A stretch of DNA of 59,353 bases, from assembly GCF_000383795.1 (NCBI RefSeq), contig NZ_KB912728.1, positions 120,326 to 179,678 on the forward strand, given 5' to 3'. Position 1 is the first letter of the stretch. The number at the start of each line of letters is the position of its first letter. The notes beneath the pieces are model-generated. The model had not been told where the DNA came from and did no database searches. It worked only from the letters and a program-made list of their open reading frames with translations. The stretch comes from Saccharomonospora saliphila YIM 90502 (GTDB lineage Bacteria; Actinomycetota; Actinomycetes; Mycobacteriales; Pseudonocardiaceae). A program made the position numbers and the translations under genes. This document shows positions 1 through 59,353 of the stretch, in pieces.

Positions 1-154
1 CCCCCACCAAGGGACCCCGTCTCGGCGGATCGCCCGCGCACGAGCGGCTGATGTTGGCCAACCTGGCGACGTCGTTGTTCGAGCACGGCAAGATCACGAC
101 GACCGAGGCCAAGGCGAAGCGCGTGCGCCCGCTCGCCGAGAAGCTGATCACCAA
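1..154 (+). pseudogene. rplQ: 5' fragment of ribosomal protein L17 gene
   Basis: Reading from base 3 gives the conserved L17 N-terminus ([16 protein letters not shown], then [20 protein letters not shown] and RPLAEKLIT). L17 is a core protein of the 50S subunit, normally about 120-200 residues in actinomycetes. Here the match stops abruptly after about residue 52, near base 154. The following codons no longer resemble L17, and the frame runs to a stop at 270-272. The window starts a few codons inside the gene, so the ATG is not visible. L17 is essential, so an intact copy should exist elsewhere, which makes this a truncated duplicate or a rearrangement or assembly junction. Confidence 0.8.
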
Positions 155-172
155 TGGCGTTGGTCGCGGTGC

Positions 173-325
173 ATGCCTGGACTGCCACGGAGCCAACGTG
201 CGGGCTGTCTCGCCGGATGGTGTCAGCGGCTGGAAGGCCGTTACGGTGACGTCTTCACCGCACCGGACGTGAGTGGTGCTGATCTTGTCCAGGTCGCTGA
301 ACGCCTACTTCAGTACGCCGGCTGA
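173..325 (+). pseudogene. left part of an interrupted hypothetical gene
   Basis: After the L17 breakpoint a different frame, open from at least 173 to a TGA at 323-325, reads like coding sequence and ends in an amphipathic helical stretch (SGADLVQVAERLLQYAG). An IS5-like element begins at the next base. The first open frame beyond that element (LTPDTVVRIAQ...) would continue this helix naturally, so I infer that the IS interrupted one gene. The product is not recognised. The flanks do not show a clean target duplication, so the join is uncertain. Confidence 0.3.
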
Positions 326-1169
326 GAGCCCCTAACACATTGATGATCTTGGTTTGAGATGGTCTTGGTGTGGGTGCGCCGTGGGTGGTGTCGGATGAGT
401 TGTGGTCGCGGGTCGAGCCGGTGTTGCCGGTGCGTCCGGCGGGCAGGACGGGCCGAAGCCGTTGCCGGATCGGCAGGTGTTGCAGGGCATCTTGTTCGTG
501 CTCTACACCGGGATCGGGTGGGAGGACCTGCCGCAGGAGCTGGGCTTCGGCTCGGGCATGACGTGTTGGCGGCGGTTGCGGGACTGGCAGGAGGCGGGGT
601 GTTCGACCGGTTGCACGAGGTGTTGCTGGCGGAGCTGAACGCGGCCGCGGCCATCGACTGGTCCCGGGCGTGTGTGGATGCTTCGCACGTGCGCGCGAAA
701 AGGGGGCCGGACACGGGGCCGGAGCCCGGTCGACCGGGCCAAGACCGGCTCCAAGCACCATGTGATCTGCGACGGCGGGGCATCCCCCTCGCCGTGCGGC
801 TCACCGGCGGCAACCGCAACGACATCACCCAGCTTCTGCCGCTGGTCGGGGCCATCCCACCGGTACGGGGACGGCGAGGCAGGCCCGCCGCAAACCTGAC
901 GTGCTCGTGGCCGACCGGGCTACGACCACGACACCTACCGCGATGCGCTGCGGCGGCGAGGGATCCGCCCGTTGATCAGCCGCCGCGGCACCCGCGACAA
1001 CGTCCAGGCAGCACGGTGGGTCGTCGAACAGACCCTCGCCCTGCTGCACCAGTTCCGCCGCCTGGCCACCCGGTGGGAACGCCGCACCGACATCCACCAC
1101 GGCCTCCTCACCCTCGCCACCAGCATCATCTGCTGGCGCCGACTCCCCAACCGAATACGTTAGGAGCTC
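326..1169 (+). mobile_element. IS5-like insertion sequence, degenerate
   Basis: The element is bounded by imperfect 12-bp inverted repeats: GAGCCCCTAACA at 326-337 and CGTTAGGAGCTC at 1158-1169, whose reverse complement is GAGCTCCTAACG. It holds one frameshifted DDE transposase. The flanking bases (TGA left, TAA right) do not form a perfect target duplication, suggesting later mutation or recombination. Its ends differ from those of the two other 1-kb IS copies in the window, so it is a separate element. Confidence 0.7.
359..1162 (+). pseudogene. IS5-family transposase, multiple frameshifts
   Basis: Pieces of one DDE transposase can be assembled only by switching frames at least three times. 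They are the N-terminal VSDELWSRVEPVLP segment (about 385-430), GILFVLYTGIGWEDLPQELG (about 488-548), the first-Asp region CVDASHVRAKRG (about 670-710), the KTGSKHHVICD segment (about 745-775), ADRGYDHDTYR (second-Asp region, about 910-945), and a C-terminal block with QTLALLHQFRRLATRWERR ending near 1162. The order matches small IS5-family transposases of about 270 residues. The frameshifts mean no functional product, unless some are sequencing errors. Confidence 0.75.
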
Positions 1170-1453
1170 TAACGCCAGACACAGTGGTGCGGATAGCACA
1201 GGCCGCACCGTCGGACCGCAATCTTCTGCTGCGTCTCCTACACACCGCAGCACCCGCTGCGGCAACACAACACATCGTTGACGTCTTCGTCGCCCTCGGT
1301 CCCCCATACAACAATGTCGACCACTCGGGAGCGGAGTTCAACGTCGACTACGACGGCCTTCATGAAGCTCTCCTCACCAGACTGCAAAATGAGGACATCT
1401 GCACCTTCAAGAAGAAACGAGGCAAGAACCTTTACTCAGTAAACACAACCTGA
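1170..1453 (+). pseudogene. right part of an interrupted hypothetical gene
   Basis: The frame entering from the IS stays open to TGA at 1451-1453 and has protein-like composition: a helical part (RNLLLRLLHTAAP), a valine-rich part (IVDVFVALGPP) and a basic tail (CTFKKKRGKNLYSVNTT). No start codon of its own is visible, which fits a 3' gene fragment whose 5' part lies before the IS. The family is not recognised. The sequence from 1454 to 1586 shows only short frames and nothing I can name. Confidence 0.35.
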
Positions 1454-1586
1454 CATATGGGCGCTTCCCACCCGGCAACGATCAGCACCCGATCAACGAG
1501 AGGGCGCGACGTCGAACGCGAAGGCCACCGGGCGACCAAACTCGACGGCGCGGCCCATGTTGATCAACATGTCACCCGCTTAGTTT

Positions 1587-1787
1587 CTACGTGATTCTCA
1601 GTCGATTCTCGCTGAACCGCGCTCCGTCTTGATAAAGGCCCATTGTGGCTCCGCTGGTGGCCAGAAAGCCGGCGAGCTCTATGACTCGTAGGCCCCGGCT
1701 TCGGGCAGCACAGCGGAACGCTTGGATTAACTTAGTCTCGAAGGCATCGACTGCCTGCTCGGTCGGTGGTTCGGGCTTCCTGGTCAT
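1587..1787 (-). CDS. small hypothetical protein, 66 aa
   Basis: This short frame begins 22 bases after the methyltransferase stop and runs in the same direction, so it may be the last gene of that operon. A purine-rich GAGAACAG lies just before the ATG, a weak ribosome binding site. The product is charged at its N-terminus (MTRKPEPPTEQAVDAFETKL) and then predicted helical, with no membrane segment or cysteine motif. I do not recognise the family. It could be a real small protein or a fragment left by decay of the lanthipeptide locus. Confidence 0.4.
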   Translation of the reverse strand: MTRKPEPPTEQAVDAFETKLIQAFRCAARSRGLRVIELAGFLATSGATMGLYQDGARFSENRLRIT

Positions 1788-1809
1788 CGTCTGTTCTCTG
1801 CTGGGCTGG

Positions 1810-3040
1810 TCAGTCGGTTCTGTAGGTGAGGACGAGCCTGCTGTGGGTCTTGTCGATCACTGGTCCGGGCAGTTCGCTGTCTGGGGTGTCGGCGGGGTAG
1901 GTGATGAGGGTGGGTTTGTGTTCGTCGCGGTGCATCGACCAGGCGCGGGTCTCGTCACAGAAATGGCGGGCGAGTTCGGCACCGGCGGGGCCGTGCCCGG
2001 TGGCGCCCAGTTCCCACCGGGTGGTTTCGCCGCCGTCGCGGCGGCGGGAGGTGAGGTAGGCCAGCGATCTGCCTTCCACCAGCGCGGGTGCGCGGCCGGG
2101 TGAGATTGGGTCGCAGAGCGCGGGTTTGGTGCCGGCGGGGACGTTGAGGCGGCACACGCGCGGATCGGTGGCGGTCAGTCGCAGCCATACCCCGTCGTGG
2201 GGTTCGTCGCCCGCGATGGTGACGTCGGACCATGCGGTGCTGCGGGGCCGATTGAGTACTCCGTGCAAGACATCGAGGTCGAAGGGCTGGTCGCGGTCCC
2301 AATGCAGCCGAATGGTCTCGTCGTCGGTGATCGGCGCGGACAGTTCGCCTTCGTCGTCGCTGACAAGGTAAACGAAGCCGCATAGTTCGATCGAGTCGGC
2401 AACCAGGCGCCCGTCTCGGTAGGTGAACGCGACCGAGCGAGCCTGACCACGCCACCGCAGTGGCAGCACCACGCGGGCGTCGGGAGCGAGCTGCCGCCAC
2501 CAGGCCCGAGGGATGTTCCACGGGGACATGGTGGCGATGAGCCGGTCGTAGGGGGCGTGCTCGGGGACACCGAGCGCGCCGTCGCCGGTGACCACGTGCA
2601 TATCGGTGTGGCCCGCGGCGGCCAGGTTGCGGCTGGCTTGGGCGGTGACGTCAGGGTCGATATCGATAGTGACGACATTGGTGTCCTCGCCGGTCAGGTG
2701 GGCGAGCAGACAGGCGTTGTAGCCGGTCCCGGCGCCGATCTCGAGGATCTTGTTGCCGGGTTCCACGACGAGCTGATCAAGCATCATTGCCACGACGTGC
2801 GGCGCAGAGGCACAGGACAGCGAGGTGCCGTCGGAGAAGCGGTGGGTGATCACTGCCTGCCACGGGTTGTACGCGGCGTCCAGATCGGTCTCGGGCACGA
2901 ACTCGTGCCGTGGCACCTCACGCAGCACCCGTGCCCCGTGCCACGTCGGGACGCTTTGCATAGCCCTTGGCCTGGACCTTGGCGAGCATGGTCTCGCGCC
3001 GGGCCTCGGGTGAGCTGGCGGCGGTATCGGTGGTGTTCAT
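1810..3040 (-). pseudogene. FxLD-system type methyltransferase, frameshifted
   Basis: This is a protein-L-isoaspartate methyltransferase-like enzyme of the kind found beside LanC genes in FxLD lanthipeptide clusters. The SAM motif is EIGAGTGYNACLLAHLTG, preceded by VPRHEFVPE and followed by PCMT-like DRLIATMSPWNIP. The C-terminal extension is typical of this group. The natural start is ATG at 3038-3040, preceded by AAAGGAAC and 9 bases after the LanC stop. That frame reads MNTTDTAASSPEARRETMLA and on into PDVAR, then hits a stop because of a tandem 7-bp duplication at 2928-2941. Removing one copy restores a 407-residue protein. The frame after the duplication is intact to 1810. An internal ATG at 2961 could allow a shortened 383-residue product. 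Confidence 0.72.
2928..2941. repeat. 7-bp tandem duplication causing frameshift
   Basis: The plus strand reads CCCGTGC twice in a row. On the coding (minus) strand GCACGGG is doubled. With one copy the codons read V-A-R-V-L-R-E-V, the continuous methyltransferase sequence; with two copies the frame shifts by one. This is a typical replication-slippage product. Confidence 0.85.
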
Positions 3041-3049
3041 CGGTTCCTT

Positions 3050-4048
3050 TCAATCGTTGAGCAGCAGGCAGGTGTCCCACTGTGTGATCGGTGGTGTGTT
3101 CGTGCGGGCGACGCGCTGGGCCAGCATGACACCCGTGGCGCCAGTGAGCGGTCCACACTCGCTCGGGGGCTGGCGTGCCAGGTGGGCGTTGAGGCCGCCG
3201 CGCAGGCGGGGGAGCGTGGCGGCGAGCTGGTCATTGTGGCGGCTGGCGCGCCAGGCAGTGTGCACAACTCCGGCCCAGCCACGGCACAGCGACACGTCAC
3301 TGAGCTGGGCGAGCTGCTGCTCGTCGGTCAGGCACCAGGCCAGGATGTTCTCGGCGAGTCGCTGCCGGGGGCGGTCGCCGAGTGCGAGGCCGGCGACTTG
3401 TTGCGCGCGAGCGATGCCGGGAGTGCCGTAGCACCAGCTTGGCCGCGCCGGGCCAGGCTGGTGCACGGCGCCGCGTGCGTGGTCGGCATGGCCGATGACT
3501 TCGGGCCACCACGCCTTCGGTGGCACGCCACAGCGCCAGCGGTCCAGCCACTGGCAGATGCGGTCGATAGCCGCGGCCTGCCCGGACACGACGAGGCCGC
3601 GGCGCAACGCCAGCGACAGCAGTGTCAACGGCCCCGCGATGCCGTGCGCCATGCCCAGGTTGCCATGCCCATCCCGCCAGGCGGGGCCAGAACCGGTGGG
3701 GCCGTGGGCCGCCCACCAGCCAGGTTGCCCGTCGGGGTGGGGCTGGGTCAGGCACACCAGGTAGCGCAGCGCTTCACATAATGCGTCGTCGGTGGTACTA
3801 CGGTGCAGCAGGTAGACACCCAGCCCGGTTAGGCCGCCGATGAGGTCGAACTCGCGTTTGTCGGCCAGCTCGCCGCGGGCCATGCGCTGGTGGGCGGTCT
3901 CCAGCCGGGACCGGGTGATCTTCTCGACGTGCTCATCGAGCACAGCCAGTGCCCGGCGCTGGCCGGTGGCGGCGAGAGTGAACGCGATCGCAGGCGCGCC
4001 CTCGAACAAACTCGCTTCCTCGGGGTGAGCCATCAACGGCTCGGCCAC
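3050..4048 (-). CDS. LanC-like lanthionine synthetase, N-terminally truncated, zinc ligand lost
   Basis: LanC cyclases are zinc enzymes that add cysteine thiols to dehydroamino acids in lanthipeptide precursors. Visible family motifs are GMAHGIAGPL, WCYGTPGIARA (first zinc Cys) and LCRGWAGV, followed by LTGATGV. In active LanC the second motif is C-H-G, with Cys and His both binding zinc; here the His codon is CGT (Arg), one transition from CAT. The product is 332 residues from GTG at 4046-4048, against about 400 or more usually. The family's N-terminal block is missing, although the frame stays open upstream into unrelated sequence. It is cotranscribed with the broken methyltransferase. No precursor peptide or LanB dehydratase is visible. 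It is probably a decaying, inactive gene. Confidence 0.7.
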   Translation of the reverse strand: MAEPLMAHPEEASLFEGAPAIAFTLAATGQRRALAVLDEHVEKITRSRLETAHQRMARGELADKREFDLIGGLTGLGVYLLHRSTTDDALCEALRYLVCLTQPHPDGQPGWWAAHGPTGSGPAWRDGHGNLGMAHGIAGPLTLLSLALRRGLVVSGQAAAIDRICQWLDRWRCGVPPKAWWPEVIGHADHARGAVHQPGPARPSWCYGTPGIARAQQVAGLALGDRPRQRLAENILAWCLTDEQQLAQLSDVSLCRGWAGVVHTAWRASRHNDQLAATLPRLRGGLNAHLARQPPSECGPLTGATGVMLAQRVARTNTPPITQWDTCLLLND

Positions 4049-4094
4049 CAGGTCAGGAGCGCGGCTGTGTCCACCGGTTAGCTGGCTGCGGTGA

Positions 4095-4300
4095 CGTCGG
4101 TTCCGGGGTCGGACTGCTTTCTTCGATGAGGTACGTATCGACGTCCGCTAGCGCAGTGACGGTGAGCTGAGTTGTCGGGTCTTTCCGCCCCTTGCGGTGC
4201 ACAGTCAGCACGTCTTTCGGTCAGTCCGGTCGATCGAGCGGTGTGTGAGGTCGCGCAGGTCCGCGGCGCGCACCCCGGTTTACACCACAGTGCTCGACCA
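4095..4300 (-). pseudogene. possible tyrosine-recombinase remnant
   Basis: Read on the minus strand, the sequence gives a stretch resembling the conserved TG-(L/V)-R...DL...L region (TGVRAADLRDLTHRSIDRTD), followed after an in-frame stop by LTVHRKGRKDPTTQ and ALADVDTYLIEE. This layout resembles the segment of phage-type integrases between the catalytic Arg and the beta hairpin (TGLRxSEL ... GKGxKxR). Stops and frame changes show it is not functional. The match is short, so the call is tentative. From 4301 to 4707 I see no further credible coding sequence on either strand. Confidence 0.3.
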
Positions 4301-4719
4301 ACTCGCGAACCGCCGATTCAACACCTCCACTGTCACCGTGTGGGAGATCGACGGGTTCCAGGGGTAGACCTGGGTGCGGGTCTTGCGCTCGTCGGCGGGC
4401 AGCTTGTCATGTCCTGGGCGCGATGTCTTGGCCAGGGGCGGTAATCACTCCCGCCTCGACAGATCCGAGGGGTACGGGGACTGAGCTTCGGCTGACGTCG
4501 GTGCAGGCTCAGCTGAGGTTCACGGCCGACGTCCTGACTTGTTGGTGGATGTGTTGATCGGGTCGAAGCGCTGGTCATGTGGAGCGGGGCCTGCTCGACA
4601 CAGGCGCAGGCGCAGGCCACGTGAACAGGATCACCGGTAGAGTTACACAGGATTCATGCGAAAGTTGCGGTGCCGCTCGCGCACCGCCGACTGCTGACTG
4701 CGATGAGGTGCGAGGCGCG

Positions 4720-7700
4720 TTGACTGAGACCACGACGGTGCATGACGTACTCCAAGCGATCCGCGAGAGCTCCACCGTCAACCGGGACCGGGGGACTCGT
4801 TTCGAGGAACTCATGGTCCAGTACCTGAGCACCGACCCGCAGTGGAGCGAGCAGTTCAGCCGCGTGTGGATGTGGGCTGACTGGCCGGGCGCGGAACACG
4901 ACAAGCGGGACACCGGCATCGACCTGGTAGCCCAGGACCGGCGGACTGGTGAATTTTGCGCGATCCAATGCAAGTTTTATGATCCAGATCACACAGTGCG
5001 TAAGGAGGACATCGACTCCTTCTTCACGGCCTCCGGTAAAGGCGACTTCGCCCGCCGGATGATCATCTCGACGACGGACAAGTGGAGCGTCCATGCTGAG
5101 TCAGCGCTAACCGACCAGCAGATTCCGGTTACGCGCGTCGGTCTGGCCGAGATTGCCTTCAGCCCGGTTCAGTGGCATGTGCCTGCGCCCGGAGCTCGAT
5201 CCGAGATCGGGATGACCTTGCGAGCTCGCAAGCAGCCCCTTCCGCATCAGCGTGCAGCGATCGATGAGGTGTTCGCTGGCTTCGCCAAGCATGATCGTGG
5301 CAAGCTCATCATGGCCTGCGGTACCGGCAAGACGTTCACCAGCCTGAAGATCGCGGAACGGCTGCACCGTGAACGCGCTGAGGCAGGCGACGGTGAGCAG
5401 ACCACCGCATTGTTTCTTGTGCCTTCTATCGCTTTGCTCTCGCAGGCTCTGCGTGAGTGGTCTTATGAGGCTGAAGTTGAGATCCGGTCATTTGCCGTGT
5501 GCTCGGACGCTCAGGTCAGCAAGCAGAAGGCACAGGGCGACGACAAGGACATGGCCACTCACGAACTGGCACTTCCTGCCACGACCGACCCGGACCGGTT
5601 GGTCACGCAGATCGCCAGGGTCGAAGCCATGCCGGGGCTGACGGTGGTGTTCTCGACCTACCAGTCGATCGCGACCGTTGCTGCGGCCCAGAAGAAGGGC
5701 TTGCCCCGCTTCGACCTTGTTCTGTGCGACGAGGCCCACCGAACCACCGGCGTCACCCTGTCCGGCCACGACGAGTCCACGTTCGTCCGCGTGCACGACA
5801 ACAACTTCATCAGTGCGGACCGGCGCCTATACATGACCGCGACCCCCCGTGTGTACAGCGACGACACCAAGCAGGAAGCCAAGGGTGCGGCCGCGGCGGT
5901 CGCCTCGATGGACGACGAGACCACGTACGGCCCCGAGTTCCACCGGCTCGGCTTCGGCAAGGCCGTGCAGAAGGGCCTGCTCACCGATTACAAGGTCCTC
6001 ATTCTCACCGTGGACGAGGGTGTAGTCGCCAAAACCCTCCAACAAGGTTTCACCGGCGGGGATTCCGAACTCAACCTCGACGACGCCGCGAAAATCATCG
6101 GCTGCTGGAACGCGCTGGCCAAGCGCACCGGCACCTTTGCAGATGGCTCCGGTTTCAGCGAGGATGAAACCACGATGAAGCGAGCTGTCGCCTTCGCTCG
6201 GTCGATCGCCGATTCCAAGACAATCACGGAACGCTTCAACGAGGTCGTCGACGCCTACGACGACGCCGACGACGAGGTGCTGCACTGCGAGGTCGACCAC
6301 GTCGACGGCACCTTCAACGCCCTTCAACGCAACCGGCTCCTCGACTGGCTCAAGCAGGACCCCGGCCCGGCCAACGCCCGCATCCTGTCCAACGCACGCT
6401 GCCTGTCCGAAGGCGTGGACGTGCCAAGCTTGGACGCGGTGCTGTTCCTGCACCCGCGCAACTCCGTGGTGGACGTGGTCCAGTCGGTCGGCCGCGTGAT
6501 GCGCGTCGCACCAGGCAAGAACTACGGCTACATCATCCTGCCCGTCGCGATCCCCGCCGGGACGCCTCCGGAAAAGGCGCTCGCCGACAATCGGCGTTTT
6601 AAGACCGTGTGGCAGGTCCTGCAGGCGCTACGCGCCCACGATGACCGCTTTAACGCGACCGTCAACCAGATCGAGCTGAACAAGAAGAAGCCCGAAACGA
6701 TCGGCATCGGGCACGTCGGCGCGGGCGACGAGTCGGTCGGTGACAAGGACGGTTCCAGCACTGACGACAGCGCCAAGGCCGCCAAGGAGCGGGAAGCCCA
6801 AAGTGCCCAGCATGTCCAGCAAGCTCTGTTCTCCATCAGCGATTGGCGAGACACCATCTACGCCCGCATCGTCGACAAGGTCGGCGAGCGCCACTACTGG
6901 GAGGACTGGGCCAAAGATATCGCCCAGATCGCCGACCGCCACGTTACCCGCATCAAGGCCGCGCTCGCTCTACCCGACAAGCGGCCCGCGTTCGAGGAAT
7001 TCGTGGGCGAGCTGCGGGCGACCCTCAACCCCGGCGTGACCGATGACGATGCCGTCGACATGCTCGCGCAGCACATCATCACCAAGCCGGTCTTCGAAGC
7101 GCTATTCAAAGACTATGCCTTCACCGAGCACAACCCGGTCTCCAAGGCGATGCAACGCATGCTCGATGTCCTCGACGACCAGGGCCTTGACGCCGAAACC
7201 AAGACCCTGGAAGACTTCTACCACTCGGTCCGCGTCCGCGCCGAAGGCATCGACAACCACGAGGGCCGCCAACGCGTCATCGTCGAGCTGTACGACAAGT
7301 TCTTCAAGACAGCCCTGCCCAAGACCGCCGACGCACTCGGTATTGTCTACACACCGATCGAGGTTGTCGACTTCATTCTCCGCGCCACCGAACAGGCCCT
7401 AGTCAAACACCTCGGCAAGTCCTTGTCCGATGAAGGCGTGCAAATTATCGACCCCTTCGTCGGCACTGGAACGTTCCCTGTGCGGCTGCTCCAGTCCGGT
7501 CTCATCAAGCCGGATGACCTGCTGCGCAAGTACACCCACGAACTGCACGCCAACGAGATCGTGCTGCTCGCTTACTACATCGCCGCAGTCAACATCGAGG
7601 CCGCCTTCAGCGACCTCACGGGCGGCGGGTACCGGCCGTTTGAGGGCATCGTCCTGACCGACACGTTCCAACTCGCGGAGGGCGTCGAATCGCAGATCAC

Positions 7701-9591
7701 GGGCATGGACGTCTTGGAAGGCAACAGCGAACGCGCGAAGAGACAGAAGACCCAGCCGATCACCGTTGTCATAGGCAACCCGCCCTACTCGGTAGGCCAG
7801 GGAAACCAAAACGACAACAACCAGAACCTGAAGTATGAAACCCTGGATACGCGCATCCAGCAAACCTACGCCGCCAAGTCAACGGCGACGAACAAAAACT
7901 CACTCTACGACTCCTATATCCGCGCGATCCGCTGGGCATCCGACCGCATCACCGACGAAGGCATTGTCGCCTTCGTCTCCAACGGCGGCTACATCGACGG
8001 CAACACCGCTGACGGACTGCGCAAGTCCTTGGTCGAGGAATTCGACGCGATCTACTGTTACAATCTGCGCGGCAACCAACTCACCGGAGGAGCACAGTCT
8101 AAAAAGGAAGGTGGGAAAATTTTCGGTTCAGGCAGCCGAACCACCATTGCGATCCTGCTCCTAGTCAAGAGCGAGCAAAGCGCTCGTACTGGTAACAACT
8201 GCGAGCTTTACTATCGCGACATCGGTCACTACCTCAGCCGTGAGAATAAACTGCGCATCCTCAATGAACAAGACCTGAACACTGTGGAGTGGGATCAGCT
8301 CAAACCGAACGTGGACGGAGACTGGGTTAACCAGCGTGATGAACAATTCACGGAATTTCAGGCGATAGGGGAGAAGGTCAAGAGTGCGGCGGCAAAGCCT
8401 GTCTTCGCGCTGCATTCCAGCGGGTTGAAAACTGGCCGCGATCTCTGGGTTTATAACTACTCCAAAAGTGAGCTTGCCAAGAACGTTCAATCGATGGTTG
8501 ACTTCTATAACGAGCAGGTGACTGATTATGCGGACCATGTAAAGGTAGTTGGATCTTCCGCTGCTGGGGTTGGTGGGCACATTGGCCACGACGAGAATAA
8601 GACCAGCTGGAACGAGAGTGACCTCAAACGGATCGTTAAGGGGGTCACGTACAAATTCGATGCTAGCCTGGTTCGGGTGTCGACCTACCGACCTTTTGCT
8701 AAGCAGTGGGTTTACTTCGATCCGCAACTCATGCAGAGGTCGTATCAGTTGCGGCAGATATTCCCGACGTCAGATCATGCGAACTTCGGATTTTACATCA
8801 CCGGCACTGGGTCTGACGAGTCGTTTTCACTTCTAATGATGGATACTGTGCCTGACTTGCACGCTGTCGGCACCAAAAGTGTTGGCCCGTACTTCTGCCG
8901 ATACACCTATCGCGAACCCGTCGAGGGAGTTTTGGCATTCGGTGACAGCAATGATGGCTACGAGCGCGTCGACAACATCACCGACGCCGCCCTCGTCGAT
9001 TATCGGAAGGCGTACGCTGATCCGACCATCACGAAGAACGACATCTTCTACTACACCTACGGTCTGCTGCACTCCTCGGAGTACCGTGAGCGCTTCGCTG
9101 CCAACTTGAAGAAGTCGCTGCCGCGTATCCCGAAGGCCCGGGATTTCCACGGCTATGCCGAGGCTGGCCGTGCGCTCGCCAACCTGCACCTCGGCTATGA
9201 GCAGGTCGAGCCGTACGGCGGCATTGTCGAGATGGTGGCCGGTGACGAGTCGGCGACCTCGCCGAGTGAGCTATACCGCGTCACCAAGATGAAGATCCCC
9301 AAGGTGAAGGGTCAACCGGATCGTTCGACGATCGTCTACAATAACCGGGTCACGCTCACCAACATTCCGGAAGAGGCGTACCGCTATCAACTCGGTACTC
9401 GCTCCGCGATCGAGTGGATCATCGACCGCTACCAGGTCAAGGTCGACAAACCATCGGAGATCATCAGCGACCCCAACGACTGGTCCGACGACCCGCGCTA
9501 CATCGTCGACCTGCTCAAGCGGATCGTCACCGTCAGTCTGGAGACTCTGAAGATCATAGACAACCTTCCCGCGCTCGATATCCTGGAATAG
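4720..9591 (+). CDS. Type ISP single-chain restriction-modification enzyme
   Basis: A protein of about 1,623 residues combines nuclease, DNA translocase, methyltransferase and target recognition, as in LlaGI/LlaBIII. From the TTG at 4720: an Mrr-like nuclease near residues 60-90 (GIDLVA ... IQCKFY); an SF2 helicase with Walker A ACGTGKT near 200, DEAH near 337, TATPR near 370 and motif VI QSVGRVMR near 590; a coupler; an N6-adenine methyltransferase with DPFVGTGTF near 912 and NPPY near 1020; and a C-terminal target-recognition region. All catalytic motifs look intact. The first codons are uncertain: GTG 4708 and TTG 4720 are in frame and both have weak purine-rich boxes upstream. The open frame reaches back to 4579, but that part looks non-coding. 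It is a self-contained anti-phage system needing no partner gene. Codon use shifts in the target-recognition part (8,100-8,900), which is richer in A/T, a sign of domain exchange. Confidence 0.93.
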   Translation: MTETTTVHDVLQAIRESSTVNRDRGTRFEELMVQYLSTDPQWSEQFSRVWMWADWPGAEHDKRDTGIDLVAQDRRTGEFCAIQCKFYDPDHTVRKEDIDSFFTASGKGDFARRMIISTTDKWSVHAESALTDQQIPVTRVGLAEIAFSPVQWHVPAPGARSEIGMTLRARKQPLPHQRAAIDEVFAGFAKHDRGKLIMACGTGKTFTSLKIAERLHRERAEAGDGEQTTALFLVPSIALLSQALREWSYEAEVEIRSFAVCSDAQVSKQKAQGDDKDMATHELALPATTDPDRLVTQIARVEAMPGLTVVFSTYQSIATVAAAQKKGLPRFDLVLCDEAHRTTGVTLSGHDESTFVRVHDNNFISADRRLYMTATPRVYSDDTKQEAKGAAAAVASMDDETTYGPEFHRLGFGKAVQKGLLTDYKVLILTVDEGVVAKTLQQGFTGGDSELNLDDAAKIIGCWNALAKRTGTFADGSGFSEDETTMKRAVAFARSIADSKTITERFNEVVDAYDDADDEVLHCEVDHVDGTFNALQRNRLLDWLKQDPGPANARILSNARCLSEGVDVPSLDAVLFLHPRNSVVDVVQSVGRVMRVAPGKNYGYIILPVAIPAGTPPEKALADNRRFKTVWQVLQALRAHDDRFNATVNQIELNKKKPETIGIGHVGAGDESVGDKDGSSTDDSAKAAKEREAQSAQHVQQALFSISDWRDTIYARIVDKVGERHYWEDWAKDIAQIADRHVTRIKAALALPDKRPAFEEFVGELRATLNPGVTDDDAVDMLAQHIITKPVFEALFKDYAFTEHNPVSKAMQRMLDVLDDQGLDAETKTLEDFYHSVRVRAEGIDNHEGRQRVIVELYDKFFKTALPKTADALGIVYTPIEVVDFILRATEQALVKHLGKSLSDEGVQIIDPFVGTGTFPVRLLQSGLIKPDDLLRKYTHELHANEIVLLAYYIAAVNIEAAFSDLTGGGYRPFEGIVLTDTFQLAEGVESQITGMDVLEGNSERAKRQKTQPITVVIGNPPYSVGQGNQNDNNQNLKYETLDTRIQQTYAAKSTATNKNSLYDSYIRAIRWASDRITDEGIVAFVSNGGYIDGNTADGLRKSLVEEFDAIYCYNLRGNQLTGGAQSKKEGGKIFGSGSRTTIAILLLVKSEQSARTGNNCELYYRDIGHYLSRENKLRILNEQDLNTVEWDQLKPNVDGDWVNQRDEQFTEFQAIGEKVKSAAAKPVFALHSSGLKTGRDLWVYNYSKSELAKNVQSMVDFYNEQVTDYADHVKVVGSSAAGVGGHIGHDENKTSWNESDLKRIVKGVTYKFDASLVRVSTYRPFAKQWVYFDPQLMQRSYQLRQIFPTSDHANFGFYITGTGSDESFSLLMMDTVPDLHAVGTKSVGPYFCRYTYREPVEGVLAFGDSNDGYERVDNITDAALVDYRKAYADPTITKNDIFYYTYGLLHSSEYRERFAANLKKSLPRIPKARDFHGYAEAGRALANLHLGYEQVEPYGGIVEMVAGDESATSPSELYRVTKMKIPKVKGQPDRSTIVYNNRVTLTNIPEEAYRYQLGTRSAIEWIIDRYQVKVDKPSEIISDPNDWSDDPRYIVDLLKRIVTVSLETLKIIDNLPALDILE

Positions 9592-9619
9592 CCAGTGCAG
9601 GTGACAGCCGCCCGAACTA

Positions 9620-10632
9620 GGAGCTGTTTAGGAACGGGCCCTGGTGTCTGGGTATAGCGAGGTCTCCGGTAGATGGATCAACGACCAAGAAGATCAGCAT
9701 CTATCCGGAGACGTCGGTGGGAAGGGTATCGGTGGGCGCGCGTAAAGACTTGACGGACCGGCAGTGGGAGGCGTTGCAGCGCGTGTTGCCGCCTCGTCCT
9801 CGGTGGGACGTCGCCCGAAGTGGACGTGGCGTCAGTTGCTGGACGGGATCCGGTGGCGCGTGTGGGTCGGTGCTCCCTGGCGGGACGTGCCGGAACGTTA
9901 CGGGCACTGGCAGTCGATCTATCAGTTGTTCCGTCGCTGGCAACGTGAGGGCGTGTGGCCGTGGATTCTCACGATGCTGTGGGCATGGGCCGACCGGGCA
10001 GGGCTGATCGACTGGCAGGTATCGGTGGAATACACGATCAACCGGACCCACCAGCACGCGTCCGGGGCCCGCCGACGAACCGATGAGCAGGTCGAACCGC
10101 CCGGCGACGAGCCGGCCGACCACGCGCTCGGTCGGTCCCAGGGCGGGTTCACCACGAAGATCCACCTGGCCTGCGAACAAGGACGCAAACCGTTGTCACT
10201 GGTGATCACCGCCGGTCAACGCGGTGACAGCCCTCAGATGACCGGCGTGCTGGACGCGATCCGGGTGCCCCGGCCCGGACCTGGACGAGCGCGCACACGC
10301 CCGCAGCGCGTGCTGGCCGACAAGGCCTACTCCTCCCGCTCGAACCGGGCTTACCTGCGCACACGCGGGATCGCGGCCACGATCCCGACCCCCAAAGATC
10401 AAGCCGCCCATCGCCGCGCCCGCGGCTCCAGCGGCGGCCGCCCACCCGCCTTCGACCCCCACCACTACCGGCAACGTCACGCCGTCGAATGCGGCATCAA
10501 CCAGCTCAAACACCACCGCGCCATCGCCAGTCGCTACGACACACTCGCCGTCCGCTACGAAGCCACCCTCCACGTCGCCACCATCGACATCTGGCTACGC
10601 AACCTCACCAAGACCAATTCCTAAACAGCTCC
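9620..10632 (+). mobile_element. IS5-family (IS427-like) element, copy 1
   Basis: The element is 1,013 bp with perfect 15-bp terminal inverted repeats: GGAGCTGTTTAGGAA at 9620-9634 and its complement at 10618-10632. It is flanked on both sides by TA (9618-9619 and 10633-10634), matching the 2-bp target duplication of this group. A near-identical element lies at 20117-21127. It sits between the Type ISP gene and the helicase operon and disrupts neither. Confidence 0.9.
9717..10624 (+). pseudogene. IS5-family transposase with single frameshift
   Basis: Aligned with the intact copy at 20211-21119, this transposase keeps nearly every residue: [16 protein letters not shown] at the N-terminus, then [47 protein letters not shown] and a conserved [21 protein letters not shown]-terminus. 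One base is missing between about 9,790 and 9,825: from the shared CCG codon to AAGTGG there are 35 bases instead of 36. This splits the gene into two frames. The change probably inactivates this copy, though trans-mobilisation by the intact copy is possible because the ends match. Confidence 0.85.
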
Positions 10633-10672
10633 TAACCGCGCAGGATCGACTTGTGGGCCCCCGGCGCACCCA

Positions 10673-13417
10673 CTACGGCCGGGGGCGTTCCTTCTGCCGT
10701 TTCGGCCGGGACTCAACAGGAATGACACCCCGGCGTGCCTTGAGCAGGTTCTCGTCCTTCGCCTTCTCTCGCACCGCCAGGCGGCTCAGAATCCGTTGCT
10801 GCGTCTCCGGTGTCCAGAAGACACCAAGCCGACGCCTGGTCCGCGTGATCGCCGTGTAGAAGATGCTGTGGGAGACCCGTTCCTCGTTGGCGTCCGTGAT
10901 GACCACCTTGACGGAGTCGTATTCCAAGCCCTGTGCCTTGTGGATCGACACGGCGTAGGCGATCTGGAAGGGCACCAGCGTGTTGACGTCGTCGTCATCG
11001 TCGTCCGAGTTCGGGCGCTCGAAGACGTCGAACTGGACTACCGAGTCCTTGACCAACCGCAGGTCGGTACGGGCCAGATCGTCCTCGTCGGTGATCTCGT
11101 GTTCGAGGTCGACGTCGAACGTGATGCGACCGGGCACGCGGTCGATGCCGGTGATCCTGCCTTTCATGTTGTTGTAGATGACCGGCCGAAAGCGCTCGGT
11201 CTCGTTGAACAGCACCGGGTCGCCGACCTTGTAGGTCGCCTCGCCCCAGGTCACGGCGGGGCTCGGGTTGCTCGCCTGCAGGAACCGGTTGACGTTGTTG
11301 ATGCCGTAGAGCCCGTCGTAGTTCAGGCACAGCACGATCTCGTCGTCGCTCTCGCGCAGGAAGAGCGCATCGCCCAGCGATTTCGAGTAGCCGTGCTTGG
11401 AGAGCGACTCCTCGATCCGGTCGTCCAGGTTCCGCACCCGGTCCCATAAGACGAGTAGCGCTCCGTCTTCTGTCCGCCAGGGCTTGGTCAGCTCGAAGAC
11501 CGACTCCTTGGGGACGTAGGAGCGCGCGAGGCTGAACCAGTTGCCGAACTGGATCGACTCGATCTGGTAGACGTCACCGACGAGCACCAGCAGTTCGAAC
11601 TCGGTGCTGTTGAGTACCTTCAACAGACTCGTGTTGTCCACGAAGCTGCACTCGTCGATCACGACGACGCCGTAGCTTGAGCCGAACGACGCGCTACTGT
11701 TGATGTGGCCGGTGATCGTGCTGAAGTCTGAATTCGGCGCATGTACCCGCCGCCTGAGGTTGTCGACGGCCGGGTTGGTGTGCGCGAGGAACAGCTTCCG
11801 CTCGCCCGAAAAGTACCCAGCGATGTGATCCACCATGGTGGACTTCCCGGTCCCGGCCGACCCGTAGACGAGTGCGACCTTCGAGCGCCTGAACAGCTTT
11901 TTCAGTGCCGTGGCCTTCAGGTCGTCGTCGATCTCGCCCGGGTTCGCGTCCAGCCACTCCTGGACACCGTCGGCGTGCCCTTCGATGCCCTCACCCGCGA
12001 TCGCCCGCAGCTTCTCGATGATCGCGACGGTGTCGTCCTCGTACCCGACGATGAAGACGTGCCCGTGGGCGTGGGCAAGCTTCCGCGGCGCGTGCCGGTC
12101 GATCGGCGGGAGCAGCCGGTTGTGCTTCGTGATCAGCGCGTCAATGTCGCCGAGGTCTTCGCACTCAGCAACCGGTGTGTAGATCGCGCCGTGCTGCTCG
12201 ACGTTGTTCCTTACGCGGCGCGCCAGCAGCTCGTGCTCGCGGCCGGTTGCATCAAGGCTCTCTGCGAGATCCACGAACCGCGGGACGTGACCGCTGGGGG
12301 CAGTGCAGAACGGCATCGTGTCGAAGGGACTGCTCCGCGACGTGAGCCGGAGCCCCGACAGCCACCTGTTCGGCGTGGGGTCGTACTGGGCCTTGATCCA
12401 CTGATTGCGCATCTGGAGCATCAGGTACCGCAGCACACGAGACCCCGGCCGGTTCGAGCGGATGAGCGCCCGGGCCTGGTCGAGCGCAGGGAAGATCAGC
12501 GCGGTCCGCCGCGAGTCGCCGAGAGCCCAACTGCGGATCCGGTTGTAGCTCGCGTCGGTCATATCGACGAGGTCGAGCAGGCTGGATCGAGTCTTCGTCA
12601 GGTACTGCATCAGGTTGCGGTACTCGGCGTGGCTCGACTGAACCCGCGTCGACAGTCCGAAGAACCGCGCGTAGTTGGTGAACTCGCAGGGCCGTATCGA
12701 GACCTCCCACGAACGGATGACCAAGATCGGCATGGTCTGCCCCAGCACCGTGATCGATTCGCTCGACAGGTCCAGGTAGGCCGCGTACCTGTCGGTCATG
12801 TCGATGTCGGTGAACGCGATCGTGCGGTCGAACTTGCTCGTCCAGTCGTGGGCCACCGAGAAGGTGACCTCGTAGTAGATCCGCCCGCCGGAGAAGAAGG
12901 GCCGCGAACTATGGACATAGTAGCGCCCGCGACGGCGCTCGATCCGCTTCGCGCTGGCCGCCTCGATGCGCTCCGCGATCTTCTCGTGGTACTCCCGGAG
13001 CGACGGATCGAGGTCTACGGGGAACAGCTCAAGGTTGCTAAGAATCCTGATACCGAACTGCTTCAACACGAGGTCGCGGGTCCGAAGCAGGTACTCGTAG
13101 TATTTCAGCATCAGCCGCTCGGACGGGTCGCCGTCCAGCGTGTAGTGCGAGGCACTGGCCTGGAGCAGGTTGTGGAACCTGCTCAGCAAGCGGAACTTCG
13201 CCTTCGCCTTGACCTCGGCCAGCGCAGGGCCCACCTGGTCGTAGTGGAACTCGGCCGAGGGATCGTCGAGGTGCGCCCAGACGATGAGCCCCTCGATCAT
13301 GTTCCTAAGCTGAGCGAGGAGGTTCTGCGACAGAAAACCGCGATCGTCACGGAGACTGGCGATGTTCTGGCAGATCACCCCGTCGACGCTCTGCACCTGC
13401 TGCTGCACTGATGCCAT
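10673..13417 (-). CDS. RecD-like SF1 helicase / AAA ATPase, 914 aa
   Basis: The C-terminal 400 residues form a superfamily 1 helicase: Walker A GSAGTGKST near 519-527, TNPAVDNLRRR (motif Ia), Walker B VVIDECSF near 585-592, LVGDVYQIESIQ (motif III), and the UvrD/RecD-type motif V-VI region IHKAQGLEYDSVKVV ... YTAITRTRRRLGVFW. Between them lies a barrel-like insert (VGDPVLFNETERFRP). The N-terminal 500 residues match nothing I can name and may bind nucleic acid or a partner. The start is ATG 13415-13417, 5 bases after the stop of the XRE-ImmA gene, so the genes are surely cotranscribed. ATP-driven DNA or RNA remodelling is a secure inference. A role in phage defence is inferred from the neighbours. 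Confidence 0.85.
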   Translation of the reverse strand: MASVQQQVQSVDGVICQNIASLRDDRGFLSQNLLAQLRNMIEGLIVWAHLDDPSAEFHYDQVGPALAEVKAKAKFRLLSRFHNLLQASASHYTLDGDPSERLMLKYYEYLLRTRDLVLKQFGIRILSNLELFPVDLDPSLREYHEKIAERIEAASAKRIERRRGRYYVHSSRPFFSGGRIYYEVTFSVAHDWTSKFDRTIAFTDIDMTDRYAAYLDLSSESITVLGQTMPILVIRSWEVSIRPCEFTNYARFFGLSTRVQSSHAEYRNLMQYLTKTRSSLLDLVDMTDASYNRIRSWALGDSRRTALIFPALDQARALIRSNRPGSRVLRYLMLQMRNQWIKAQYDPTPNRWLSGLRLTSRSSPFDTMPFCTAPSGHVPRFVDLAESLDATGREHELLARRVRNNVEQHGAIYTPVAECEDLGDIDALITKHNRLLPPIDRHAPRKLAHAHGHVFIVGYEDDTVAIIEKLRAIAGEGIEGHADGVQEWLDANPGEIDDDLKATALKKLFRRSKVALVYGSAGTGKSTMVDHIAGYFSGERKLFLAHTNPAVDNLRRRVHAPNSDFSTITGHINSSASFGSSYGVVVIDECSFVDNTSLLKVLNSTEFELLVLVGDVYQIESIQFGNWFSLARSYVPKESVFELTKPWRTEDGALLVLWDRVRNLDDRIEESLSKHGYSKSLGDALFLRESDDEIVLCLNYDGLYGINNVNRFLQASNPSPAVTWGEATYKVGDPVLFNETERFRPVIYNNMKGRITGIDRVPGRITFDVDLEHEITDEDDLARTDLRLVKDSVVQFDVFERPNSDDDDDDVNTLVPFQIAYAVSIHKAQGLEYDSVKVVITDANEERVSHSIFYTAITRTRRRLGVFWTPETQQRILSRLAVREKAKDENLLKARRGVIPVESRPKRQKERPRP

Positions 13418-13422
13418 GGCAG

Positions 13423-14541
13423 TCAGTCCCCGCCGCCGACCAGGCGCAGGACCGGGCGCTGGTCGGCATCGCCGAGCAGGTCACGGACTTGCACCGTGCT
13501 AAGCTTCAGCACCTCAGCGAGAGAAGGAATCCCCACGCCGTGGTCGCTCGCCAGCTCCGCAGCCTTCTTCAGGAGTGACGGGTTCTCCCCCGGGTACGCG
13601 CTCGTCGGGTCGGCCCGAGGGTCGTCGGTCATAGCCAAGCGCTGGTAGGCCCGCCGCGCCGACGACTCGGTGGTGCGCCCGCGCTCGACCATCCGGCGGA
13701 CGAGCGACTTCGGCGAGACGCCCCATGTCCGCCCGAGCCGGTCCAGAGCCGCCAGGTCCAGCCGCTGCGGCAGCACCGCGTCCATGGCAGCTGCCGGCGT
13801 CAGGAATGCGGCTGCGAACTCGTCGGCCTCCTTCTCAACCGCAGCGCTGTGGCCGCTGGGGTCGCGATGCAGCAGCAGGTGGCCGATCTCGTGCGCTATC
13901 GAAAACCTGTGCCTAAAAACGTTCTCGCTGCGACGGGGTGTGGTGATGATGAGCGGCCTGTCGACGATGACAGCCGAAAACGCGTCGACAGCGTCGATCT
14001 CGCGCAACGGCCGTACGGCGACGACGATGCCGCAGGACTCGGCGGTGGCGACCAAGTGCTTCACCGGACCGTCCGGCAACCCCCAGTGCGCGCGGAGCGC
14101 CGCGGCAGCCTCGGACGGCGTTGCGCCGGCGGTGAGGACGGGAAGATCCACGTCGGGAAGCTTGACGTACCGCTCGAGCGCGAAGGTCAGCTCCCACACC
14201 AACGCCGCAGTGGCCAGTGCCTTCTGGCGGTCGCTGACGCGGGCTGACCTCAGGCTGCGGAAGTGTGCGTTCAGGGTGTCGATGCGCGCGAGCGGGCGGC
14301 CAACGCCGAAGAACCCCGGGCGGACTTTCAAGGAAGTCGCCAGCCGGTTGAGCACCTCGGGCCGTGGCGAGTTCACGCCGGCCTCGTACTGGCCGATCGC
14401 TGCCGCAGAGACACCGACCTCTGCAGCCAGGTCGGCCTTGCTCACCCCCAGGCGGACCCGGGCTTGGGTCAGCCGTGCCGGCTCGAACCGACCGTTCCCG
14501 CCAGCCGGGACCTCGAACAGGCCTTGACCCTCCTCACCCAT
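13423..14541 (-). CDS. XRE-family regulator fused to ImmA/IrrE metallopeptidase
   Basis: A 372-residue protein has two parts. Residues about 22-80 form a helix-turn-helix (ARVRLGVSKADLAAEVGVS ... QYEAG). Residues about 165-260 form an ImmA/IrrE zinc peptidase with HEIGH at 217-221 and EKEADEFAAAFL about 15 residues later, which supplies the third ligand. Proteins of this build sense a signal and cleave a repressor, as ImmA does for ImmR, or act as autoregulators. The chosen ATG (14539-14541) overlaps the upstream gene's end by 8 bases. An in-frame start exists at 14670 but would lie inside that gene. The C-terminal 100 residues are an additional helical region. Confidence 0.85.
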   Translation of the reverse strand: MGEEGQGLFEVPAGGNGRFEPARLTQARVRLGVSKADLAAEVGVSAAAIGQYEAGVNSPRPEVLNRLATSLKVRPGFFGVGRPLARIDTLNAHFRSLRSARVSDRQKALATAALVWELTFALERYVKLPDVDLPVLTAGATPSEAAAALRAHWGLPDGPVKHLVATAESCGIVVAVRPLREIDAVDAFSAVIVDRPLIITTPRRSENVFRHRFSIAHEIGHLLLHRDPSGHSAAVEKEADEFAAAFLTPAAAMDAVLPQRLDLAALDRLGRTWGVSPKSLVRRMVERGRTTESSARRAYQRLAMTDDPRADPTSAYPGENPSLLKKAAELASDHGVGIPSLAEVLKLSTVQVRDLLGDADQRPVLRLVGGGD

Positions 14542-15226
14542 CGGCTGGCCTCCGGTCCTGCTTCTGGAGCTCCACGACCGGCGCGACCGGCACACCGCTG
14601 TCGAACGACTCGACGTCGGATGCAGCGTCCTCGGCGGCAAGCTCAGGTTCCCAGATGCACTCCTGCCCACGCAGCCGGACCTTGCCGTCGCCGTCGAGTA
14701 CGGCGACCGCCCACTCGATCGACTGCAGCTGCCGCGGTGTCGACTCGACCATGACTAGCACCAACGGCATCGTGTCGCCGACCGTCCTGAGCACGGGATC
14801 AAGCTCGTTCTCCTCCGAGGCGTCATAGACGGGCTGAGGCTCGCCGGACAGGCTGGGCTCCCACAGCGTCGGGTCGAGGGGAGCGGTCATGAAGCCGTTT
14901 TTCCGGGTCGGGCTCGACGCGAACTCGCTCACCGCCTTCGGATTGTTCGCCACGCGCCAGACGTACACCAAGCTGCCGTTGACGACTGGGACCTCGTGTC
15001 CCCCGGGGCCCAGCTTGATGGACTGGAAACCCCGTTCCTTCAGTGTTTGACTGGTGTCGTCCAGCAGGTCCCGCCACTGGCTGCCGAACCCCATCGCGTA
15101 CCTGGACTCGGAGACCAGGTGTGCCTCAGACGCGAGACCGTGCCGCGCCCGTACGAGCTCAACGAGCAAGTTGCGCAGGCCGGGCGCGTGAGAGCCGAGA
15201 GCATCGGCGGGCGAGTCCGGGACCAT
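14534..15226 (-). CDS. hypothetical protein, first gene of helicase operon
   Basis: A 230-residue soluble protein with a good ribosome binding site (AGGAGGG, 6 bases before the ATG). It has no signal peptide or membrane helix. A central part reads IKLGPGGHEVPVVNGSLVYVWRV, and the C-terminal half is acidic (PELAAEDAASDVESFDSG). I do not recognise the family. Its stop overlaps the start of the XRE-ImmA gene, and that gene is 5 bases from the helicase gene, so the three proteins are made together and probably work together. It could be a sensor or effector subunit. Upstream (15227-15300) I see no convincing promoter boxes. Confidence 0.7.
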   Translation of the reverse strand: MVPDSPADALGSHAPGLRNLLVELVRARHGLASEAHLVSESRYAMGFGSQWRDLLDDTSQTLKERGFQSIKLGPGGHEVPVVNGSLVYVWRVANNPKAVSEFASSPTRKNGFMTAPLDPTLWEPSLSGEPQPVYDASEENELDPVLRTVGDTMPLVLVMVESTPRQLQSIEWAVAVLDGDGKVRLRGQECIWEPELAAEDAASDVESFDSGVPVAPVVELQKQDRRPADG

Positions 15227-15403
15227 TGGTGACCCTCCTGAAGCAGGTGTCCATGGCCGCGGCTCGACCAGGACGCGACTTCATTATTGCACACGATCCA
15301 CGCATCAATGCTTTAGGTGCATGGGCGCGCGAACACGGCGGGAGTGTGATCGTCACCGTCGGGCCGTTCGCTTGCACCGTCGGAGAGGTCGAAACCGTTG
15401 CCA

Positions 15404-15770
15404 GCGCGTCCAGAGGAGCGCTGGCACAGTTTGACCAAGGTCCTCGCGCTGGAGGGCGGCCCACGCGGTATCCGTGCCAGCGTCGTCGCCCCGGCGCGGT
15501 CGAGAGCGACATGCTCGACAACTTTCGGGCCGACAACGGGAGTACCTGGGCTCCTTCGGCGACGCCCACCCCTGGGCCGCGGCCCGCAGTTCTGGGAGAT
15601 CGCCGAGGTGATCGGTCTCCTGGCCTCGCTTCGGGCCTCATCGCCGGCCCGGTCGTCTCCGCCGACGGCGGCTATACCGGCTCGACATTCTGGTCAACGT
15701 CGCCGGCATCGTGGACTGGCCCGGTATGGAGGACACCACGCAGGACTCCCGAATGGTTCATTATCGGAAC
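15404..15770 (+). pseudogene. scrambled short-chain dehydrogenase remnant
   Basis: Frames must be switched several times. The first part gives the C-terminal half of an SDR: SLTKVLALEGGPRGIRASVV, then GAVESDMLDNFRADNG, LGSFGDAHP, EIAEVIGLLAS and VVSADGGYT. Immediately after this C-terminus, from about 15,685, comes an SDR N-terminal-side piece in yet another frame: DILVNVAGIVDWPGMEDTTQD, the NNAGI region that normally lies upstream. C-terminus followed by N-terminus is what recombination between tandem SDR genes leaves. It is not functional. Confidence 0.6.
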
Positions 15771-16060
15771 TTCGGGGCGCGGCGCGGTGCCTCCAGAGCT
15801 GGCGCAGCGGGCGCAGGCTCGCGGCAGGGGTCGGCGTTGCCGCAGCGCTGGCACAGGTCCATCGCGGCGTCCACCGGCTCGACGCCGTAAGACACGCAGA
15901 CGAAGCCGCGCCAGTGATAACAGAGGAAGGAGCCGCTGTCGACGAGGCCGAGGACGAATTTGGGATTCGCGCGCTGCAGCGCGCTCTCTCTTTCAACTCG
16001 CACCCACGGCCGCATCGGCCCTCGGGGGCGACCTGGTGCGTGGGCGGCCACACCACGCAC
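15761..16060 (-). other. uncertain ORF with Cys-rich C-terminus
   Basis: A 99-codon minus-strand frame reads like protein in its second half: NPKFVLGLVDSGSFLCYHWRG, then VDAAMDLCQRCGNADPC with a CxxC...C spacing. Upstream on the same strand (about 16,140-16,260) other frames give further Cys/His-rich text (KRCPQHPHSAADSCTDCDP). This could be a decayed zinc-binding protein, but there is no ribosome binding site and frames are broken. The rest of 15,771-16,744 holds nothing I can support. Confidence 0.22.
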
Positions 16061-16744
16061 CGGGGAAGCCGAGCACTGCTTTGCTCGGCCGGATCAGTGC
16101 ACCCGTTGGGACACGGCCAGTTGTCCAGGCGTAGCTGCTATGGGTCACAGTCGGTGCAGGAATCGGCGGCTGAGTGCGGGTGCTGCGGGCACCGCTTGCG
16201 GAGCGGGAATTCCTGGCGTGAGCGGGGTGGAAGATAGCCGGGATGGGCGTGTTGATAGCCGCCGTTGTAGCAACGGATCAGCACGGGCCAGTCTTTGCTG
16301 ACCCAGGTTCGTACCGCTCTCGCCATGGCTACCCCGCACGTGGCGACCGAGGCAGACCGGAACGGAAGTTTGCTTGACCTCGTGACAACGGCTACGACGT
16401 GTTCTGCAGTGGTGTCGATCTGCCGGACGACACCGTGCGAAGCTGGTGTTCGATCGGAGTTCCCGTGCGTGGTAGAGAACACTGACACGCGGACCGGAAG
16501 ACTTACGACACAGAAGTATCTATGTACTCTCTACCCATGATTTCTTACCTTCTTGGAGATCTGCTGTTCCTAGAACCCGAAGTCCCCCCTCGGACACCAG
16601 TTCGTAGTAGATTCCCCACATCAGTCAGTGACCACCCTCTCACGCTGGGTGGATCTGAGGTAGGTCCGGACAATGGGTGGCCGAGCTGTTCGGACCTAGC
16701 TGCAAATCCGACGGCTCAAGGACCACGGGTAGCTCCCCGGGCGT

Positions 16745-17554
16745 TTGACCGACAGCAGGGCAAGTCACAGCCGCCGGATCGTCCGCGCCGGGTTGCCTGC
16801 AGCGAACACGTGGTCCGGTAAGCGGCTGTCGCGGGAGAGTGGCGCGTCGTGCCCGATCAACAGCTTCGTGCCGGGCACGGCGGTGCTGTTGGCCGATGGG
16901 ACGCGAAAACCGATCGAGGAGATTCAGCTCGGCGACTGGGTGTTGGCTACCGACCCGGACACCGGGGAGTCGGCGTCGCGTGAGGTGGTGGGCACGATCA
17001 TCGGTGAGGGCGAGAAGACCCTCGTCGAGATCGACACCGCCGACGACGCCAGTGGCGATGGGACCGGTTCGGTGGTGGCCACCGCCGAACACCCGTTCTG
17101 GACCGGCCCGGTCGATGGCTGGGTCAACGCCGACGACCTGACACCCGGCACCTGGCTACGCACCGGATCCGGGACCTGGGTCCAGGTCACGGCCGTCGAG
17201 GCCCGCAGCGCACAACAACGGGTCCACAACCTCACCATCAACGCCGACCACACCTACCACGTCGGCGAAGTAGGTATACTCACCCACAATTCCGCCTGTG
17301 AGCTCGGTAGGGGGTTCCCCGATCGGAAGTCGCCTAGGGCAAATGGTGAGCCCGCGCCGGATGTGAATCACCCGCATACTCAGCTCGGCCACAAGAAGGG
17401 GCGAAATGGGACGTACCCACAGGCGAGGGAGTTCGATGAGAACGGCAAGCCGGTACGGGACATCGACTTTACTGATCACGGGAGGCCGAAGGGCCATAGT
17501 AACCCGCATCAACACCCATACAACCCAAATCCCACTGGGGGGACCTTGCAATGA
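16745..17554 (+). CDS. orphan Hint-domain polymorphic toxin C-terminus
   Basis: The frame holds the C-terminal end of a polymorphic toxin without its delivery part. From about residue 35 there is a pretoxin Hint (self-splicing protease) domain: its first block CPINSFVPGTAVLLADG carries the catalytic Cys, and its last block VGILTHNS carries the His-Asn cleavage pair. The roughly 90-residue tail after the Asn is the released toxin, with DIDFTDHGRPKGHSNPHQHP near the end, like type 24 polymorphic toxin domains. No Rhs/YD repeats, signal or secretion domain precede it. The first 35 residues are not convincing and the real start is unclear. The next gene is the likely immunity gene. Such orphan cassettes serve as a reservoir for toxin swapping by recombination. 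Confidence 0.75.
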   Translation: MTDSRASHSRRIVRAGLPAANTWSGKRLSRESGASCPINSFVPGTAVLLADGTRKPIEEIQLGDWVLATDPDTGESASREVVGTIIGEGEKTLVEIDTADDASGDGTGSVVATAEHPFWTGPVDGWVNADDLTPGTWLRTGSGTWVQVTAVEARSAQQRVHNLTINADHTYHVGEVGILTHNSACELGRGFPDRKSPRANGEPAPDVNHPHTQLGHKKGRNGTYPQAREFDENGKPVRDIDFTDHGRPKGHSNPHQHPYNPNPTGGTLQ

Positions 17555-17609
17555 GGTGGCGCTGAACCGCTTGAGTATCCATAATGAAGTGTGATGTATA
17601 TGTCAAGAG

Positions 17610-18119
17610 TTGGAGAGGATCAAAATTTGGTTTGTGTCGAGAGGTGTTGGCGGGTACACCAAGCACCGGATCGAATTGATTGACCTCGTCGGTATTCTAC
17701 CGCGAGAACCGCGAGTGTGGCGAATACTGGAGTTTGAGTCGATCGGCAACTCAGATTTCCCTGCAGTGGAGGAAATTGAGTTGTCGAATGGAATCGGTTA
17801 TCGACTTCAAGAGAGTGAGCTGTTCGGATTGGCTGAACATGTAGATCAAACCGTGAACGCTGTCGCAGTGGCGGCGAGGTGTGACTTCGACTTCGCACGC
17901 ATGCACGCACACCAGGAGCAAACTCTTGCGAATAGCATATTCAGATATCTTAAAATGGTCGCTAATCGGGGTAAAGAGGGAGAAACTCATCTAGATCTCG
18001 AAAAGTGTGAGCTTGCTCGCCTTATAATCGATATTCATGACAGTACCTCCGTAACATTAGGGGTTAGCGCGGAAATGCAGGGATGGGCGGATACTCTGTG
18101 TGCCTTTGCGGAACTCTGA
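17610..18119 (+). CDS. putative immunity protein for the Hint toxin
   Basis: A 169-residue soluble, acidic protein encoded 55 bases after the toxin gene, in DNA clearly richer in A/T than its surroundings, as is usual for toxin-immunity cassettes. The only in-frame start is TTG 17610 (an in-frame TGA lies at 17592), or GTG 17634 with a GGAGAGG box further upstream. The N-terminus looks like a beta strand (RIKIWFVSRGVGG) and the rest is mainly helical. I do not recognise the immunity family. Assignment rests on position, size and base composition. Confidence 0.55.
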   Translation: MERIKIWFVSRGVGGYTKHRIELIDLVGILPREPRVWRILEFESIGNSDFPAVEEIELSNGIGYRLQESELFGLAEHVDQTVNAVAVAARCDFDFARMHAHQEQTLANSIFRYLKMVANRGKEGETHLDLEKCELARLIIDIHDSTSVTLGVSAEMQGWADTLCAFAEL

Positions 18120-18124
18120 GAGGC

Positions 18125-18792
18125 TGTTCCTGAGCTTAGGTGAGGAGTTTGCTGGTGGTGGATATGGCCCAGCGGACGATGGCTTCGTGGTGTTCGGGGA
18201 GTCGTTCGCAGTCGCGTACGCTGCGGCAGTGTTGGTTGATCCAGGCCAGGCTGGGTTCCACGACCCATCGCCGGTGTAGTACCACGACCCCGACTTGTCC
18301 TGCGAGTTTGGCGACGATGTCCAGGGTGATCCCGAACAACGAGCGGGCCCGGTCGATGAGGGTGCCGGTGTAGCCGGAGTCGGCCCACAGGTGCGGCACG
18401 CTGGGGCAGTGGTGTTTCAGGCGAGCGAGGAGGTCCCGGGCGGCGGTCCGGTCTTGGGTGTCGGCGCCGGTGACCAGTACGCAGATCAGCAGGCCGACGG
18501 TGTCGACGGCGATATGATGTTTGCGGCCGTTGATCTTCTTGCTGGCGTCGAACCCCCGGGTGCCCGCGCCGACGGTCTCGGCGGCTCTGCCCGAGGCCGA
18601 GTCGATGATCCCCGCGCTCGGCGGGGCGTGACGCCCTTCGGCCAGCCGCGCGCGGTCGCGCAAAGCGTCGAGCACGGATGAGCTGTCGTTGCGGTTGGTG
18701 CCGGATGAGTTGTTCCCCACGACCTCCAGCAGATCCTCAACGCCCTCCGGTCGCGAGCAGGAGCGCATAATTTGAGCCAACTCGGGTGACAA
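18125..18792 (-). pseudogene. IS5-family transposase, C-terminal part
   Basis: On the minus strand the frame contains the catalytic half of an IS5-type transposase: VLDALRDRAR, then GFDASKKINGRKHHIAVDTVGLL (first-Asp region), LWADSGYTGTLIDRARS (second-Asp region) and a C-terminal VEPSLAWINQHCRSVRDCERLPEHHEA. The first 40 residues before VLDALRDRAR do not belong to the family. The missing N-terminal half of the same kind of transposase lies 1 kb away on the opposite strand (19725-19918), and the two share about 30 identical bases at the break. Confidence 0.75.
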
Positions 18793-19340
18793 CGCGATCG
18801 GTTACCGGCATCGTGATTATGTCCGTTCTTCCCGTCGACAACCGAGGGCAGGAACGGTGCGACCGTAGGTCGGAGAGGACGGGGACGGGCTGAAGCAGCA
18901 GGCTCCTACAAAGTCAATCTCCCGATCGACCGTGCCACAAGTTCTCCCGAGCCGGCCGACGGATCACTTCCAGGACACAAGGGGCCAGCCTGTATCAGGG
19001 TCAGACCGGGGCGGGAGAACAACCACAGTAGACATCCCTGCCTGTACCTTGTCACCCGCAGCCTCGACCCCACCGGGGCAGGCCCCGCCCGATGAACGAT
19101 GCCCCTGGAAACCCGTGCTGAACGCCTTTGCCATCACCTTCGGTGACCGCTGTCCGGGCGCCGAAACTTACTGATCAACAACGCCGGTCGTCACCCTGCT
19201 GTCGTAGTGACGCCTGGCAGTGACCTGAACTAAGCATCGTAGCCGTCCGAGGTTTTGAGGAAACTTATAAGGATTTGGCAGTTTTGGCCGCATGGCCATG
19301 TACCTGAAAGGTGCTAGCGTGCTTTTAAGGAACATATTGG
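18793..19340. other. intergenic remnant region
   Basis: No intact gene is visible. A plus-strand frame at 18932-19174 ends in WKPVLNAFAITFGDRCPGAE, which resembles the end of a transposase or related conserved protein, but I cannot name it securely. The upstream part looks random. The last 20 bases before 19341 contain AGGAACAT, a possible ribosome binding site for the NRPS fragment. Confidence 0.25.
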
Positions 19341-19740
19341 ATGAGTGACGGTCGCGCACCGGTTGATGAGGAAGTTCCGCAGCTCTATTTGTTCCCGGCA
19401 TCGCGAGCCCAATATCAACTGTACTTCGTGCAACACCTGCTCGGTGACGCACCGACTTACCACATCAGTCTCCGCTGCGAACTGCACGGCAGAATCGATG
19501 AGCAGGCGATGCGGTGCGCGCTGACGTTGATCGTGCGTAGGCACGAGGCACTACGCACGCACTTCGTACTCTCCGAAGGAGAATCGCTCCAGGCAGTCGA
19601 CCCGGACGGCACACTGGAGTACCTGGCACGGGATGACTCGGAAGCAGCTTGGCTGGACGAGGAGGCCCGTAAGCCCTTTGACCTGGAGACAGGACCACTG
19701 TTCGGGTCAGACTGGCAGCGGCACGAACCAGGCCGGGCCA
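19341..19740 (+). pseudogene. NRPS condensation-domain N-terminus, truncated
   Basis: From ATG 19341 about 115 residues match the start of a nonribosomal peptide synthetase condensation domain: core C1 SRAQYQLYFVQHLLGD followed by PTYHI, core C2 RHEALRTHF, and FDLETGPLF. The family then continues to the active-site HHxxxDG motif, which is absent. Homology stops near 19,705 where the sequence runs into an inverted transposase fragment. Only the first quarter of one domain remains, so the enzyme is lost. It marks a former NRPS cluster whose bulk has been deleted or moved. Confidence 0.8.
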
Positions 19741-19918
19741 CTCAAGCAATGTCGCCGTGAGTTCGTCGACGCGATCCTGTATGTGGTCGATAGCGGGATC
19801 AAGTGGCGAGCCTTACCGGCGGACTTTCCACCGTGGTCCACTGTGTATAAGCACTTCGCCGCCTGGGAACGGCAGGGAGCGACTCAAGACGTGCTCGACG
19901 CTTTGCGCGACCGCGCGC
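19725..19918 (+). pseudogene. IS5-family transposase, N-terminal part
   Basis: The frame reads LKQCRREFVDAILYVVDSG, IKWRALPADFPPWSTVYKHF and WERQGATQDVLDALRDRAR, the typical N-terminal domain of a small IS5-type transposase. Homology ends right after VLDALRDRAR, where the complementary half at 18125-18792 on the other strand begins. From 19919 to 20114 nothing recognisable is present. The arrangement suggests an inversion or unequal recombination between two copies of the IS. Confidence 0.7.
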
Positions 19919-20156
19919 GGCCGAGATCGCCACACCGGAGTTGGCTAGCACCGGACGACGCCCGGAACCCGGATATGACGAGCCCGCCACGGACCTGCGC
20001 ACACTGCCGCTGTAAGCCGGACGGGCTCGCCTGCGCCGCCTCGCATGGCGTCACAGCACGAAAAAGACCCGTGAAAATCGCACCGGCGCAATGCGCTCGC
20101 GGTTCCTCGCCAACTAGGAGCTGTTTAGGAAGGCGGGGCCGCTGTTGGTGTGGAGA

Positions 20157-20209
20157 GAGGTCTCCGGTAGAGGGATCAACGACCAAGAAGATCAACTACC
20201 GGAGACCTC
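20157..20209. promoter_or_regulatory. 14-bp inverted repeat before transposase start
   Basis: GAGGTCTCCGGTAG at 20157-20170 is repeated in perfect inverted form at 20196-20209, one base before the ATG at 20211. In a transcript the stem would cover the region where the ribosome binds. Copy 1 of the IS has the same arrangement (9659-9672 and 9701-9715) with mismatches in the right arm. In other IS elements such stems silence translation from read-through transcripts. Confidence 0.6.
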
Positions 20210-20210
20210 G

Positions 20211-21119
20211 ATGGGCAGCGTATCGGTCGGTGGACGGAAGGACTTGACGGACCGGCAGTGGCGGGCGTTGCAGCGTGTGTTGCCGCTGCAGGCAGGTACG
20301 GGGCGTCCACCCAAGTGGACACGCCGTCAGTTGCTCAACGGGATCCGCTGGCGTGTGCGGGTCGGGGCCCCGTGGCGGGACGTGCCGGAACGCTATGGGC
20401 ACTGGCAGTCGATCTATCAGCTGTTTCGCCGCTGGCAACGCGACGGCGTGTGGCCCTGGATCCTCACCATCCTGCAGGCGTGGGCCGACCAGGCGGGGCT
20501 GATCACCTGGCGGGTGTCGGTGGACTCCACGATCAACCGAGCCCACCAGCATGCCGCCGGCGCCCGACACCGGCCGCAGGAACAGACCGAACCACCCGGC
20601 GACGAACCGGACGACCATGCGCTGGGCCGGTCCCGGGGCGGACTGTCCACGAAAATCCACCTGACCTGCGAAGGCGGCCGGAAACCACTGTCGCTGCTGC
20701 TCACCGCCGGTCAACGCGGCGACAGCCCACAGATGGTTCACGCGCTGGACGCGATCCGGGTACCGCGCCTCGGCCGTGGTCGCCCCCGCGAGCGTCCGGA
20801 TCACGTGCTCGCCGACAAGGCCTACTCCTCCCGCGCGAACCGGCGCTACCTGCGGCAACGCGGTATCCCGGCCACGATCCCGGTCCCGAGAGACCAAGCC
20901 GCCCACCGCCGCGCCCGCGGATCAGCCGGTGGCCGCCCACCCGTGTTCGACCCCACGACCTACCGGCAGCGCCACGCCGTGGAATGCGGCATCAACCAGC
21001 TCAAACACCACCGCGCCGTCGCCAGCCGCTACGACAAGCTCGCCGTCCGATACGAAGCCACACTCCACATCGCCGCCATCGACACCTGGCTACGAACCCT
21101 CACCAAGACCACTTTCTAA
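20211..21119 (+). CDS. IS5-family transposase, intact
   Basis: A 302-residue DDE transposase. The N-terminal helical part ([15 protein letters not shown] ... [21 protein letters not shown]) resembles the DUF4096-type DNA-binding domain. The catalytic part follows with [16 protein letters not shown] (first Asp), [16 protein letters not shown] (second Asp) and a Glu in [16 protein letters not shown]. The ATG at 20211 directly follows the inverted repeat. An upstream in-frame start at 20145 would lie inside the repeat and is less likely. This is the only transposase in the window that appears functional and could mobilise copy 1 in trans. Confidence 0.9.
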
Positions 21120-21136
21120 ACAGCTCCTAGGTGCGC

Positions 21137-22651
21137 TCACCCGGCGCGGTCTCGGTTGCCCCATTCGATGCTGAGCCGCACCGCGTGCTGCCAGTTCGCG
21201 TACTCGGACTCGCGTCGCGACGCCGCCATCTGCGGCAGCCACTGGGCGGCCCGGTGCCAGTTGCGCCGCAACCCCTGCAGGTCGGGCCACAGGCCGACGG
21301 TGAGGCCGGCCGCGTATGCCACGCCTACCGACACGGTTTCGGCGAGCACGGGCCGCATCACCGGCACGCCCAGTACGTCGGCGATGAGCTGCATGAGGAG
21401 GTGATCGGCGGTCATGCCGCCGTCCACCTTGAGCGCCTTGGCGGTCAGCTCGGCGTCGGCGTTCATCGCGTCGACGACCTCGCGGGTCTGCCACGCCGTT
21501 GCCTCCAGCACGGCCCTCGCGAGGTGCCCTTTGCCCACATAGGAGGTCAGCCCGACCACGATGCCCCGCGCCTCGCTGCGCCAGTGCGGGGCGAACAGGC
21601 CCGCGAACGCGGGCACGATGTAGCACCCGCCGTTGTCGTCGACGGTGCGGGCGAGGGTCTCGATCTCCGGCGCCGTCCGGATCAGCCCGAGCGCGTCCCG
21701 GAACCACTGCACCAGCGACCCGGTGACCGCGATGGACCCCTCGAGCGCGTAGTGCGCGGGTTCGGAGCCGAACTGGAAGGCCACGGTGGTGAGCAGCCCG
21801 TGCGCCGAGGTCACCGGTTCGGTCCCGGTGTTCATGAGCAGGAAGCCGCCGGTGCCGTAGGTGCACTTCGCTTCGCCGCGATCGAAGCAGGTCTGGCCGA
21901 ACAGCGCCGCCTGCTGGTCGCCGAGCGCGGCGGCGATCCGCACTCCCGGCACGACCCTGCGGGTGGTGCCGTGGATCGCGGCCGAGGGCCGGATCTCGGG
22001 TAGCATGGCCCGCGGTATTTCGAAGAACGTCAGCAACTCGTCGTCCCAGTCCAGTGTGGACAGGTCCATGAGGAGAGTCCTGCTGGCGTTGGTGACGTCG
22101 GTGATGTGGGTGCCGCCGTCGGTGCCGCCGGTGAGGTTCCAGATCAGCCAGCTCTCCATCGTGCCGAACAGGACGTCGCCGCGTTCGGCCCGCTCGCGCA
22201 GCCCCGGCATGTGATCCAGCAGCCAGCGGATGCGCGGGGCCGAGAAGTAGGTCGCCAGCGGCAGGCCGCTCTTGCTCCGCACCTGGTCGGCATCGGGGCG
22301 CCGTCCCAGTTCCCGTACGAGGTCGTCGGTCCTGGTGTCCTGCCACACCAGCGCGTGACCGACGGGAGCGCCGGTGTGGCGGTCCCACACCACCGTGGTC
22401 TCCCGCTGGTTCGCGATGCCGAGCCCGGCGACCTGCTCGGCGGTGACGCCGGCCTCGCGCAGTGCCTGCGGCACGATGCGATCCACGTTGCGCCAGATCT
22501 CGGTGGGATCGTGCTCCACCCAGCCCGGCTTCGGGTAGTACTGGCGGTGCTCACGCTGCACCACGGCCACCAGCCTGGCCCGCTGGTCGAACACCAGGCA
22601 CCGGGTGGACGTGGTGCCCTGGTCGATCGCCATCACGTACTGGGCGGGCAT
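21137..22651 (-). CDS. glpK: glycerol kinase, paralogue 1
   Basis: A 504-residue FGGY-family kinase that phosphorylates glycerol to sn-glycerol 3-phosphate. It shows the N-terminal [15 protein letters not shown] phosphate loop, [19 protein letters not shown], the substrate-side [10 protein letters not shown], the [18 protein letters not shown] segment and the ATP-site [17 protein letters not shown] 22651 is chosen because AGGAG lies 5 bases before it; GTG 22657 is in frame but too close to that box. The AGGAG overlaps the stop region of the iclR-like gene, so the two are cotranscribed. A second full-length glycerol kinase is encoded at 24488-26005. Two kinases in one locus suggests a different substrate or regulation for one of them. 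Confidence 0.93.
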
Positions 22652-22659
22652 CGGCACTC

Positions 22660-23427
22660 CTAGCGGTCGGTCTCGAGGTCGCGGCTCACGGCGAGCGCCG
22701 CCTCCCGCACGGTGCGAACCAGACCATCCCTGGGACGTCCCCGGGTGTCGCAGATCCGGTCGACGGCCCCCGCGATGCTGATCGCGCCGACCACGAGCCC
22801 GCCGAACGACCGGACCGGCGCGGCGAGCCCGGCCTCACCCGGCACGAACTCCTCCACCTCGGCGGCCCAACCCGCCTGCCGGACCCCGGCCAGTTCGGGC
22901 GCCAGCGCGTGCGCGGTGGTGAGCGTCCGCCGGGTGTAGGCCTCGGGCGTGCCGGCCAGCACGACGGAGGCGAGGTCCGCGTCGAAGGCGAGCAGCACCT
23001 TGCCCAGCGCCGTGGCGTGCATCGGCTGGTGCGCACCCACGTCGAGCGACTGCTGGGTGTCGTCGGGGCGGAACACATGGTGCACCACCAGCACGGTGGC
23101 ATTCTCGTCGGGAACGCCGAGGCGGACAGCCTCACCACTGAAGGCGGCCAGCGCGTCGGCCCAGTTGCTGGACCGCGAGCGCAGCTCGTTCGCGTCGAGG
23201 TAACCGGGGCCGAGGCCGCGCATGGCTTCCCCAAGCTGGTACTTGCCGGTGCCGGGGTCCTGCTCCACGAAACCTACGCCCTGCAGCGTGCGCAGGAGCC
23301 CGTGGGTCGTGGCCTTCGCCAGCCCGAGACCGGTCGCGATGTCGGCGAGCGCGATCCGGGCGGAGCCGCGCGCCAGCAACCGCAGGATCGCGGCGGCGCG
23401 CTCGATCGACTGGATGGGCCCGGGCAT
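22660..23427 (-). CDS. IclR-family regulator of the glycerol genes
   Basis: A 255-residue IclR-type regulator like GylR of Streptomyces. The N-terminal winged helix reads [28 protein letters not shown] followed by [17 protein letters not shown]. The C-terminal effector domain includes [27 protein letters not shown] and VVGAISIAG. The start is ATG 23425-23427. It is divergent from glpF-glpK-glpD with about 220 bases between, where two matching palindromes lie. Control of both directions is the likely role, with glycerol or glycerol 3-phosphate as effector by analogy to GylR. Confidence 0.9.
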
Positions 23428-23471
23428 GGGGGGAACCTTAGATGGTCGGCACCGTCCCTGGAACTCGGGTA

Positions 23472-23486
23472 TTCGACATGGTCGAA
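23472..23486. promoter_or_regulatory. palindromic operator candidate 1 for IclR-type regulator
   Basis: TTCGACATGGTCGAA is an almost perfect inverted repeat with arms TTCGAC/GTCGAA around ATG. It lies in the divergent intergenic region 45 bases from the regulator start and shares the TTCG-N7-CGAA frame with the second site. Confidence 0.6.
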
Positions 23487-23548
23487 CGGTCCGAACCGTG
23501 CTTACCTGCGCACCTCGCCGCGCGGAGCGCCACTCTGGCGGCATGCCG

Positions 23549-23563
23549 TTCGACCATGCCGAA
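23549..23563. promoter_or_regulatory. palindromic operator candidate 2 for IclR-type regulator
   Basis: TTCGACCATGCCGAA has the same TTCG-N7-CGAA layout as the site at 23472-23486, 77 bases away centre to centre (about seven helical turns). It lies 88 bases upstream of the glpF start. Two sites on the same helix face would let an IclR tetramer bridge both promoters. Confidence 0.6.
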
Positions 23564-23650
23564 TGGTCGGCGTTGTCGGCACCGGATGCCGTTCCTATCG
23601 TCACCGCCGTTCCGCGACGGCGCGGGACGACGGTTTTTCCGGAGGTAGCA

Positions 23651-24469
23651 ATGGAGCGTCTCAAGGCACGCGGGCTCGCCGGTGAACTCGCGGCCGAGTT
23701 CGCCGGAACCATGATCCTGATCCTGTTCGGGGTCGGAGTCGTGGCGCAAGTGGCCGCGGCGGGCATCGGTGACCACGACAGTATCGCCTGGTCCTGGGGG
23801 CTGGGCGTGGTGCTCGGCGTGCTCGTGTCCGCGAGGATCAGCGGCGGCCACATCAACCCCGCCGTCACCGTGGCGCTGGCCGTGTTCCGCGAGTTCCCCT
23901 GGCGCAAGGTCGCGCCCTACGCGCTCGCGCAGACCGCGGGCGCGTTCGTGGGCGCGCTGCTGGTGCGGTGGAATTACTCGGAGGTCCTCGCCGCGGCCGA
24001 CCCCGGGCACACGATCAAGACGCAGGGCGTGTTCTCCACGTTGCCGGGCAACGGCGAGCTGCCGGTGGGCGACCTCGGCGCCCTGCGCGACCAGATCATC
24101 GGCACCGCGATCCTGCTGTTCGTCGTGTGCGCCATCACCCATGCGCGCAACGTGACCCCGCCGCCGTGGATGGCACCGCTGCTCGTGGGCGGTTGCGTCG
24201 TCGGCATCGGCATGGCCTGGGGCACCAACGCCGGGTACGCGATCAACCCCGCCCGCGACTTCGGCCCCCGCCTCGCCTCGTTCCTCACCGGCTACGACAC
24301 CGCGTGGCTGGACCAGTACGGCCAACTGTACTTCTGGGTGCCCATCGTCGGCCCGCTCATCGGTGGCGTGCTCGGCGCCGGGCTCTACCGGCTGCTCGTC
24401 GGCCGGTTCCTCCCCCCTGCCGAACCCGAGCCAGGCTACGTTCCCGACGCCGTCGCGGCCAGGGTCTGA
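23651..24469 (+). CDS. glpF: glycerol uptake facilitator (aquaglyceroporin)
   Basis: A 272-residue MIP-family channel for passive glycerol entry through the cytoplasmic membrane. Both pore NPA motifs are present: HINPAVT near residue 67 and INPARD near 200. The Asp after NPAR is the hallmark of glycerol-conducting rather than water-only channels. About six membrane helices are visible. The start ATG 23651 follows GGAGG by 5 bases. It is the first gene of the glpF-glpK-glpD operon; the gap to glpK is 18 bases. Confidence 0.93.
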   Translation: MERLKARGLAGELAAEFAGTMILILFGVGVVAQVAAAGIGDHDSIAWSWGLGVVLGVLVSARISGGHINPAVTVALAVFREFPWRKVAPYALAQTAGAFVGALLVRWNYSEVLAAADPGHTIKTQGVFSTLPGNGELPVGDLGALRDQIIGTAILLFVVCAITHARNVTPPPWMAPLLVGGCVVGIGMAWGTNAGYAINPARDFGPRLASFLTGYDTAWLDQYGQLYFWVPIVGPLIGGVLGAGLYRLLVGRFLPPAEPEPGYVPDAVAARV

Positions 24470-24487
24470 CGAGGAAGGGTGACGACA

Positions 24488-26005
24488 ATGAGCAGCTACA
24501 TCGGCGCGATCGACCAGGGCACGACCAGCACCCGGTTCATGGTGTTCGACCACGACGGCAACGAGGTCGCGCGCCACCAGCTCGAGCACGAGCAGATCAT
24601 GCCGCGGCCCGGCTGGGTCGAGCACAACCCGACCGAGGTCTGGGAACGCACCCGCGCGGTGATCGAGAGCGCGCTCACGAAGACGGGCCTGCGGGCCGCC
24701 GACCTGGCCGCGGTGGGCCTCACCAACCAGCGGGAGACCACCGTCGTGTGGAACCGGCACACCGGCCGCCCGTACGGCAACGCCATCGTCTGGCAGGACA
24801 CCCGGACCGACCGGATCGCCGCCGCGCTGGACGCGGACGGCCGTGGTGACATCATCCGCCGCAAGGCAGGTCTGCCTCCGGCGACGTACTTCGCCGCGGG
24901 CAAGCTCCAGTGGATCCTCGACAACGTCGACGGTGTCCGCGCCGCGGCCGAGGCGGGTGACGCGGTGTTCGGCACGATGGACACCTGGCTGCTGTGGCAC
25001 CTGACCGGGGGCGTCGACGGCGGGGTGCACGTCACCGACGTCACCAACGCCAGCCGCACCATGCTGATGGACCTCGAGACCCTGGACTGGGACGACGAAC
25101 TGCTGTCCTTCTTCGACATTCCGAGGCTGATGCTGCCGCGGATCCGGCCGTCGGGAAATCCCGCGCTCTACGGTGTCACCAGGGCCGATGGTCCGTTTCA
25201 GGGCGAGGTGAAGCTGGCGGGTGTGCTGGGCGACCAGCAGGCCGCCACCGTCGGCCAGCTGTGCTTCCGTCCCGGCGAAGCCAAGAACACCTACGGCACC
25301 GGGAACTTCCTGCTGCTCAACACCGGGCACGAGCTCGTCCGTTCCGAGCACGGACTGCTCACCACGCTCGCGTACCAGTTCGGTGACGCGAAACCCGTGT
25401 ACGCGCTGGAAGGGTCCATCGCGGTCACCGGCTCGGCCGTGCAGTGGCTGCGCGACCAGCTGGGCATCATCAGCGGCGCCGCGCAGAGCGAGTCGCTGGC
25501 AGCACAGGTGTCCGACAACGGCGGGGTCTACTTCGTCCCGGCGTTCTCCGGGCTGTTCGCCCCGTACTGGCGATCCGACGCGCGGGGAGCCCTGCTCGGC
25601 CTGTCCCGGTACAGCACCAACGCCCACGTCGCGCGGGCGACCCTGGAGGCGATCTGCTACCAGACACGGGACGTGGTCGAGGCCATGACCGCCGACTCGG
25701 GTGTGGAGCTCGGGGTGCTGCGCGTCGACGGCGGGGTCACCGGCAACAAGCTGTGCATGCAGCTGCAGGCCGACATCCTCGGCGTTCCGGTGTCGCGTCC
25801 GGTGGTCGCCGAAACCACCGCGCTGGGCGCCGCCTACGCCGCCGGTCTGTCGGTCGGGTTCTGGAACTCCACCGACGAGCTGGAACGGAACTGGCAGGAG
25901 GACCAGCGGTGGGAACCGGGCTGGACCGACGAGCAGCGTGCCACCGGGTACGCGGGGTGGCAGAAGGCGGTGTCACGGACCGTCGGCTGGATCGACGCCA
26001 ACTGA
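24488..26005 (+). CDS. glpK: glycerol kinase, paralogue 2
   Basis: A 505-residue glycerol kinase with the same landmarks as its divergent paralogue: [60 protein letters not shown] and [18 protein letters not shown] 24488 has AGGAAGG about 9 bases upstream; the in-frame GTG at 24479 directly abuts that box and is less likely. It sits between glpF and glpD in the canonical order, so it is probably the main glycerol kinase of the pathway. Confidence 0.95.
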
Positions 26006-26021
26006 TCGAAAGCGAAGGAAC

Positions 26022-27608
26022 ATGATCGTGCGCGAACAACTCAGCGAGCAGCGGGCCCGCACGCGGGCCCTGCTCACCACCGGCCGCTTCGACGTCCTGG
26101 TCGTCGGTGGCGGCATCGTCGGCCTTTCCACCGCGTGGGAGGCGGCCAGGGCCGGGCTGCGCGTCGCGGTGGTCGACAAGGGCGACTTCGCCTCGGCCAC
26201 GTCGAGCGCGTCGTCCAAGCTCGTGCACGGCGGGCTGCGCTACCTGGCGATGGGCAATATCAAGCTGGTCCGCGAAAATCACCGGGAGCGGCGGGCGCTC
26301 GGCACGACCGTCGCACCGCACCACGTGCGGCCGCTGCCCTTCCTGGTGGCGTTGCGTCGCGGCGGCCCGCACGGGCCCGCGACCATCGGGGCGGGCATGC
26401 TCGCCTACACCGCCCTGTCCGGGTTCGCCGACGGTGTCGGCAAACTGCTGTCGCCGCGACGCGCACGCGAGTACGTTCCCGCGCTGCGGGCCGAGAGTCT
26501 CTCGGCGTGCGGGCTGTATCACGACCACCAGATGAACGACGCGAGGCTCGCGGTCACCACGGCGCGGGCCGCCGCCGAGTCCGGTGCCGTGCTGCTCAAC
26601 CACGCCGAGGTGCTCGGCCTGCGCACCGTCCACGGTGCGGTGTCCGGTGTGGACGTCAGGGACGGCACCGATGGCACGGAGTTCGGAATCGAGGCCTCGG
26701 TGGTCGTCAACGCCGCGGGCCCGTGGGTCGACCACCTGCGGCGGATGGAGGACCCTGCCGCGCGGCCCAGCATGCGCCTGTCCAAGGGTACGCACCTCGT
26801 GCTGCGCAGGCACGGCCGGTGGGACGCGGCTGTGACCACCCCGCTCGACGGCGGCCGGGTGTCGTTCGCGATCCCGTGGGAGGACCAGCTGCTGGTGGGC
26901 ACTACCGACGAGGAGTACATGGGTGACCCGGCGGCGCTGCGGCCCTCGGATGCCGACGTCGACCAGATCCTCGGCGAGGCGGGGCTGTCGATCGGGCAGG
27001 AACACCTGCGCCGCAGCGACGTGGTCTACTCGTTCTCCGGGCTGCGGGTGCTGCCCGGCGGCGACGGCGGCACCCAGCACGCCAAGCGGGAGACCGTCGT
27101 CAGCGTCGGCCGTGGCGGCATGGTCAGCATCGCGGGTGGGAAGTGGACGACGTTCCGCGACATCGGGCGCAGGATCCTGGCGCACCTGTCCCCGAGACTC
27201 CCGCAGGCACGGCCCGACACCGGCATCACCCCGCTGCCCGGCGCGGCCAGGCCGGACGCCGTCGAACACGTGCTCGGCAACGCGGCGCCGGAGTTGCCCC
27301 ACGACGTCGCCGCGCACCTGGCCCGCCACTACGGCTCCGTGAGCCACGAGGTGCTGGCCCTCGGTCTCGACGAGCCGGCGCTGCTGGACCGGGTGCATCC
27401 GGACGGCCCCGACATCTGGGCGCAGGTCGTGTATGCCATGGAGCGAGAGTGGGCTTACCAGATCGACGACGTGCTGCGCCGCCGCACGACGCTCACCGTG
27501 CGGGGGCTGGACACGGCCGACATCCGTGCGCGGGTGGCGACGCTGCTCGAACACGGCGGCCCGGTGGCCGGTCGTGTCGACGGGCTCTTCCCGGCCAGTC
27601 ACCCCTAG
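26022..27608 (+). CDS. glpD: aerobic glycerol-3-phosphate dehydrogenase
   Basis: A 528-residue flavoprotein that oxidises glycerol 3-phosphate to dihydroxyacetone phosphate and passes electrons to menaquinone at the inner membrane face. The FAD dinucleotide fold is at residues about 23-60 (VLVVGGGIVGLSTAWEAA), followed by the family signature SSKLVHGGLRYLAMGN. Later blocks are VVNAAGPWVD, LLVGTTDEEYMGDP and FSGLRVLPGG. The C-terminal GlpD domain has EWAYQIDDVLRRRTTLTVRG. ATG 26022 follows AAGGAA. Last gene of the glpF-glpK-glpD operon. Confidence 0.95.
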   Translation: MIVREQLSEQRARTRALLTTGRFDVLVVGGGIVGLSTAWEAARAGLRVAVVDKGDFASATSSASSKLVHGGLRYLAMGNIKLVRENHRERRALGTTVAPHHVRPLPFLVALRRGGPHGPATIGAGMLAYTALSGFADGVGKLLSPRRAREYVPALRAESLSACGLYHDHQMNDARLAVTTARAAAESGAVLLNHAEVLGLRTVHGAVSGVDVRDGTDGTEFGIEASVVVNAAGPWVDHLRRMEDPAARPSMRLSKGTHLVLRRHGRWDAAVTTPLDGGRVSFAIPWEDQLLVGTTDEEYMGDPAALRPSDADVDQILGEAGLSIGQEHLRRSDVVYSFSGLRVLPGGDGGTQHAKRETVVSVGRGGMVSIAGGKWTTFRDIGRRILAHLSPRLPQARPDTGITPLPGAARPDAVEHVLGNAAPELPHDVAAHLARHYGSVSHEVLALGLDEPALLDRVHPDGPDIWAQVVYAMEREWAYQIDDVLRRRTTLTVRGLDTADIRARVATLLEHGGPVAGRVDGLFPASHP

Positions 27609-27928
27609 TGAGTGAGCCAGCGGGGGGCGCGGCGCTGTGCTTTCGCTCGTCGGTTCACCGGAGTCCGAACGTGACCCCGGCTGACGATCCTGCCTCTGGA
27701 GGCCGTGATCGCGGCCATCACCACCGACGACGACCCGCGGACCGACGGCGCGGACCGCGGGTCTCCGGCCACGGCCGCCGTCACACTTCCGGTGTGTCGG
27801 GCGGACCTCGCCGAGCTGACCGATGGCGAACGCCGGTTGATGGCCGAATGGCTCGACAGAATCGCGCAGACGCGCACCTGACGACGCGCCGGCGAGCCCA
27901 GCCAGAGCCGGGAGGGGACTGACTCCGG
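27609..27928 (+). other. gene remnant downstream of glpD
   Basis: One plus-strand frame (about 27,687-27,881) reads like the end of a small protein: LPLEAVIAAITTDDDPRTDG, then VCRADLAELTDGERRLMAEW, ending at TGA 27879-27881. The upstream part in another frame does not continue it convincingly and there is no ribosome binding site. It may be the C-terminus of a lost small gene; the family is not recognised. Confidence 0.25.
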
Positions 27929-28771
27929 TCACGCGGCCTCGGGAATGATCCGCCTGCCGAACGCGGCCTCGGTGACCGGTGCCCATTCCCGCCAGACCCG
28001 CAGTCGGTCGGCGTAGATCTCCTCGATCTCGGGGAGTGTATGCCCGAGGACGATCCGCGGGGGAGGGTTCTCGGCGTCGACGATCGTGAGGATCGCCTCC
28101 GCGGTGGCTTCCGGGTCGCCGAGGACCCACTCCTTGGCGGTCGCTTCCCGAACGCCGACGTAATCGGGGTGGTGCTCGGTGGTCCGCAGGCTCTTGCTCC
28201 CGGCGAACTCCGTGGCATAGGGGCCCGGCTCGACCGCGGTCACGTGAATCCCGAACGAAGCGACCTCCTGGACGAGCGAGTCGGACAGGCCCTCCACCGC
28301 CCACTTGGAGGCGTGATAGGCGCCGATGCCGGGATAAGCGCGTACGCCGCCCTCGCTCGTGACCTGCAGAATGTGGCCGGAACGCTGGGCCCGCAGAACG
28401 GGCAGGACCGCCTGGGTCACCCAGACGGCGCCGAAGAAGTTGGTCTCCATCTGCTCGCGCAGCTCGGTCTCGGTGAGTTCCTCGACCATGCCGAAGAGTC
28501 CGTAACCGGCGTTGTTGACGACGACGTCGAGGCGGCCGAACCGGTCGACGGCATGCTCGACGGCGCGAGACACCGCGGCCCGGTCGGTGACGTCGAGGGC
28601 CAGTGGCAGGACCGCGTCCCCGAATCGCTCCGTCAGCGACTCGAGTGCGGTGAGGTCGCGGGCCGTCGCCGCGACCCGGTCGCCACGCTCCAGCGCGGCT
28701 TCCGTCCAGAGACGGCCGAAGCCCCGTGAGGCGCCGGTGATGAACCAGGTCTTGTGATCAGGAGGGGACAT
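27929..28771 (-). CDS. short-chain dehydrogenase/reductase
   Basis: A 280-residue classical-type SDR. It has the NADP-binding TGASRGFG near residue 12, DVTD, the NNAGYG motif near 85, the catalytic YHASK near 155, and the PGPYATEF segment that follows it. The ATG at 28769-28771 has AAAGGAAC upstream. It is divergent from a LysR regulator with a palindrome between them, so it is likely that regulator's target. The substrate cannot be told from sequence. Confidence 0.9.
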   Translation of the reverse strand: MSPPDHKTWFITGASRGFGRLWTEAALERGDRVAATARDLTALESLTERFGDAVLPLALDVTDRAAVSRAVEHAVDRFGRLDVVVNNAGYGLFGMVEELTETELREQMETNFFGAVWVTQAVLPVLRAQRSGHILQVTSEGGVRAYPGIGAYHASKWAVEGLSDSLVQEVASFGIHVTAVEPGPYATEFAGSKSLRTTEHHPDYVGVREATAKEWVLGDPEATAEAILTIVDAENPPPRIVLGHTLPEIEEIYADRLRVWREWAPVTEAAFGRRIIPEAA

Positions 28772-28859
28772 CCGCGTTGTTCCTTTCGTGGTGTTGCCTT
28801 CGTGGCTCCAGCATCGTGGCGGCTCAGGCATTCCACAAACGAATCTTTCGCATGTATGA

Positions 28860-28876
28860 CATGCGTGGTACGCATG
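28860..28876. promoter_or_regulatory. LysR operator candidate
   Basis: CATGCGT and ACGCATG form perfect 7-base arms around GGT in the short space between the divergent SDR and LysR genes. A related half (GCATGTATGACATGC) overlaps on the left. The position, just before the LysR start, fits autoregulation plus control of the SDR gene. Confidence 0.55.
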
Positions 28877-28891
28877 TCTAGGGTGGAGCTC

Positions 28892-29794
28892 ATGGCCGAG
28901 TTCACCGTTCCCGCCTTGCGTGTCGTCCATGCTGTCGTCGGCACCGGGTCTTTCACCGCCGCGGCCGACCTCCTCGGATACACCCAGTCGGCGATCTCTC
29001 GGCAGGTGGCGGCCGCGGAGTCGGCCGCGGGGATGCCCTTGTTCGTGCGTAAGGCCCGGGGAGTGGAGGCCACCCGTGCCGGCGAGGCGGTCGCACGGCG
29101 GGCGGCCGCTGTGCTGGCCGAGCTCGATGCGGCAGACCGCGAGCTCGCCATGCTTTCCGACACACTCGCCGAGCAGGTGATCCTCGGTGCCTTCCCGACC
29201 GCCACCTGGTCGCTCGTGCCCAGGACGGTGGCGGCGCTCAGAAGCGAGCATCCCGCACTGGTCGTCGAGCTGCACGAGGCGTCCACACCGGCGCTCGTGC
29301 GCCAGGTGAGCGCCGGAGGAGTCGATGTCGCCGTGATCGCCGTCGGCCAGGGTCTGCCTGCCTACGACCTGCGTGGCCTACGGACCGTGCGTCTGACGAC
29401 CGGCGGCAGCGGCGTCGTCGCCATACCGCGAGGCCACCGCTTGGCCGGCCGGTCGCAGGTCACGGTCGACGACCTGGCCGGCGAGTCCTGGATCGCCGGT
29501 GCGGGTTTGCGGGGCGACCCCCAGTTCGGCGCCTGGCCCACGTTGCCACAGCCCCGGATCGCCTATCGCATCCACAACTGGAACGCCAGGCTCGGCTTCG
29601 TCGCTGCCGGGCTCGGCATCACGACCGTTCCCGAGATCGCCGTTCCCGGGCTCCCTGCCGAGGTCGACACCGTCGGGGTTCACGACCCGTCGTGGTCCGG
29701 GCGGACCACGACGGCTGTGACCAAGTTTGAGCCGACGGCGGGGCAGCGTGCCGTGGTGGCGGCTCTGCGCGATGCGGTCACCGGTGCTGGGTGA
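28892..29794 (+). CDS. LysR-family transcriptional regulator
   Basis: A 300-residue LysR-type regulator. The N-terminal winged helix shows GSFTAAADLLGYTQSAISRQ, and the C-terminal periplasmic-binding-like effector domain starts near residue 90 (ILGAFPTATWSLVP). ATG 28892 is chosen by comparison with the family's usual N-terminus; in-frame GTG 28883 and ATG 28874 are alternatives, and the purine box GGTGGAG favours no single one. Divergent from the SDR gene. Confidence 0.88.
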   Translation: MAEFTVPALRVVHAVVGTGSFTAAADLLGYTQSAISRQVAAAESAAGMPLFVRKARGVEATRAGEAVARRAAAVLAELDAADRELAMLSDTLAEQVILGAFPTATWSLVPRTVAALRSEHPALVVELHEASTPALVRQVSAGGVDVAVIAVGQGLPAYDLRGLRTVRLTTGGSGVVAIPRGHRLAGRSQVTVDDLAGESWIAGAGLRGDPQFGAWPTLPQPRIAYRIHNWNARLGFVAAGLGITTVPEIAVPGLPAEVDTVGVHDPSWSGRTTTAVTKFEPTAGQRAVVAALRDAVTGAG

Positions 29795-29867
29795 AGCGTG
29801 TCGGTCGTGGTATCAGTTCACGCGGAGCGTGTGGGCCGGGTTCATCCGGTGCAACGGAGCAGACGGT

Positions 29868-30002
29868 TACGGCGAGGGCGACCCGGCTGTTCGGCGGGCT
29901 GCTGTCGACGATCGTGTCGGCGTCCGAGGACGACCGTGAAGCCTGGTCGCCGAGTCGGAGCAGGTCCTCGTCGGCTACCTGGAGAAGGCTCTGCCCGCGT
30001 GA
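29868..30002 (+). pseudogene. TetR-type regulator C-terminal remnant
   Basis: Two frames joined by one shift read ARATRLFGGLLSTIVSASED, DREA and then LVAESEQVLVGYLEKALPA followed by TGA, which looks like the last helices of a TetR regulator. No DNA-binding part or start precedes it. The adjacent reductase gene is probably its former neighbour. Confidence 0.4.
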
Positions 30003-30085
30003 CGGCCCGCGTTCGGGTGTTGACGTCGTGGCGTGCCGCCGCGGAGCCGCGATGATTTTCCCTCGTTCTGGCACTCTGTACCACT

Positions 30086-30652
30086 ATGGGAAAGCTGACC
30101 TATGGCATGAACGTCTCGGTGGACGGCTACATCGCCGACGCGAACGGCGACCTCGGGTGGAGCGTGCCGGACGACGAATTGCATCAGTACTGGAACGACC
30201 GGACCAGGGACGTCGCGCTGTCGCTGTACGGGCGGAAGCTGTACGAGCTGATGGCGGCCCACTGGCCGACCGCAGGCCAGGCACCCGGCGTGCCCCCGGT
30301 GGAGGCCGAGTATGCCCGGCTGTGGCTCGCGACGCCGAAGGTGGTTTTCTCGCGGACCCTGGAGTCGGTCGACTGGAACTCCCGGTTGGAGCGGGGTGAT
30401 GTGGTCGAGGTGGCGAGGAGGCTCAAGGCCGAGACCGACGGCCTGATGGAGGTGGGTGGCGCCACGCTCGCCGCGACCCTGGTCAGGGCCGGTCTCGTGG
30501 ACGAGTTCCACGTACTGGTGACGCCGGTCGCGATCGGCGGCGGCATACCGTTTTTCCCGTCACTGGACAAGTGGCTGAAGCTGGAGCTGGTGGAGAACCG
30601 CACCTTCGAGTCGGGCGCGGTCCTCCTGCGCTACGAGCCCGTACGCGGCTAG
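30086..30652 (+). CDS. dihydrofolate-reductase-fold (RibD C-terminal-like) reductase
   Basis: A 188-residue protein of the YwjB/YyaP type. It starts with MGKLTYGMNVSVDGYIADAN, then has YGRKLYELMAAHW, KVVFSRTLESVDW, and MEVGGATLAATLVRAGLVDE, the NADPH-binding block, followed by VTPVAIGGGIPFF. Most such proteins in actinomycetes have unknown substrates and are not true folate enzymes. A TetR remnant lies directly upstream. Confidence 0.85.
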   Translation: MGKLTYGMNVSVDGYIADANGDLGWSVPDDELHQYWNDRTRDVALSLYGRKLYELMAAHWPTAGQAPGVPPVEAEYARLWLATPKVVFSRTLESVDWNSRLERGDVVEVARRLKAETDGLMEVGGATLAATLVRAGLVDEFHVLVTPVAIGGGIPFFPSLDKWLKLELVENRTFESGAVLLRYEPVRG

Positions 30653-30685
30653 GTTCACCTCCTTGAGTAGCGGCTTGAAGTGATT

Positions 30686-30952
30686 TCAATAGGCCGTCGG
30701 CTCACCGAGTAGCGAGAGAGAGGGCGAGGAGAGCCAGGCGTCGAGCTGTGCGGTTGCTTGTTCTCGTGTGCTCGGCGGGTCGTAGATCGTCGGATGCGTG
30801 CTGATGGCGTAGAACTCGTGCAGGCAGGGCCAGGGGATCGCCCACGCCGATCGGCCTTCCGCGAGTGTCCTTACGTGTTGCGCGGCCGGTCGATGGAACT
30901 CTGTGTCACGTCGATGTGCGTAGACGAGGATGTTGGTGTCGAGGGCGATCAT
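30686..30952 (-). pseudogene. VapC-type PIN toxin, C-terminally truncated
   Basis: From ATG 30950-30952 the first 85 residues match VapC ribonuclease toxins: MIALDTNILVYAHRRD (first catalytic Asp), AWAIPWPCLHEFYAI (catalytic Glu) and WLSSPSLSLLGE. Full VapC toxins have about 130 residues with two further acidic residues (usually in HDARIAA and TADRDF). Here the frame ends after 88 residues, so the active site is incomplete. The start overlaps the antitoxin stop as ATGA, the usual vapBC coupling. Confidence 0.75.
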
Positions 30953-31165
30953 GCGGGGTGCGGGTAGATCGCGTCCCGGATGTCGTCCCAGCGTGCCCCG
31001 CGGAAGGCCGGTTGCAGGCCCCGACCGTCGACGCTGGCGTCGGGAAGCTCGAACGGCGCTTCGCTGGTGCGCTGCTGGACGACGGTGCGGAGGCCGGTCT
31101 CGGGCAATATCCGACCTGCCGTTCCGGATGCTGCCTGGCTGAACCGGCTCTTGGCTCGTCGCGGT
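30949..31165 (-). pseudogene. VapB-type antitoxin, C-terminal remnant
   Basis: The minus-strand frame ending at TGA 30949-30951 reads PFELPDASVDGRGLQPAFRG followed by ARWDDIRDAIY, matching the toxin-wrapping C-terminal tail of VapB-like antitoxins. No ATG or GTG start exists after the upstream in-frame stop near 31,165, and the N-terminal DNA-binding part is unrecognisable. The antitoxin has lost its N-terminus and the toxin its C-terminus. Confidence 0.6.
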
Positions 31166-31643
31166 GTCGAGTGTCAACCTCGGCCTGGTCCGGTAAAAGG
31201 GTAAGCCGTGCTTTCTCCCCTGCGGCGTTCGCGGCCTCGACTCCTAACTCGCCAGGATGGAGACCACAGTCGCGCTCGGCGTCCTGGCCGGTCGCACAAC
31301 GGAGTTCACTCCGGCGACGGAAGAGCTGAACTACTACGACGCGCCTGGGATCTCTTGCCTTCGCGGACTTTCCGTGTCCTACCGCCGTGCCGAGCGCTGA
31401 AGAGACCGAGCCTCCACCACCGGACATCGGGCGTTCGACGACCACGCGGTGTACGACTACCGCCGCAAAGGACCGTCACGGAACGACTGACCGAGCTCAT
31501 GCTCGCGCGATGGACACGGGATCGGGCGACCGGCTGCTCGACGCGCGATGGTGAGTTGAACACCACAGCCCGTTCTGCGGTTGTCGTCGGGCTGAGCGTG
31601 GGGCCCGTCACCGTCTCGGTCGCGGGCCCCACGACTTCCCCGT
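31166..31643. other. region without a supportable gene
   Basis: Frames here are short and overlapping. One plus-strand piece (about 31,260-31,400) gives TEFTPATEELNYYDAPGISC and another gives FDDHAVYDYRRKGPSRND, which look protein-like but are separated by stops and match no family I can name. It may be a decayed gene. Confidence 0.25.
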
Positions 31644-32054
31644 TCAGCCCTCCGCGTGGTCGGGAGTGTCCGAGCCGCCGTACGGGTTCTGCATCAGCGC
31701 CAGCACCGCACCCGCGGGATCCTTGACGAGCGCGAATCCGCCGGGGCCGAACCCGTTCGGCGCCTGCAGTACTTCACCGCCCTGGGCTGTGACCCGGTCC
31801 ATGCTCGCGGAGAGATCGCCGACAGCGATGTAGGTGATCCATTGCGGCGGGAGGTCCGCGTTCTCGGCTTTCGCATGGCACACACCGGCCACCGGTGTGC
31901 CGTCCGGGGTCAGCATCATGTAGTCGTCGTACTCGCCCATACTCAGCGATTCGGGCTTCCAGCCGACGACGTTGGCGTAGAAGTCCCGTACAGCCGGTGC
32001 GTCCCGCACCGTGAGGTCGAAGCCGACGATGGTGCCGATGGTGCCGTCCGTCAT
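31644..32054 (-). CDS. VOC-family (glyoxalase-like) protein
   Basis: A 136-residue protein with two beta-alpha-beta-beta-beta units of the vicinal oxygen chelate fold: TIVGFDLTVRDAPAVRDFYAN, LTPDGTPVAGVCHA, and GGEVLQAPNGFGPGGFALVKDPAGAVLALMQ. The metal-binding His/Glu set is not complete, so it may bind a ligand rather than catalyse. The start is ATG 32052-32054. Substrate unknown. Confidence 0.85.
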   Translation of the reverse strand: MTDGTIGTIVGFDLTVRDAPAVRDFYANVVGWKPESLSMGEYDDYMMLTPDGTPVAGVCHAKAENADLPPQWITYIAVGDLSASMDRVTAQGGEVLQAPNGFGPGGFALVKDPAGAVLALMQNPYGGSDTPDHAEG

Positions 32055-32577
32055 GGTGTCGCGCCTTTCGGGTCGTACCGCGTCCCGGACGCGGTGGTGG
32101 GTGTTGCGAGTGTGTTCGGGCCACCAGGACGACCACTGTCGGTCGAGCCGGTCGGACTCTTCGGTGCCGAGCCCGTCGGTGTCCCGGCCGTGCCACTAGT
32201 GCAGCACGGACCGGTCCCGCAGGGCGGCCCGCGCTAGGCGTCCTTGATCGAAGCGGTGATCGTGACCTCGCTCCGGGGCGGAACGTCGTTCGTCGTTGTA
32301 CCTCCTCGTCGCCGGATCGCCCCGGTGTCGACGGTGCGGGGTGACCATTCACCACCTTCCGATACCGCCGACGGCCCGCGCTACCTCGACGAGGTGTGCG
32401 GCCGCGTACTGGTGAAACCGTTCGTCGACACTCACGTCGTAGTTCATCACCGCGCGATCGACGACGGTCCGTCAATCCTCAGGCAGGGGGGCAGGCGAGT
32501 GAATCAAGCGATTGTCGACCGAAGTGTTGCTGGTCCGAGTCTGTGGATGACGACACCGCCGTCATCGCGCCGCCTCC
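32055..32577 (-). other. intergenic region with possible gene remnants
   Basis: The minus strand gives two protein-like pieces without proper starts: MNYDVSVDERFHQYAAAHLV followed by EVARAVGGIGRW and a stop (about 32,325-32,440), and NDVPPRSEVTITASIKDA and a stop near 32,235. Just before the VOC gene, another frame gives RLDRQWSSWWPEHTRNTHH. They may be debris of one or two small genes. I see no clear promoter. Confidence 0.25.
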
Positions 32578-33543
32578 TCAGGGTGCGGGCTGGCGTCCCG
32601 GGGTGTCGCGTGGAATCCGGGCAGGCACCTCGTGGTCGAGCGCGATGAGGGCGGCGCCGACCACACCTGCCCGGGATCCGAGCGCGGCGGTGAGCAGCGG
32701 TGGCACCGGCACGGTGTTCGCGCGGGTACGCAGCCGGTCCTCCACGGGATCGAGTAAGGCGCGGCCTGCCATGGCCAGCCCGCCGCCGAGCACGATGCCG
32801 CCGGGCGCCAACAGCGCGGTCGCGGCGAGCAAGCCGTCGCCGAGTGCCTCGGCCGCTTCGTCCCACACCGCGTCCGCCGCGGGGTCCTTGCCACGCAGCG
32901 CGACGACGTCCTCGGCGCCGCGGACCGGGCGTCCCGAGAGCTCGGTGTAGGCGCGTGCGACCGCCGCGGCTGAGGCCACCGCTTCCAGGCACCCGCGGAC
33001 ACCGCAACCGCACAGCGGTCCGGCGGGCCGGACAACCACATGACCGAGCTCGCCCGCTTGGCCGGACGTGCCGACGACGCGCCTGCCGTGCACGTAGCTC
33101 ACGGCGCCGATCCCGGTGCCGACGAAAACCACGACCGGATCGACCAGGTCTCGCGCCGCGCCGCGCTGCCGCTCCGCCTCGGCTGCGACCGTGACGTCGT
33201 GACCAAGACGGACCGGCAGGCCCAAACGCCGCGACACCGGCTCGACAATGGGCTCGTCGCGGAGGTCGAGGTTCGCAGCGAAAACGCTGGTGCCGGCCAC
33301 GGTATCCACGATCCCCGGCAGCGCCAGTCCGGCGGCGGACACGGCGGCACGTCGGTCCGGTTCCAACGTGGCGAGCAGCGTAGTCCCAACCTCGGCGATC
33401 GCGTCAACCAGCGCAGCCCCGCGGGGAGTCGGTGCCCGTGTGCTGGCCCAGGGCCGCAGGTCGGGTCCCACCACCTCGGCCTTGGTCGTCGTACCGCCGA
33501 TGTCGAAGGCGAGAACGGCGCCGCCCGGAGTTCTTTCGTCCAC
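32578..33543 (-). CDS. ROK-family sugar kinase
   Basis: A 321-residue kinase of the ROK family, like glucokinase. It has the phosphate loop AFDIGGTTTKAEVVG, FVGTGIGAVSYVHGR, the ROK zinc motif CGCGVRGCLEAVAS, the catalytic region ELGHVVV and a C-terminal LGSRAGVVGAALIAL. GTG 33541-33543 is the likely start. Unlike the regulator at 34803 it has no DNA-binding domain. It probably phosphorylates a hexose or keto-sugar from the pathway encoded by the next 13 kb. Confidence 0.88.
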   Translation of the reverse strand: MDERTPGGAVLAFDIGGTTTKAEVVGPDLRPWASTRAPTPRGAALVDAIAEVGTTLLATLEPDRRAAVSAAGLALPGIVDTVAGTSVFAANLDLRDEPIVEPVSRRLGLPVRLGHDVTVAAEAERQRGAARDLVDPVVVFVGTGIGAVSYVHGRRVVGTSGQAGELGHVVVRPAGPLCGCGVRGCLEAVASAAAVARAYTELSGRPVRGAEDVVALRGKDPAADAVWDEAAEALGDGLLAATALLAPGGIVLGGGLAMAGRALLDPVEDRLRTRANTVPVPPLLTAALGSRAGVVGAALIALDHEVPARIPRDTPGRQPAP

Positions 33544-33708
33544 AGTGTCAGCCTGTCACTGGACGTTCAGCAGCGGATGTCCTCGCCGTCAGCACGGTAA
33601 GCACCTCGTGCATGACGCTGTTCACCGGTTCCTGGGGCTGGATCCAGCACACCATCCGCTCCCGCCACTGGTTTTCACCACTGTGTTGCTTACCCCGGTC
33701 GGGTCGCG

Positions 33709-34677
33709 TTAGTGGGGTTGCGCCGTCCGTTCGGGTGGGCCATTTCGGTGGCCGACATCGCTGCGGGCGGCGGCGTTGGTGATGGTGCCGCGTTCCTTCC
33801 GGGTGATCACGCCGTCGGCCACCAGCTCGGAGGTCACGTCCTTGACGTGGCGCATGAACGCTCCCTTGTTCGGCCACTCGCCCTCGTCGTCGATGAGGTC
33901 GTTGATGGTGCAGCCGTTGTCGAGGGCGTGGTTGGCGACGTCGCTGTCGACGTCACCGAGCACGACAGTCTCCCGAGAATCCGGTTCGGGGCACGGCCCC
34001 TCCGGCTGCGTCAGATCCTTGATCCAGACATCGCGGAACTCTACGCTTTCGCCTGCTGTCTGACCCCTTGAGTGGTTCTGCAGGCCGACGTAGCCTTCGA
34101 GCCCTCGGCTGCCGTCACCGGTGTAGGTGGCGACCTCGGTGCCGTTGAGGATGACCCGATATTCGTGGCCGATGGCCTCGATCTCCATCGTGTTCCACTC
34201 ACCGATGGGGTTGGTGGCCAGCGGCTCGGCCGGAGCGAAGGTGTAGATGGCACCGGTCCGTGTCAGGGGATCGTCGGTGGCCTCATAGATCTGCACCTCG
34301 TAGCCCTGGTTCACGCCGACCCACGGGTCATCACCGGGATCGGGGAAGCGCATGAACACGCCTGCGTTGTCGGCAGGGTCATGGACCCGGAAGTCGACTC
34401 GCATGGTGAAATCGGTGAACTCGCGCTGGTCGTACCAGAGCAGGCCCATGCCTCCATGCGGCTGGAGCAGCCCGCAGTCGGCGACGACGAAGCCACCGGG
34501 ACCCGCCTGGGTCCATCCGTTCAGCGTCTCGCCGTCGAACAGTGGTACGTAGCCTGCGGGCGGCGTGTGCCGATCCGGGCATGGGTCGGCCTCCCGTGCG
34601 GCGGCCGGTGCGCTCACCAGCAGCGACATCAGCAGTGCCAGGAACAACAGCAACGAGGTGGATCTCTTGCCCAACAT
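33709..34677 (-). CDS. secreted 3-keto-disaccharide hydrolase-domain (DUF1080) protein
   Basis: A 322-residue exported protein. Residues 1-32 form a Sec signal (MLGKRSTSLLLFLALLMSLL ... SAPAAA). Residues about 47-230 form a 3-keto-disaccharide-hydrolase (PF06439) domain: YVPLFDGETLNGWTQAGPGG, RVDFRVHDPADNAGVFMRFP, GYEVQIYEA and GEWNTMEIEAIG. The last 90 residues are a separate module shared almost identically with the 1,327-residue dehydrogenase at 36281. The ATG at 34677 has GGAGGG upstream. Members of this family hydrolyse 3-keto-glycosides or bind sugars. Promoter, leader and signal-peptide DNA are a mirror copy of those of the dehydrogenase gene, so the two are surely co-regulated. Confidence 0.88.
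   Translation of the reverse strand: MLGKRSTSLLLFLALLMSLLVSAPAAAREADPCPDRHTPPAGYVPLFDGETLNGWTQAGPGGFVVADCGLLQPHGGMGLLWYDQREFTDFTMRVDFRVHDPADNAGVFMRFPDPGDDPWVGVNQGYEVQIYEATDDPLTRTGAIYTFAPAEPLATNPIGEWNTMEIEAIGHEYRVILNGTEVATYTGDGSRGLEGYVGLQNHSRGQTAGESVEFRDVWIKDLTQPEGPCPEPDSRETVVLGDVDSDVANHALDNGCTINDLIDDEGEWPNKGAFMRHVKDVTSELVADGVITRKERGTITNAAARSDVGHRNGPPERTAQPH
33750..34005. repeat. duplicated C-terminal module DNA, copy A
   Basis: The reverse complement matches 39973-40232 almost base for base over about 250 bp. It encodes the same tail (ETVVLGDVDS, NHALDNGCTINDLIDDEG, KGAFMRHVKDVTSELVADGV). Such high identity next to diverged enzyme domains suggests recent copying or gene conversion. Confidence 0.88.
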
Positions 34678-34730
34678 GGTCCCTCCGGGTGGGGTTGCTG
34701 GCCGCACACAAGATCGCGCATGGGAGACTT

Positions 34731-34751
34731 AGTAATGAAACTATCTTCACT
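34731..34751. promoter_or_regulatory. putative ROK-repressor operator, hydrolase side
   Basis: A 21-bp A/T-rich imperfect palindrome (AGTAATGAA to TTCACT) lies just downstream of the hydrolase promoter -10 box. It is conserved base for base, apart from two changes, at the matching place of the second promoter (36207-36227), while surrounding positions vary more. That suggests a repressor binding site. Confidence 0.5.
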
Positions 34752-34764
34752 ATCTCGCTGGAGT

Positions 34765-34793
34765 TGTATATCGCCTGCGAGGTGTAGCGTCAA
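34765..34793 (-). promoter_or_regulatory. sigma-70-type promoter of the hydrolase gene
   Basis: On the minus strand TTGACG (34793-34788) and TATACA (34770-34765) are separated by 17 bases, a near-consensus housekeeping promoter. The -35 box lies only 9 bases from the ROK regulator start codon, so the regulator's own promoter must overlap this region. Confidence 0.75.
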
Positions 34794-34802
34794 GGGGTCG
34801 CG

Positions 34803-36014
34803 ATGCAAGCTGGTGGTAATCCGCAGACGCTGCGGCTGATGAACTGCGCCGCGGTACTGACCGTCCTCCAAGAGGTGGGGGCGGCCCGCGTGACGGAACT
34901 GATGCGAGCGACCGGCCTGTCCCGTCCGACGGTCACCGCGGCCGTCTCCACGCTGATCGACGACGGCCTGGTCGAAGAGGCCGAGACGCTTGAGGCCGAC
35001 GTGCCTCGGATGGGTCGGCCCGCGCGCGTGTTGAGGTTCCGCGCCGACGCCCGGTATGTGCTCGGCGTCGATGTCGGCCCGCACCGGGTCTACTGCGAGG
35101 TCGCCGACCTCAACGGAACCATCGTCGCCCGTCAGCGCCGCGACGTGACCGCCGAGGGCGACGCGCATGCCAACCTGCTCGACGGTGTCGAGGCGACCAT
35201 GAGCGAGGTCCTCGCCAAGGCGGGGGTCCCGCTGTCCGCGCTCGCCTCGGTGGGCGTCGGTATGCCGGGCATCGTTGACCCGCGCCGCGGTGCCGTGGTG
35301 CAGGCGCCCTCCATGCCCGGCCGGGACTTTCTCGAACTCGGCCGCTTGCTCCAGCGCAACGTCAGCTGCCCTGTGCACGTCGAGAACGACGTCAACCTCG
35401 CCGCCATGGCCGAACGATGGCGCGGCGCGGGCAGCCAGACCGACAACCTGCTCCTCGTGCAGTGGGGGTCTCGGGTCGGTGCCGCGGTGCTGTTGCGGGA
35501 CCAGCTGCTCCGCGGTGCCCACGACGCCGCCGGTGAAATCGGGTTCGTCGATCTCGAGGACGAGCCGCAGGGGGTGCAGGCCGGTGGACACGGCCCGCTC
35601 GAGTCTTCTGTCGGGACCGCGTGGATCGTGCGCCGTGCCCGCAGCCTCGGCGATGACCGGAGCACGGACGCCGCGGCTGTCCTCACCGCCGCGGCCGACG
35701 GCGACGCGCGAGCGCTCCAGGTGGTCGACGAGGTCTGCGCCCGTCTCGCGCGCGGCCTCGCCCCCTTCCTCCTGGCAGTCGACCCCGAACTCGTGATCAT
35801 CGGTGGGGGCATCGTCCTGGCCGGCGACGCCGTCCTCACCGCTCTCCGGCACCACCTGACCAAACGCGTGATCGTCGTACCCCGAATAGCGCTCTCGCGC
35901 CTCGGCGACGACGCGGTCGCGCTCGGTGCTGTGCACATAGCCCTCACCGAGGCCCACCGACGCCTCCTGGACCCCTACACCGCGCCGAACACGAAGCCGG
36001 TCACTCGGCGCTGA
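34803..36014 (+). CDS. ROK-family transcriptional repressor (NagC/XylR type)
   Basis: A 403-residue regulator. Residues about 15-80 form a MarR-like winged helix (VTELMRATGLSRPTVTAAVS ... LIDDGLV). The remainder is a ROK sugar-binding domain with GVDVGPHRVYCEV, GVGMPGIVDP and VENDVNLAAMAERW. The ROK zinc cysteine motif is not conserved here, unlike the kinase at 32578. The ATG at 34803 abuts the hydrolase promoter. It sits between two mirrored promoters carrying the same palindrome, so it likely represses both until the sugar is present. Confidence 0.88.
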   Translation: MQAGGNPQTLRLMNCAAVLTVLQEVGAARVTELMRATGLSRPTVTAAVSTLIDDGLVEEAETLEADVPRMGRPARVLRFRADARYVLGVDVGPHRVYCEVADLNGTIVARQRRDVTAEGDAHANLLDGVEATMSEVLAKAGVPLSALASVGVGMPGIVDPRRGAVVQAPSMPGRDFLELGRLLQRNVSCPVHVENDVNLAAMAERWRGAGSQTDNLLLVQWGSRVGAAVLLRDQLLRGAHDAAGEIGFVDLEDEPQGVQAGGHGPLESSVGTAWIVRRARSLGDDRSTDAAAVLTAAADGDARALQVVDEVCARLARGLAPFLLAVDPELVIIGGGIVLAGDAVLTALRHHLTKRVIVVPRIALSRLGDDAVALGAVHIALTEAHRRLLDPYTAPNTKPVTRR

Positions 36015-36164
36015 CTCTGTCCGTCCTCCGGGAAAGTTCCGGCACCGGCGACGTCGGGCGCGGTGGCCTCGGGCAGCTCCGGTACCAGCACGAACGGCCC
36101 GGTACCGCGGCGCCGTTCCTCGGCCGCGGCGTCGGCCGGCCACCACCGGCTTGGCTCGCGACCC

Positions 36165-36193
36165 TTGACGCTACACCGCGTAGGCGATATACA
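36165..36193 (+). promoter_or_regulatory. sigma-70-type promoter of the sugar dehydrogenase gene
   Basis: TTGACG at 36165-36170 and TATACA at 36188-36193 with a 17-base spacer, identical in boxes and spacing to the mirrored promoter at 34765-34793. Transcription would begin near 36200, leaving an 80-base leader that contains the palindrome. Confidence 0.75.
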
Positions 36194-36206
36194 GCTCCAG
36201 CAACAT

Positions 36207-36227
36207 AGTGAGGATAGTTTCATTACT
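36207..36227. promoter_or_regulatory. putative ROK-repressor operator, dehydrogenase side
   Basis: An imperfect palindrome (AGTGAGGAT to TTCATTACT) lies just downstream of the expected transcription start. It is the counterpart of the site at 34731-34751. Binding here would block transcription, fitting repression by the intervening ROK protein. Confidence 0.5.
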
Positions 36228-36280
36228 AAGTCTTCCATGCACGATCTTGAGCGCGACCGGCGACCCCACCCGGAGGGACC

Positions 36281-39200
36281 ATGTTGGGCAAGAGATCCAC
36301 CTCGTTGAAGAGATCCACCTCGTTGCTGTTGTTCCTGGCACTGTTGGTGTCGCTTCTGGTGAGCTCGCCGGCCGCCGCGCAGGAGGCCGGCGATGCGCAG
36401 GACCCGGGCTCCACGTTCGCGGAGCTGTCCGCGGGTGACGAGTTCGAGAAGGTGCTGCTGACTCCGGATGTGCCGGAGCCGATGACGATGGACATCGCGC
36501 CTGACGGCAGGGTGTTCATGGCCAGCCGTGATGGCGTGATCCGGATATTTCATCCGGAGACCGAGCAGGTGACCGTCGCGGCCGAGTTGAGTGTGTTCGA
36601 CGATCATCCGTTGCCGTCGAATCCTGACTTCGAAGGATCGAAGAACCAGGAGGGCGGGCTCCTGGGGCTGGCGCTGGATCCCGACTTCGAGTCGAACGGC
36701 TGGGTGTACGCCTACTACACCAGCAGAGACGAGAAGAACCATTTCTTGTCCCGCTTCGCGGTCCAGGACAACGAACTGGACGTGGCGTCCGAAGTCGTCC
36801 TGTTGAAGGTGCCGTACAACAAGACCCACTGCTGTCACGTGGCAGGGGACCTCGAGTTCGACTCCGCGGGGAACCTGTATCTGAGCACCGGCGACGAGTC
36901 GCCGCCGGATCTGAACGACCAGTACTCGCCGCTCGATAACCGGCCGACCCATTGGTACAACGACGACCGCAGGACGTCGGGCAACACGAACGACCTGCGC
37001 GGGAAGATCCTGCGGATCACACCGCAGCCGGACGGCTCCTACACGATCCCCGAGGGCAACCTGTTCCCGGCGGAGGAGTACAACCAGGACCTGACGCGGC
37101 CGGAGATCTACGCGATGGGCTTCCGGAACCCGTTCCGGATCTCGATCGACCCGGCGACCGATCGGCTGCACATCGGCAACTACGGTCCCGACCGGCTGGG
37201 GGAATGGACCGAGCGCGGACCGTGGGGCTTCGATCAGTACATGACGACGTCGGAGCCGGCGAACTTCGGCTACCCGTACTGCATCGGAAACAACTACCCG
37301 TACCGTCAGTGGGACTACGAGAGCGACCAGCCACGGGGCGACTTCTACGACTGCGAGAACGGCCCGGTCAACGACTCGCCGAACAACACCGGGCTCGAAC
37401 AGCTTCCGCCGGTGAAGCCGGCGACCATCTATTACCCACGCAGCTGGGCCGGGTGGCCGGACACGTGGGTCGGATGGCCCGACCGGCCGATCAACCCCAT
37501 TCCGGAGCCGTTCCTGAACATGGGCACCGGCGCCGGGGGACCGATGTCCGGGCCGGTGTATCGCTACGACGAAAACCTCGAGTCCGACACCAAGTTCCCC
37601 GAACACTACGACGGACGCTGGTTCCTGCTGGACTACCACCGCGGCCACGTCAAGACAGCCGCGCTCGACGACAACGAGAACGTCACCGCGATCGACGACT
37701 TCATGCCCGGCGAGACCTGGTCCCGCCTCATGGACGGCACGTTCGGCCCGGACGGCTCGCTTTACGTCCTCGAAGGCGGCGGCTTCGGACCCAGTGCCAA
37801 CGCGGGCCTCTACCGTATCGACTACGTCAGCAACGACTCTCCTCCTCTCGACGAGTGCGTGGTCGACGACTTCAGTGGGAGCGAGCTCGATCGTGAGATG
37901 TGGTCGACGATCGTGCGCGAGAATCCCGATGGTTACCGGCAGGCCGACGGCGCGCTGGAAATCGACATGCTGCAAGGTGACATGATCAGCAACCACCTGA
38001 GCGGCAACGTCAACACCGACGCGCAGAACTTGATCCTCACGCCGGTTCCGGACGAGCGATGGACCGCCGAGGTCACCGTCGCGATGCCGGAGAACCCTGT
38101 CCGGCACGATCAGGCCGGATTCATCATCCATGCCGACGACGAGAACTTCACCAAGGCAGCGTTCTTCCCTCCGGTCGGTGACCAGGCCGATGGACGGTTC
38201 GAGTACCTCTACCATGAGAATGGTGAGATCCGCTATCAGAGTGGAGTCGACAACCCGGCTGTTCCGGATGCGCCATCGACGCTCAGCCTCCGGCTGACCA
38301 GTGATGGCGAGAACGTGACCGCCGAGTATTCCCGGGACGGGCAGACGTGGGTCAACGTGGGGAGACCGGCCCCGATCTCGCGATACGACAACCCCAGGTT
38401 CGGGTTCTTCGCCGCGCATGGTCCCAATGAGATCGAGAGCCCGTTGACCGCGAGGTTCACCGACTTCTCCTTGTGTACCGCGTCCGACGCGGAACCGCCC
38501 GCGTGTGCGGAGCCGACGGTCGACGCGGGCTACCGTCCGCTGTGGGACGGGTCGACGCTGAACGGGTGGAACCAGGCCGGACCGGGCGGGTTCACCGTCG
38601 TCCCGGACGCGGACCGCGAGGGTACGTGTGCTCTCGAAACGGTCGGCGATCCGGAAGGGCTGGGGATGCTGTGGTATGAGGAGCAGTTCGAGTCCTACCG
38701 GTTGCATCTCGACTTCAAGGCCGTGGCCGAGAACGACAACTCGGGGGTGTTCTTCGGATTCCCCGATCCCGGTGACGACCCCTGGATCGGCGTGCGCCAG
38801 GGCTACGAGATCCAGATCGACGACACCGGTGGCCGACCCGACGCTCCGGACAGCTCCAAGACCGGGTCGATCTACACCTTCCAGGCGCCGACGTCGTTCC
38901 CGACCGTCCCCGGTCAGTGGAACGAGATGGAGATCGAGGTCGATGACCCGATGGTCCGGGTGTGGATCAACGACGTGCTGGTCAACGAGTACGAGAACCC
39001 GGAAGGCTCGGGACGCGACCTGTCCTCCGGCTACATCGGGATCCAGAACAACCGCGTGTCGGACAACGTGTTCTTCCGCGACCTCTGGGTCAAGGAACTC
39101 ACCGATGAGCTGACGGTGGATGCCTCGGTGGAGCCAGTGGAGCCCGACGGCACCAACGGTTGGTACGTGTCGCCGGTGACGCTGAGCCTGGAGTCGAACA

Positions 39201-40264
39201 ATCCCGATGCGGAGTTGCAGTGGCGTCCGCGGACCGATGAGTCCGAGTGGCGCACGTGGACCGAACCCGTGGTGTTCGACGCGGACGGTGTCCACAACAT
39301 CGATTATCGGGCGGTGGTTCCCGGCGACGGTGGCGAGCCGGCGGAGAAGGAGATCCTCGTCGGAGAGAACGGGTTCGATTTCAGCGAGTCCGAGTTCAGT
39401 GTGCGGCAGGGTGACACGGTCAAGTTCCAGTACGTTCCCGGCTACGCACACGATGTGGTGATCACCGACGAGAGCGGCACGGTGCTGGCGTCTCGTCCGC
39501 TGGGATCGGATTGGGAGGACGACCCGTTCTTCTACGAGGCAGCCGAGGTGGGCACGTACTACGTCTACTGCACACCGCACTCGAGTCGGCCGGATCCTGA
39601 TGATCCGACGACGTGGACCGGTATGGTCTCGACGTTCGAGGTGCAGCCGTCGGGTGGTCCTGGTGAGCAGACCGGGATCGAGGAGATCGAGTTCTTGGTC
39701 GATCAGACGGCTCCCGCCACGGAGGCGTCCCTGCAGGGCGAGCAAGCCGGTGATGTCTTCACCGGGCCGGTGACGGTGCGCCTGGATGCGCAGGACGCCA
39801 CCTCCGGCGTCGCGCGGACGCAGTACCGGATGGCCGGTGAGCCGGAGCCGACGGTCTACACCGAGCCGTTCGTCGTGCCCGGCCCCGGTGACTACACGGT
39901 GGAGTTCCGGTCGGTGGACGTGGCAGGCACGGTCGAGGACTGGCGGTCGGTGGAGTTCACCATCGGCGAGCCGGGGCCGTGTCCCGAGCCGGATTCTCGG
40001 GAGACTGTCGTGCTCGGTGACGTCGACAGCGGCGTCGCCAACCACGCCCTCGACAACGGCTGCACCATCAACGACCTCATCGACGACGAGGGCGAGTGGC
40101 CAAACAAGGGAGCGTTCATGCGCCACGTCAAGGACGTGACCTCCGAGCTGGTGGCCGACGGCGTGATCACCCGCAAGGAACGCGGCACCATCACCAACGC
40201 CGCCGCCCGCAGCGATGTCGGCCGCCGAGGTGGCCCACCCGCGGGAGGCGCACGACCCTACTGA
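36281..40264 (+). CDS. secreted multidomain PQQ-type sugar dehydrogenase with cupredoxin domain
   Basis: A 1,327-residue exported protein. Domains in order: signal peptide 1-40; glucose/sorbosone dehydrogenase beta-propeller about 45-520 (EGGLLGLALDPDF, LRGKILRITPQPDG, GFRNPFRISIDPATD); a DUF1349-like jelly roll about 530-735; a 3-keto-disaccharide-hydrolase domain about 750-935 (YRPLWDGSTLNGW, GVFFGFPDPGDDPW); a linker; a cupredoxin about 1025-1125 with a full type-1 copper set, His1057, Cys1097, His1100 and Met1115; an Ig-like/OmpL47-type domain about 1135-1230; and a 90-residue C-terminal module shared with the hydrolase at 33709. The propeller could oxidise a sugar with PQQ and pass electrons to the attached copper centre. 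ATG 36281 follows GGAGGGACC. No cell-wall anchor (LPXTG) is present. Confidence 0.85.
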   Translation: MLGKRSTSLKRSTSLLLFLALLVSLLVSSPAAAQEAGDAQDPGSTFAELSAGDEFEKVLLTPDVPEPMTMDIAPDGRVFMASRDGVIRIFHPETEQVTVAAELSVFDDHPLPSNPDFEGSKNQEGGLLGLALDPDFESNGWVYAYYTSRDEKNHFLSRFAVQDNELDVASEVVLLKVPYNKTHCCHVAGDLEFDSAGNLYLSTGDESPPDLNDQYSPLDNRPTHWYNDDRRTSGNTNDLRGKILRITPQPDGSYTIPEGNLFPAEEYNQDLTRPEIYAMGFRNPFRISIDPATDRLHIGNYGPDRLGEWTERGPWGFDQYMTTSEPANFGYPYCIGNNYPYRQWDYESDQPRGDFYDCENGPVNDSPNNTGLEQLPPVKPATIYYPRSWAGWPDTWVGWPDRPINPIPEPFLNMGTGAGGPMSGPVYRYDENLESDTKFPEHYDGRWFLLDYHRGHVKTAALDDNENVTAIDDFMPGETWSRLMDGTFGPDGSLYVLEGGGFGPSANAGLYRIDYVSNDSPPLDECVVDDFSGSELDREMWSTIVRENPDGYRQADGALEIDMLQGDMISNHLSGNVNTDAQNLILTPVPDERWTAEVTVAMPENPVRHDQAGFIIHADDENFTKAAFFPPVGDQADGRFEYLYHENGEIRYQSGVDNPAVPDAPSTLSLRLTSDGENVTAEYSRDGQTWVNVGRPAPISRYDNPRFGFFAAHGPNEIESPLTARFTDFSLCTASDAEPPACAEPTVDAGYRPLWDGSTLNGWNQAGPGGFTVVPDADREGTCALETVGDPEGLGMLWYEEQFESYRLHLDFKAVAENDNSGVFFGFPDPGDDPWIGVRQGYEIQIDDTGGRPDAPDSSKTGSIYTFQAPTSFPTVPGQWNEMEIEVDDPMVRVWINDVLVNEYENPEGSGRDLSSGYIGIQNNRVSDNVFFRDLWVKELTDELTVDASVEPVEPDGTNGWYVSPVTLSLESNNPDAELQWRPRTDESEWRTWTEPVVFDADGVHNIDYRAVVPGDGGEPAEKEILVGENGFDFSESEFSVRQGDTVKFQYVPGYAHDVVITDESGTVLASRPLGSDWEDDPFFYEAAEVGTYYVYCTPHSSRPDPDDPTTWTGMVSTFEVQPSGGPGEQTGIEEIEFLVDQTAPATEASLQGEQAGDVFTGPVTVRLDAQDATSGVARTQYRMAGEPEPTVYTEPFVVPGPGDYTVEFRSVDVAGTVEDWRSVEFTIGEPGPCPEPDSRETVVLGDVDSGVANHALDNGCTINDLIDDEGEWPNKGAFMRHVKDVTSELVADGVITRKERGTITNAAARSDVGRRGGPPAGGARPY
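36290..36325. repeat. 18-bp tandem duplication in signal peptide
   Basis: AAGAGATCCACCTCGTTG occurs twice in a row, so the signal peptide reads KRSTSLKRSTSL. The duplicate adds six residues and two more positive charges before the hydrophobic core. The frame is kept. The mirrored hydrolase gene has a single copy. Confidence 0.9.
39973..40232. repeat. duplicated C-terminal module DNA, copy B
   Basis: This is the second copy of the tail module, at the 3' end of the dehydrogenase gene, in inverted orientation relative to copy A. Differences are a handful of single bases, mostly silent. The extreme C-termini after this block differ. Confidence 0.88.
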
Positions 40265-40276
40265 ACGAACGAACCC

Positions 40277-40317
40277 GTCGTCATCGGCCGGCCCGCACCT
40301 GGCCGGCCGATGACGAC
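40277..40317. terminator. strong hairpin terminator after the dehydrogenase gene
   Basis: GTCGTCATCGGCCGGCC (40277-40293) pairs perfectly over 17 bp with 40301-40317 around a 7-base loop. It starts 13 bases after the stop codon. There is no T-run, as is common in actinomycetes. It separates the dehydrogenase gene from the ABC transporter operon. Confidence 0.85.
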
Positions 40318-40405
40318 CACCAGACCCGACCGAGCCGCCCCCACGCCCGAAATCGCACCCCAGATGCCATCGGAGAGCGCGTTCTTGAGATGGGGAAGGC
40401 GGCCA

Positions 40406-40451
40406 CGAATCGGTTTCGATGCTTGACCGGGATTGACCGGTTCATTACGTT
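40406..40451 (+). promoter_or_regulatory. probable promoter of the sugar ABC operon
   Basis: TTGACC (40423-40428) and TACGTT (40446-40451) are 17 bases apart. A small palindrome CGAATCGGTTTCG (40406-40418) lies just upstream of the -35 box. A second set of boxes (TTGACG near 40,457) overlaps. The leader to the first gene would be about 150 bases. Nothing else is seen in 40318-40607. Confidence 0.45.
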
Positions 40452-40607
40452 GACGTTGTTGTCTACATTGGCCTAGTCAAATTCGAATACGGTGGTCTGG
40501 TCGCTCCGCGGGGGCGTCGACCGCTGTGGGGACCTTGCGCCACTGCCTGCGCCGAGCGATCCGGCGCGGTGTCACTGAATTGCGTCCGGGACGGAGGAGC
40601 TGGTCAG

Positions 40608-41651
40608 ATGCGGAGACTGAGGACCATGAAGGTGGCCGCAGTGGGAACGGCCCTCGCGCTGACCGCGGCCTGCGGTGGCGGTGGGGCGACCCAGGAGGGC
40701 TCGGGCAACGGCGACGGGCAGTTCGTCATCGGGGTCAGCAACACGCTGGCCGGAAACGGGTGGCGGGAGCAGATGGTGTGCTCCATCAAGGCGGAGGCGC
40801 TCGCCAGCGGTCAGGTCTCCGAGGTGGTGGTGATCTCGGAGAACGCCGGGCCGACCGAACAGGTGCAGCACCTGCAAAACCTGATCTCGCAGGGCGTTGA
40901 CGCGATCGTCGTGAATCCGTCCGATCCCGAACAGCTGAACGGCATCATCGAGCAGGCCGACGCGCAAGGCATCGCCGTGGTCTCCGTGGATTCCGCGGTC
41001 TCCACCGACGCGGCGCACGTCGTCACCAACGACCAGGTCGAGTGGGGCCGTCTGGGCATGGAGTGGCTGGCCGAGGAGGTCGGCGGGCAGGGCGAGCTGC
41101 TCTACGTCCGCGGAATCGAAGGCGTGCAGGCCGACGTGGACCGGCACAAGGGAGTGATGGCGGCGCTGGAGGAGTACCCGGACATCACCCTGCGGACCGT
41201 CTGGAGTGGCTGGGACTACACCAAGGCCGGTGAGCAGGCAGTGCAGCAGTTCAGCGCCGGTGACTTCGCGGGCGTCTGGACCACGGGCGCCGACTACACG
41301 GTGGTCAACGCGATCCAGTCCGCGGGCAAGGAGGCGGTGCCCGTCACCGGCCAGGACACCAACGCCTTCCTGGGACAGCTCATCGAGGGCGCGCCTGGAG
41401 CGGTGGTGACCAACCCGGCCGTGATCGGTGCCGTGGGCACGGACATCGCGCTGAAGGTCCTCAACGGTGAGGACGTCACGCGCGAGACCACGCTGACCCC
41501 TGAGCTGTGGTCGATGGAGGAGGACACCCAGCGGATGACGGAGGCGTACGACCCCCAGCGTCCTCCGACGTCGAGTGCCGCGGTCGACATCGACTACCCG
41601 CTGCAGATGACCAAGGAACAGCTGTACGCCTGCACGGGCCCGGGCGAGTAA
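40608..41651 (+). CDS. sugar ABC transporter substrate-binding lipoprotein
   Basis: A 347-residue type 1 periplasmic-binding protein of the ribose/autoinducer-2 family. The lipobox LTAAC gives a lipid-anchored Cys near residue 23, followed by a Gly/Ser-rich linker. Core text includes FVIGVSNTLAGNGWREQM, LISQGVDAIVVNPSDP and AVVSVDSAVS. ATG 40608 has GGAGG 10 bases upstream; ATG 40626 is an in-frame alternative. It captures a sugar outside the membrane for the permeases encoded downstream. Confidence 0.9.
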   Translation: MRRLRTMKVAAVGTALALTAACGGGGATQEGSGNGDGQFVIGVSNTLAGNGWREQMVCSIKAEALASGQVSEVVVISENAGPTEQVQHLQNLISQGVDAIVVNPSDPEQLNGIIEQADAQGIAVVSVDSAVSTDAAHVVTNDQVEWGRLGMEWLAEEVGGQGELLYVRGIEGVQADVDRHKGVMAALEEYPDITLRTVWSGWDYTKAGEQAVQQFSAGDFAGVWTTGADYTVVNAIQSAGKEAVPVTGQDTNAFLGQLIEGAPGAVVTNPAVIGAVGTDIALKVLNGEDVTRETTLTPELWSMEEDTQRMTEAYDPQRPPTSSAAVDIDYPLQMTKEQLYACTGPGE

Positions 41652-41747
41652 GACGGCGAGGCCACGGCCTCACCTGGTCCCCAGCGCGTGGAGCGGCGCC
41701 TGCCCGGCCCGCTCCACGCGCGTGCCCCGACAGAACGAAAGAGCACC

Positions 41748-43244
41748 ATGCCGCTTGACGAGGCACTGCTGAAAGTGCGAGGCATCGCGAAGTCCTACGG
41801 CACGGTCGTCGCGCTGCGCTCGGCGGACCTGACGGTAAGGCCAGGGGAGTCGCACGCGCTCCTGGGGGCGAACGGCGCAGGCAAGTCGACGCTGGTGAAG
41901 ATCATCACCGGGGTTCTCCACCGCGACGCGGGCAGCATCACCATGGCCGGGGAACCGGTCGAGTTGCGGTCGCCGGCGGATGGCTACGCCAAGGGCATCG
42001 CCACGGTCTTCCAGGACCCGGCGATGGTGCCCGACCTCACCATCGAGCAGAACCTGAAGCTGACCGGCACCGACACCGCCGCGGTCACGCGACGCCTGGT
42101 CGAGTTCGGCATCGGGGAGCTCAGCCTGGCTGAACGTACGCGCGACGTCCCCTTGCCGTTCCTGCGCATGCTCGACCTCGCGCGGGCTCTGACCCACCGA
42201 CCGCGTCTGCTGGTCCTCGACGAGATCACCGCCGCGCTCCCGGCCGACCTCGCCACCACGGTCTTCGACGTGATGGCACGCCACATCTCCGGAGGCGGGT
42301 CCGTGCTGTTCATCTCGCACAGGCTGGAGGAGGTGGTGCGGCACTGTTCCATGTGCACGGTCTTCCGTGACGGCGGTGATGTCGCCAGCTTCCCGCCTCG
42401 CGCGGGCGGCGAGCAGCGGATCGTCCAGTCGATGCTGGGCGAGACCGTGGGGCAGATGGCTGAGGAGACGGTGGGAGCACGCCGAGGCCCGGTCGAACGC
42501 ACCGACCGGCCACCCCGGCTGGTGGTGGAGAACCTCCGTGCCGGGCCCCTGCGCGACGTGAGCTTCTCGGTGCGGCCCGGCGAGGTTCTCGGGGTCACCG
42601 GCTTGGAGGGCCAAGGCCAGGACATGTTGTTCGAGGTGCTCGCCGGCGCGCAGCGTGCGCGGGAAGGCCGCGTCGTCGTGGATGGCGAGGAGATCTCTCC
42701 CCGCCATCCGGCCACCGCCATCCGGCACGGTCTCGCGCTGGTCCCGAGCGACCGCTCCGTCGCGTTGCTTCCCCAGCGGTCGATCCGGGAGAACATCGCG
42801 CTCTCCTCCCGTGCGCGTCCCTCCCGATGGGGGCCGATCAGCATGAAGAAGGAGAACCGTGCGGTGAGCCACGCGGTCGAGCGGCTGTCCATCGACACGC
42901 GTGCGGCCAGCCAGGCGCGCAGGCTGTCCGGCGGAAACCAGCAAAAGCTCACCATCGGCCGATGGCTCGCCGAGGGCTTCACCACGCTGCTGCTCTTCGA
43001 CCCGACCAGGGGCATCGACATCGGCACGAAACGCCAGATCTACACCCTGGTGCGGGAGCTGGCCGACAACGGTGCCGCCGTTGTCCTGTACACGAGTGAG
43101 CTGCGCGAGATCGAGCTCGTGTGTGACCGCGCGGTCGTGCTCTACCACGGTGAGATCGTCGCGGAACTGCCGGCCGACGCCGGTGAGGAGGCCATCCTCA
43201 GCGCGGCCCACGGCTTCGTGGGCGAACCGGAGGAGGCACGATGA
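41748..43244 (+). CDS. sugar ABC transporter tandem ATPase (RbsA/MglA type)
   Basis: A 498-residue double nucleotide-binding protein. The first half has Walker A GANGAGKST and Walker B LLVLDEITAAL, but where the LSxGQ signature should be it reads DVPLPFLRMLDLARAL, so the signature is degenerate. The second half has the usual altered Walker A (LEGQGQDML) but a good LSGGNQQK signature and LLLFDPTRGID. In RbsA-type pumps only one composite site is fully active, so loss in the first half matters for which site works. ATG 41748; its stop overlaps the next gene as ATGA. Confidence 0.92.
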   Translation: MPLDEALLKVRGIAKSYGTVVALRSADLTVRPGESHALLGANGAGKSTLVKIITGVLHRDAGSITMAGEPVELRSPADGYAKGIATVFQDPAMVPDLTIEQNLKLTGTDTAAVTRRLVEFGIGELSLAERTRDVPLPFLRMLDLARALTHRPRLLVLDEITAALPADLATTVFDVMARHISGGGSVLFISHRLEEVVRHCSMCTVFRDGGDVASFPPRAGGEQRIVQSMLGETVGQMAEETVGARRGPVERTDRPPRLVVENLRAGPLRDVSFSVRPGEVLGVTGLEGQGQDMLFEVLAGAQRAREGRVVVDGEEISPRHPATAIRHGLALVPSDRSVALLPQRSIRENIALSSRARPSRWGPISMKKENRAVSHAVERLSIDTRAASQARRLSGGNQQKLTIGRWLAEGFTTLLLFDPTRGIDIGTKRQIYTLVRELADNGAAVVLYTSELREIELVCDRAVVLYHGEIVAELPADAGEEAILSAAHGFVGEPEEAR

Positions 43245-44236
43245 GCGGCAGCCTCACCACGGTCCCGGGCGCCACCAGCGGCCTCGTCCGCTTCCGACAG
43301 CAGTACGGCTGGGTGGTCGGGATGGGCCTCGTGCTCCTGGTCATGCTGTTCGTGCGCTACCTGCAGGTTCCGAACTTCGGCGGTTTCGAGCTGCGGTCGC
43401 TCACCGCGGGGACGCTCACGCTCGCGCTGCTGGCCATGGCCCAGGGCGTGGTGGTCATCTCCGGGGGAATCAACCTCGCGGTGGGTGCGCTCATGGTGCT
43501 CGCCAACTGCGTGTCGGCGTATTTCATGGACGGGCAGTCGCTCGTGGTCTGCCTGCTGATCGCGGCGGGCACCGTCGTGGCCACCGCGCTGGTGTCCGCC
43601 GCGATGGGCTGGGTCGTGGCCGTCTCCGGCATGCCCGACATCGTCGTGACACTGGCGCTGCACTTCGTCTTCGTCGGTATCGCGCTTCTCGTCCTCGGTG
43701 GCCCCGGGGGCGGCACCTCGCCGGAGTTCGCGCAGCTGATCACAGGCGGGTTCACGAATCCGTGGCCCGCGCTGCTGACGCTGGCCGGAATCTACTGTCT
43801 GATCTGGCTGCCCTTCAGCCGCAGTCGCGCAGGGATCGCCGTGTACGCGGTCGGCAGCGACCGGCAGTCCGCGTTCCTCGCCGGAGTCGCCGTACGGCGG
43901 ACCCGGATCCGGGCCTATCTGCTCTCCGGCGTCTTCACCGGGTTCGCGGGCGTGGCGACCACAGCTCTGCTCGGGAGCGGGAATCCGGAGGAGTCGATCG
44001 CGCTGGGCGCATTGCTCGGTTCGGTGGCGGCCGTGGTGCTGGGTGGCGTCGCGCTGTCCGGCGGGGTCGGGCGATTGCTCGGGCCGGTCCTCGCCGCCTT
44101 CGTGCTCACGCTGATCCCGGCGATCCTGCTCAGTATGGGGGTCAACTCGAATGTGGCCGTCCTGCTCGAGGGCGCGATCATCATCGTGGTGGTGATGCTC
44201 GGCGGACTGCTGGAGATCAGGAGGAGGAGCGAGTGA
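43241..44236 (+). CDS. sugar ABC transporter permease 1
   Basis: A 331-residue BPD_transp_2 family permease like RbsC, with about nine membrane helices and the conserved VVISGGINLAVGALM and GALLGSVAAVVLGGVALSGG blocks. ATG 43241 overlaps the ATPase stop by four bases, so translation is coupled. It forms the channel with the second permease. Two different permeases instead of a homodimer are typical of the YtfT/YjfF galactofuranose and AI-2 type importers. Confidence 0.92.
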   Translation: MSGSLTTVPGATSGLVRFRQQYGWVVGMGLVLLVMLFVRYLQVPNFGGFELRSLTAGTLTLALLAMAQGVVVISGGINLAVGALMVLANCVSAYFMDGQSLVVCLLIAAGTVVATALVSAAMGWVVAVSGMPDIVVTLALHFVFVGIALLVLGGPGGGTSPEFAQLITGGFTNPWPALLTLAGIYCLIWLPFSRSRAGIAVYAVGSDRQSAFLAGVAVRRTRIRAYLLSGVFTGFAGVATTALLGSGNPEESIALGALLGSVAAVVLGGVALSGGVGRLLGPVLAAFVLTLIPAILLSMGVNSNVAVLLEGAIIIVVVMLGGLLEIRRRSE

Positions 44237-45231
44237 GCGTCACCGCGGACATGGCACATCGGCAGGACCAGGGACGACGCCTGCGCCGGATCCTGACCGA
44301 CCAGCCCGTCATCGTGCTGAGCGTCGTATTCGTGGTGTTCTACGTGGCGACCGCCGTGGTGGACCCGAGCCTGTTCAGCGCCGGAGGTATCCGCTCCATC
44401 CTGCTGCTCGCCTGTCCTCTGGCTCTGTTCGCCGCTGGGCAGACCCTCGCCTTCCTCACCGGCGGCATCGATCTGTCGGTGACGATGATCGCGAACCTGG
44501 CCGCCTACGTCGCCGCGACGCAGAGCGGAGCGGGACCGGTGGTCGCGCTGGGTTTCGCCGTGCTCGCGGCCGTCGCGGTGGGAGCGGTGAACGGCATCGG
44601 CGTCGGTGTGTTCCGCGTTCACCCGCTGATCATGACCATCGGAATGTCGAGCGTCCTGCTCGGCGTCGTCTCGGTCGGCCTGGCCAGTGGTGGCTTCCTC
44701 TCCGGGTCGGCGCGGGTTCTTCCACTGCTCAGGGAGATCGGCGGGGGAAGCCTTATCGGGCCGGTCCCGCTCAACGCACTGGTGTGGGTCACGGTGGCAG
44801 CGCTGCTGGTCTACGGGCTGCACCGGTCGGGACTGGGACGCACCATCTACGCCGTGGGCGACAATCCCGAGGCCTGCCGGCTGTCGGGCGTCCGCGTCTG
44901 GCAGGTGCACATCGCCACCTACGTCGTCGTCGCCGTCCTGGCCGCGGTCGCCGGACTGTTGATCTCGGGGACGAGCGGTTCGGTGGGCCCGAGCCAGAGC
45001 AACGTGTTCCTGCTGCCGAGCATCGCTGCCGCCGTCATCGGAGGAACGTCGATCCTCGGTGGCTACGGCGGGTACGCCGGAACGATCGTCGGAGCGCTGA
45101 TCCTGACCGTCCTGAACCGTCTGCTCCTCGCGCTCGAGGTGGGACCGGACGTGCAGCAGATCGTCTACGGGCTCATCGTGCTCGCGCTGGCCTGGGTCTA
45201 CGTGGCGGTGTCCGGCCAGCGCTCGGGCTGA
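44233..45231 (+). CDS. sugar ABC transporter permease 2
   Basis: A 332-residue permease of the same family (QTLAFLTGGIDLSVTMIANL, AAAVIGGTSILGGYGG near the C-terminus) with a cytoplasmic basic N-terminus. GTG 44233 overlaps the previous stop and follows GAGGAGGAGC. Last gene of the four-gene importer operon, which ends in a hairpin at 45255-45280. Confidence 0.92.
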   Translation: MSVTADMAHRQDQGRRLRRILTDQPVIVLSVVFVVFYVATAVVDPSLFSAGGIRSILLLACPLALFAAGQTLAFLTGGIDLSVTMIANLAAYVAATQSGAGPVVALGFAVLAAVAVGAVNGIGVGVFRVHPLIMTIGMSSVLLGVVSVGLASGGFLSGSARVLPLLREIGGGSLIGPVPLNALVWVTVAALLVYGLHRSGLGRTIYAVGDNPEACRLSGVRVWQVHIATYVVVAVLAAVAGLLISGTSGSVGPSQSNVFLLPSIAAAVIGGTSILGGYGGYAGTIVGALILTVLNRLLLALEVGPDVQQIVYGLIVLALAWVYVAVSGQRSG

Positions 45232-45254
45232 AAGGTCGGGAGTCCGAAAAGGAG

Positions 45255-45280
45255 CGGGAGCACCCACGTGGGCGCTCCCG
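45255..45280. terminator. hairpin terminator between convergent operons
   Basis: CGGGAGC (45255-45261) pairs with GCTCCCG (45274-45280), with a further CCAC/GTGG stem inside. It lies in the 64-base gap between the ABC operon and the oppositely directed oxidoreductase gene and could stop both transcripts. Confidence 0.75.
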
Positions 45281-45295
45281 CGGTGACCGCCGCCG

Positions 45296-46498
45296 TCAGG
45301 CGGTGCCGACGACCTCCTCCACGACCTCGCCGGTGTCCTGGCGCCGGAAGAGCAGCTTCGTCCGTCCGTCCGGCAGCGTCTCGCTCTTGATCACCGGGTG
45401 GCCGTTGTGGGTCTCGGCGACCCGGGAGATCCGCGGTGTCGACCCGCCACGCCAGTCGTCGAGCTGCACCGGCTCCCACTTCCCACTGCCGGAGGAGGCG
45501 AAGCACGCGTCCATAACGCAGTTGACGACGTACCCGTCGTAGAACGTCTCCCGTGGCTCGGTACCGTTGTCGATCGAGTCGAACATGTCGGTGAACATGT
45601 CGACGTATCCGAGCTCACCGACCTCGTCGCCGACAGGGAAGAGCCAGCCGCTCGTCGTTTCGGCCTTCTCAGCGACGTATCCTTCGCCCTTGCCCGTGGT
45701 GAACATCTCGAAGCCGGTCCGCTGGAAGTGGTTGAGCCAAATCGTTCCCTCGGTTCCTGCGACCTCGTCGCGCAGGTCCAAGCCCCCGCGGAACGCCCAG
45801 GACACCTCGAACTGCCCGACGGCGCCGGACTCGAAGCGGATCAGGGCCACCGCGTGGTCCTCCGCGGTGATCGGGTGGACCAGGGTGTCCTTCCAGCAGA
45901 ACACCTCGACCGGCCGGTTTCCCTTGCCGATGAACGACCGGCAGATCTCGATGCAGTGGCAGCCCAGATCCACGATGGCACCGCCACCGGCCTTCTTCTC
46001 GTCCCAGAACCAGGCGCTGTGGGGGCCGGGATGGGTCTCTCGTGAACGCACCCACAGGATGTCGCCGAGCGCGCCGTCCCGCACCGACTTCACCGCCCCC
46101 AACGTCTTGGGCGTGTAAGCGAGGTCCTCAAGGTAGCCGGCGAAGACGCCGTGCTCTTCGACGATGTCGAGGAGTTTCTTCGCCTCCGCGCCGGTGCGGC
46201 CGAGTGGCTTGGTGCACAGCACGTGCTTGCCGTTCTCCGCGGCGAGGCGGACGGCCTCCTCGTGCATGTCGTTGGGCAGCCCGATCACCACGGTGTCGAT
46301 GTCAGGGTCTGAGCACGCCGCCTCCAGTGATGTGGTCGACCGCGGGACCCCCCAGCGTTCGCGGAACGCCGCGCCGCGCTCCTCCGAGCGCGAGTACACC
46401 AGGTCTACCGTGTCGCGGTTGCGCCCGCGATGCAGAGTGGCGGTGTAGAAGTCCCCGATCAGGCCGGTACCCAACATGGCGATGCGGTGCTCTGTCAC
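45296..46498 (-). CDS. Gfo/Idh/MocA-family oxidoreductase
   Basis: A 400-residue NAD(P)-dependent sugar or inositol dehydrogenase. The Rossmann fold has [16 protein letters not shown], the cofactor-side motif is [17 protein letters not shown] (the E-K-P Lys that anchors the sugar), and [18 protein letters not shown] carries the substrate His/Asp set. ATG 46498. It faces the ABC importer, with a terminator between. Enzymes of this family make or use 3-keto-sugars, which fits the 3-keto-glycoside hydrolase domains nearby. Confidence 0.9.
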
Positions 46499-46673
46499 GA
46501 CAAACCTCTCTTCGTGGCGTCGGTCACGTGGAAAGTCTAGACAGGGCGCCTGGATTGGACCAGACCATTGAGCCCGGCTTTGGGTCGCCGACGGCGTGGC
46601 CGCTCAGCACGAAGGCACCGGTCCGGCTCGACTCTGGCACCCTCGGCACGGCTCGGTGTGCGATCATCCACGG

Positions 46674-47915
46674 GTGGCGAACGTGTTCGGGCGGGGCTCC
46701 CTGGGTGCGCCGTACTGGCGTCTGTGGATTTCGTCGGGCCTGTCGAATCTCGCCGACGGGATCGTCAAGGTCGCGATGCCGCTGGTGGCGGTGCACTACA
46801 CCCGATCACCCATGCTGATCGCGGGACTCGCGGTCGCGCTGGCGCTGCCGTGGCTGCTGTTCGCGCTGCCCGTCGGCGCGTTGGCTGACCGGATCGATCG
46901 CCGACGGATGATGGTGGGTGCCAACAGTATCCGGGTCGCGCTGCCTGCGGCGCTCATGCTGGCTGTCGTGCTCGACCTGGGCTCGATCTGGATGCTCTAC
47001 GCGGTGGCGTTCGGCCTCGGCATCGCGGAGACGGTGTACGACACCTCGGCGCAGTCCATCCTGCCCCAGCTCGTGGACCGCGCTCAGCTGTCGCGAGCCA
47101 ACAGTCGCCTGTTCGCGGCCGAGTTGACGGCGAACCAGTTCGCCGGTCCGCCCCTGGCCGGTTTTCTGGTGGCGGCCGGTGTGGCCGTCGCCTTCGCGGC
47201 GCCGGCGGCGCTGTGGGCGGTCGCCCTGGGGGCACTGCTGCTCGTGCACGGGTCGTTCCGGGTGGAGGCGAGTCGGCACACGAGTCTGCGGGCCGACATC
47301 GCCGAAGGGGTGCGCTTTCTGTGGCGGCACCGGCTGCTGCGGGCGCTCGCCGTGATGACCGGGGTGTTCAACCTCGCGTCCAACGCCACGTTCAGCGTCT
47401 TCGTCCTGTTCGCGGTCGGCTCGGCGTCCGCCATGGGGCTGTCCGAACCGGCCTTCGGTGTCCTGTTCGCCACCACCGCCGTCGGCAGTCTGCTCGGTTC
47501 GCTGGTCGCCGAACGAATCGAACTGGCGCTGGGAAGAGCCCGCACACTTCTGCTGTCCGTGCTCAGCGGCGTGCTGCTGGTCGGCGTCCCGGCCGTGACC
47601 ACGAACCCGTTCCTGATCGGTGCCGGGCTTTTCGCCGGGGGCGTCGGGATCATGCTGTGGAACGTCGTCGTGGTCGCCCTGCGTCAGCGGATCACGCCCG
47701 ACCGGCTGCTCGGGCGTGTCAACAGCGGCTATCGGCTCCTCGCCTGGGGCACCATACCGCTCGGTGCCGTGGTCGGCGGTGTCCTCGCCGAACTCCTCGG
47801 GCTCCGCTGGGTGTTCGCCACGATGGCGCTGCTGATGCTCGCCCTGCTCGGTGGCATGACGATCCTGACCGACGACGCCATCGATGCGGCCGAGCACGAC
47901 GCCGGTCACCGGTGA
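46674..47915 (+). CDS. MFS transporter
   Basis: A 413-residue major facilitator with 12 hydrophobic segments, the DRIDRRRMM loop between helices 2 and 3 and the second-half loop RITPDRLLGRVNSGYRLL, of the Tsr/enterobactin-exporter-like subgroup. The start is taken as GTG 46674, since the in-frame region upstream (from 46596) is not family-like. Its substrate is unknown; efflux of a drug or metabolite is typical. Confidence 0.88.
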   Translation: MANVFGRGSLGAPYWRLWISSGLSNLADGIVKVAMPLVAVHYTRSPMLIAGLAVALALPWLLFALPVGALADRIDRRRMMVGANSIRVALPAALMLAVVLDLGSIWMLYAVAFGLGIAETVYDTSAQSILPQLVDRAQLSRANSRLFAAELTANQFAGPPLAGFLVAAGVAVAFAAPAALWAVALGALLLVHGSFRVEASRHTSLRADIAEGVRFLWRHRLLRALAVMTGVFNLASNATFSVFVLFAVGSASAMGLSEPAFGVLFATTAVGSLLGSLVAERIELALGRARTLLLSVLSGVLLVGVPAVTTNPFLIGAGLFAGGVGIMLWNVVVVALRQRITPDRLLGRVNSGYRLLAWGTIPLGAVVGGVLAELLGLRWVFATMALLMLALLGGMTILTDDAIDAAEHDAGHR

Positions 47916-48005
47916 GACCCCACCGCGAAACGAGCGGGCGCTCGGCTCTCTCTCGACAAGTGAGTTCTTCGCGGGACCGCATGGATGAGACATGGCAGGT
48001 CCCGC

Positions 48006-48668
48006 TCACGGCCCGGTCGCATGATCAGGGTGTTGTGTTCGGTGGGATTGGTTGGCGGGAGCAGGGTGAGGGCCCGGAAGGGCGCCGGTCACGAGGGTTT
48101 TCGCGGCTGCGCGAGTGGCGGTCACAGCCGGGGTGTCGTTGTTGATGGCGTAGCTGACGATGGCTCCCTCGTGCAGGCTCAGCAGCTGGATGGCGAGCGT
48201 CTCGGCATCGTTCTCACCCACGGTGGCGGCCTCGATGAGCAGGTCGCGAAACAGGGCGCGTAACCACGCTTTCGCGGCGACGACGATTCGGTGGCCGGGA
48301 TGGTCGGGGTTGGGCAGCTCGGCGAAGGCGTTGATGAAGGCGCAGCCTCGTGTGCTCGGTTTCAGCGAGTCGGCGAGCTCGTCGAAGGGCACCAGCACGC
48401 GGGTCACGGGGTCGGGGGGCGCGTCGTGGAGGCGGGTGGTGACCATGTCGCGCCAGCGCCGGTCCCGGGCGTCCAGGTAGGCAGCGACGAGGTTGTCCTT
48501 CGACGCGAACCGGTCGTAGAGGGTCCGCTTGGTCACCCCGGATTCGGCGGCGATGGTGTCGACGCCGACGGCGTGGATGCCGTGCCGGTAGAACAGCTCT
48601 GAGGCGACGTCGAGGATCCGCTGGGCGCCTGGCGTCAGTGGTCGCCCCGGGCCGGTGTCGGTGTTCAT
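48006..48668 (-). CDS. TetR-family regulator
   Basis: A 220-residue TetR repressor. Helix-turn-helix at residues about 17-62 (RILDVASELFYRHGIHAVGV ... SGVTKRTLYDRF) and a C-terminal ligand domain. Divergent from the alpha/beta hydrolase gene with two palindromes in the 80-base gap. Probably represses itself and the hydrolase. Confidence 0.9.
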   Translation of the reverse strand: MNTDTGPGRPLTPGAQRILDVASELFYRHGIHAVGVDTIAAESGVTKRTLYDRFASKDNLVAAYLDARDRRWRDMVTTRLHDAPPDPVTRVLVPFDELADSLKPSTRGCAFINAFAELPNPDHPGHRIVVAAKAWLRALFRDLLIEAATVGENDAETLAIQLLSLHEGAIVSYAINNDTPAVTATRAAAKTLVTGALPGPHPAPANQSHRTQHPDHATGP

Positions 48669-48685
48669 CTCACCTCAGTTGACTT

Positions 48686-48697
48686 CACAGATCTGTG
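48686..48697. promoter_or_regulatory. TetR operator candidate 1
   Basis: CACAGATCTGTG is a perfect palindrome 17 bases from the regulator start, within a longer TTCACAGATCTGTGTA context shared by the second site. Confidence 0.65.
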
Positions 48698-48721
48698 TAC
48701 CTACTGTCGAGCAGGTAACTT

Positions 48722-48733
48722 CACAGATCAGTG
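48722..48733. promoter_or_regulatory. TetR operator candidate 2
   Basis: CACAGATCAGTG repeats site 1 with one change (TTCACAGATC then A), 36 bases away and 15 bases before the hydrolase start. One site covers each divergent gene's start region. Confidence 0.6.
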
Positions 48734-48748
48734 TAGGAGAGAGTCACG

Positions 48749-49564
48749 ATGGCCTGGTCACTGGACAACGAGTTCGAAGCACCGGGCGGGACGATCCGGT
48801 GGACGACCCTGGGAAACGGGGAGCCGCTCGTGCTCGTGCACGGCACGCCATACTCGTCCTTCCTCTGGCGCGATCTCGCGCCGGCCCTCGCCCGGACGCG
48901 GCAGGTCTACGCGTTCGACCTGCTCGGCTTCGGCCAGTCCGAGCAACGCGAGGGCCAAGACCTCAGCCTGGCCGCGCACGCCCGGAACTTCGCCCAGCTG
49001 CTCGACCACTGGGAGCTGTCCCACCCCAGCGTCGTCGCTCATGACATCGGCGGCGCGGTCACGCTGCGCAGCATGCTGCTGGAAGGGGCGAGCTTCCGAG
49101 ACCTCACTCTGTTCGACGCCGTGAGCGGCGGCGAGTGGGAACGCGGCCTCTTCCAGCTCATCCTGGAACACGCCGAGGTATTCCATCAACTTCCGGGCTA
49201 CGCCCACCAGGAACTCGTCGCCAGTCATCTGCGCCACGCCACGAACTTCGGCTACCGACCAGCGGTGCTCGACACGTTCCTCGCCCCCTGGCGCGGCGAG
49301 AGCGGACAGGCCGCCTTCTACCGTCAGTACAGCCAGCTCAAGCAGGAGCATACGGCGGAGTACGAGCACCTGATCAGCGATATCACCATCCCGACGCGCC
49401 TGATCTGGGGAACCGAGGACCGCATCCTCCCACCCCATTACGCGCGATGGCTGCACGACCGGATCCCGCACGCAGAGCTGCACTGGATCGAAGGCGCCGG
49501 CCACGTCCTGCAGGAAGACGCACCGGCACAACTTCTGGCCCACCTCATGTCCACCTTCGAGTAG
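48749..49564 (+). CDS. alpha/beta hydrolase, haloalkane dehalogenase/epoxide hydrolase-like
   Basis: A 271-residue alpha/beta hydrolase. Oxyanion HGTPYSS near residue 32. The nucleophile motif is VVAHDIGGAVTL near 97, with Asp instead of Ser as in dehalogenases and epoxide hydrolases. The acid region is WGTEDRILPP and the catalytic His is in GAGHVLQED near the end. Start ATG 48749, with AGGAGAG upstream. Likely induced when the divergent TetR protein binds its ligand. Confidence 0.88.
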   Translation: MAWSLDNEFEAPGGTIRWTTLGNGEPLVLVHGTPYSSFLWRDLAPALARTRQVYAFDLLGFGQSEQREGQDLSLAAHARNFAQLLDHWELSHPSVVAHDIGGAVTLRSMLLEGASFRDLTLFDAVSGGEWERGLFQLILEHAEVFHQLPGYAHQELVASHLRHATNFGYRPAVLDTFLAPWRGESGQAAFYRQYSQLKQEHTAEYEHLISDITIPTRLIWGTEDRILPPHYARWLHDRIPHAELHWIEGAGHVLQEDAPAQLLAHLMSTFE

Positions 49565-49772
49565 CCCGCCTGTCCTGCGGGAGGATCCTTCGTCGACACG
49601 GGGGCGGGAGGACCAGCCGCGTGGTCGGTGTCGGGTGGTATCCCTCGTCGCCGCAGCGCATCGCCTGGCCTGCGGCACGATGATGAGTACAGCTACGACC
49701 GCGCGGGTGACGGCACCGGCGTCACCGGACCGCTGGCCCGGACCACCTGCGTCGAGTTCCTCCCAACGGACG

Positions 49773-49934
49773 CCTTGGCGAGTCGAATCGTGGCACTCGG
49801 TGGCGAGGTCGTGCTGCTGGAGCGTGCACCTGCCCCACGACAGCAGGGATACATGACCGACTTCTTCGTGCCGGGCTACGAGGCGATCGAGGCCATGGGA
49901 CTGTTTCGTCGATCGAGGCGATCGCTCATCCCGT
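49773..49934 (+). pseudogene. duplicated fragment of FAD monooxygenase gene
   Basis: These 162 bases are nearly identical to 55061-55223 inside the monooxygenase gene. They encode LASRIVALGGEVVLLERAPA and GYEAIEAMGL, lacking the N-terminal GxGxxG. One base is missing near 49,900, which shifts the frame. It is a partial copy 5.3 kb from its source, in the same orientation. Confidence 0.88.
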
Positions 49935-49944
49935 ACGGACGCCC

Positions 49945-50169
49945 GCAGCCTACGCCAGCAGCGTAACGGCCACGGGTGGGCGCAGCGGTTGTGGCAATAC
50001 GGCTACGATTACTACTCGCCTTACCGAAGATGTCAGCTTTTCACCCGATCCGCTCTGGGCGCAGAACAGCGCGACCATTGGCAACGGCACCGTTAGTGCA
50101 ACGAGTAGCGGTTGGCGTAACAGGGACGCGTTTGCTCTACAGTTGGGTTATTGGCTCTACCGGAAATAG
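49945..50169 (+). pseudogene. possible decayed lactococcin-972-like bacteriocin
   Basis: Right after the duplicated fragment, one frame gives AAYASSVTATGG, like a signal-peptide end and mature start. A second frame over the next bases gives WAQRLWQYGYDYYSPYRRC. The first frame then resumes with NSATIGNGTVSATSSGW and ends in LQLGYWLYRK. The order (GG-W, YG, YSxY, a SAT-V stretch, aromatic C-terminus) resembles lactococcin 972 peptides, and such genes usually neighbour an ABC exporter, as here. Two frame changes and loss of the 5' end mean it would not be functional. Local G+C is lower. Confidence 0.3.
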
Positions 50170-50279
50170 TGCTGAGTCGAGCCGTGTGCTATTTGACCGG
50201 CTGAGCCGTGGTATGTTCTGCACGGGCCGTAGAGCGGTCGGCGCGGAGTATCGAATCAACGGCCCTGGGGGCACTGAGA

Positions 50280-51014
50280 TTGCGCATCTCGTGTGATGAC
50301 GTGACGTTCCGGTACGGGCGTCGTACGGCGCTGTCCGGAGTGACGTGGGAGGTCCCTCGCGGTGTCACGGGATTGCTGGGACCGAACGGCGCAGGCAAGA
50401 CGACCTTGTTGAATCTGCTTGTCGGGCTGACGAAGCCGTCCTCTGGCGAGATCGTCTTCAGCGGGGGTGGACGCGAGTCCGCTGTCGGGTTCGTGCCGCA
50501 GCAGTATTCGACGGCGGGGGAAATGCGTGTCCTGGACACCGTAGCGTACGCGGCGTGGATCAACGGCGTCGCGCGAAAGGAGTGCATCGCGGCCGCGGAA
50601 CGTGCTTTGGCTGAGGTCGAGCTGGGGAATCGGGCCGGTGATCGTGTGCGTTCGTTGTCCGGGGGCCAGCGGCAGCGCCTGGGTATCGCCGCCGCGTTGG
50701 CGCACCGGCCGCAGCTGGTGGTGTTGGACGAGCCGACCTCGGGGCTCGATCCGGGGCAGCGGCTGCGTGCTCGGGAGGTCATCAGCGCGATCGGGGCCCG
50801 CTACACCGTCGTGTTGTCCACTCATCTGATCGAGGACATCGCCCATGTCTGCGAACGTGTGGCGGTGTTGGCGCAGGGCCGAATGGCCTTCGACGGAACG
50901 GTCGACGAACTGACCGCCCTGGTGGAGGACACCGAGGGTGCCGGGAGCCTGGGGTCGGCTTTCGAGCGGGCCTACGAGTCGCTGATCAACACGCTCGGTG
51001 GTGCGCGTGACTGA
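50280..51014 (+). CDS. ABC transporter ATP-binding protein (exporter type)
   Basis: About 244 residues from TTG 50280 (preceded by GGGGG); a frame start at 50208 adds 24 non-family residues. Walker A GPNGAGKTT, Q-loop VPQQYS, signature LSGGQRQRLGIAAAL, Walker B LVVLDEPTSGLD and the H-loop STHLIED are all intact. Its stop overlaps the next gene. It energises the membrane proteins encoded just downstream. Confidence 0.9.
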   Translation: MRISCDDVTFRYGRRTALSGVTWEVPRGVTGLLGPNGAGKTTLLNLLVGLTKPSSGEIVFSGGGRESAVGFVPQQYSTAGEMRVLDTVAYAAWINGVARKECIAAAERALAEVELGNRAGDRVRSLSGGQRQRLGIAAALAHRPQLVVLDEPTSGLDPGQRLRAREVISAIGARYTVVLSTHLIEDIAHVCERVAVLAQGRMAFDGTVDELTALVEDTEGAGSLGSAFERAYESLINTLGGARD

Positions 51015-52302
51015 GTGGCTGCGCAGGCTGAGCTGGCCGTTGCCGTGGTGGTACCTGCCGACTCCCACGGTGGGTGTCCTCGTCCTCGTTCTCGCGGGCA
51101 CGTGGGAGTCATTGAGCTGGCCGTATCAGGAGTGGCAGTACACCAACGCGCAGTTCCACCAACAGACTGCGTGGGTCGCGCCCCTGTGCGCCGCGGTCGC
51201 GGCCGTGGTCGCGGGCAGGCTCACGGCCCCGGGCCGGGTTTTCGCGCTTCCCGTCGGATCTCGGGTGGGTGCTCCGGCGGTGCGGCGTCATCTGGGGCAA
51301 CTCGGTGTGGCGCTGGTGGGTGGCTACCTGCTCGGGTTGGTGCCGCTGGTCGTCGTCACCGTCGTCGACGCCCGGTTCGGTGGTCCGAATGTACTGGTGA
51401 TGGCCAGCGGGCTGCTCGGTCTCATGGCCGCCATCGCGGTCGGATACCTCATCGGAGTCCTGGCCAGAACCGCGCTGGTGGCTCCGGTGGCGTTCCTGTT
51501 GTTCTTCGGGCTCGCGGCGCTCGGCAGTGGTGGCGACACCTATGCCGCTGTGATCCCGGTGCTCCACATCGATCCGGCACTCGGCCAGGTCGAGAACACC
51601 GCGATGGTGGTGTTCCGCTGTGACTTCTTCCTCCTGGTCACTGCGGCGGCGAGTGGGATCGCGGCCCAGCTGCTCGCCAACCGGGCCGCACGCGCGCGTT
51701 CCGGTGTCGCGGTCGCGGCGGCGTTCGCGGTCGTTCCCGTGACACTGGGGTCCCTCGGGGTCAGCACGACGCCGGACCTGTTCGCGACTCCGCCCGCTGC
51801 GCCCCGGGAGTGCATTGAGCACAATCGTATTGAGTACTGCGTCCACCAAGGCCACGGCAGCGAACTCGACGCCCTTGTCGCTGCGCTCGGCCCCGTGTTC
51901 ACCGCGCGGGGGCCCCAAGAACAGATTCGGCGTGTCCACGATCGCGCGCTGCTGTTCGGCTCGCGCCACATGCCGAACACACACGCCGCCATCCTCGCTC
52001 CGGGTGATTCCCTGAACGATGCCGCGTCGCGCGGGAACGAGGCGCGTGCTCTCGCCGCGGAGCTCGCCGGGATGTCCGCATGCGTCGAGCGGTACCCGCG
52101 CAGAGGATATGCCACGTCCGGTGGAGATCATCCGTATGACAGAGCGTCCGACCTGGCCTCGTGGCTGGCTCACGGCGGTCGTGCCGTCGACGACAAGAAC
52201 GTCTTCGGCAAGGTCGCCACCGGCGTGATGCGCGAGTGGATGGCCGAACATCCCGAGGAGATCCGCACCTGCTCGCTCGACACGGTCGAACTGCCCTCAT
52301 GA
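50998..52302 (+). CDS. ABC transporter membrane protein
   Basis: A 434-residue protein with about six membrane helices in the first 250 residues (GVLVLVLAGTW, VALVGGYLLGLVPLVVVTV, PVAFLLFFGLAAL), then a roughly 170-residue soluble extracytoplasmic domain with three Cys residues (RECIEHNRIEYCVHQG and a later MSACVERY). The overlap with the ATPase gene (GTG 50998 or 51007) supports a complex. I cannot name the subfamily. Confidence 0.75.
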   Translation: MVRVTEWLRRLSWPLPWWYLPTPTVGVLVLVLAGTWESLSWPYQEWQYTNAQFHQQTAWVAPLCAAVAAVVAGRLTAPGRVFALPVGSRVGAPAVRRHLGQLGVALVGGYLLGLVPLVVVTVVDARFGGPNVLVMASGLLGLMAAIAVGYLIGVLARTALVAPVAFLLFFGLAALGSGGDTYAAVIPVLHIDPALGQVENTAMVVFRCDFFLLVTAAASGIAAQLLANRAARARSGVAVAAAFAVVPVTLGSLGVSTTPDLFATPPAAPRECIEHNRIEYCVHQGHGSELDALVAALGPVFTARGPQEQIRRVHDRALLFGSRHMPNTHAAILAPGDSLNDAASRGNEARALAAELAGMSACVERYPRRGYATSGGDHPYDRASDLASWLAHGGRAVDDKNVFGKVATGVMREWMAEHPEEIRTCSLDTVELPS

Positions 52303-52967
52303 TCATGATCCTGCTGCGCTACCGGCGGACGCATTGTCTGCTCGCCGGTGTCGTCGTGTGTTCCGCGCTCGGTCTAATGCTGTCCGGCCGGGTGCTCGAC
52401 ATCGGCCTCAACCCCAACGACCCTGCGGTGTCGCTTCCGGTGGTCGAAGCATGCGGCATCGTCTGTGCCATCCTCGCCGCGATCTCGCTGCGGCCCCGTC
52501 TTTGGGAATGGGATCACACCGCCGGTGGACCGCGAACCGCCGTTCCGGCTGCCACCGCCGCCGCCGGGGGGATCGCCACCGCTCCGCTCGTGGTGGTGAT
52601 CTCGACCGCGTCTTTCGACCTGCCCCCCTCCGCGGAGGCGTATGACGTCACGACCGTGCCCGAGTTGTTCGCCTTCTCCGCGTTGAATGCGGCGTTCGTC
52701 GCCGCGCTGGTGTTCGCCACCACTCCGTTCGTTGGCCCGGCTCTTGCCGGTGCCGGAGGAGTGTTTCTCTGGATCGGCACTGCCGTGGTGAGCAACCTCG
52801 TTCCCGCCAGTCGCCACTACACGCCGATCACCGGCCTGCGCTTCCCGCTGCCGGGCACCTGGCCGTACTCTCCCCTTGCCGCCGTGCTCGTGGTGGCGAC
52901 TCTCGCGGTCACCGTGCACGCCCGCACACGCGGGTCGACTGCGTTCGCACAACGGCTCGCACGCTAG
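52299..52967 (+). CDS. hypothetical membrane protein, third ABC operon gene
   Basis: A 222-residue protein with five to six hydrophobic segments (LAGVVVCSALGLML, ACGIVCAILAAISL, GIATAPLVVVISTA, FVAALVFATTPFVGPALAG, LAAVLVVATLAVTV). ATG 52299 overlaps the previous stop as ATGA. It is probably a second permease subunit of the same exporter. Family not recognised. Confidence 0.7.
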   Translation: MIMILLRYRRTHCLLAGVVVCSALGLMLSGRVLDIGLNPNDPAVSLPVVEACGIVCAILAAISLRPRLWEWDHTAGGPRTAVPAATAAAGGIATAPLVVVISTASFDLPPSAEAYDVTTVPELFAFSALNAAFVAALVFATTPFVGPALAGAGGVFLWIGTAVVSNLVPASRHYTPITGLRFPLPGTWPYSPLAAVLVVATLAVTVHARTRGSTAFAQRLAR

Positions 52968-52999
52968 CGTTCATACCGCGTCCGACGGCGGGCGCCGGT

Positions 53000-53422
53000 T
53001 CACCTCTCCCTTGGGTCGGAAGCGGTTCGGTGTTCGGCGAGTTGCCGTTGTCTTGCCCTCTCGACGCCCGCGAGGACGTCCGGGGTGACGGTGCGCAGGA
53101 AGGGCGGGATGGCGATCAGGACGGCGGTGGCGAAGACGAGGAACGCGGCACGCATGCCAACGACTTCCGCGAGGAGTCCGATCGCGCCCGTGCCGATGGG
53201 CATGCCGAGAGCGACGGCGCTGCCGACCGCGACCAGCAGCCCGCCCACGAACGGGCCGCAGAACTCGTTGCACACCGTTTCCGCGCCCGTGATCCGGGAG
53301 TTCGCCCGCTCCCGCCAGCGCGGACCGATCGCGGCCGGGTCAGCGCCATCGCGGAGGTGAGGGCGATGACCTCGGCCACACCCAGGACGGCGCCTCCGGC
53401 CAGCAGCAACGGCGGCGTCACC
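53000..53422 (-). pseudogene. MFS transporter fragment
   Basis: The minus strand reads, with a frame change near 53,345, LLLAGGAVLGVAEVIALTSAMAL, then NEFCGPFVGGLLVAVGSAVA and GLLAEVVGMRAAFLVFATAV, ending in a basic tail (TVTPDVLAGVERARQRQLAE). These are two or three helices of a major facilitator without the rest. It fuses directly to a TetR fragment upstream. Confidence 0.6.
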
Positions 53423-53650
53423 GCATTTGGGGCCCAGACTACGAGGAGCGCGGCGATGACGCGTTCGGCGTCGGCGTCGCTGAGGTGGCGCTCGCCGAAC
53501 AGCGCGCGGTGGTACACCAGTGACCCCAGCGGGTCGAGGATCTGCTCGCGGTCGGTGTCGTCGCGCAGGTGTCCGCGAGCGATAGCTCGATCGAGCATGG
53601 AGCCGACCGCGGCCCGCGGCGGGTCCATCACGATGCGCAGGTCCGCAGAT
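53423..53650 (-). pseudogene. TetR regulator C-terminal fragment
   Basis: The minus-strand frame reads DLRIVMDPPRAAVGSMLDRA, then ARGHLRDDTDREQILDPLGS and LVYHRALFGERHLSDADAER, the ligand-binding end of a TetR protein of the kind with a C-terminal YcdC/AefR-like domain. There is no helix-turn-helix. The frame runs on without a stop into MFS-like sequence, so two gene ends were joined by deletion. Confidence 0.6.
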
Positions 53651-53706
53651 TCGTTTAAATGGGAATCCGGTGCGTCAACAACCACGTCCGGAACGGAGAC
53701 AGGGAC

Positions 53707-54093
53707 ATGCCGATTGAACTCAACCACACCATCGTCGCCGCACGCGACAAGCACGCGTCCGCGCAGTGGCTGGCGTCGATCCTGGGGCTGCGGGTCGGCC
53801 CGCCGTACGGCCCGTTCGTCCCGGTCACGACCAGCAACGGGGTCGACCTGGACTTCCTCGACGTCGACGGTGACGAGATCGTGCCGCAGCATTACGCCTT
53901 CCTGGTCTCCGAGGACGAGTTCGACGCCATTCTCGGGCGGATTCGGCAGGCCGGTATCTCTCACTGGGCCGGTCCCGGTCATCAGGGGCCGGGGGAGATC
54001 AACCACAACGACGGCGGTCGCGGCACGTATTTCGACGACCCCAACGGGCACCACATGGAGATCCTCACCCGCCCATACGGCAGCGGGCAGTAA
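53707..54093 (+). CDS. VOC-family (glyoxalase/bleomycin-resistance-like) protein
   Basis: A 128-residue single-domain VOC protein: ELNHTIVAARDKHASAQWLA, DGDEIVPQHYAFLVSEDEFD, and DDPNGHHMEILTRPYG, which keeps the C-terminal His and Glu used for metal binding. ATG 53707 follows GGAGACAGGGAC. May be an enzyme or a drug-binding protein. No operon partner in the same direction. Confidence 0.88.
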   Translation: MPIELNHTIVAARDKHASAQWLASILGLRVGPPYGPFVPVTTSNGVDLDFLDVDGDEIVPQHYAFLVSEDEFDAILGRIRQAGISHWAGPGHQGPGEINHNDGGRGTYFDDPNGHHMEILTRPYGSGQ

Positions 54094-54439
54094 CCGACCC
54101 GCGCCGAGGCGACACGGGCGGGTGCGAGCTGACCAGGCCTACGCGGTCTGGCGCCCCGCCCGCCGGATGACCGGCGCGCCACACCGGCGCAATAGGGAGT
54201 AGTGGAGCCGGAGGCCGGCGGATCGGCTCCGGGCCAGCACCGCTCAGCCCGCGCGTCCTCCGCGTGTCCGCCCGCGGCGGTCGCTGCTCGCCACCGACGG
54301 CGGGCGGCAACACCGCCGTATTCACCGTGAGCGTGTGGAGGAGCCGGAACGTGCCGTCGTTGCGGGCCTCATCGTGCACGCGCTAGTATCAGGGCAGTTG
54401 TACAGGACAGTCGTCCAGTTCAAGGGGAAGGGGAGCGCC

Positions 54440-55000
54440 GTGTCCTCTCCGGCGGCAGCACGCGGCCAAGAAGTGCGGCGGCGCCTGCTGGCGGCCGCGG
54501 TCGAACTCATTCCCGAACGCGGTTGGTCCGCGGTGAGCACCCGGAACCTGGCCGAGCGCGCCGGGGTGAACCCGAGCGTGGTGCACTACCACTTCCCCTC
54601 CCTGTCGGCCTTGCTCAACGAGGCCACGGTCGGGGTCCTGCGGGGTGTGCTGCACGAGGTGGACAAGGTTTTGGACACCGCACGCACTCCGGCGGAGGCG
54701 GTCGAGGCGATCCTCTCCTCGGTGCAGCAGTACACCGGCGACGATCCGACCTCGCTGCTGGCCATCGAGGCGTACTTGGCGGCCACGCGGGGAGAGCCGC
54801 TGCGTGAGGAGGTCGGCGGCATGGTCGCCGAGTTCCGTCACCGGTTCGGCCGCTGGCTGGGTGAGCGCGGTGTGTCCGACCCCGAGCAGACCGCAGGGGT
54901 CCTGCTGGCCGCGGTCGACGGCCTGCTCCTGCATCGCGGGATGGGCACCGGAGTGGACAGCGGTGCGACCGCCGCGGTTCTCCGTCGGCTGGTCAGCTGA
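54440..55000 (+). CDS. TetR-family regulator of the monooxygenase gene
   Basis: A 186-residue TetR protein: RRRLLAAAVELIPERGWSAV and AERAGVNPSVVHYHFPSLSA form the DNA-binding domain. GTG 54440 has GGGGAAGGGGAG just upstream. The stop is 20 bases from the FAD monooxygenase start, so they form one operon. An interrupted GGAC/GTCC repeat near 54,403-54,414 could be its own operator. From 54094 to 54439 nothing else is seen. Confidence 0.85.
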   Translation: MSSPAAARGQEVRRRLLAAAVELIPERGWSAVSTRNLAERAGVNPSVVHYHFPSLSALLNEATVGVLRGVLHEVDKVLDTARTPAEAVEAILSSVQQYTGDDPTSLLAIEAYLAATRGEPLREEVGGMVAEFRHRFGRWLGERGVSDPEQTAGVLLAAVDGLLLHRGMGTGVDSGATAAVLRRLVS

Positions 55001-55020
55001 CCATGACAAAGGAGGACGCT

Positions 55021-56229
55021 GTGAAGGTGGTCATCTGCGGGGCCGGAATCACCGGTCTGACCTTGGCGAGTCGAATCGCGGCACTCGGTGGCGAGGTCGT
55101 GCTGCTGGAGCGTGCACCTGCCCCACGACAGCAGGGATACATGATCGACTTCTTCGGGCCGGGCTACGAGGCGATCGAGGCCATGGGACTGCTTCCGTCG
55201 ATCGAGGCGATCGCCCATCCCGTGGCGGAAGCGAGCTTCGTCGACGGGCGCGGGCGCCGCCGTGCGAGCCTGCGGCCCGCGCGGTTCGCCGACGGAGCGC
55301 TGTTGCATCTGATGCGGCCGGACCTGGAGCGCGTGCTGCGCGAGCACCTGCCACCCGTGGTCGACCTGCGCTACGGCACCAGCCCGGTGGCCGTGGCCGA
55401 TCACGGCGACGGCGTGCGGGTCACTCTGGACGACGGCACCGGCCTTGACGCCGATCTGCTCGCGGGCACCGACGGCGTGCATTCGACGGTGCGCCGACTG
55501 GTGTTCGGCCACGAGGAGCGGTTCCTGCGCTATCTCGGGTTCCACACCGCCGCGTTCTCGTTCGATTCACCACGGATCCATGCCGCCGTGCAGGGTGGAG
55601 CCTGCCTCACCGACACCATCGGCAGGCAGATGGGCTTCTACGCGCTCGGCGAGGATCGCGTCGTGGCCTTCGGCGTGCACCGCACGCCGGACCCGGCACT
55701 ACCGGAAGACCCGAGGACGGCGGTGCTCGACGCCTACCGCGGTCTGGGGTGGGTCGTGCCGGAGGCGCTCGACCGGTGTCCGCCCTCCCCGGAGATCTAC
55801 TACGACCAGGTCGCCCAGATCGTGATGCCCCGCTGGCGTCAGGGGCGGGTCGTGCTGGCCGGTGATGCCTGCTACGCCGTCTCTCTGGTGGCAGGCCAAG
55901 GCGCGTCACTCGGAATCGCCGGCGCCTACCTACTGGCCGATCAGCTCGCACGGACGCGGTCGGTCGAGCACGCACTGGCACGGTACGAGACGCTGTGGCG
56001 TCCGGTGGCCGAGGAGAAGCAGCGCGTGGGTCGGTCCGGCGCCGGCCGGTTCGTGCCCGCGACGGAGCTGGGGCTACGGGTGCGGCGGAGCGTGCTGCGG
56101 ATGTCGCGTCTGCCGCTGTTCGACCGTTACGTGACCGCGACCCTGACGGGCAAGTCGACGTCGCTCAGCGCGACGCTGCACCAGGGCGACGGCTCTCGGC
56201 AGCTGATCGGCACCGAACTGGCACGGTGA
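55021..56229 (+). CDS. FAD-dependent monooxygenase (TetX/PHBH type)
   Basis: A 402-residue flavoprotein hydroxylase. FAD fold VVICGAGITGLTLASRIAAL at the N-terminus, the middle DG motif LLAGTDGVHSTVRRLVF, and the second FAD motif GRVVLAGDACYAVSLVAGQGASLGI near residue 280. GTG 55021 follows AAAGGAGG by 6 bases. Such enzymes hydroxylate aromatic compounds or inactivate antibiotics. A 163-bp stretch of this gene is copied at 49773-49934. Confidence 0.9.
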   Translation: MKVVICGAGITGLTLASRIAALGGEVVLLERAPAPRQQGYMIDFFGPGYEAIEAMGLLPSIEAIAHPVAEASFVDGRGRRRASLRPARFADGALLHLMRPDLERVLREHLPPVVDLRYGTSPVAVADHGDGVRVTLDDGTGLDADLLAGTDGVHSTVRRLVFGHEERFLRYLGFHTAAFSFDSPRIHAAVQGGACLTDTIGRQMGFYALGEDRVVAFGVHRTPDPALPEDPRTAVLDAYRGLGWVVPEALDRCPPSPEIYYDQVAQIVMPRWRQGRVVLAGDACYAVSLVAGQGASLGIAGAYLLADQLARTRSVEHALARYETLWRPVAEEKQRVGRSGAGRFVPATELGLRVRRSVLRMSRLPLFDRYVTATLTGKSTSLSATLHQGDGSRQLIGTELAR

Positions 56230-56313
56230 GGAGCCAGGATCGGTCGGCTTATCCCCTGGCGCCTGTGGCCTGCTGGTCCTGGACTCACACCGGCCATCCC
56301 CGCGGGGGACGGC

Positions 56314-57678
56314 TCACCGTCGGGCGGCGAGGAAGCGCTCGCGGGCACCGGCGAGATCGACCATCGGCTCCGGGTAGTCGAGGCGGGAACGCACCGTCTC
56401 CGACAGCGTCCACGGACGGTGTACCTCGGGGCCGGTGATCTCGCCCAGTTCGGGCAGGTGGCGCCGCACGTAGGCGCCGTCGGGGTCGTAGCGCTCGGCC
56501 TGCCGCAGCGGGTTGAGCACCCGGTTCGGACGGCTGTCGGTGCCGGTGCCCGCGACCCACTGCCAGTTCAACTGGTTGTTCGCGATGTCACCGTCGAGCA
56601 GATGGCGCAGGTAATGCCGGGCACCCGCGCGCCAGTCGAGATAGAGGGTCTTGGTCAGGAAACTCGCGGTGATCAACCGGGCGCGATTGTGCATCCACCC
56701 CTGCCGCAACAGCTGCCGCATGCCCGCGTCGACGATCGGGAACCCCGTGCGCCCCTCCTGCCACGCGCGCAGTTCCGCGGGAGCGTCGCGCCACCGGTCG
56801 CCGCGCGGCCGGTAGTCCTGGCGGGCGCACGCCGGGCGGGCGGCCAGCACCTGGTGGTGAAAGTCCCGCCAGGCGAGCTGCCGGGTGAACTCCCGCGCCC
56901 CCGGGGTACGGGAGCCGACCCGGTGCAGCACCTCGACCGCCGAGAGAGTGCCCAGGTGCAGATGTGGCGACAGGTGCGAGGTGCGGTCCCCGGCCAGATC
57001 GTCGTGGCCCTCGGCGTAGTCGTCGACCGGGCCCGCGGCCCATGCCGCGAGGGCCGTGCGGGCGGCGCGTTCCCCGCCGTCGAGGGTCCCGGCGGTGGCC
57101 TCGGCCGAGCTGAACGCCTCCGGTCCCGGCAGAGCGCCGGGGGAGAGGCCACCGGGCAGGCGAACCGTGTCAGGAGGTGCGAGCACCGAACGGAGGGGCG
57201 TCTCCAGCCACCGCCGCAGGTACGGGGTGAACACGGCGAAGTGGTCCTGGCCTCCCGACGGGCTCAGGCGCGCCGGGGCGACGGCGGTGATCGTCTCGGT
57301 GTGCGCGTGCACCCGGGCACCGGCCTCGTCGAGTTCGGCGCGCAACCGCGCGAGCCTGCGCTGTGCGTGGCCGCTGACGTCGTCGGAGAGGTGCACATCG
57401 CGGATCGCGTGCTCGTCGACGAGGGTGCGCACCCACCGCACCGGGTCACCCGTGCGGACGACCAACCGTCCACCCAGGGCGCGCAGTCCGGCGTCGAGAT
57501 CGGCCAGGCACCGGGCGAGGAAGGCCGCCCGGTTGCCTCCGGGGTAGCCACTGGCCACGATCCGACTGTCCACGACGAACAGCGGGATCACGCGGTCGGC
57601 ATCGTCCGCGGCGGCACGCAGCGCGGGATTGTCGTGCACCCGCAGATCCCGTGTGAACAGCACGAGGGAGACACGCAT
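56314..57678 (-). CDS. phrB: deoxyribodipyrimidine photolyase
   Basis: A 454-residue photolyase of class I type that repairs UV-induced cyclobutane dimers with light. N-terminal antenna domain LVLFTRDLRVHDNPAL. The FAD-binding domain has SHLSPHLHLGTLSAVEVLHR, QLAWRDFHHQVL, GFPIVDAGMRQLLRQGWMHNR and DGDIANNQLNWQWVAGTGTD, all intact. ATG 57676-57678 directly follows a GTGTCTCC region with no strong box. Convergent with the monooxygenase gene; CCCCGCGGGG near 56,299 may help terminate. Confidence 0.92.
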   Translation of the reverse strand: MRVSLVLFTRDLRVHDNPALRAAADDADRVIPLFVVDSRIVASGYPGGNRAAFLARCLADLDAGLRALGGRLVVRTGDPVRWVRTLVDEHAIRDVHLSDDVSGHAQRRLARLRAELDEAGARVHAHTETITAVAPARLSPSGGQDHFAVFTPYLRRWLETPLRSVLAPPDTVRLPGGLSPGALPGPEAFSSAEATAGTLDGGERAARTALAAWAAGPVDDYAEGHDDLAGDRTSHLSPHLHLGTLSAVEVLHRVGSRTPGAREFTRQLAWRDFHHQVLAARPACARQDYRPRGDRWRDAPAELRAWQEGRTGFPIVDAGMRQLLRQGWMHNRARLITASFLTKTLYLDWRAGARHYLRHLLDGDIANNQLNWQWVAGTGTDSRPNRVLNPLRQAERYDPDGAYVRRHLPELGEITGPEVHRPWTLSETVRSRLDYPEPMVDLAGARERFLAARR

Positions 57679-57888
57679 CGCGCGGAGTACCCGCGTGACC
57701 GGCCCGCCATGCCCGCGGCGCCACCGGGAGAAGCACTTCGGGGAGACGGCCGCGCTCAGGTCGGCCGCCGGAGCTGATCCGGCCCGCGCACGGCATCGCC
57801 ACGGGTGTGCGAGGTGCTCGGCCAGGGAGCGATGGAACGCCCGCGTCGTTGGTGAGCGCCCTCGCGGAGCGGGCGGGCGCGGCCTCGT

Positions 57889-58725
57889 TCACGCGCCCTG
57901 CGTGGTGTCCACGGGGCGGGTCGCCCGCACGATGGCGATCCGGCCGAACCGGTGGTCGAGGTGCTCGACCTCGCGCACGGCGTCGAATCCGGCCTCGGTC
58001 AACAGCGTGACGAGGCTGTCGCCGTGGGCGCGGTCCACGGCCGGGTTGTGCTTGCCCCGGGACCGCACGAGCCGGGCAAGGTGCCGGAGCGTATGGGCCA
58101 CGCCGTGTCCGTGGTCGTTGCCGTGACCGTGGTCGTGACGCTGACCGTGGCCGTTGTGAAGACCGTCGCCGTTGTCGTGGCCGTGTGCTGGGCGGCCGGC
58201 CTCGTCGCCGCCGGGCGCCGGGTCGCCACCGAAGTCGGCCACGGTGAGCGTTCCACCCGGGCGCAGCGCGCGCAGCGCGTCGCGAGCGAAGGTGCTTCGG
58301 CTCTCGTCGTCGATGTGGTGCAGTGCCAACGACGAGATCACGTGGTCGAGTGCGGAATCGTCGGCCGGAATCCGGTCGGCGTATCCCTGGACAAGGGTGA
58401 GGCCGACGCCACGGCGGCGTGCCTTGCGCGCGGCGCGACGCAAGGCGTCGCGGTCCGGGTCGAGTCCGGTGACCCGGGCCTCCCGGGTGGCCGCGAGCAC
58501 GGCGAGCGACAGGTTGCCCGTGCCGCAGCCGACGTCGACCACCGCGTGGCCGGGCCCGATGTCGGCGAGCGCGGCCGTCCGCTCGTACACGGCCTGGACT
58601 CCGGTAACGCGGGCGAAAGCGTCGTACAGGGGGAGCAGCCAGGTCTTGCCCATACCGGGCAGAAACGGGCGGTCCTTCTCGTCGGGGGTGCGCTGGTCGA
58701 GGAAACGGATTTCGGTGGTGGTCAT
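57889..58725 (-). CDS. class I SAM methyltransferase with His-rich insert
   Basis: A 278-residue methyltransferase. SAM motif I VVDVGCGTGNLSLAVLAA, motif II GLDPDRDALRRA, YADRIPADDSALDHVISSLA and ALRPGGTLTVADF. Between the core and the C-terminal strands lies an insert very rich in His, Gly, Asp and Asn (HGHDNGD, HGQRHDHGHG, NDHGHG, about 30 residues), likely to bind divalent metal such as nickel, zinc or copper. ATG 58725. Divergent from an AraC-type regulator, its probable controller. The substrate is unknown; metalloid methylation is one option but not shown. Confidence 0.85.
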   Translation of the reverse strand: MTTTEIRFLDQRTPDEKDRPFLPGMGKTWLLPLYDAFARVTGVQAVYERTAALADIGPGHAVVDVGCGTGNLSLAVLAATREARVTGLDPDRDALRRAARKARRRGVGLTLVQGYADRIPADDSALDHVISSLALHHIDDESRSTFARDALRALRPGGTLTVADFGGDPAPGGDEAGRPAHGHDNGDGLHNGHGQRHDHGHGNDHGHGVAHTLRHLARLVRSRGKHNPAVDRAHGDSLVTLLTEAGFDAVREVEHLDHRFGRIAIVRATRPVDTTQGA

Positions 58726-58839
58726 GGGTACTCCCTGTGGCCGGTGGGCCGCCTCGGACCTTCCGGGGCCGACCCGGCTTCCGTCACGTTCCAGTCTTGG
58801 ACATTTCACGGGCCATGAGCAGGATGTACCTTGGGCAAT

Positions 58840-59353
58840 GTGGCACATTCGTCGGTCGATGCGGACGTCGGACCCGGTCGCGGGTCCGCTCCGAGGCTGC
58901 GCACGGTGCGCCCGGACGGGACGCCGGTCTACCGCTACCGGGACCGTCCCGGTGTGCCCCCGGTGTCGGTGACGCGCTTCGACGCCGAGGTGTCGCCGCA
59001 TGGCCTGCCTCCGCAGCACCGGCACGCCCATGACTTCCTCGTCCTGGTCTATGTCGAACAGGACGCCGGTGCGGTCACGATCGGCGACCGGGACCGGTCG
59101 TTGCGCCCCGGCGATGTGTATGCGGTGCCGCCCGGGGAGGTCGTCGGTGTCGCGGCGGTCTCGGAGCTGGCTCGGGGGAGGGCGTGGTCGGTCGCGTTCA
59201 CCCCGGACGCTGTGCCCGCCTTGGCCTCGGTCTCCCCGCTGGCCTGGGCGCACCATCCGTTGCTCGGCTTGTTCGCGCCCGGCGCGGGACACGGCCGGGT
59301 CGCCGAGCCCGACCGCGCGAGCTGGTCGGCGTGGCTGGCGGAGCTGGCCGCCG
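58840..59353 (+). CDS. AraC-family regulator, N-terminal part (cut by window edge)
   Basis: From GTG 58840 the frame is open to the window end (171 codons). It shows an AraC-type N-terminal cupin: QHRHAHDFLVLVYVEQDAG with the His pattern of the sensor pocket and LRPGDVYAVPPGEVVGV. The DNA-binding domain would lie beyond the edge. Divergent from the His-rich methyltransferase gene. Confidence 0.75.
   Translation, partial: MAHSSVDADVGPGRGSAPRLRTVRPDGTPVYRYRDRPGVPPVSVTRFDAEVSPHGLPPQHRHAHDFLVLVYVEQDAGAVTIGDRDRSLRPGDVYAVPPGEVVGVAAVSELARGRAWSVAFTPDAVPALASVSPLAWAHHPLLGLFAPGAGHGRVAEPDRASWSAWLAELAA

Follow-up and report, generated by a model that had tools for sequence, protein, structure and literature searches.

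A secreted actinobacterial protein with a GSDH propeller, a cupredoxin and a DUF1080 domain that probably breaks sugar bonds by oxidation outside the cell

Domain composition and gene neighbourhood

The window, by which we mean the whole analysed stretch of 59,353 nucleotides from a soil-type bacterium, holds one open reading frame with an ATG start that encodes a secreted multidomain protein of 1327 amino acids. The sequence-only reading had proposed a single 1,327-residue secreted chain at 36281-40264, and the uninterrupted frame and its signal peptide agree with this. The features of the locus are as follows.

32578-33543 (-), ROK-family sugar kinase-like protein (Pfam)
33638-33697 (-), 60-nt stretch, 80% identical to 40730-40790 (5' part of the binding-protein gene)
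33707-34000 (-), inverted repeat arm, 95% identical to 39973-40267 (C-terminal module)
33709-34677 (-), secreted DUF1080b gene: signal peptide, DUF1080b and the same C-terminal module as the long chain (Pfam, alignment)
34587-34857 (-), inverted repeat arm, 82% identical to 36102-36389 (upstream region and signal peptide)
34803-36014 (+), ROK-family transcriptional regulator, between the DUF1080b gene and the fusion gene (Pfam)
36281-40264 (+), secreted chain: GSDH, DUF1349, DUF1080a, OmpL47-like/cupredoxin/OmpL47, C-terminal module (Pfam, NCBIfam)
36281-36379 (+), signal peptide, Sec type, cleavage after Ala-Ala-Ala (translation, by eye)
36407-37840 (+), GSDH six-bladed propeller (Pfam, residue mapping, family columns, fold comparison)
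37865-38485 (+), DUF1349 / GH43_C2-like concanavalin-type domain (Pfam)
38528-39094 (+), DUF1080 domain a, 3-keto-disaccharide hydrolase family (Pfam)
39104-39340 (+), first OmpL47-like Ig repeat, with the cupredoxin inserted in it or following it (by eye; draws Ig-repeat matches)
39353-39646 (+), cupredoxin domain (Pfam, ligand mapping)
39449-39451 (+), type-1 ligand His1057
39569-39571 (+), type-1 ligand Cys1097
39578-39580 (+), type-1 ligand His1100
39623-39625 (+), type-1 ligand Met1115
39761-39964 (+), OmpL47-type Ig-like repeat (NCBIfam NF047446)
39980-40231 (+), C-terminal module of about 85 residues, common to the neighbouring DUF1080b gene and the unfused copper proteins
40569-41651 (+), RbsB-type sugar-binding protein, Peripla_BP_4 (Pfam)
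41748-43244 (+), sugar ABC transporter ATPase, start approximate (named from sequence; 71% identical in Georgenia)
43241-44236 (+), ABC permease 1 (named from sequence; 74% in Georgenia)
44233-45231 (+), ABC permease 2, start approximate (named from sequence; 78% in Georgenia)
45296-46498 (-), Gfo/Idh/MocA oxidoreductase, candidate cytoplasmic keto-sugar reductase (Pfam; 81% in Georgenia)

Pfam matches bear out the domain list first given from the letters alone (propeller, DUF1349, keto-disaccharide hydrolase domain and cupredoxin). They comprise GSDH (PF07995) at residues 66-343 (7.5e-31, 108.1 bits against a cut-off of 25), DUF1349 at 552-731 (1.4e-10), 3keto-disac_hyd/DUF1080 (PF06439) at 750-938 (3.5e-38, 132 bits against 26.8) and Copper-bind (PF00127) at 1025-1102 (3.3e-4, 21.5 bits against 21.2). 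NCBIfam adds an OmpL47-type Ig repeat at 1161-1228, and a further OmpL47-like repeat, recognised by eye at about 942-1020, places the cupredoxin inside or between Ig repeats. The C-terminal module has no Pfam match and is common to other secreted proteins of the genome, and inspection of the translation by eye showed neither an LPXTG motif nor a C-terminal membrane span. DUF1349 was not found by Pfam in the congener G303, and G299 has no match to this stretch. The sequence-only reading had not included the Ig-like repeats around the cupredoxin, the C-terminal module or the divergent DUF1080b gene at 33709-34677. No ambiguous base occurs anywhere in the window, which rules out an assembly artefact as the origin of the fusion within it. 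Chance domain matches are likewise ruled out, as the same architecture is found in 10 named loci whose best segment is 75-82% identical.

The conservation of the surrounding genes differs from gene to gene. A ROK regulator of 66-74% identity adjoins the fusion in 8 of the 10 named homolog loci, and one of 67-69% does so in both congeners. Both Georgenia loci have the ABC importer and the Gfo/Idh/MocA gene next to the fusion (71-81% identity), with the RbsB-type binding protein at 72-74%. In the two congeners and the eight non-Georgenia named loci, no orthologous transporter genes adjoin the fusion. Seven of these eight named loci have more distant Gfo/Idh/MocA relatives (26-32%) some 3.5-5 kb downstream; the contig of the eighth, L072, ends before that region.

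Fused homologs and a split-off DUF1080 gene

A GSDH domain, two DUF1080 domains and a cupredoxin are found together on one chain in all 12 other loci examined, namely 10 named contigs and two of 11 congeners, with L079 read as two frames. This survey of the domain order is in line with the proposal, made from the window alone, that dehydrogenase, copper acceptor and keto-sugar cleavage form one functional unit. Among the literature matches listed, in which subscription journals are thinly covered, we found no description of a GSDH-cupredoxin fusion or pair.

In the window the second DUF1080 domain, which is inside the long chain in the 12 other loci, is a separate gene (139.3 bits against the PF06439 cut-off of 26.8). 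DUF1080a of the long chain is 84-90% identical to domain a of five aligned homologs, and the product of the separate gene is 73-82% identical to their domain b and 44-50% to their domain a. The identity to domain b rules out that this gene is an unrelated neighbour. The separation of DUF1080b from the long chain goes with an inverted duplication, whose arms cover the C-terminal module on one side and the upstream region with the signal peptide on the other. Judging from the match between 33638-33697 and the binding-protein gene, the duplicated block may earlier have reached into the transporter operon. The description of the long chain as self-contained is therefore wrong for this Saccharomonospora genome: one DUF1080 of the pair is encoded separately, and the fusion gene lies among genes for sugar import and for a Gfo/Idh/MocA oxidoreductase.

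The copper site and a second clade of copper-linked dehydrogenases

The cupredoxin of the long chain has a complete predicted type-1 copper site, and His1057, Cys1097, His1100 and Met1115 are all at the positions previously assigned to them. Searched for as a strict pattern, their spacing H-40-C-3-H-15-M recurs in 26 of 27 homologous loci (L061 did not match), a count that includes the window itself and repeats some species.

The predicted link between dehydrogenase and copper protein is general and extends beyond the fused clade. In 46 of 50 loci of a second GSDH clade, ThuA-GSDH, the gene directly downstream of the GSDH and co-directional with it encodes a different cupredoxin, which also speaks for the dehydrogenase-copper unit of the sequence-only reading, and a DUF1080 is in the same cluster in all 46. 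The 50 loci come from 48 of the 59 genomes with an unfused-type match; the 10 weakest genomes (best E 8e-19 to 3.5e-13) were left out and the window's own genome was looked at apart. Among the congeners the adjacent arrangement was checked in 10 of 11 (G302 left out). An alignment of the unfused cupredoxin (61 loci and L081, with L160 left out as it has no copper domain at its contig end) has all four copper ligands in every one of its 62 rows. This alignment count replaces a strict pattern count, which was too narrow for the unfused proteins (24 of 62 loci). The position of the copper domain raises the question whether it might be a separate redox module for another enzyme, such as a lytic polysaccharide monooxygenase or a multicopper oxidase, that is only carried along on the Ig repeats. 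The cupredoxin is indeed placed among Ig repeats, a long way along the chain from the propeller, and the unfused copper proteins are separate secreted chains, but the regular location of their genes directly after GSDH genes makes this explanation quite improbable.

A tree of 36 GSDHs separates the two copper-linked groups by a 100/100 branch, and the fused side also contains 11 GSDHs that have no linked cupredoxin, so that either the two pairings arose separately or other pairings were lost. In the window's own genome PF00127 matches no copper domain other than that of the window, although contig C117 holds another cupredoxin; 'no linked cupredoxin' in the tree thus means none found with two query sequences. 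No linked cupredoxin was found for four GSDH paralogs of the same genome (L009-L012), hence copper is not essential to the GSDH fold. Outside the window this genome is a scaffold with 100-N gaps. Such gaps adjoin both the C117 gene for an unfused copper protein and the C16 gene that is its likely GSDH partner, so gene order on C117 and C16 was left out.

The propeller and its cofactor

The nearest solved folds to the propeller model (pLDDT 56.5, pTM 0.68, which served for fold only) are 2ism (Z 30.8, rmsd 2.8, 310 aligned), then 3a9g and other GSDHs. Alignment maps His144, Asp163, Arg228 and Asn229 of sGDH to His186, Asp205, Arg282 and Asn283, and the calcium loop Gly247-Pro248 to Gly313-Pro314; each of these residues is invariant in 77 of 77 GSDH domains. 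A vicinal Cys pair, here Cys184-Cys185, stands beside the base-type His in 75 of 77. In sGDH the PQQ carboxylates are bound by Arg406 and Arg408. The Arg406 position is Arg482 in the window protein, yet it is Arg in only 2 of the 77 domains overall, and the Arg408 position is Met484, with Met in 75 of 77. Lys377 was dropped as a test for PQQ: the PQQ enzyme 3a9g has Leu there (in a weak alignment), and AA12 is without Lys377 in the passages cited (PMC6881789).

None of the 19 Jiangellaceae genomes searched, which include 14 fusion carriers, gave a pqqC, and 3 of 12 Saccharomonospora genomes did. In most of the fusion carriers searched, pqqC and pqqE were not found; the window's own genome has both on one contig, C42. 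The description of the propeller as PQQ-type therefore holds for the fold, the catalytic His and the calcium-loop residues; as the cofactor, PQQ is doubtful, because the Arg406/Arg408 pair is lost in the family and pqqC is absent from most carriers searched.

One way to explain these losses is that the propeller is not a redox enzyme. HHIP, which is not known to be an enzyme, binds glycans. Its chains match the propeller model with Z 26-29, about equal to the PQQ enzymes, and the window protein might be a sugar-binding scaffold for DUF1080, with the copper domain serving for example metal scavenging or redox sensing. The loss of the two arginines and the rarity of pqqC would fit such a role. 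We consider it unlikely, as six active-site and calcium-loop residues without a single exception in 77 domains are unlike a decayed site, and complete predicted type-1 copper sites accompany two GSDH clades.

Proposed function

For the long protein we infer a role in secreted oxidative deglycosylation, a reading that we hold at slightly better than even. The GSDH-fold propeller would dehydrogenate a glycoside, most likely at C3, to give a 3-keto-glycoside. The type-1 copper of this chain would receive the electrons from the propeller's redox cofactor, which could be external PQQ or a different one, and would relay them to an acceptor in the membrane or outside the cell. The keto-glycoside would be cleaved by the two DUF1080 domains, a on the long chain and b on the neighbouring secreted protein, and the product might then be taken up by the binding-protein/ABC importer and reduced by the Gfo/Idh/MocA enzyme. 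A model of the whole chain (pLDDT 48.8, pTM 0.40) is too poor for an inter-domain electron distance.

E. coli Asd is believed to live on PQQ made by others. By analogy, the propeller could be a true PQQ enzyme using borrowed PQQ, whose substrates are free sugars, oxidised at C1, and whose electrons go to the copper, with DUF1080 acting separately, for instance as an ordinary glycosidase that supplies the sugars. The nearest solved folds are PQQ or apo-PQQ dehydrogenases, among them the PQQ-bound 3das of Streptomyces coelicolor, and this genome has the pqqC and pqqE genes on C42. Against this stand the missing Arg406/Arg408 equivalents in the relatives, and the constant presence of two DUF1080s with the propeller, in 12 of 12 loci, is better explained by a hand-over of substrate. 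We regard this explanation as unlikely. In favour of oxidative deglycosylation, the passages cited report genetic evidence that links DUF1080 proteins, together with the lactose 3-dehydrogenase LacABC, to the extracytoplasmic cleavage of 3-keto-glycosides; they also describe the DUF1080 protein THTE_1561 as an endo-xanthanase/lichenase (PMC9007349), and a transcriptome study proposes plain glycosidases (PMC5673643). Against it, DUF1080 need not act on keto-sugars, because THTE_1561 and the transcriptome study point to plain glycosidases.

Cleavage of 3-keto-glycosides by DUF1080 needs an oxidase, which beyond the LacABC and Gfo/Idh/MocA routes is often unknown. For many actinobacteria, the conserved set of GSDH, copper protein and DUF1080 supplies candidates for this oxidase and for its electron acceptor, and it poses the question how a 'PQQ' propeller works without the PQQ-synthesis genes searched for and with two PQQ arginines lost. 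We tentatively suggest, with little more confidence than we give to borrowed PQQ, a secreted machine for sugar oxidation that is widespread among actinobacteria and whose GSDH-fold propeller, with another cofactor or with PQQ held differently, would pass electrons to a dedicated copper protein and make 3-keto-glycosides for DUF1080, perhaps aided by the vicinal Cys-Cys pair.

Comparison with known systems

Taken together, the observation made in the sequence-only reading is confirmed and its interpretation is partly supported: the long protein probably breaks sugar bonds by oxidation outside the cell, and the homologous loci suggest that its parts belong together in many actinobacteria. With sGDH, Asd and TTHA0570 (PF07995) it shares the six-bladed fold and the equivalents of His144, Asp163, Arg228, Asn229 and the calcium-loop Gly-Pro. 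Unlike these, its family has Met at the Arg408 position, rarely Arg at the Arg406 position and the vicinal Cys pair, and the window propeller is fused to copper and DUF1080 domains. TIGR02604 (PVC-type GSDH-like, CxxCH) matches weakly at 437-497 (19.2 bits against a cut-off of 122.2). This PVC-type protein is also a propeller with its own electron acceptor, with heme in place of copper.

The LacABC dehydrogenase is of another kind than the GSDH propeller. The Caulobacter crescentus system of LacABC and a DUF1080 hydrolase is similar in its extracytoplasmic 3-oxidation followed by proposed DUF1080 cleavage, but has separate genes and, in the passages cited, no mention of a copper protein (PMC9007349). 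The pyranose dehydrogenase of Coprinopsis cinerea (AA12 with an AA8 cytochrome b) is likewise a secreted GSDH-fold dehydrogenase with its own electron-transfer domain; it is fungal, its acceptor is heme b, and the passages cited mention no DUF1080 (PMC6881789).

Two further parallels are actinobacterial. ThuA-GSDH-PKD-CBM6-DUF1080 proteins (L010, on C89 of the window's own genome) also combine the GSDH superfamily with DUF1080 on one secreted chain, but ThuA replaces the second DUF1080 and there is no cupredoxin. ThuA-GSDH with an adjacent copper-OmpL47 gene (Jiangella L081; f33 L111) has GSDH, DUF1080, cupredoxin, OmpL47 repeats and the C-terminal module in common with the window protein, and differs in being two genes, in its GSDH clade, in its copper motif C-x4-H-x2-M and in the presence of ThuA.

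Architecture of the fused protein

The sequence-only reading had placed a propeller, a DUF1349 domain, a DUF1080 domain and a cupredoxin on one secreted chain, and this list is borne out by Pfam and by a frame that is open throughout from its ATG start, in a window with no ambiguous bases.

36281-40264, + strand, secreted multidomain open reading frame of 1,327 residues
residues 66-343, GSDH (Pfam)
residues 552-731, DUF1349 (Pfam)
residues 750-938, DUF1080 (Pfam)
residues 1025-1102, Copper-bind (Pfam, barely above the cut-off)
residues 1161-1228, OmpL47-type Ig repeat (NCBIfam)

A Sec-type signal peptide is visible by eye at the N-terminus, and long open reading frames on the opposite strand are taken as shadow frames of high-GC DNA. 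The four proposed type-1 copper ligands (His1057, Cys1097, His1100, Met1115) are correctly positioned. Against PDB sequences the cupredoxin domain matched plastocyanins, with a best E of 2.7e-5, and had weak matches to amicyanins. We regard the observation as confirmed and its interpretation, a self-contained extracellular oxidative glycosidase, as partly supported.

The chain ends in a module of about 85 residues with two conserved cysteines (...GCTINDLIDDE...; window 39980-40231), which has no Pfam match. It is also found at L013 (a GSDH locus of the window's own genome), L081 (a Jiangella ThuA-GSDH locus), L111 (family f33) and L161 (an unfused copper gene). Dehydrogenases, hydrolases and unfused copper proteins all have it, and it might serve to dock its carriers to one surface partner.

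Distribution of the fusion

The suggested database survey of the domain order showed that the architecture recurs in ten named contigs, from Jiangella (6), Haloactinopolyspora alba, Georgenia satyanarayanai (2 strains) and one MAG, and in two congeners, so that three of 12 Saccharomonospora genomes carry the fused protein, the window's included. Among 298 genomes of the order, a sample from which the two carrier congeners are absent, the cupredoxin region was matched full-length only in the window's own genome. The class sample (394 genomes) added 14 genomes with matches at 78-84%, all of them Jiangellaceae (family f34), and five with weak matches. Horizontal transfer of the fusion seems likely, because the GSDH tree does not place the window's GSDH nearer to the two carrier congeners than to Jiangella. 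The Jiangella aurantiaca homolog reads as two frames (689 and 847 aa), either a sequencing error or a real break.

A split pair of DUF1080 domains

A tandem pair of DUF1080 domains is present at all 10 named loci (the J. aurantiaca locus being counted as two frames) and in both congeners, one of them (G303) confirmed by Pfam; this makes 12/12 of the loci examined, which cover part of the 14 matching Jiangellaceae genomes. The window's fused chain holds one such domain, and the second lies in a divergent gene.

33709-34677, - strand, DUF1080b gene, divergent from the fusion gene
33707-34000 and 39973-40267, inverted repeat arms, 95% identical
34587-34857 and 36102-36389, inverted repeat arms, 82% identical

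In an alignment with five homologs, the neighbour's DUF1080 shares 73-82% identity with their domain b, against 44-50% with their domain a. Its signal peptide and C-terminal module resemble those of the fused chain, and just beyond its stop sits a 60-nt stretch similar to the binding-protein gene in its 5' part. The split pair would be explained if the region around the ROK regulator had been duplicated in inverted orientation and each copy had then lost domains that the other kept. Gene conversion of the gene ends could also have made the arms alike. As to duplication and loss, the end of domain a in the long copy is joined to the linker which in homologs follows domain b, as would be expected of recombination between tandem DUF1080s. 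The two regions (33709-34857 and 36102-40267) would then represent a natural case of domain fission, from one two-DUF1080 chain to two divergent genes.

With the window's locus counted, 13/13 loci have GSDH, the two DUF1080s and the cupredoxin. DUF1349 is dispensable, because G303 lacks it by Pfam and the other congener (G299) has no match to that stretch of the window protein.

A copper gene beside a second GSDH clade

The dehydrogenase-copper link is general. In Jiangella, the gene directly after a ThuA-GSDH-DUF1080 gene encodes a secreted copper protein that carries both OmpL47-like repeats and the C-terminal module described above. Using this unfused copper domain as query against 394 genomes, we retrieved 50 loci from 48 genomes; a same-strand GSDH lies directly upstream at 46 of them (114-1677 nt from the copper match, median over match pairs 298), each time with a DUF1080 in the cluster. 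No GSDH was found at L103, L126 and L145, where 6.9-7.6 kb upstream were covered, and the fourth locus without one (L142) is a 3.3-kb contig. The order is identical in 10/10 congener loci, which were preselected for nearby matches and are no independent test; at one (L152) scaffold gaps separate the two matches. In family f33, inferred to be probably Streptomyces, matches are ordered ThuA-GSDH, copper, C-terminal module, DUF1080, and at L111, the sole locus examined with Pfam, a single protein holds the copper and DUF1080 domains.

All four ligands are invariant in the unfused proteins (62/62 aligned rows), whose query motif is C-x4-H-x2-M, whereas the fused type has C-x2-H-x14-M. A tree of 36 GSDH domains puts the seven fused and the 18 copper-adjacent ones on opposite sides of a 100/100 branch, and the 11 for which no linked cupredoxin was seen are on the fused side; L013 was labelled copper-adjacent by its kin, its own copper gene being on another scaffold. 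GSDH and copper protein were either paired twice independently or paired once, long ago, with frequent later loss; each history argues for function. In the window's genome, 100-N scaffold gaps lie just after the ThuA-GSDH-DUF1080 gene (C16, L013) and just upstream of the copper-OmpL47 gene (C117, L161); these genes are probably true neighbours, mis-scaffolded there.

Does the propeller use PQQ?

The propeller had been called PQQ-type, and its fold, catalytic residues and calcium-loop Gly-Pro agree with this. The nearest solved folds of the model (pLDDT 56.5) are GSDHs (2ism, Z 30.8; 3a9g, 30.0; PQQ-bound 3das, 27.9), but HHIP, which is not known to be an enzyme, scores Z 28.9. By alignment, sGDH His144, Asp163, Arg228, Asn229 and Gly247-Pro248 correspond to window His186, Asp205, Arg282, Asn283 and Gly313-Pro314, each invariant in 77/77 GSDH domains, a set that contains near-copies and leaves out seven further GSDHs. 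Cys184-Cys185, immediately before the base-type His186, is kept in 75/77; it is missing only in L009 and L011, both without DUF1080, but does not simply track that domain, because L012 retains the pair without it. A weak match to the propeller model (E 6.4e-7) came from 9m58_A of Deinococcus radiodurans, whose title is Cu/Zn-superoxide dismutase; it may be a further case of a propeller joined to a copper domain.

The arginines and the cofactor genes speak against the label. Alignments to 2ism and 3a9g place the equivalents of what we take to be sGDH Arg406 and Arg408 at positions 482 and 484; the former is Arg in only 2/77 domains, the window protein among them, and the latter is Met in 75/77. 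pqqC was detected in none of 19 Jiangellaceae genomes, 14 being fusion carriers, and in three of 12 Saccharomonospora genomes, some only 82-83% complete; carrier G299 lacks it and non-carrier G286 has it. pqqE exceeded the cut-off in 7/43 genomes (Jiangellaceae 0/17), and in the window's genome pqqC and pqqE lie on a single contig. Genomes without these genes may still encode PQQ enzymes, supplied with the cofactor by other organisms. According to PMC6881789, AA12 has three arginines that bind PQQ; bacterial PQQ dehydrogenases keep two of them (Arg430, Arg621), and sGDH Arg408 stands in for the third. We read Arg621 as sGDH Arg406. On this evidence the PQQ label is unsafe.

Proposed mechanism and comparison with known systems

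We favour a mechanism in which the propeller of the fused protein would oxidise a glycoside outside the cell, the copper of the cupredoxin would be the first electron acceptor and DUF1080 would cleave the oxidised glycoside. The parts of this scheme that we infer are the substrate, the regiochemistry, the cofactor, the final acceptor and electron transfer within the chain. The surrounding genes (ROK regulator, ROK kinase-like protein, binding protein, ABC importer, Gfo/Idh/MocA oxidoreductase) offer the rest of a pathway. Both Georgenia fusions likewise have the transporter and oxidoreductase genes beside them, 71-81% identical; at seven of the eight other named loci no more than distant relatives of the Gfo/Idh/MocA gene (26-32%) lie downstream, and the eighth is on a contig that ends before this point. 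Elsewhere, the window encodes a 1,670-residue type ISP restriction-modification enzyme (4579-9591, + strand; Mrr_cat_2, ResIII, ISP coupler, specificity domain) and a 914-residue superfamily 1 helicase-like protein (10673-13417, - strand; AAA_30, UvrD_C_2).

The cited papers bear on DUF1080 in both directions. Genetics links these proteins to 3-keto-glycoside cleavage, in Caulobacter together with the LacABC dehydrogenase and in the case of BT2157 with 3-ketotrehalose as substrate (PMC9007349); elimination is another possible route of such cleavage (PMC10628242). Counter to a keto-sugar role, THTE_1561 is described as an endo-xanthanase/lichenase (PMC9007349), and a transcriptome study proposes that DUF1080 proteins are ordinary glycosidases (PMC5673643). 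No description of the GSDH-cupredoxin-DUF1080 combination was found in the literature searched. The vicinal cysteines of the propeller are reminiscent of methanol dehydrogenase, which has a vicinal disulfide near PQQ. Each of the modules is known already, and it is their combination that is conserved.
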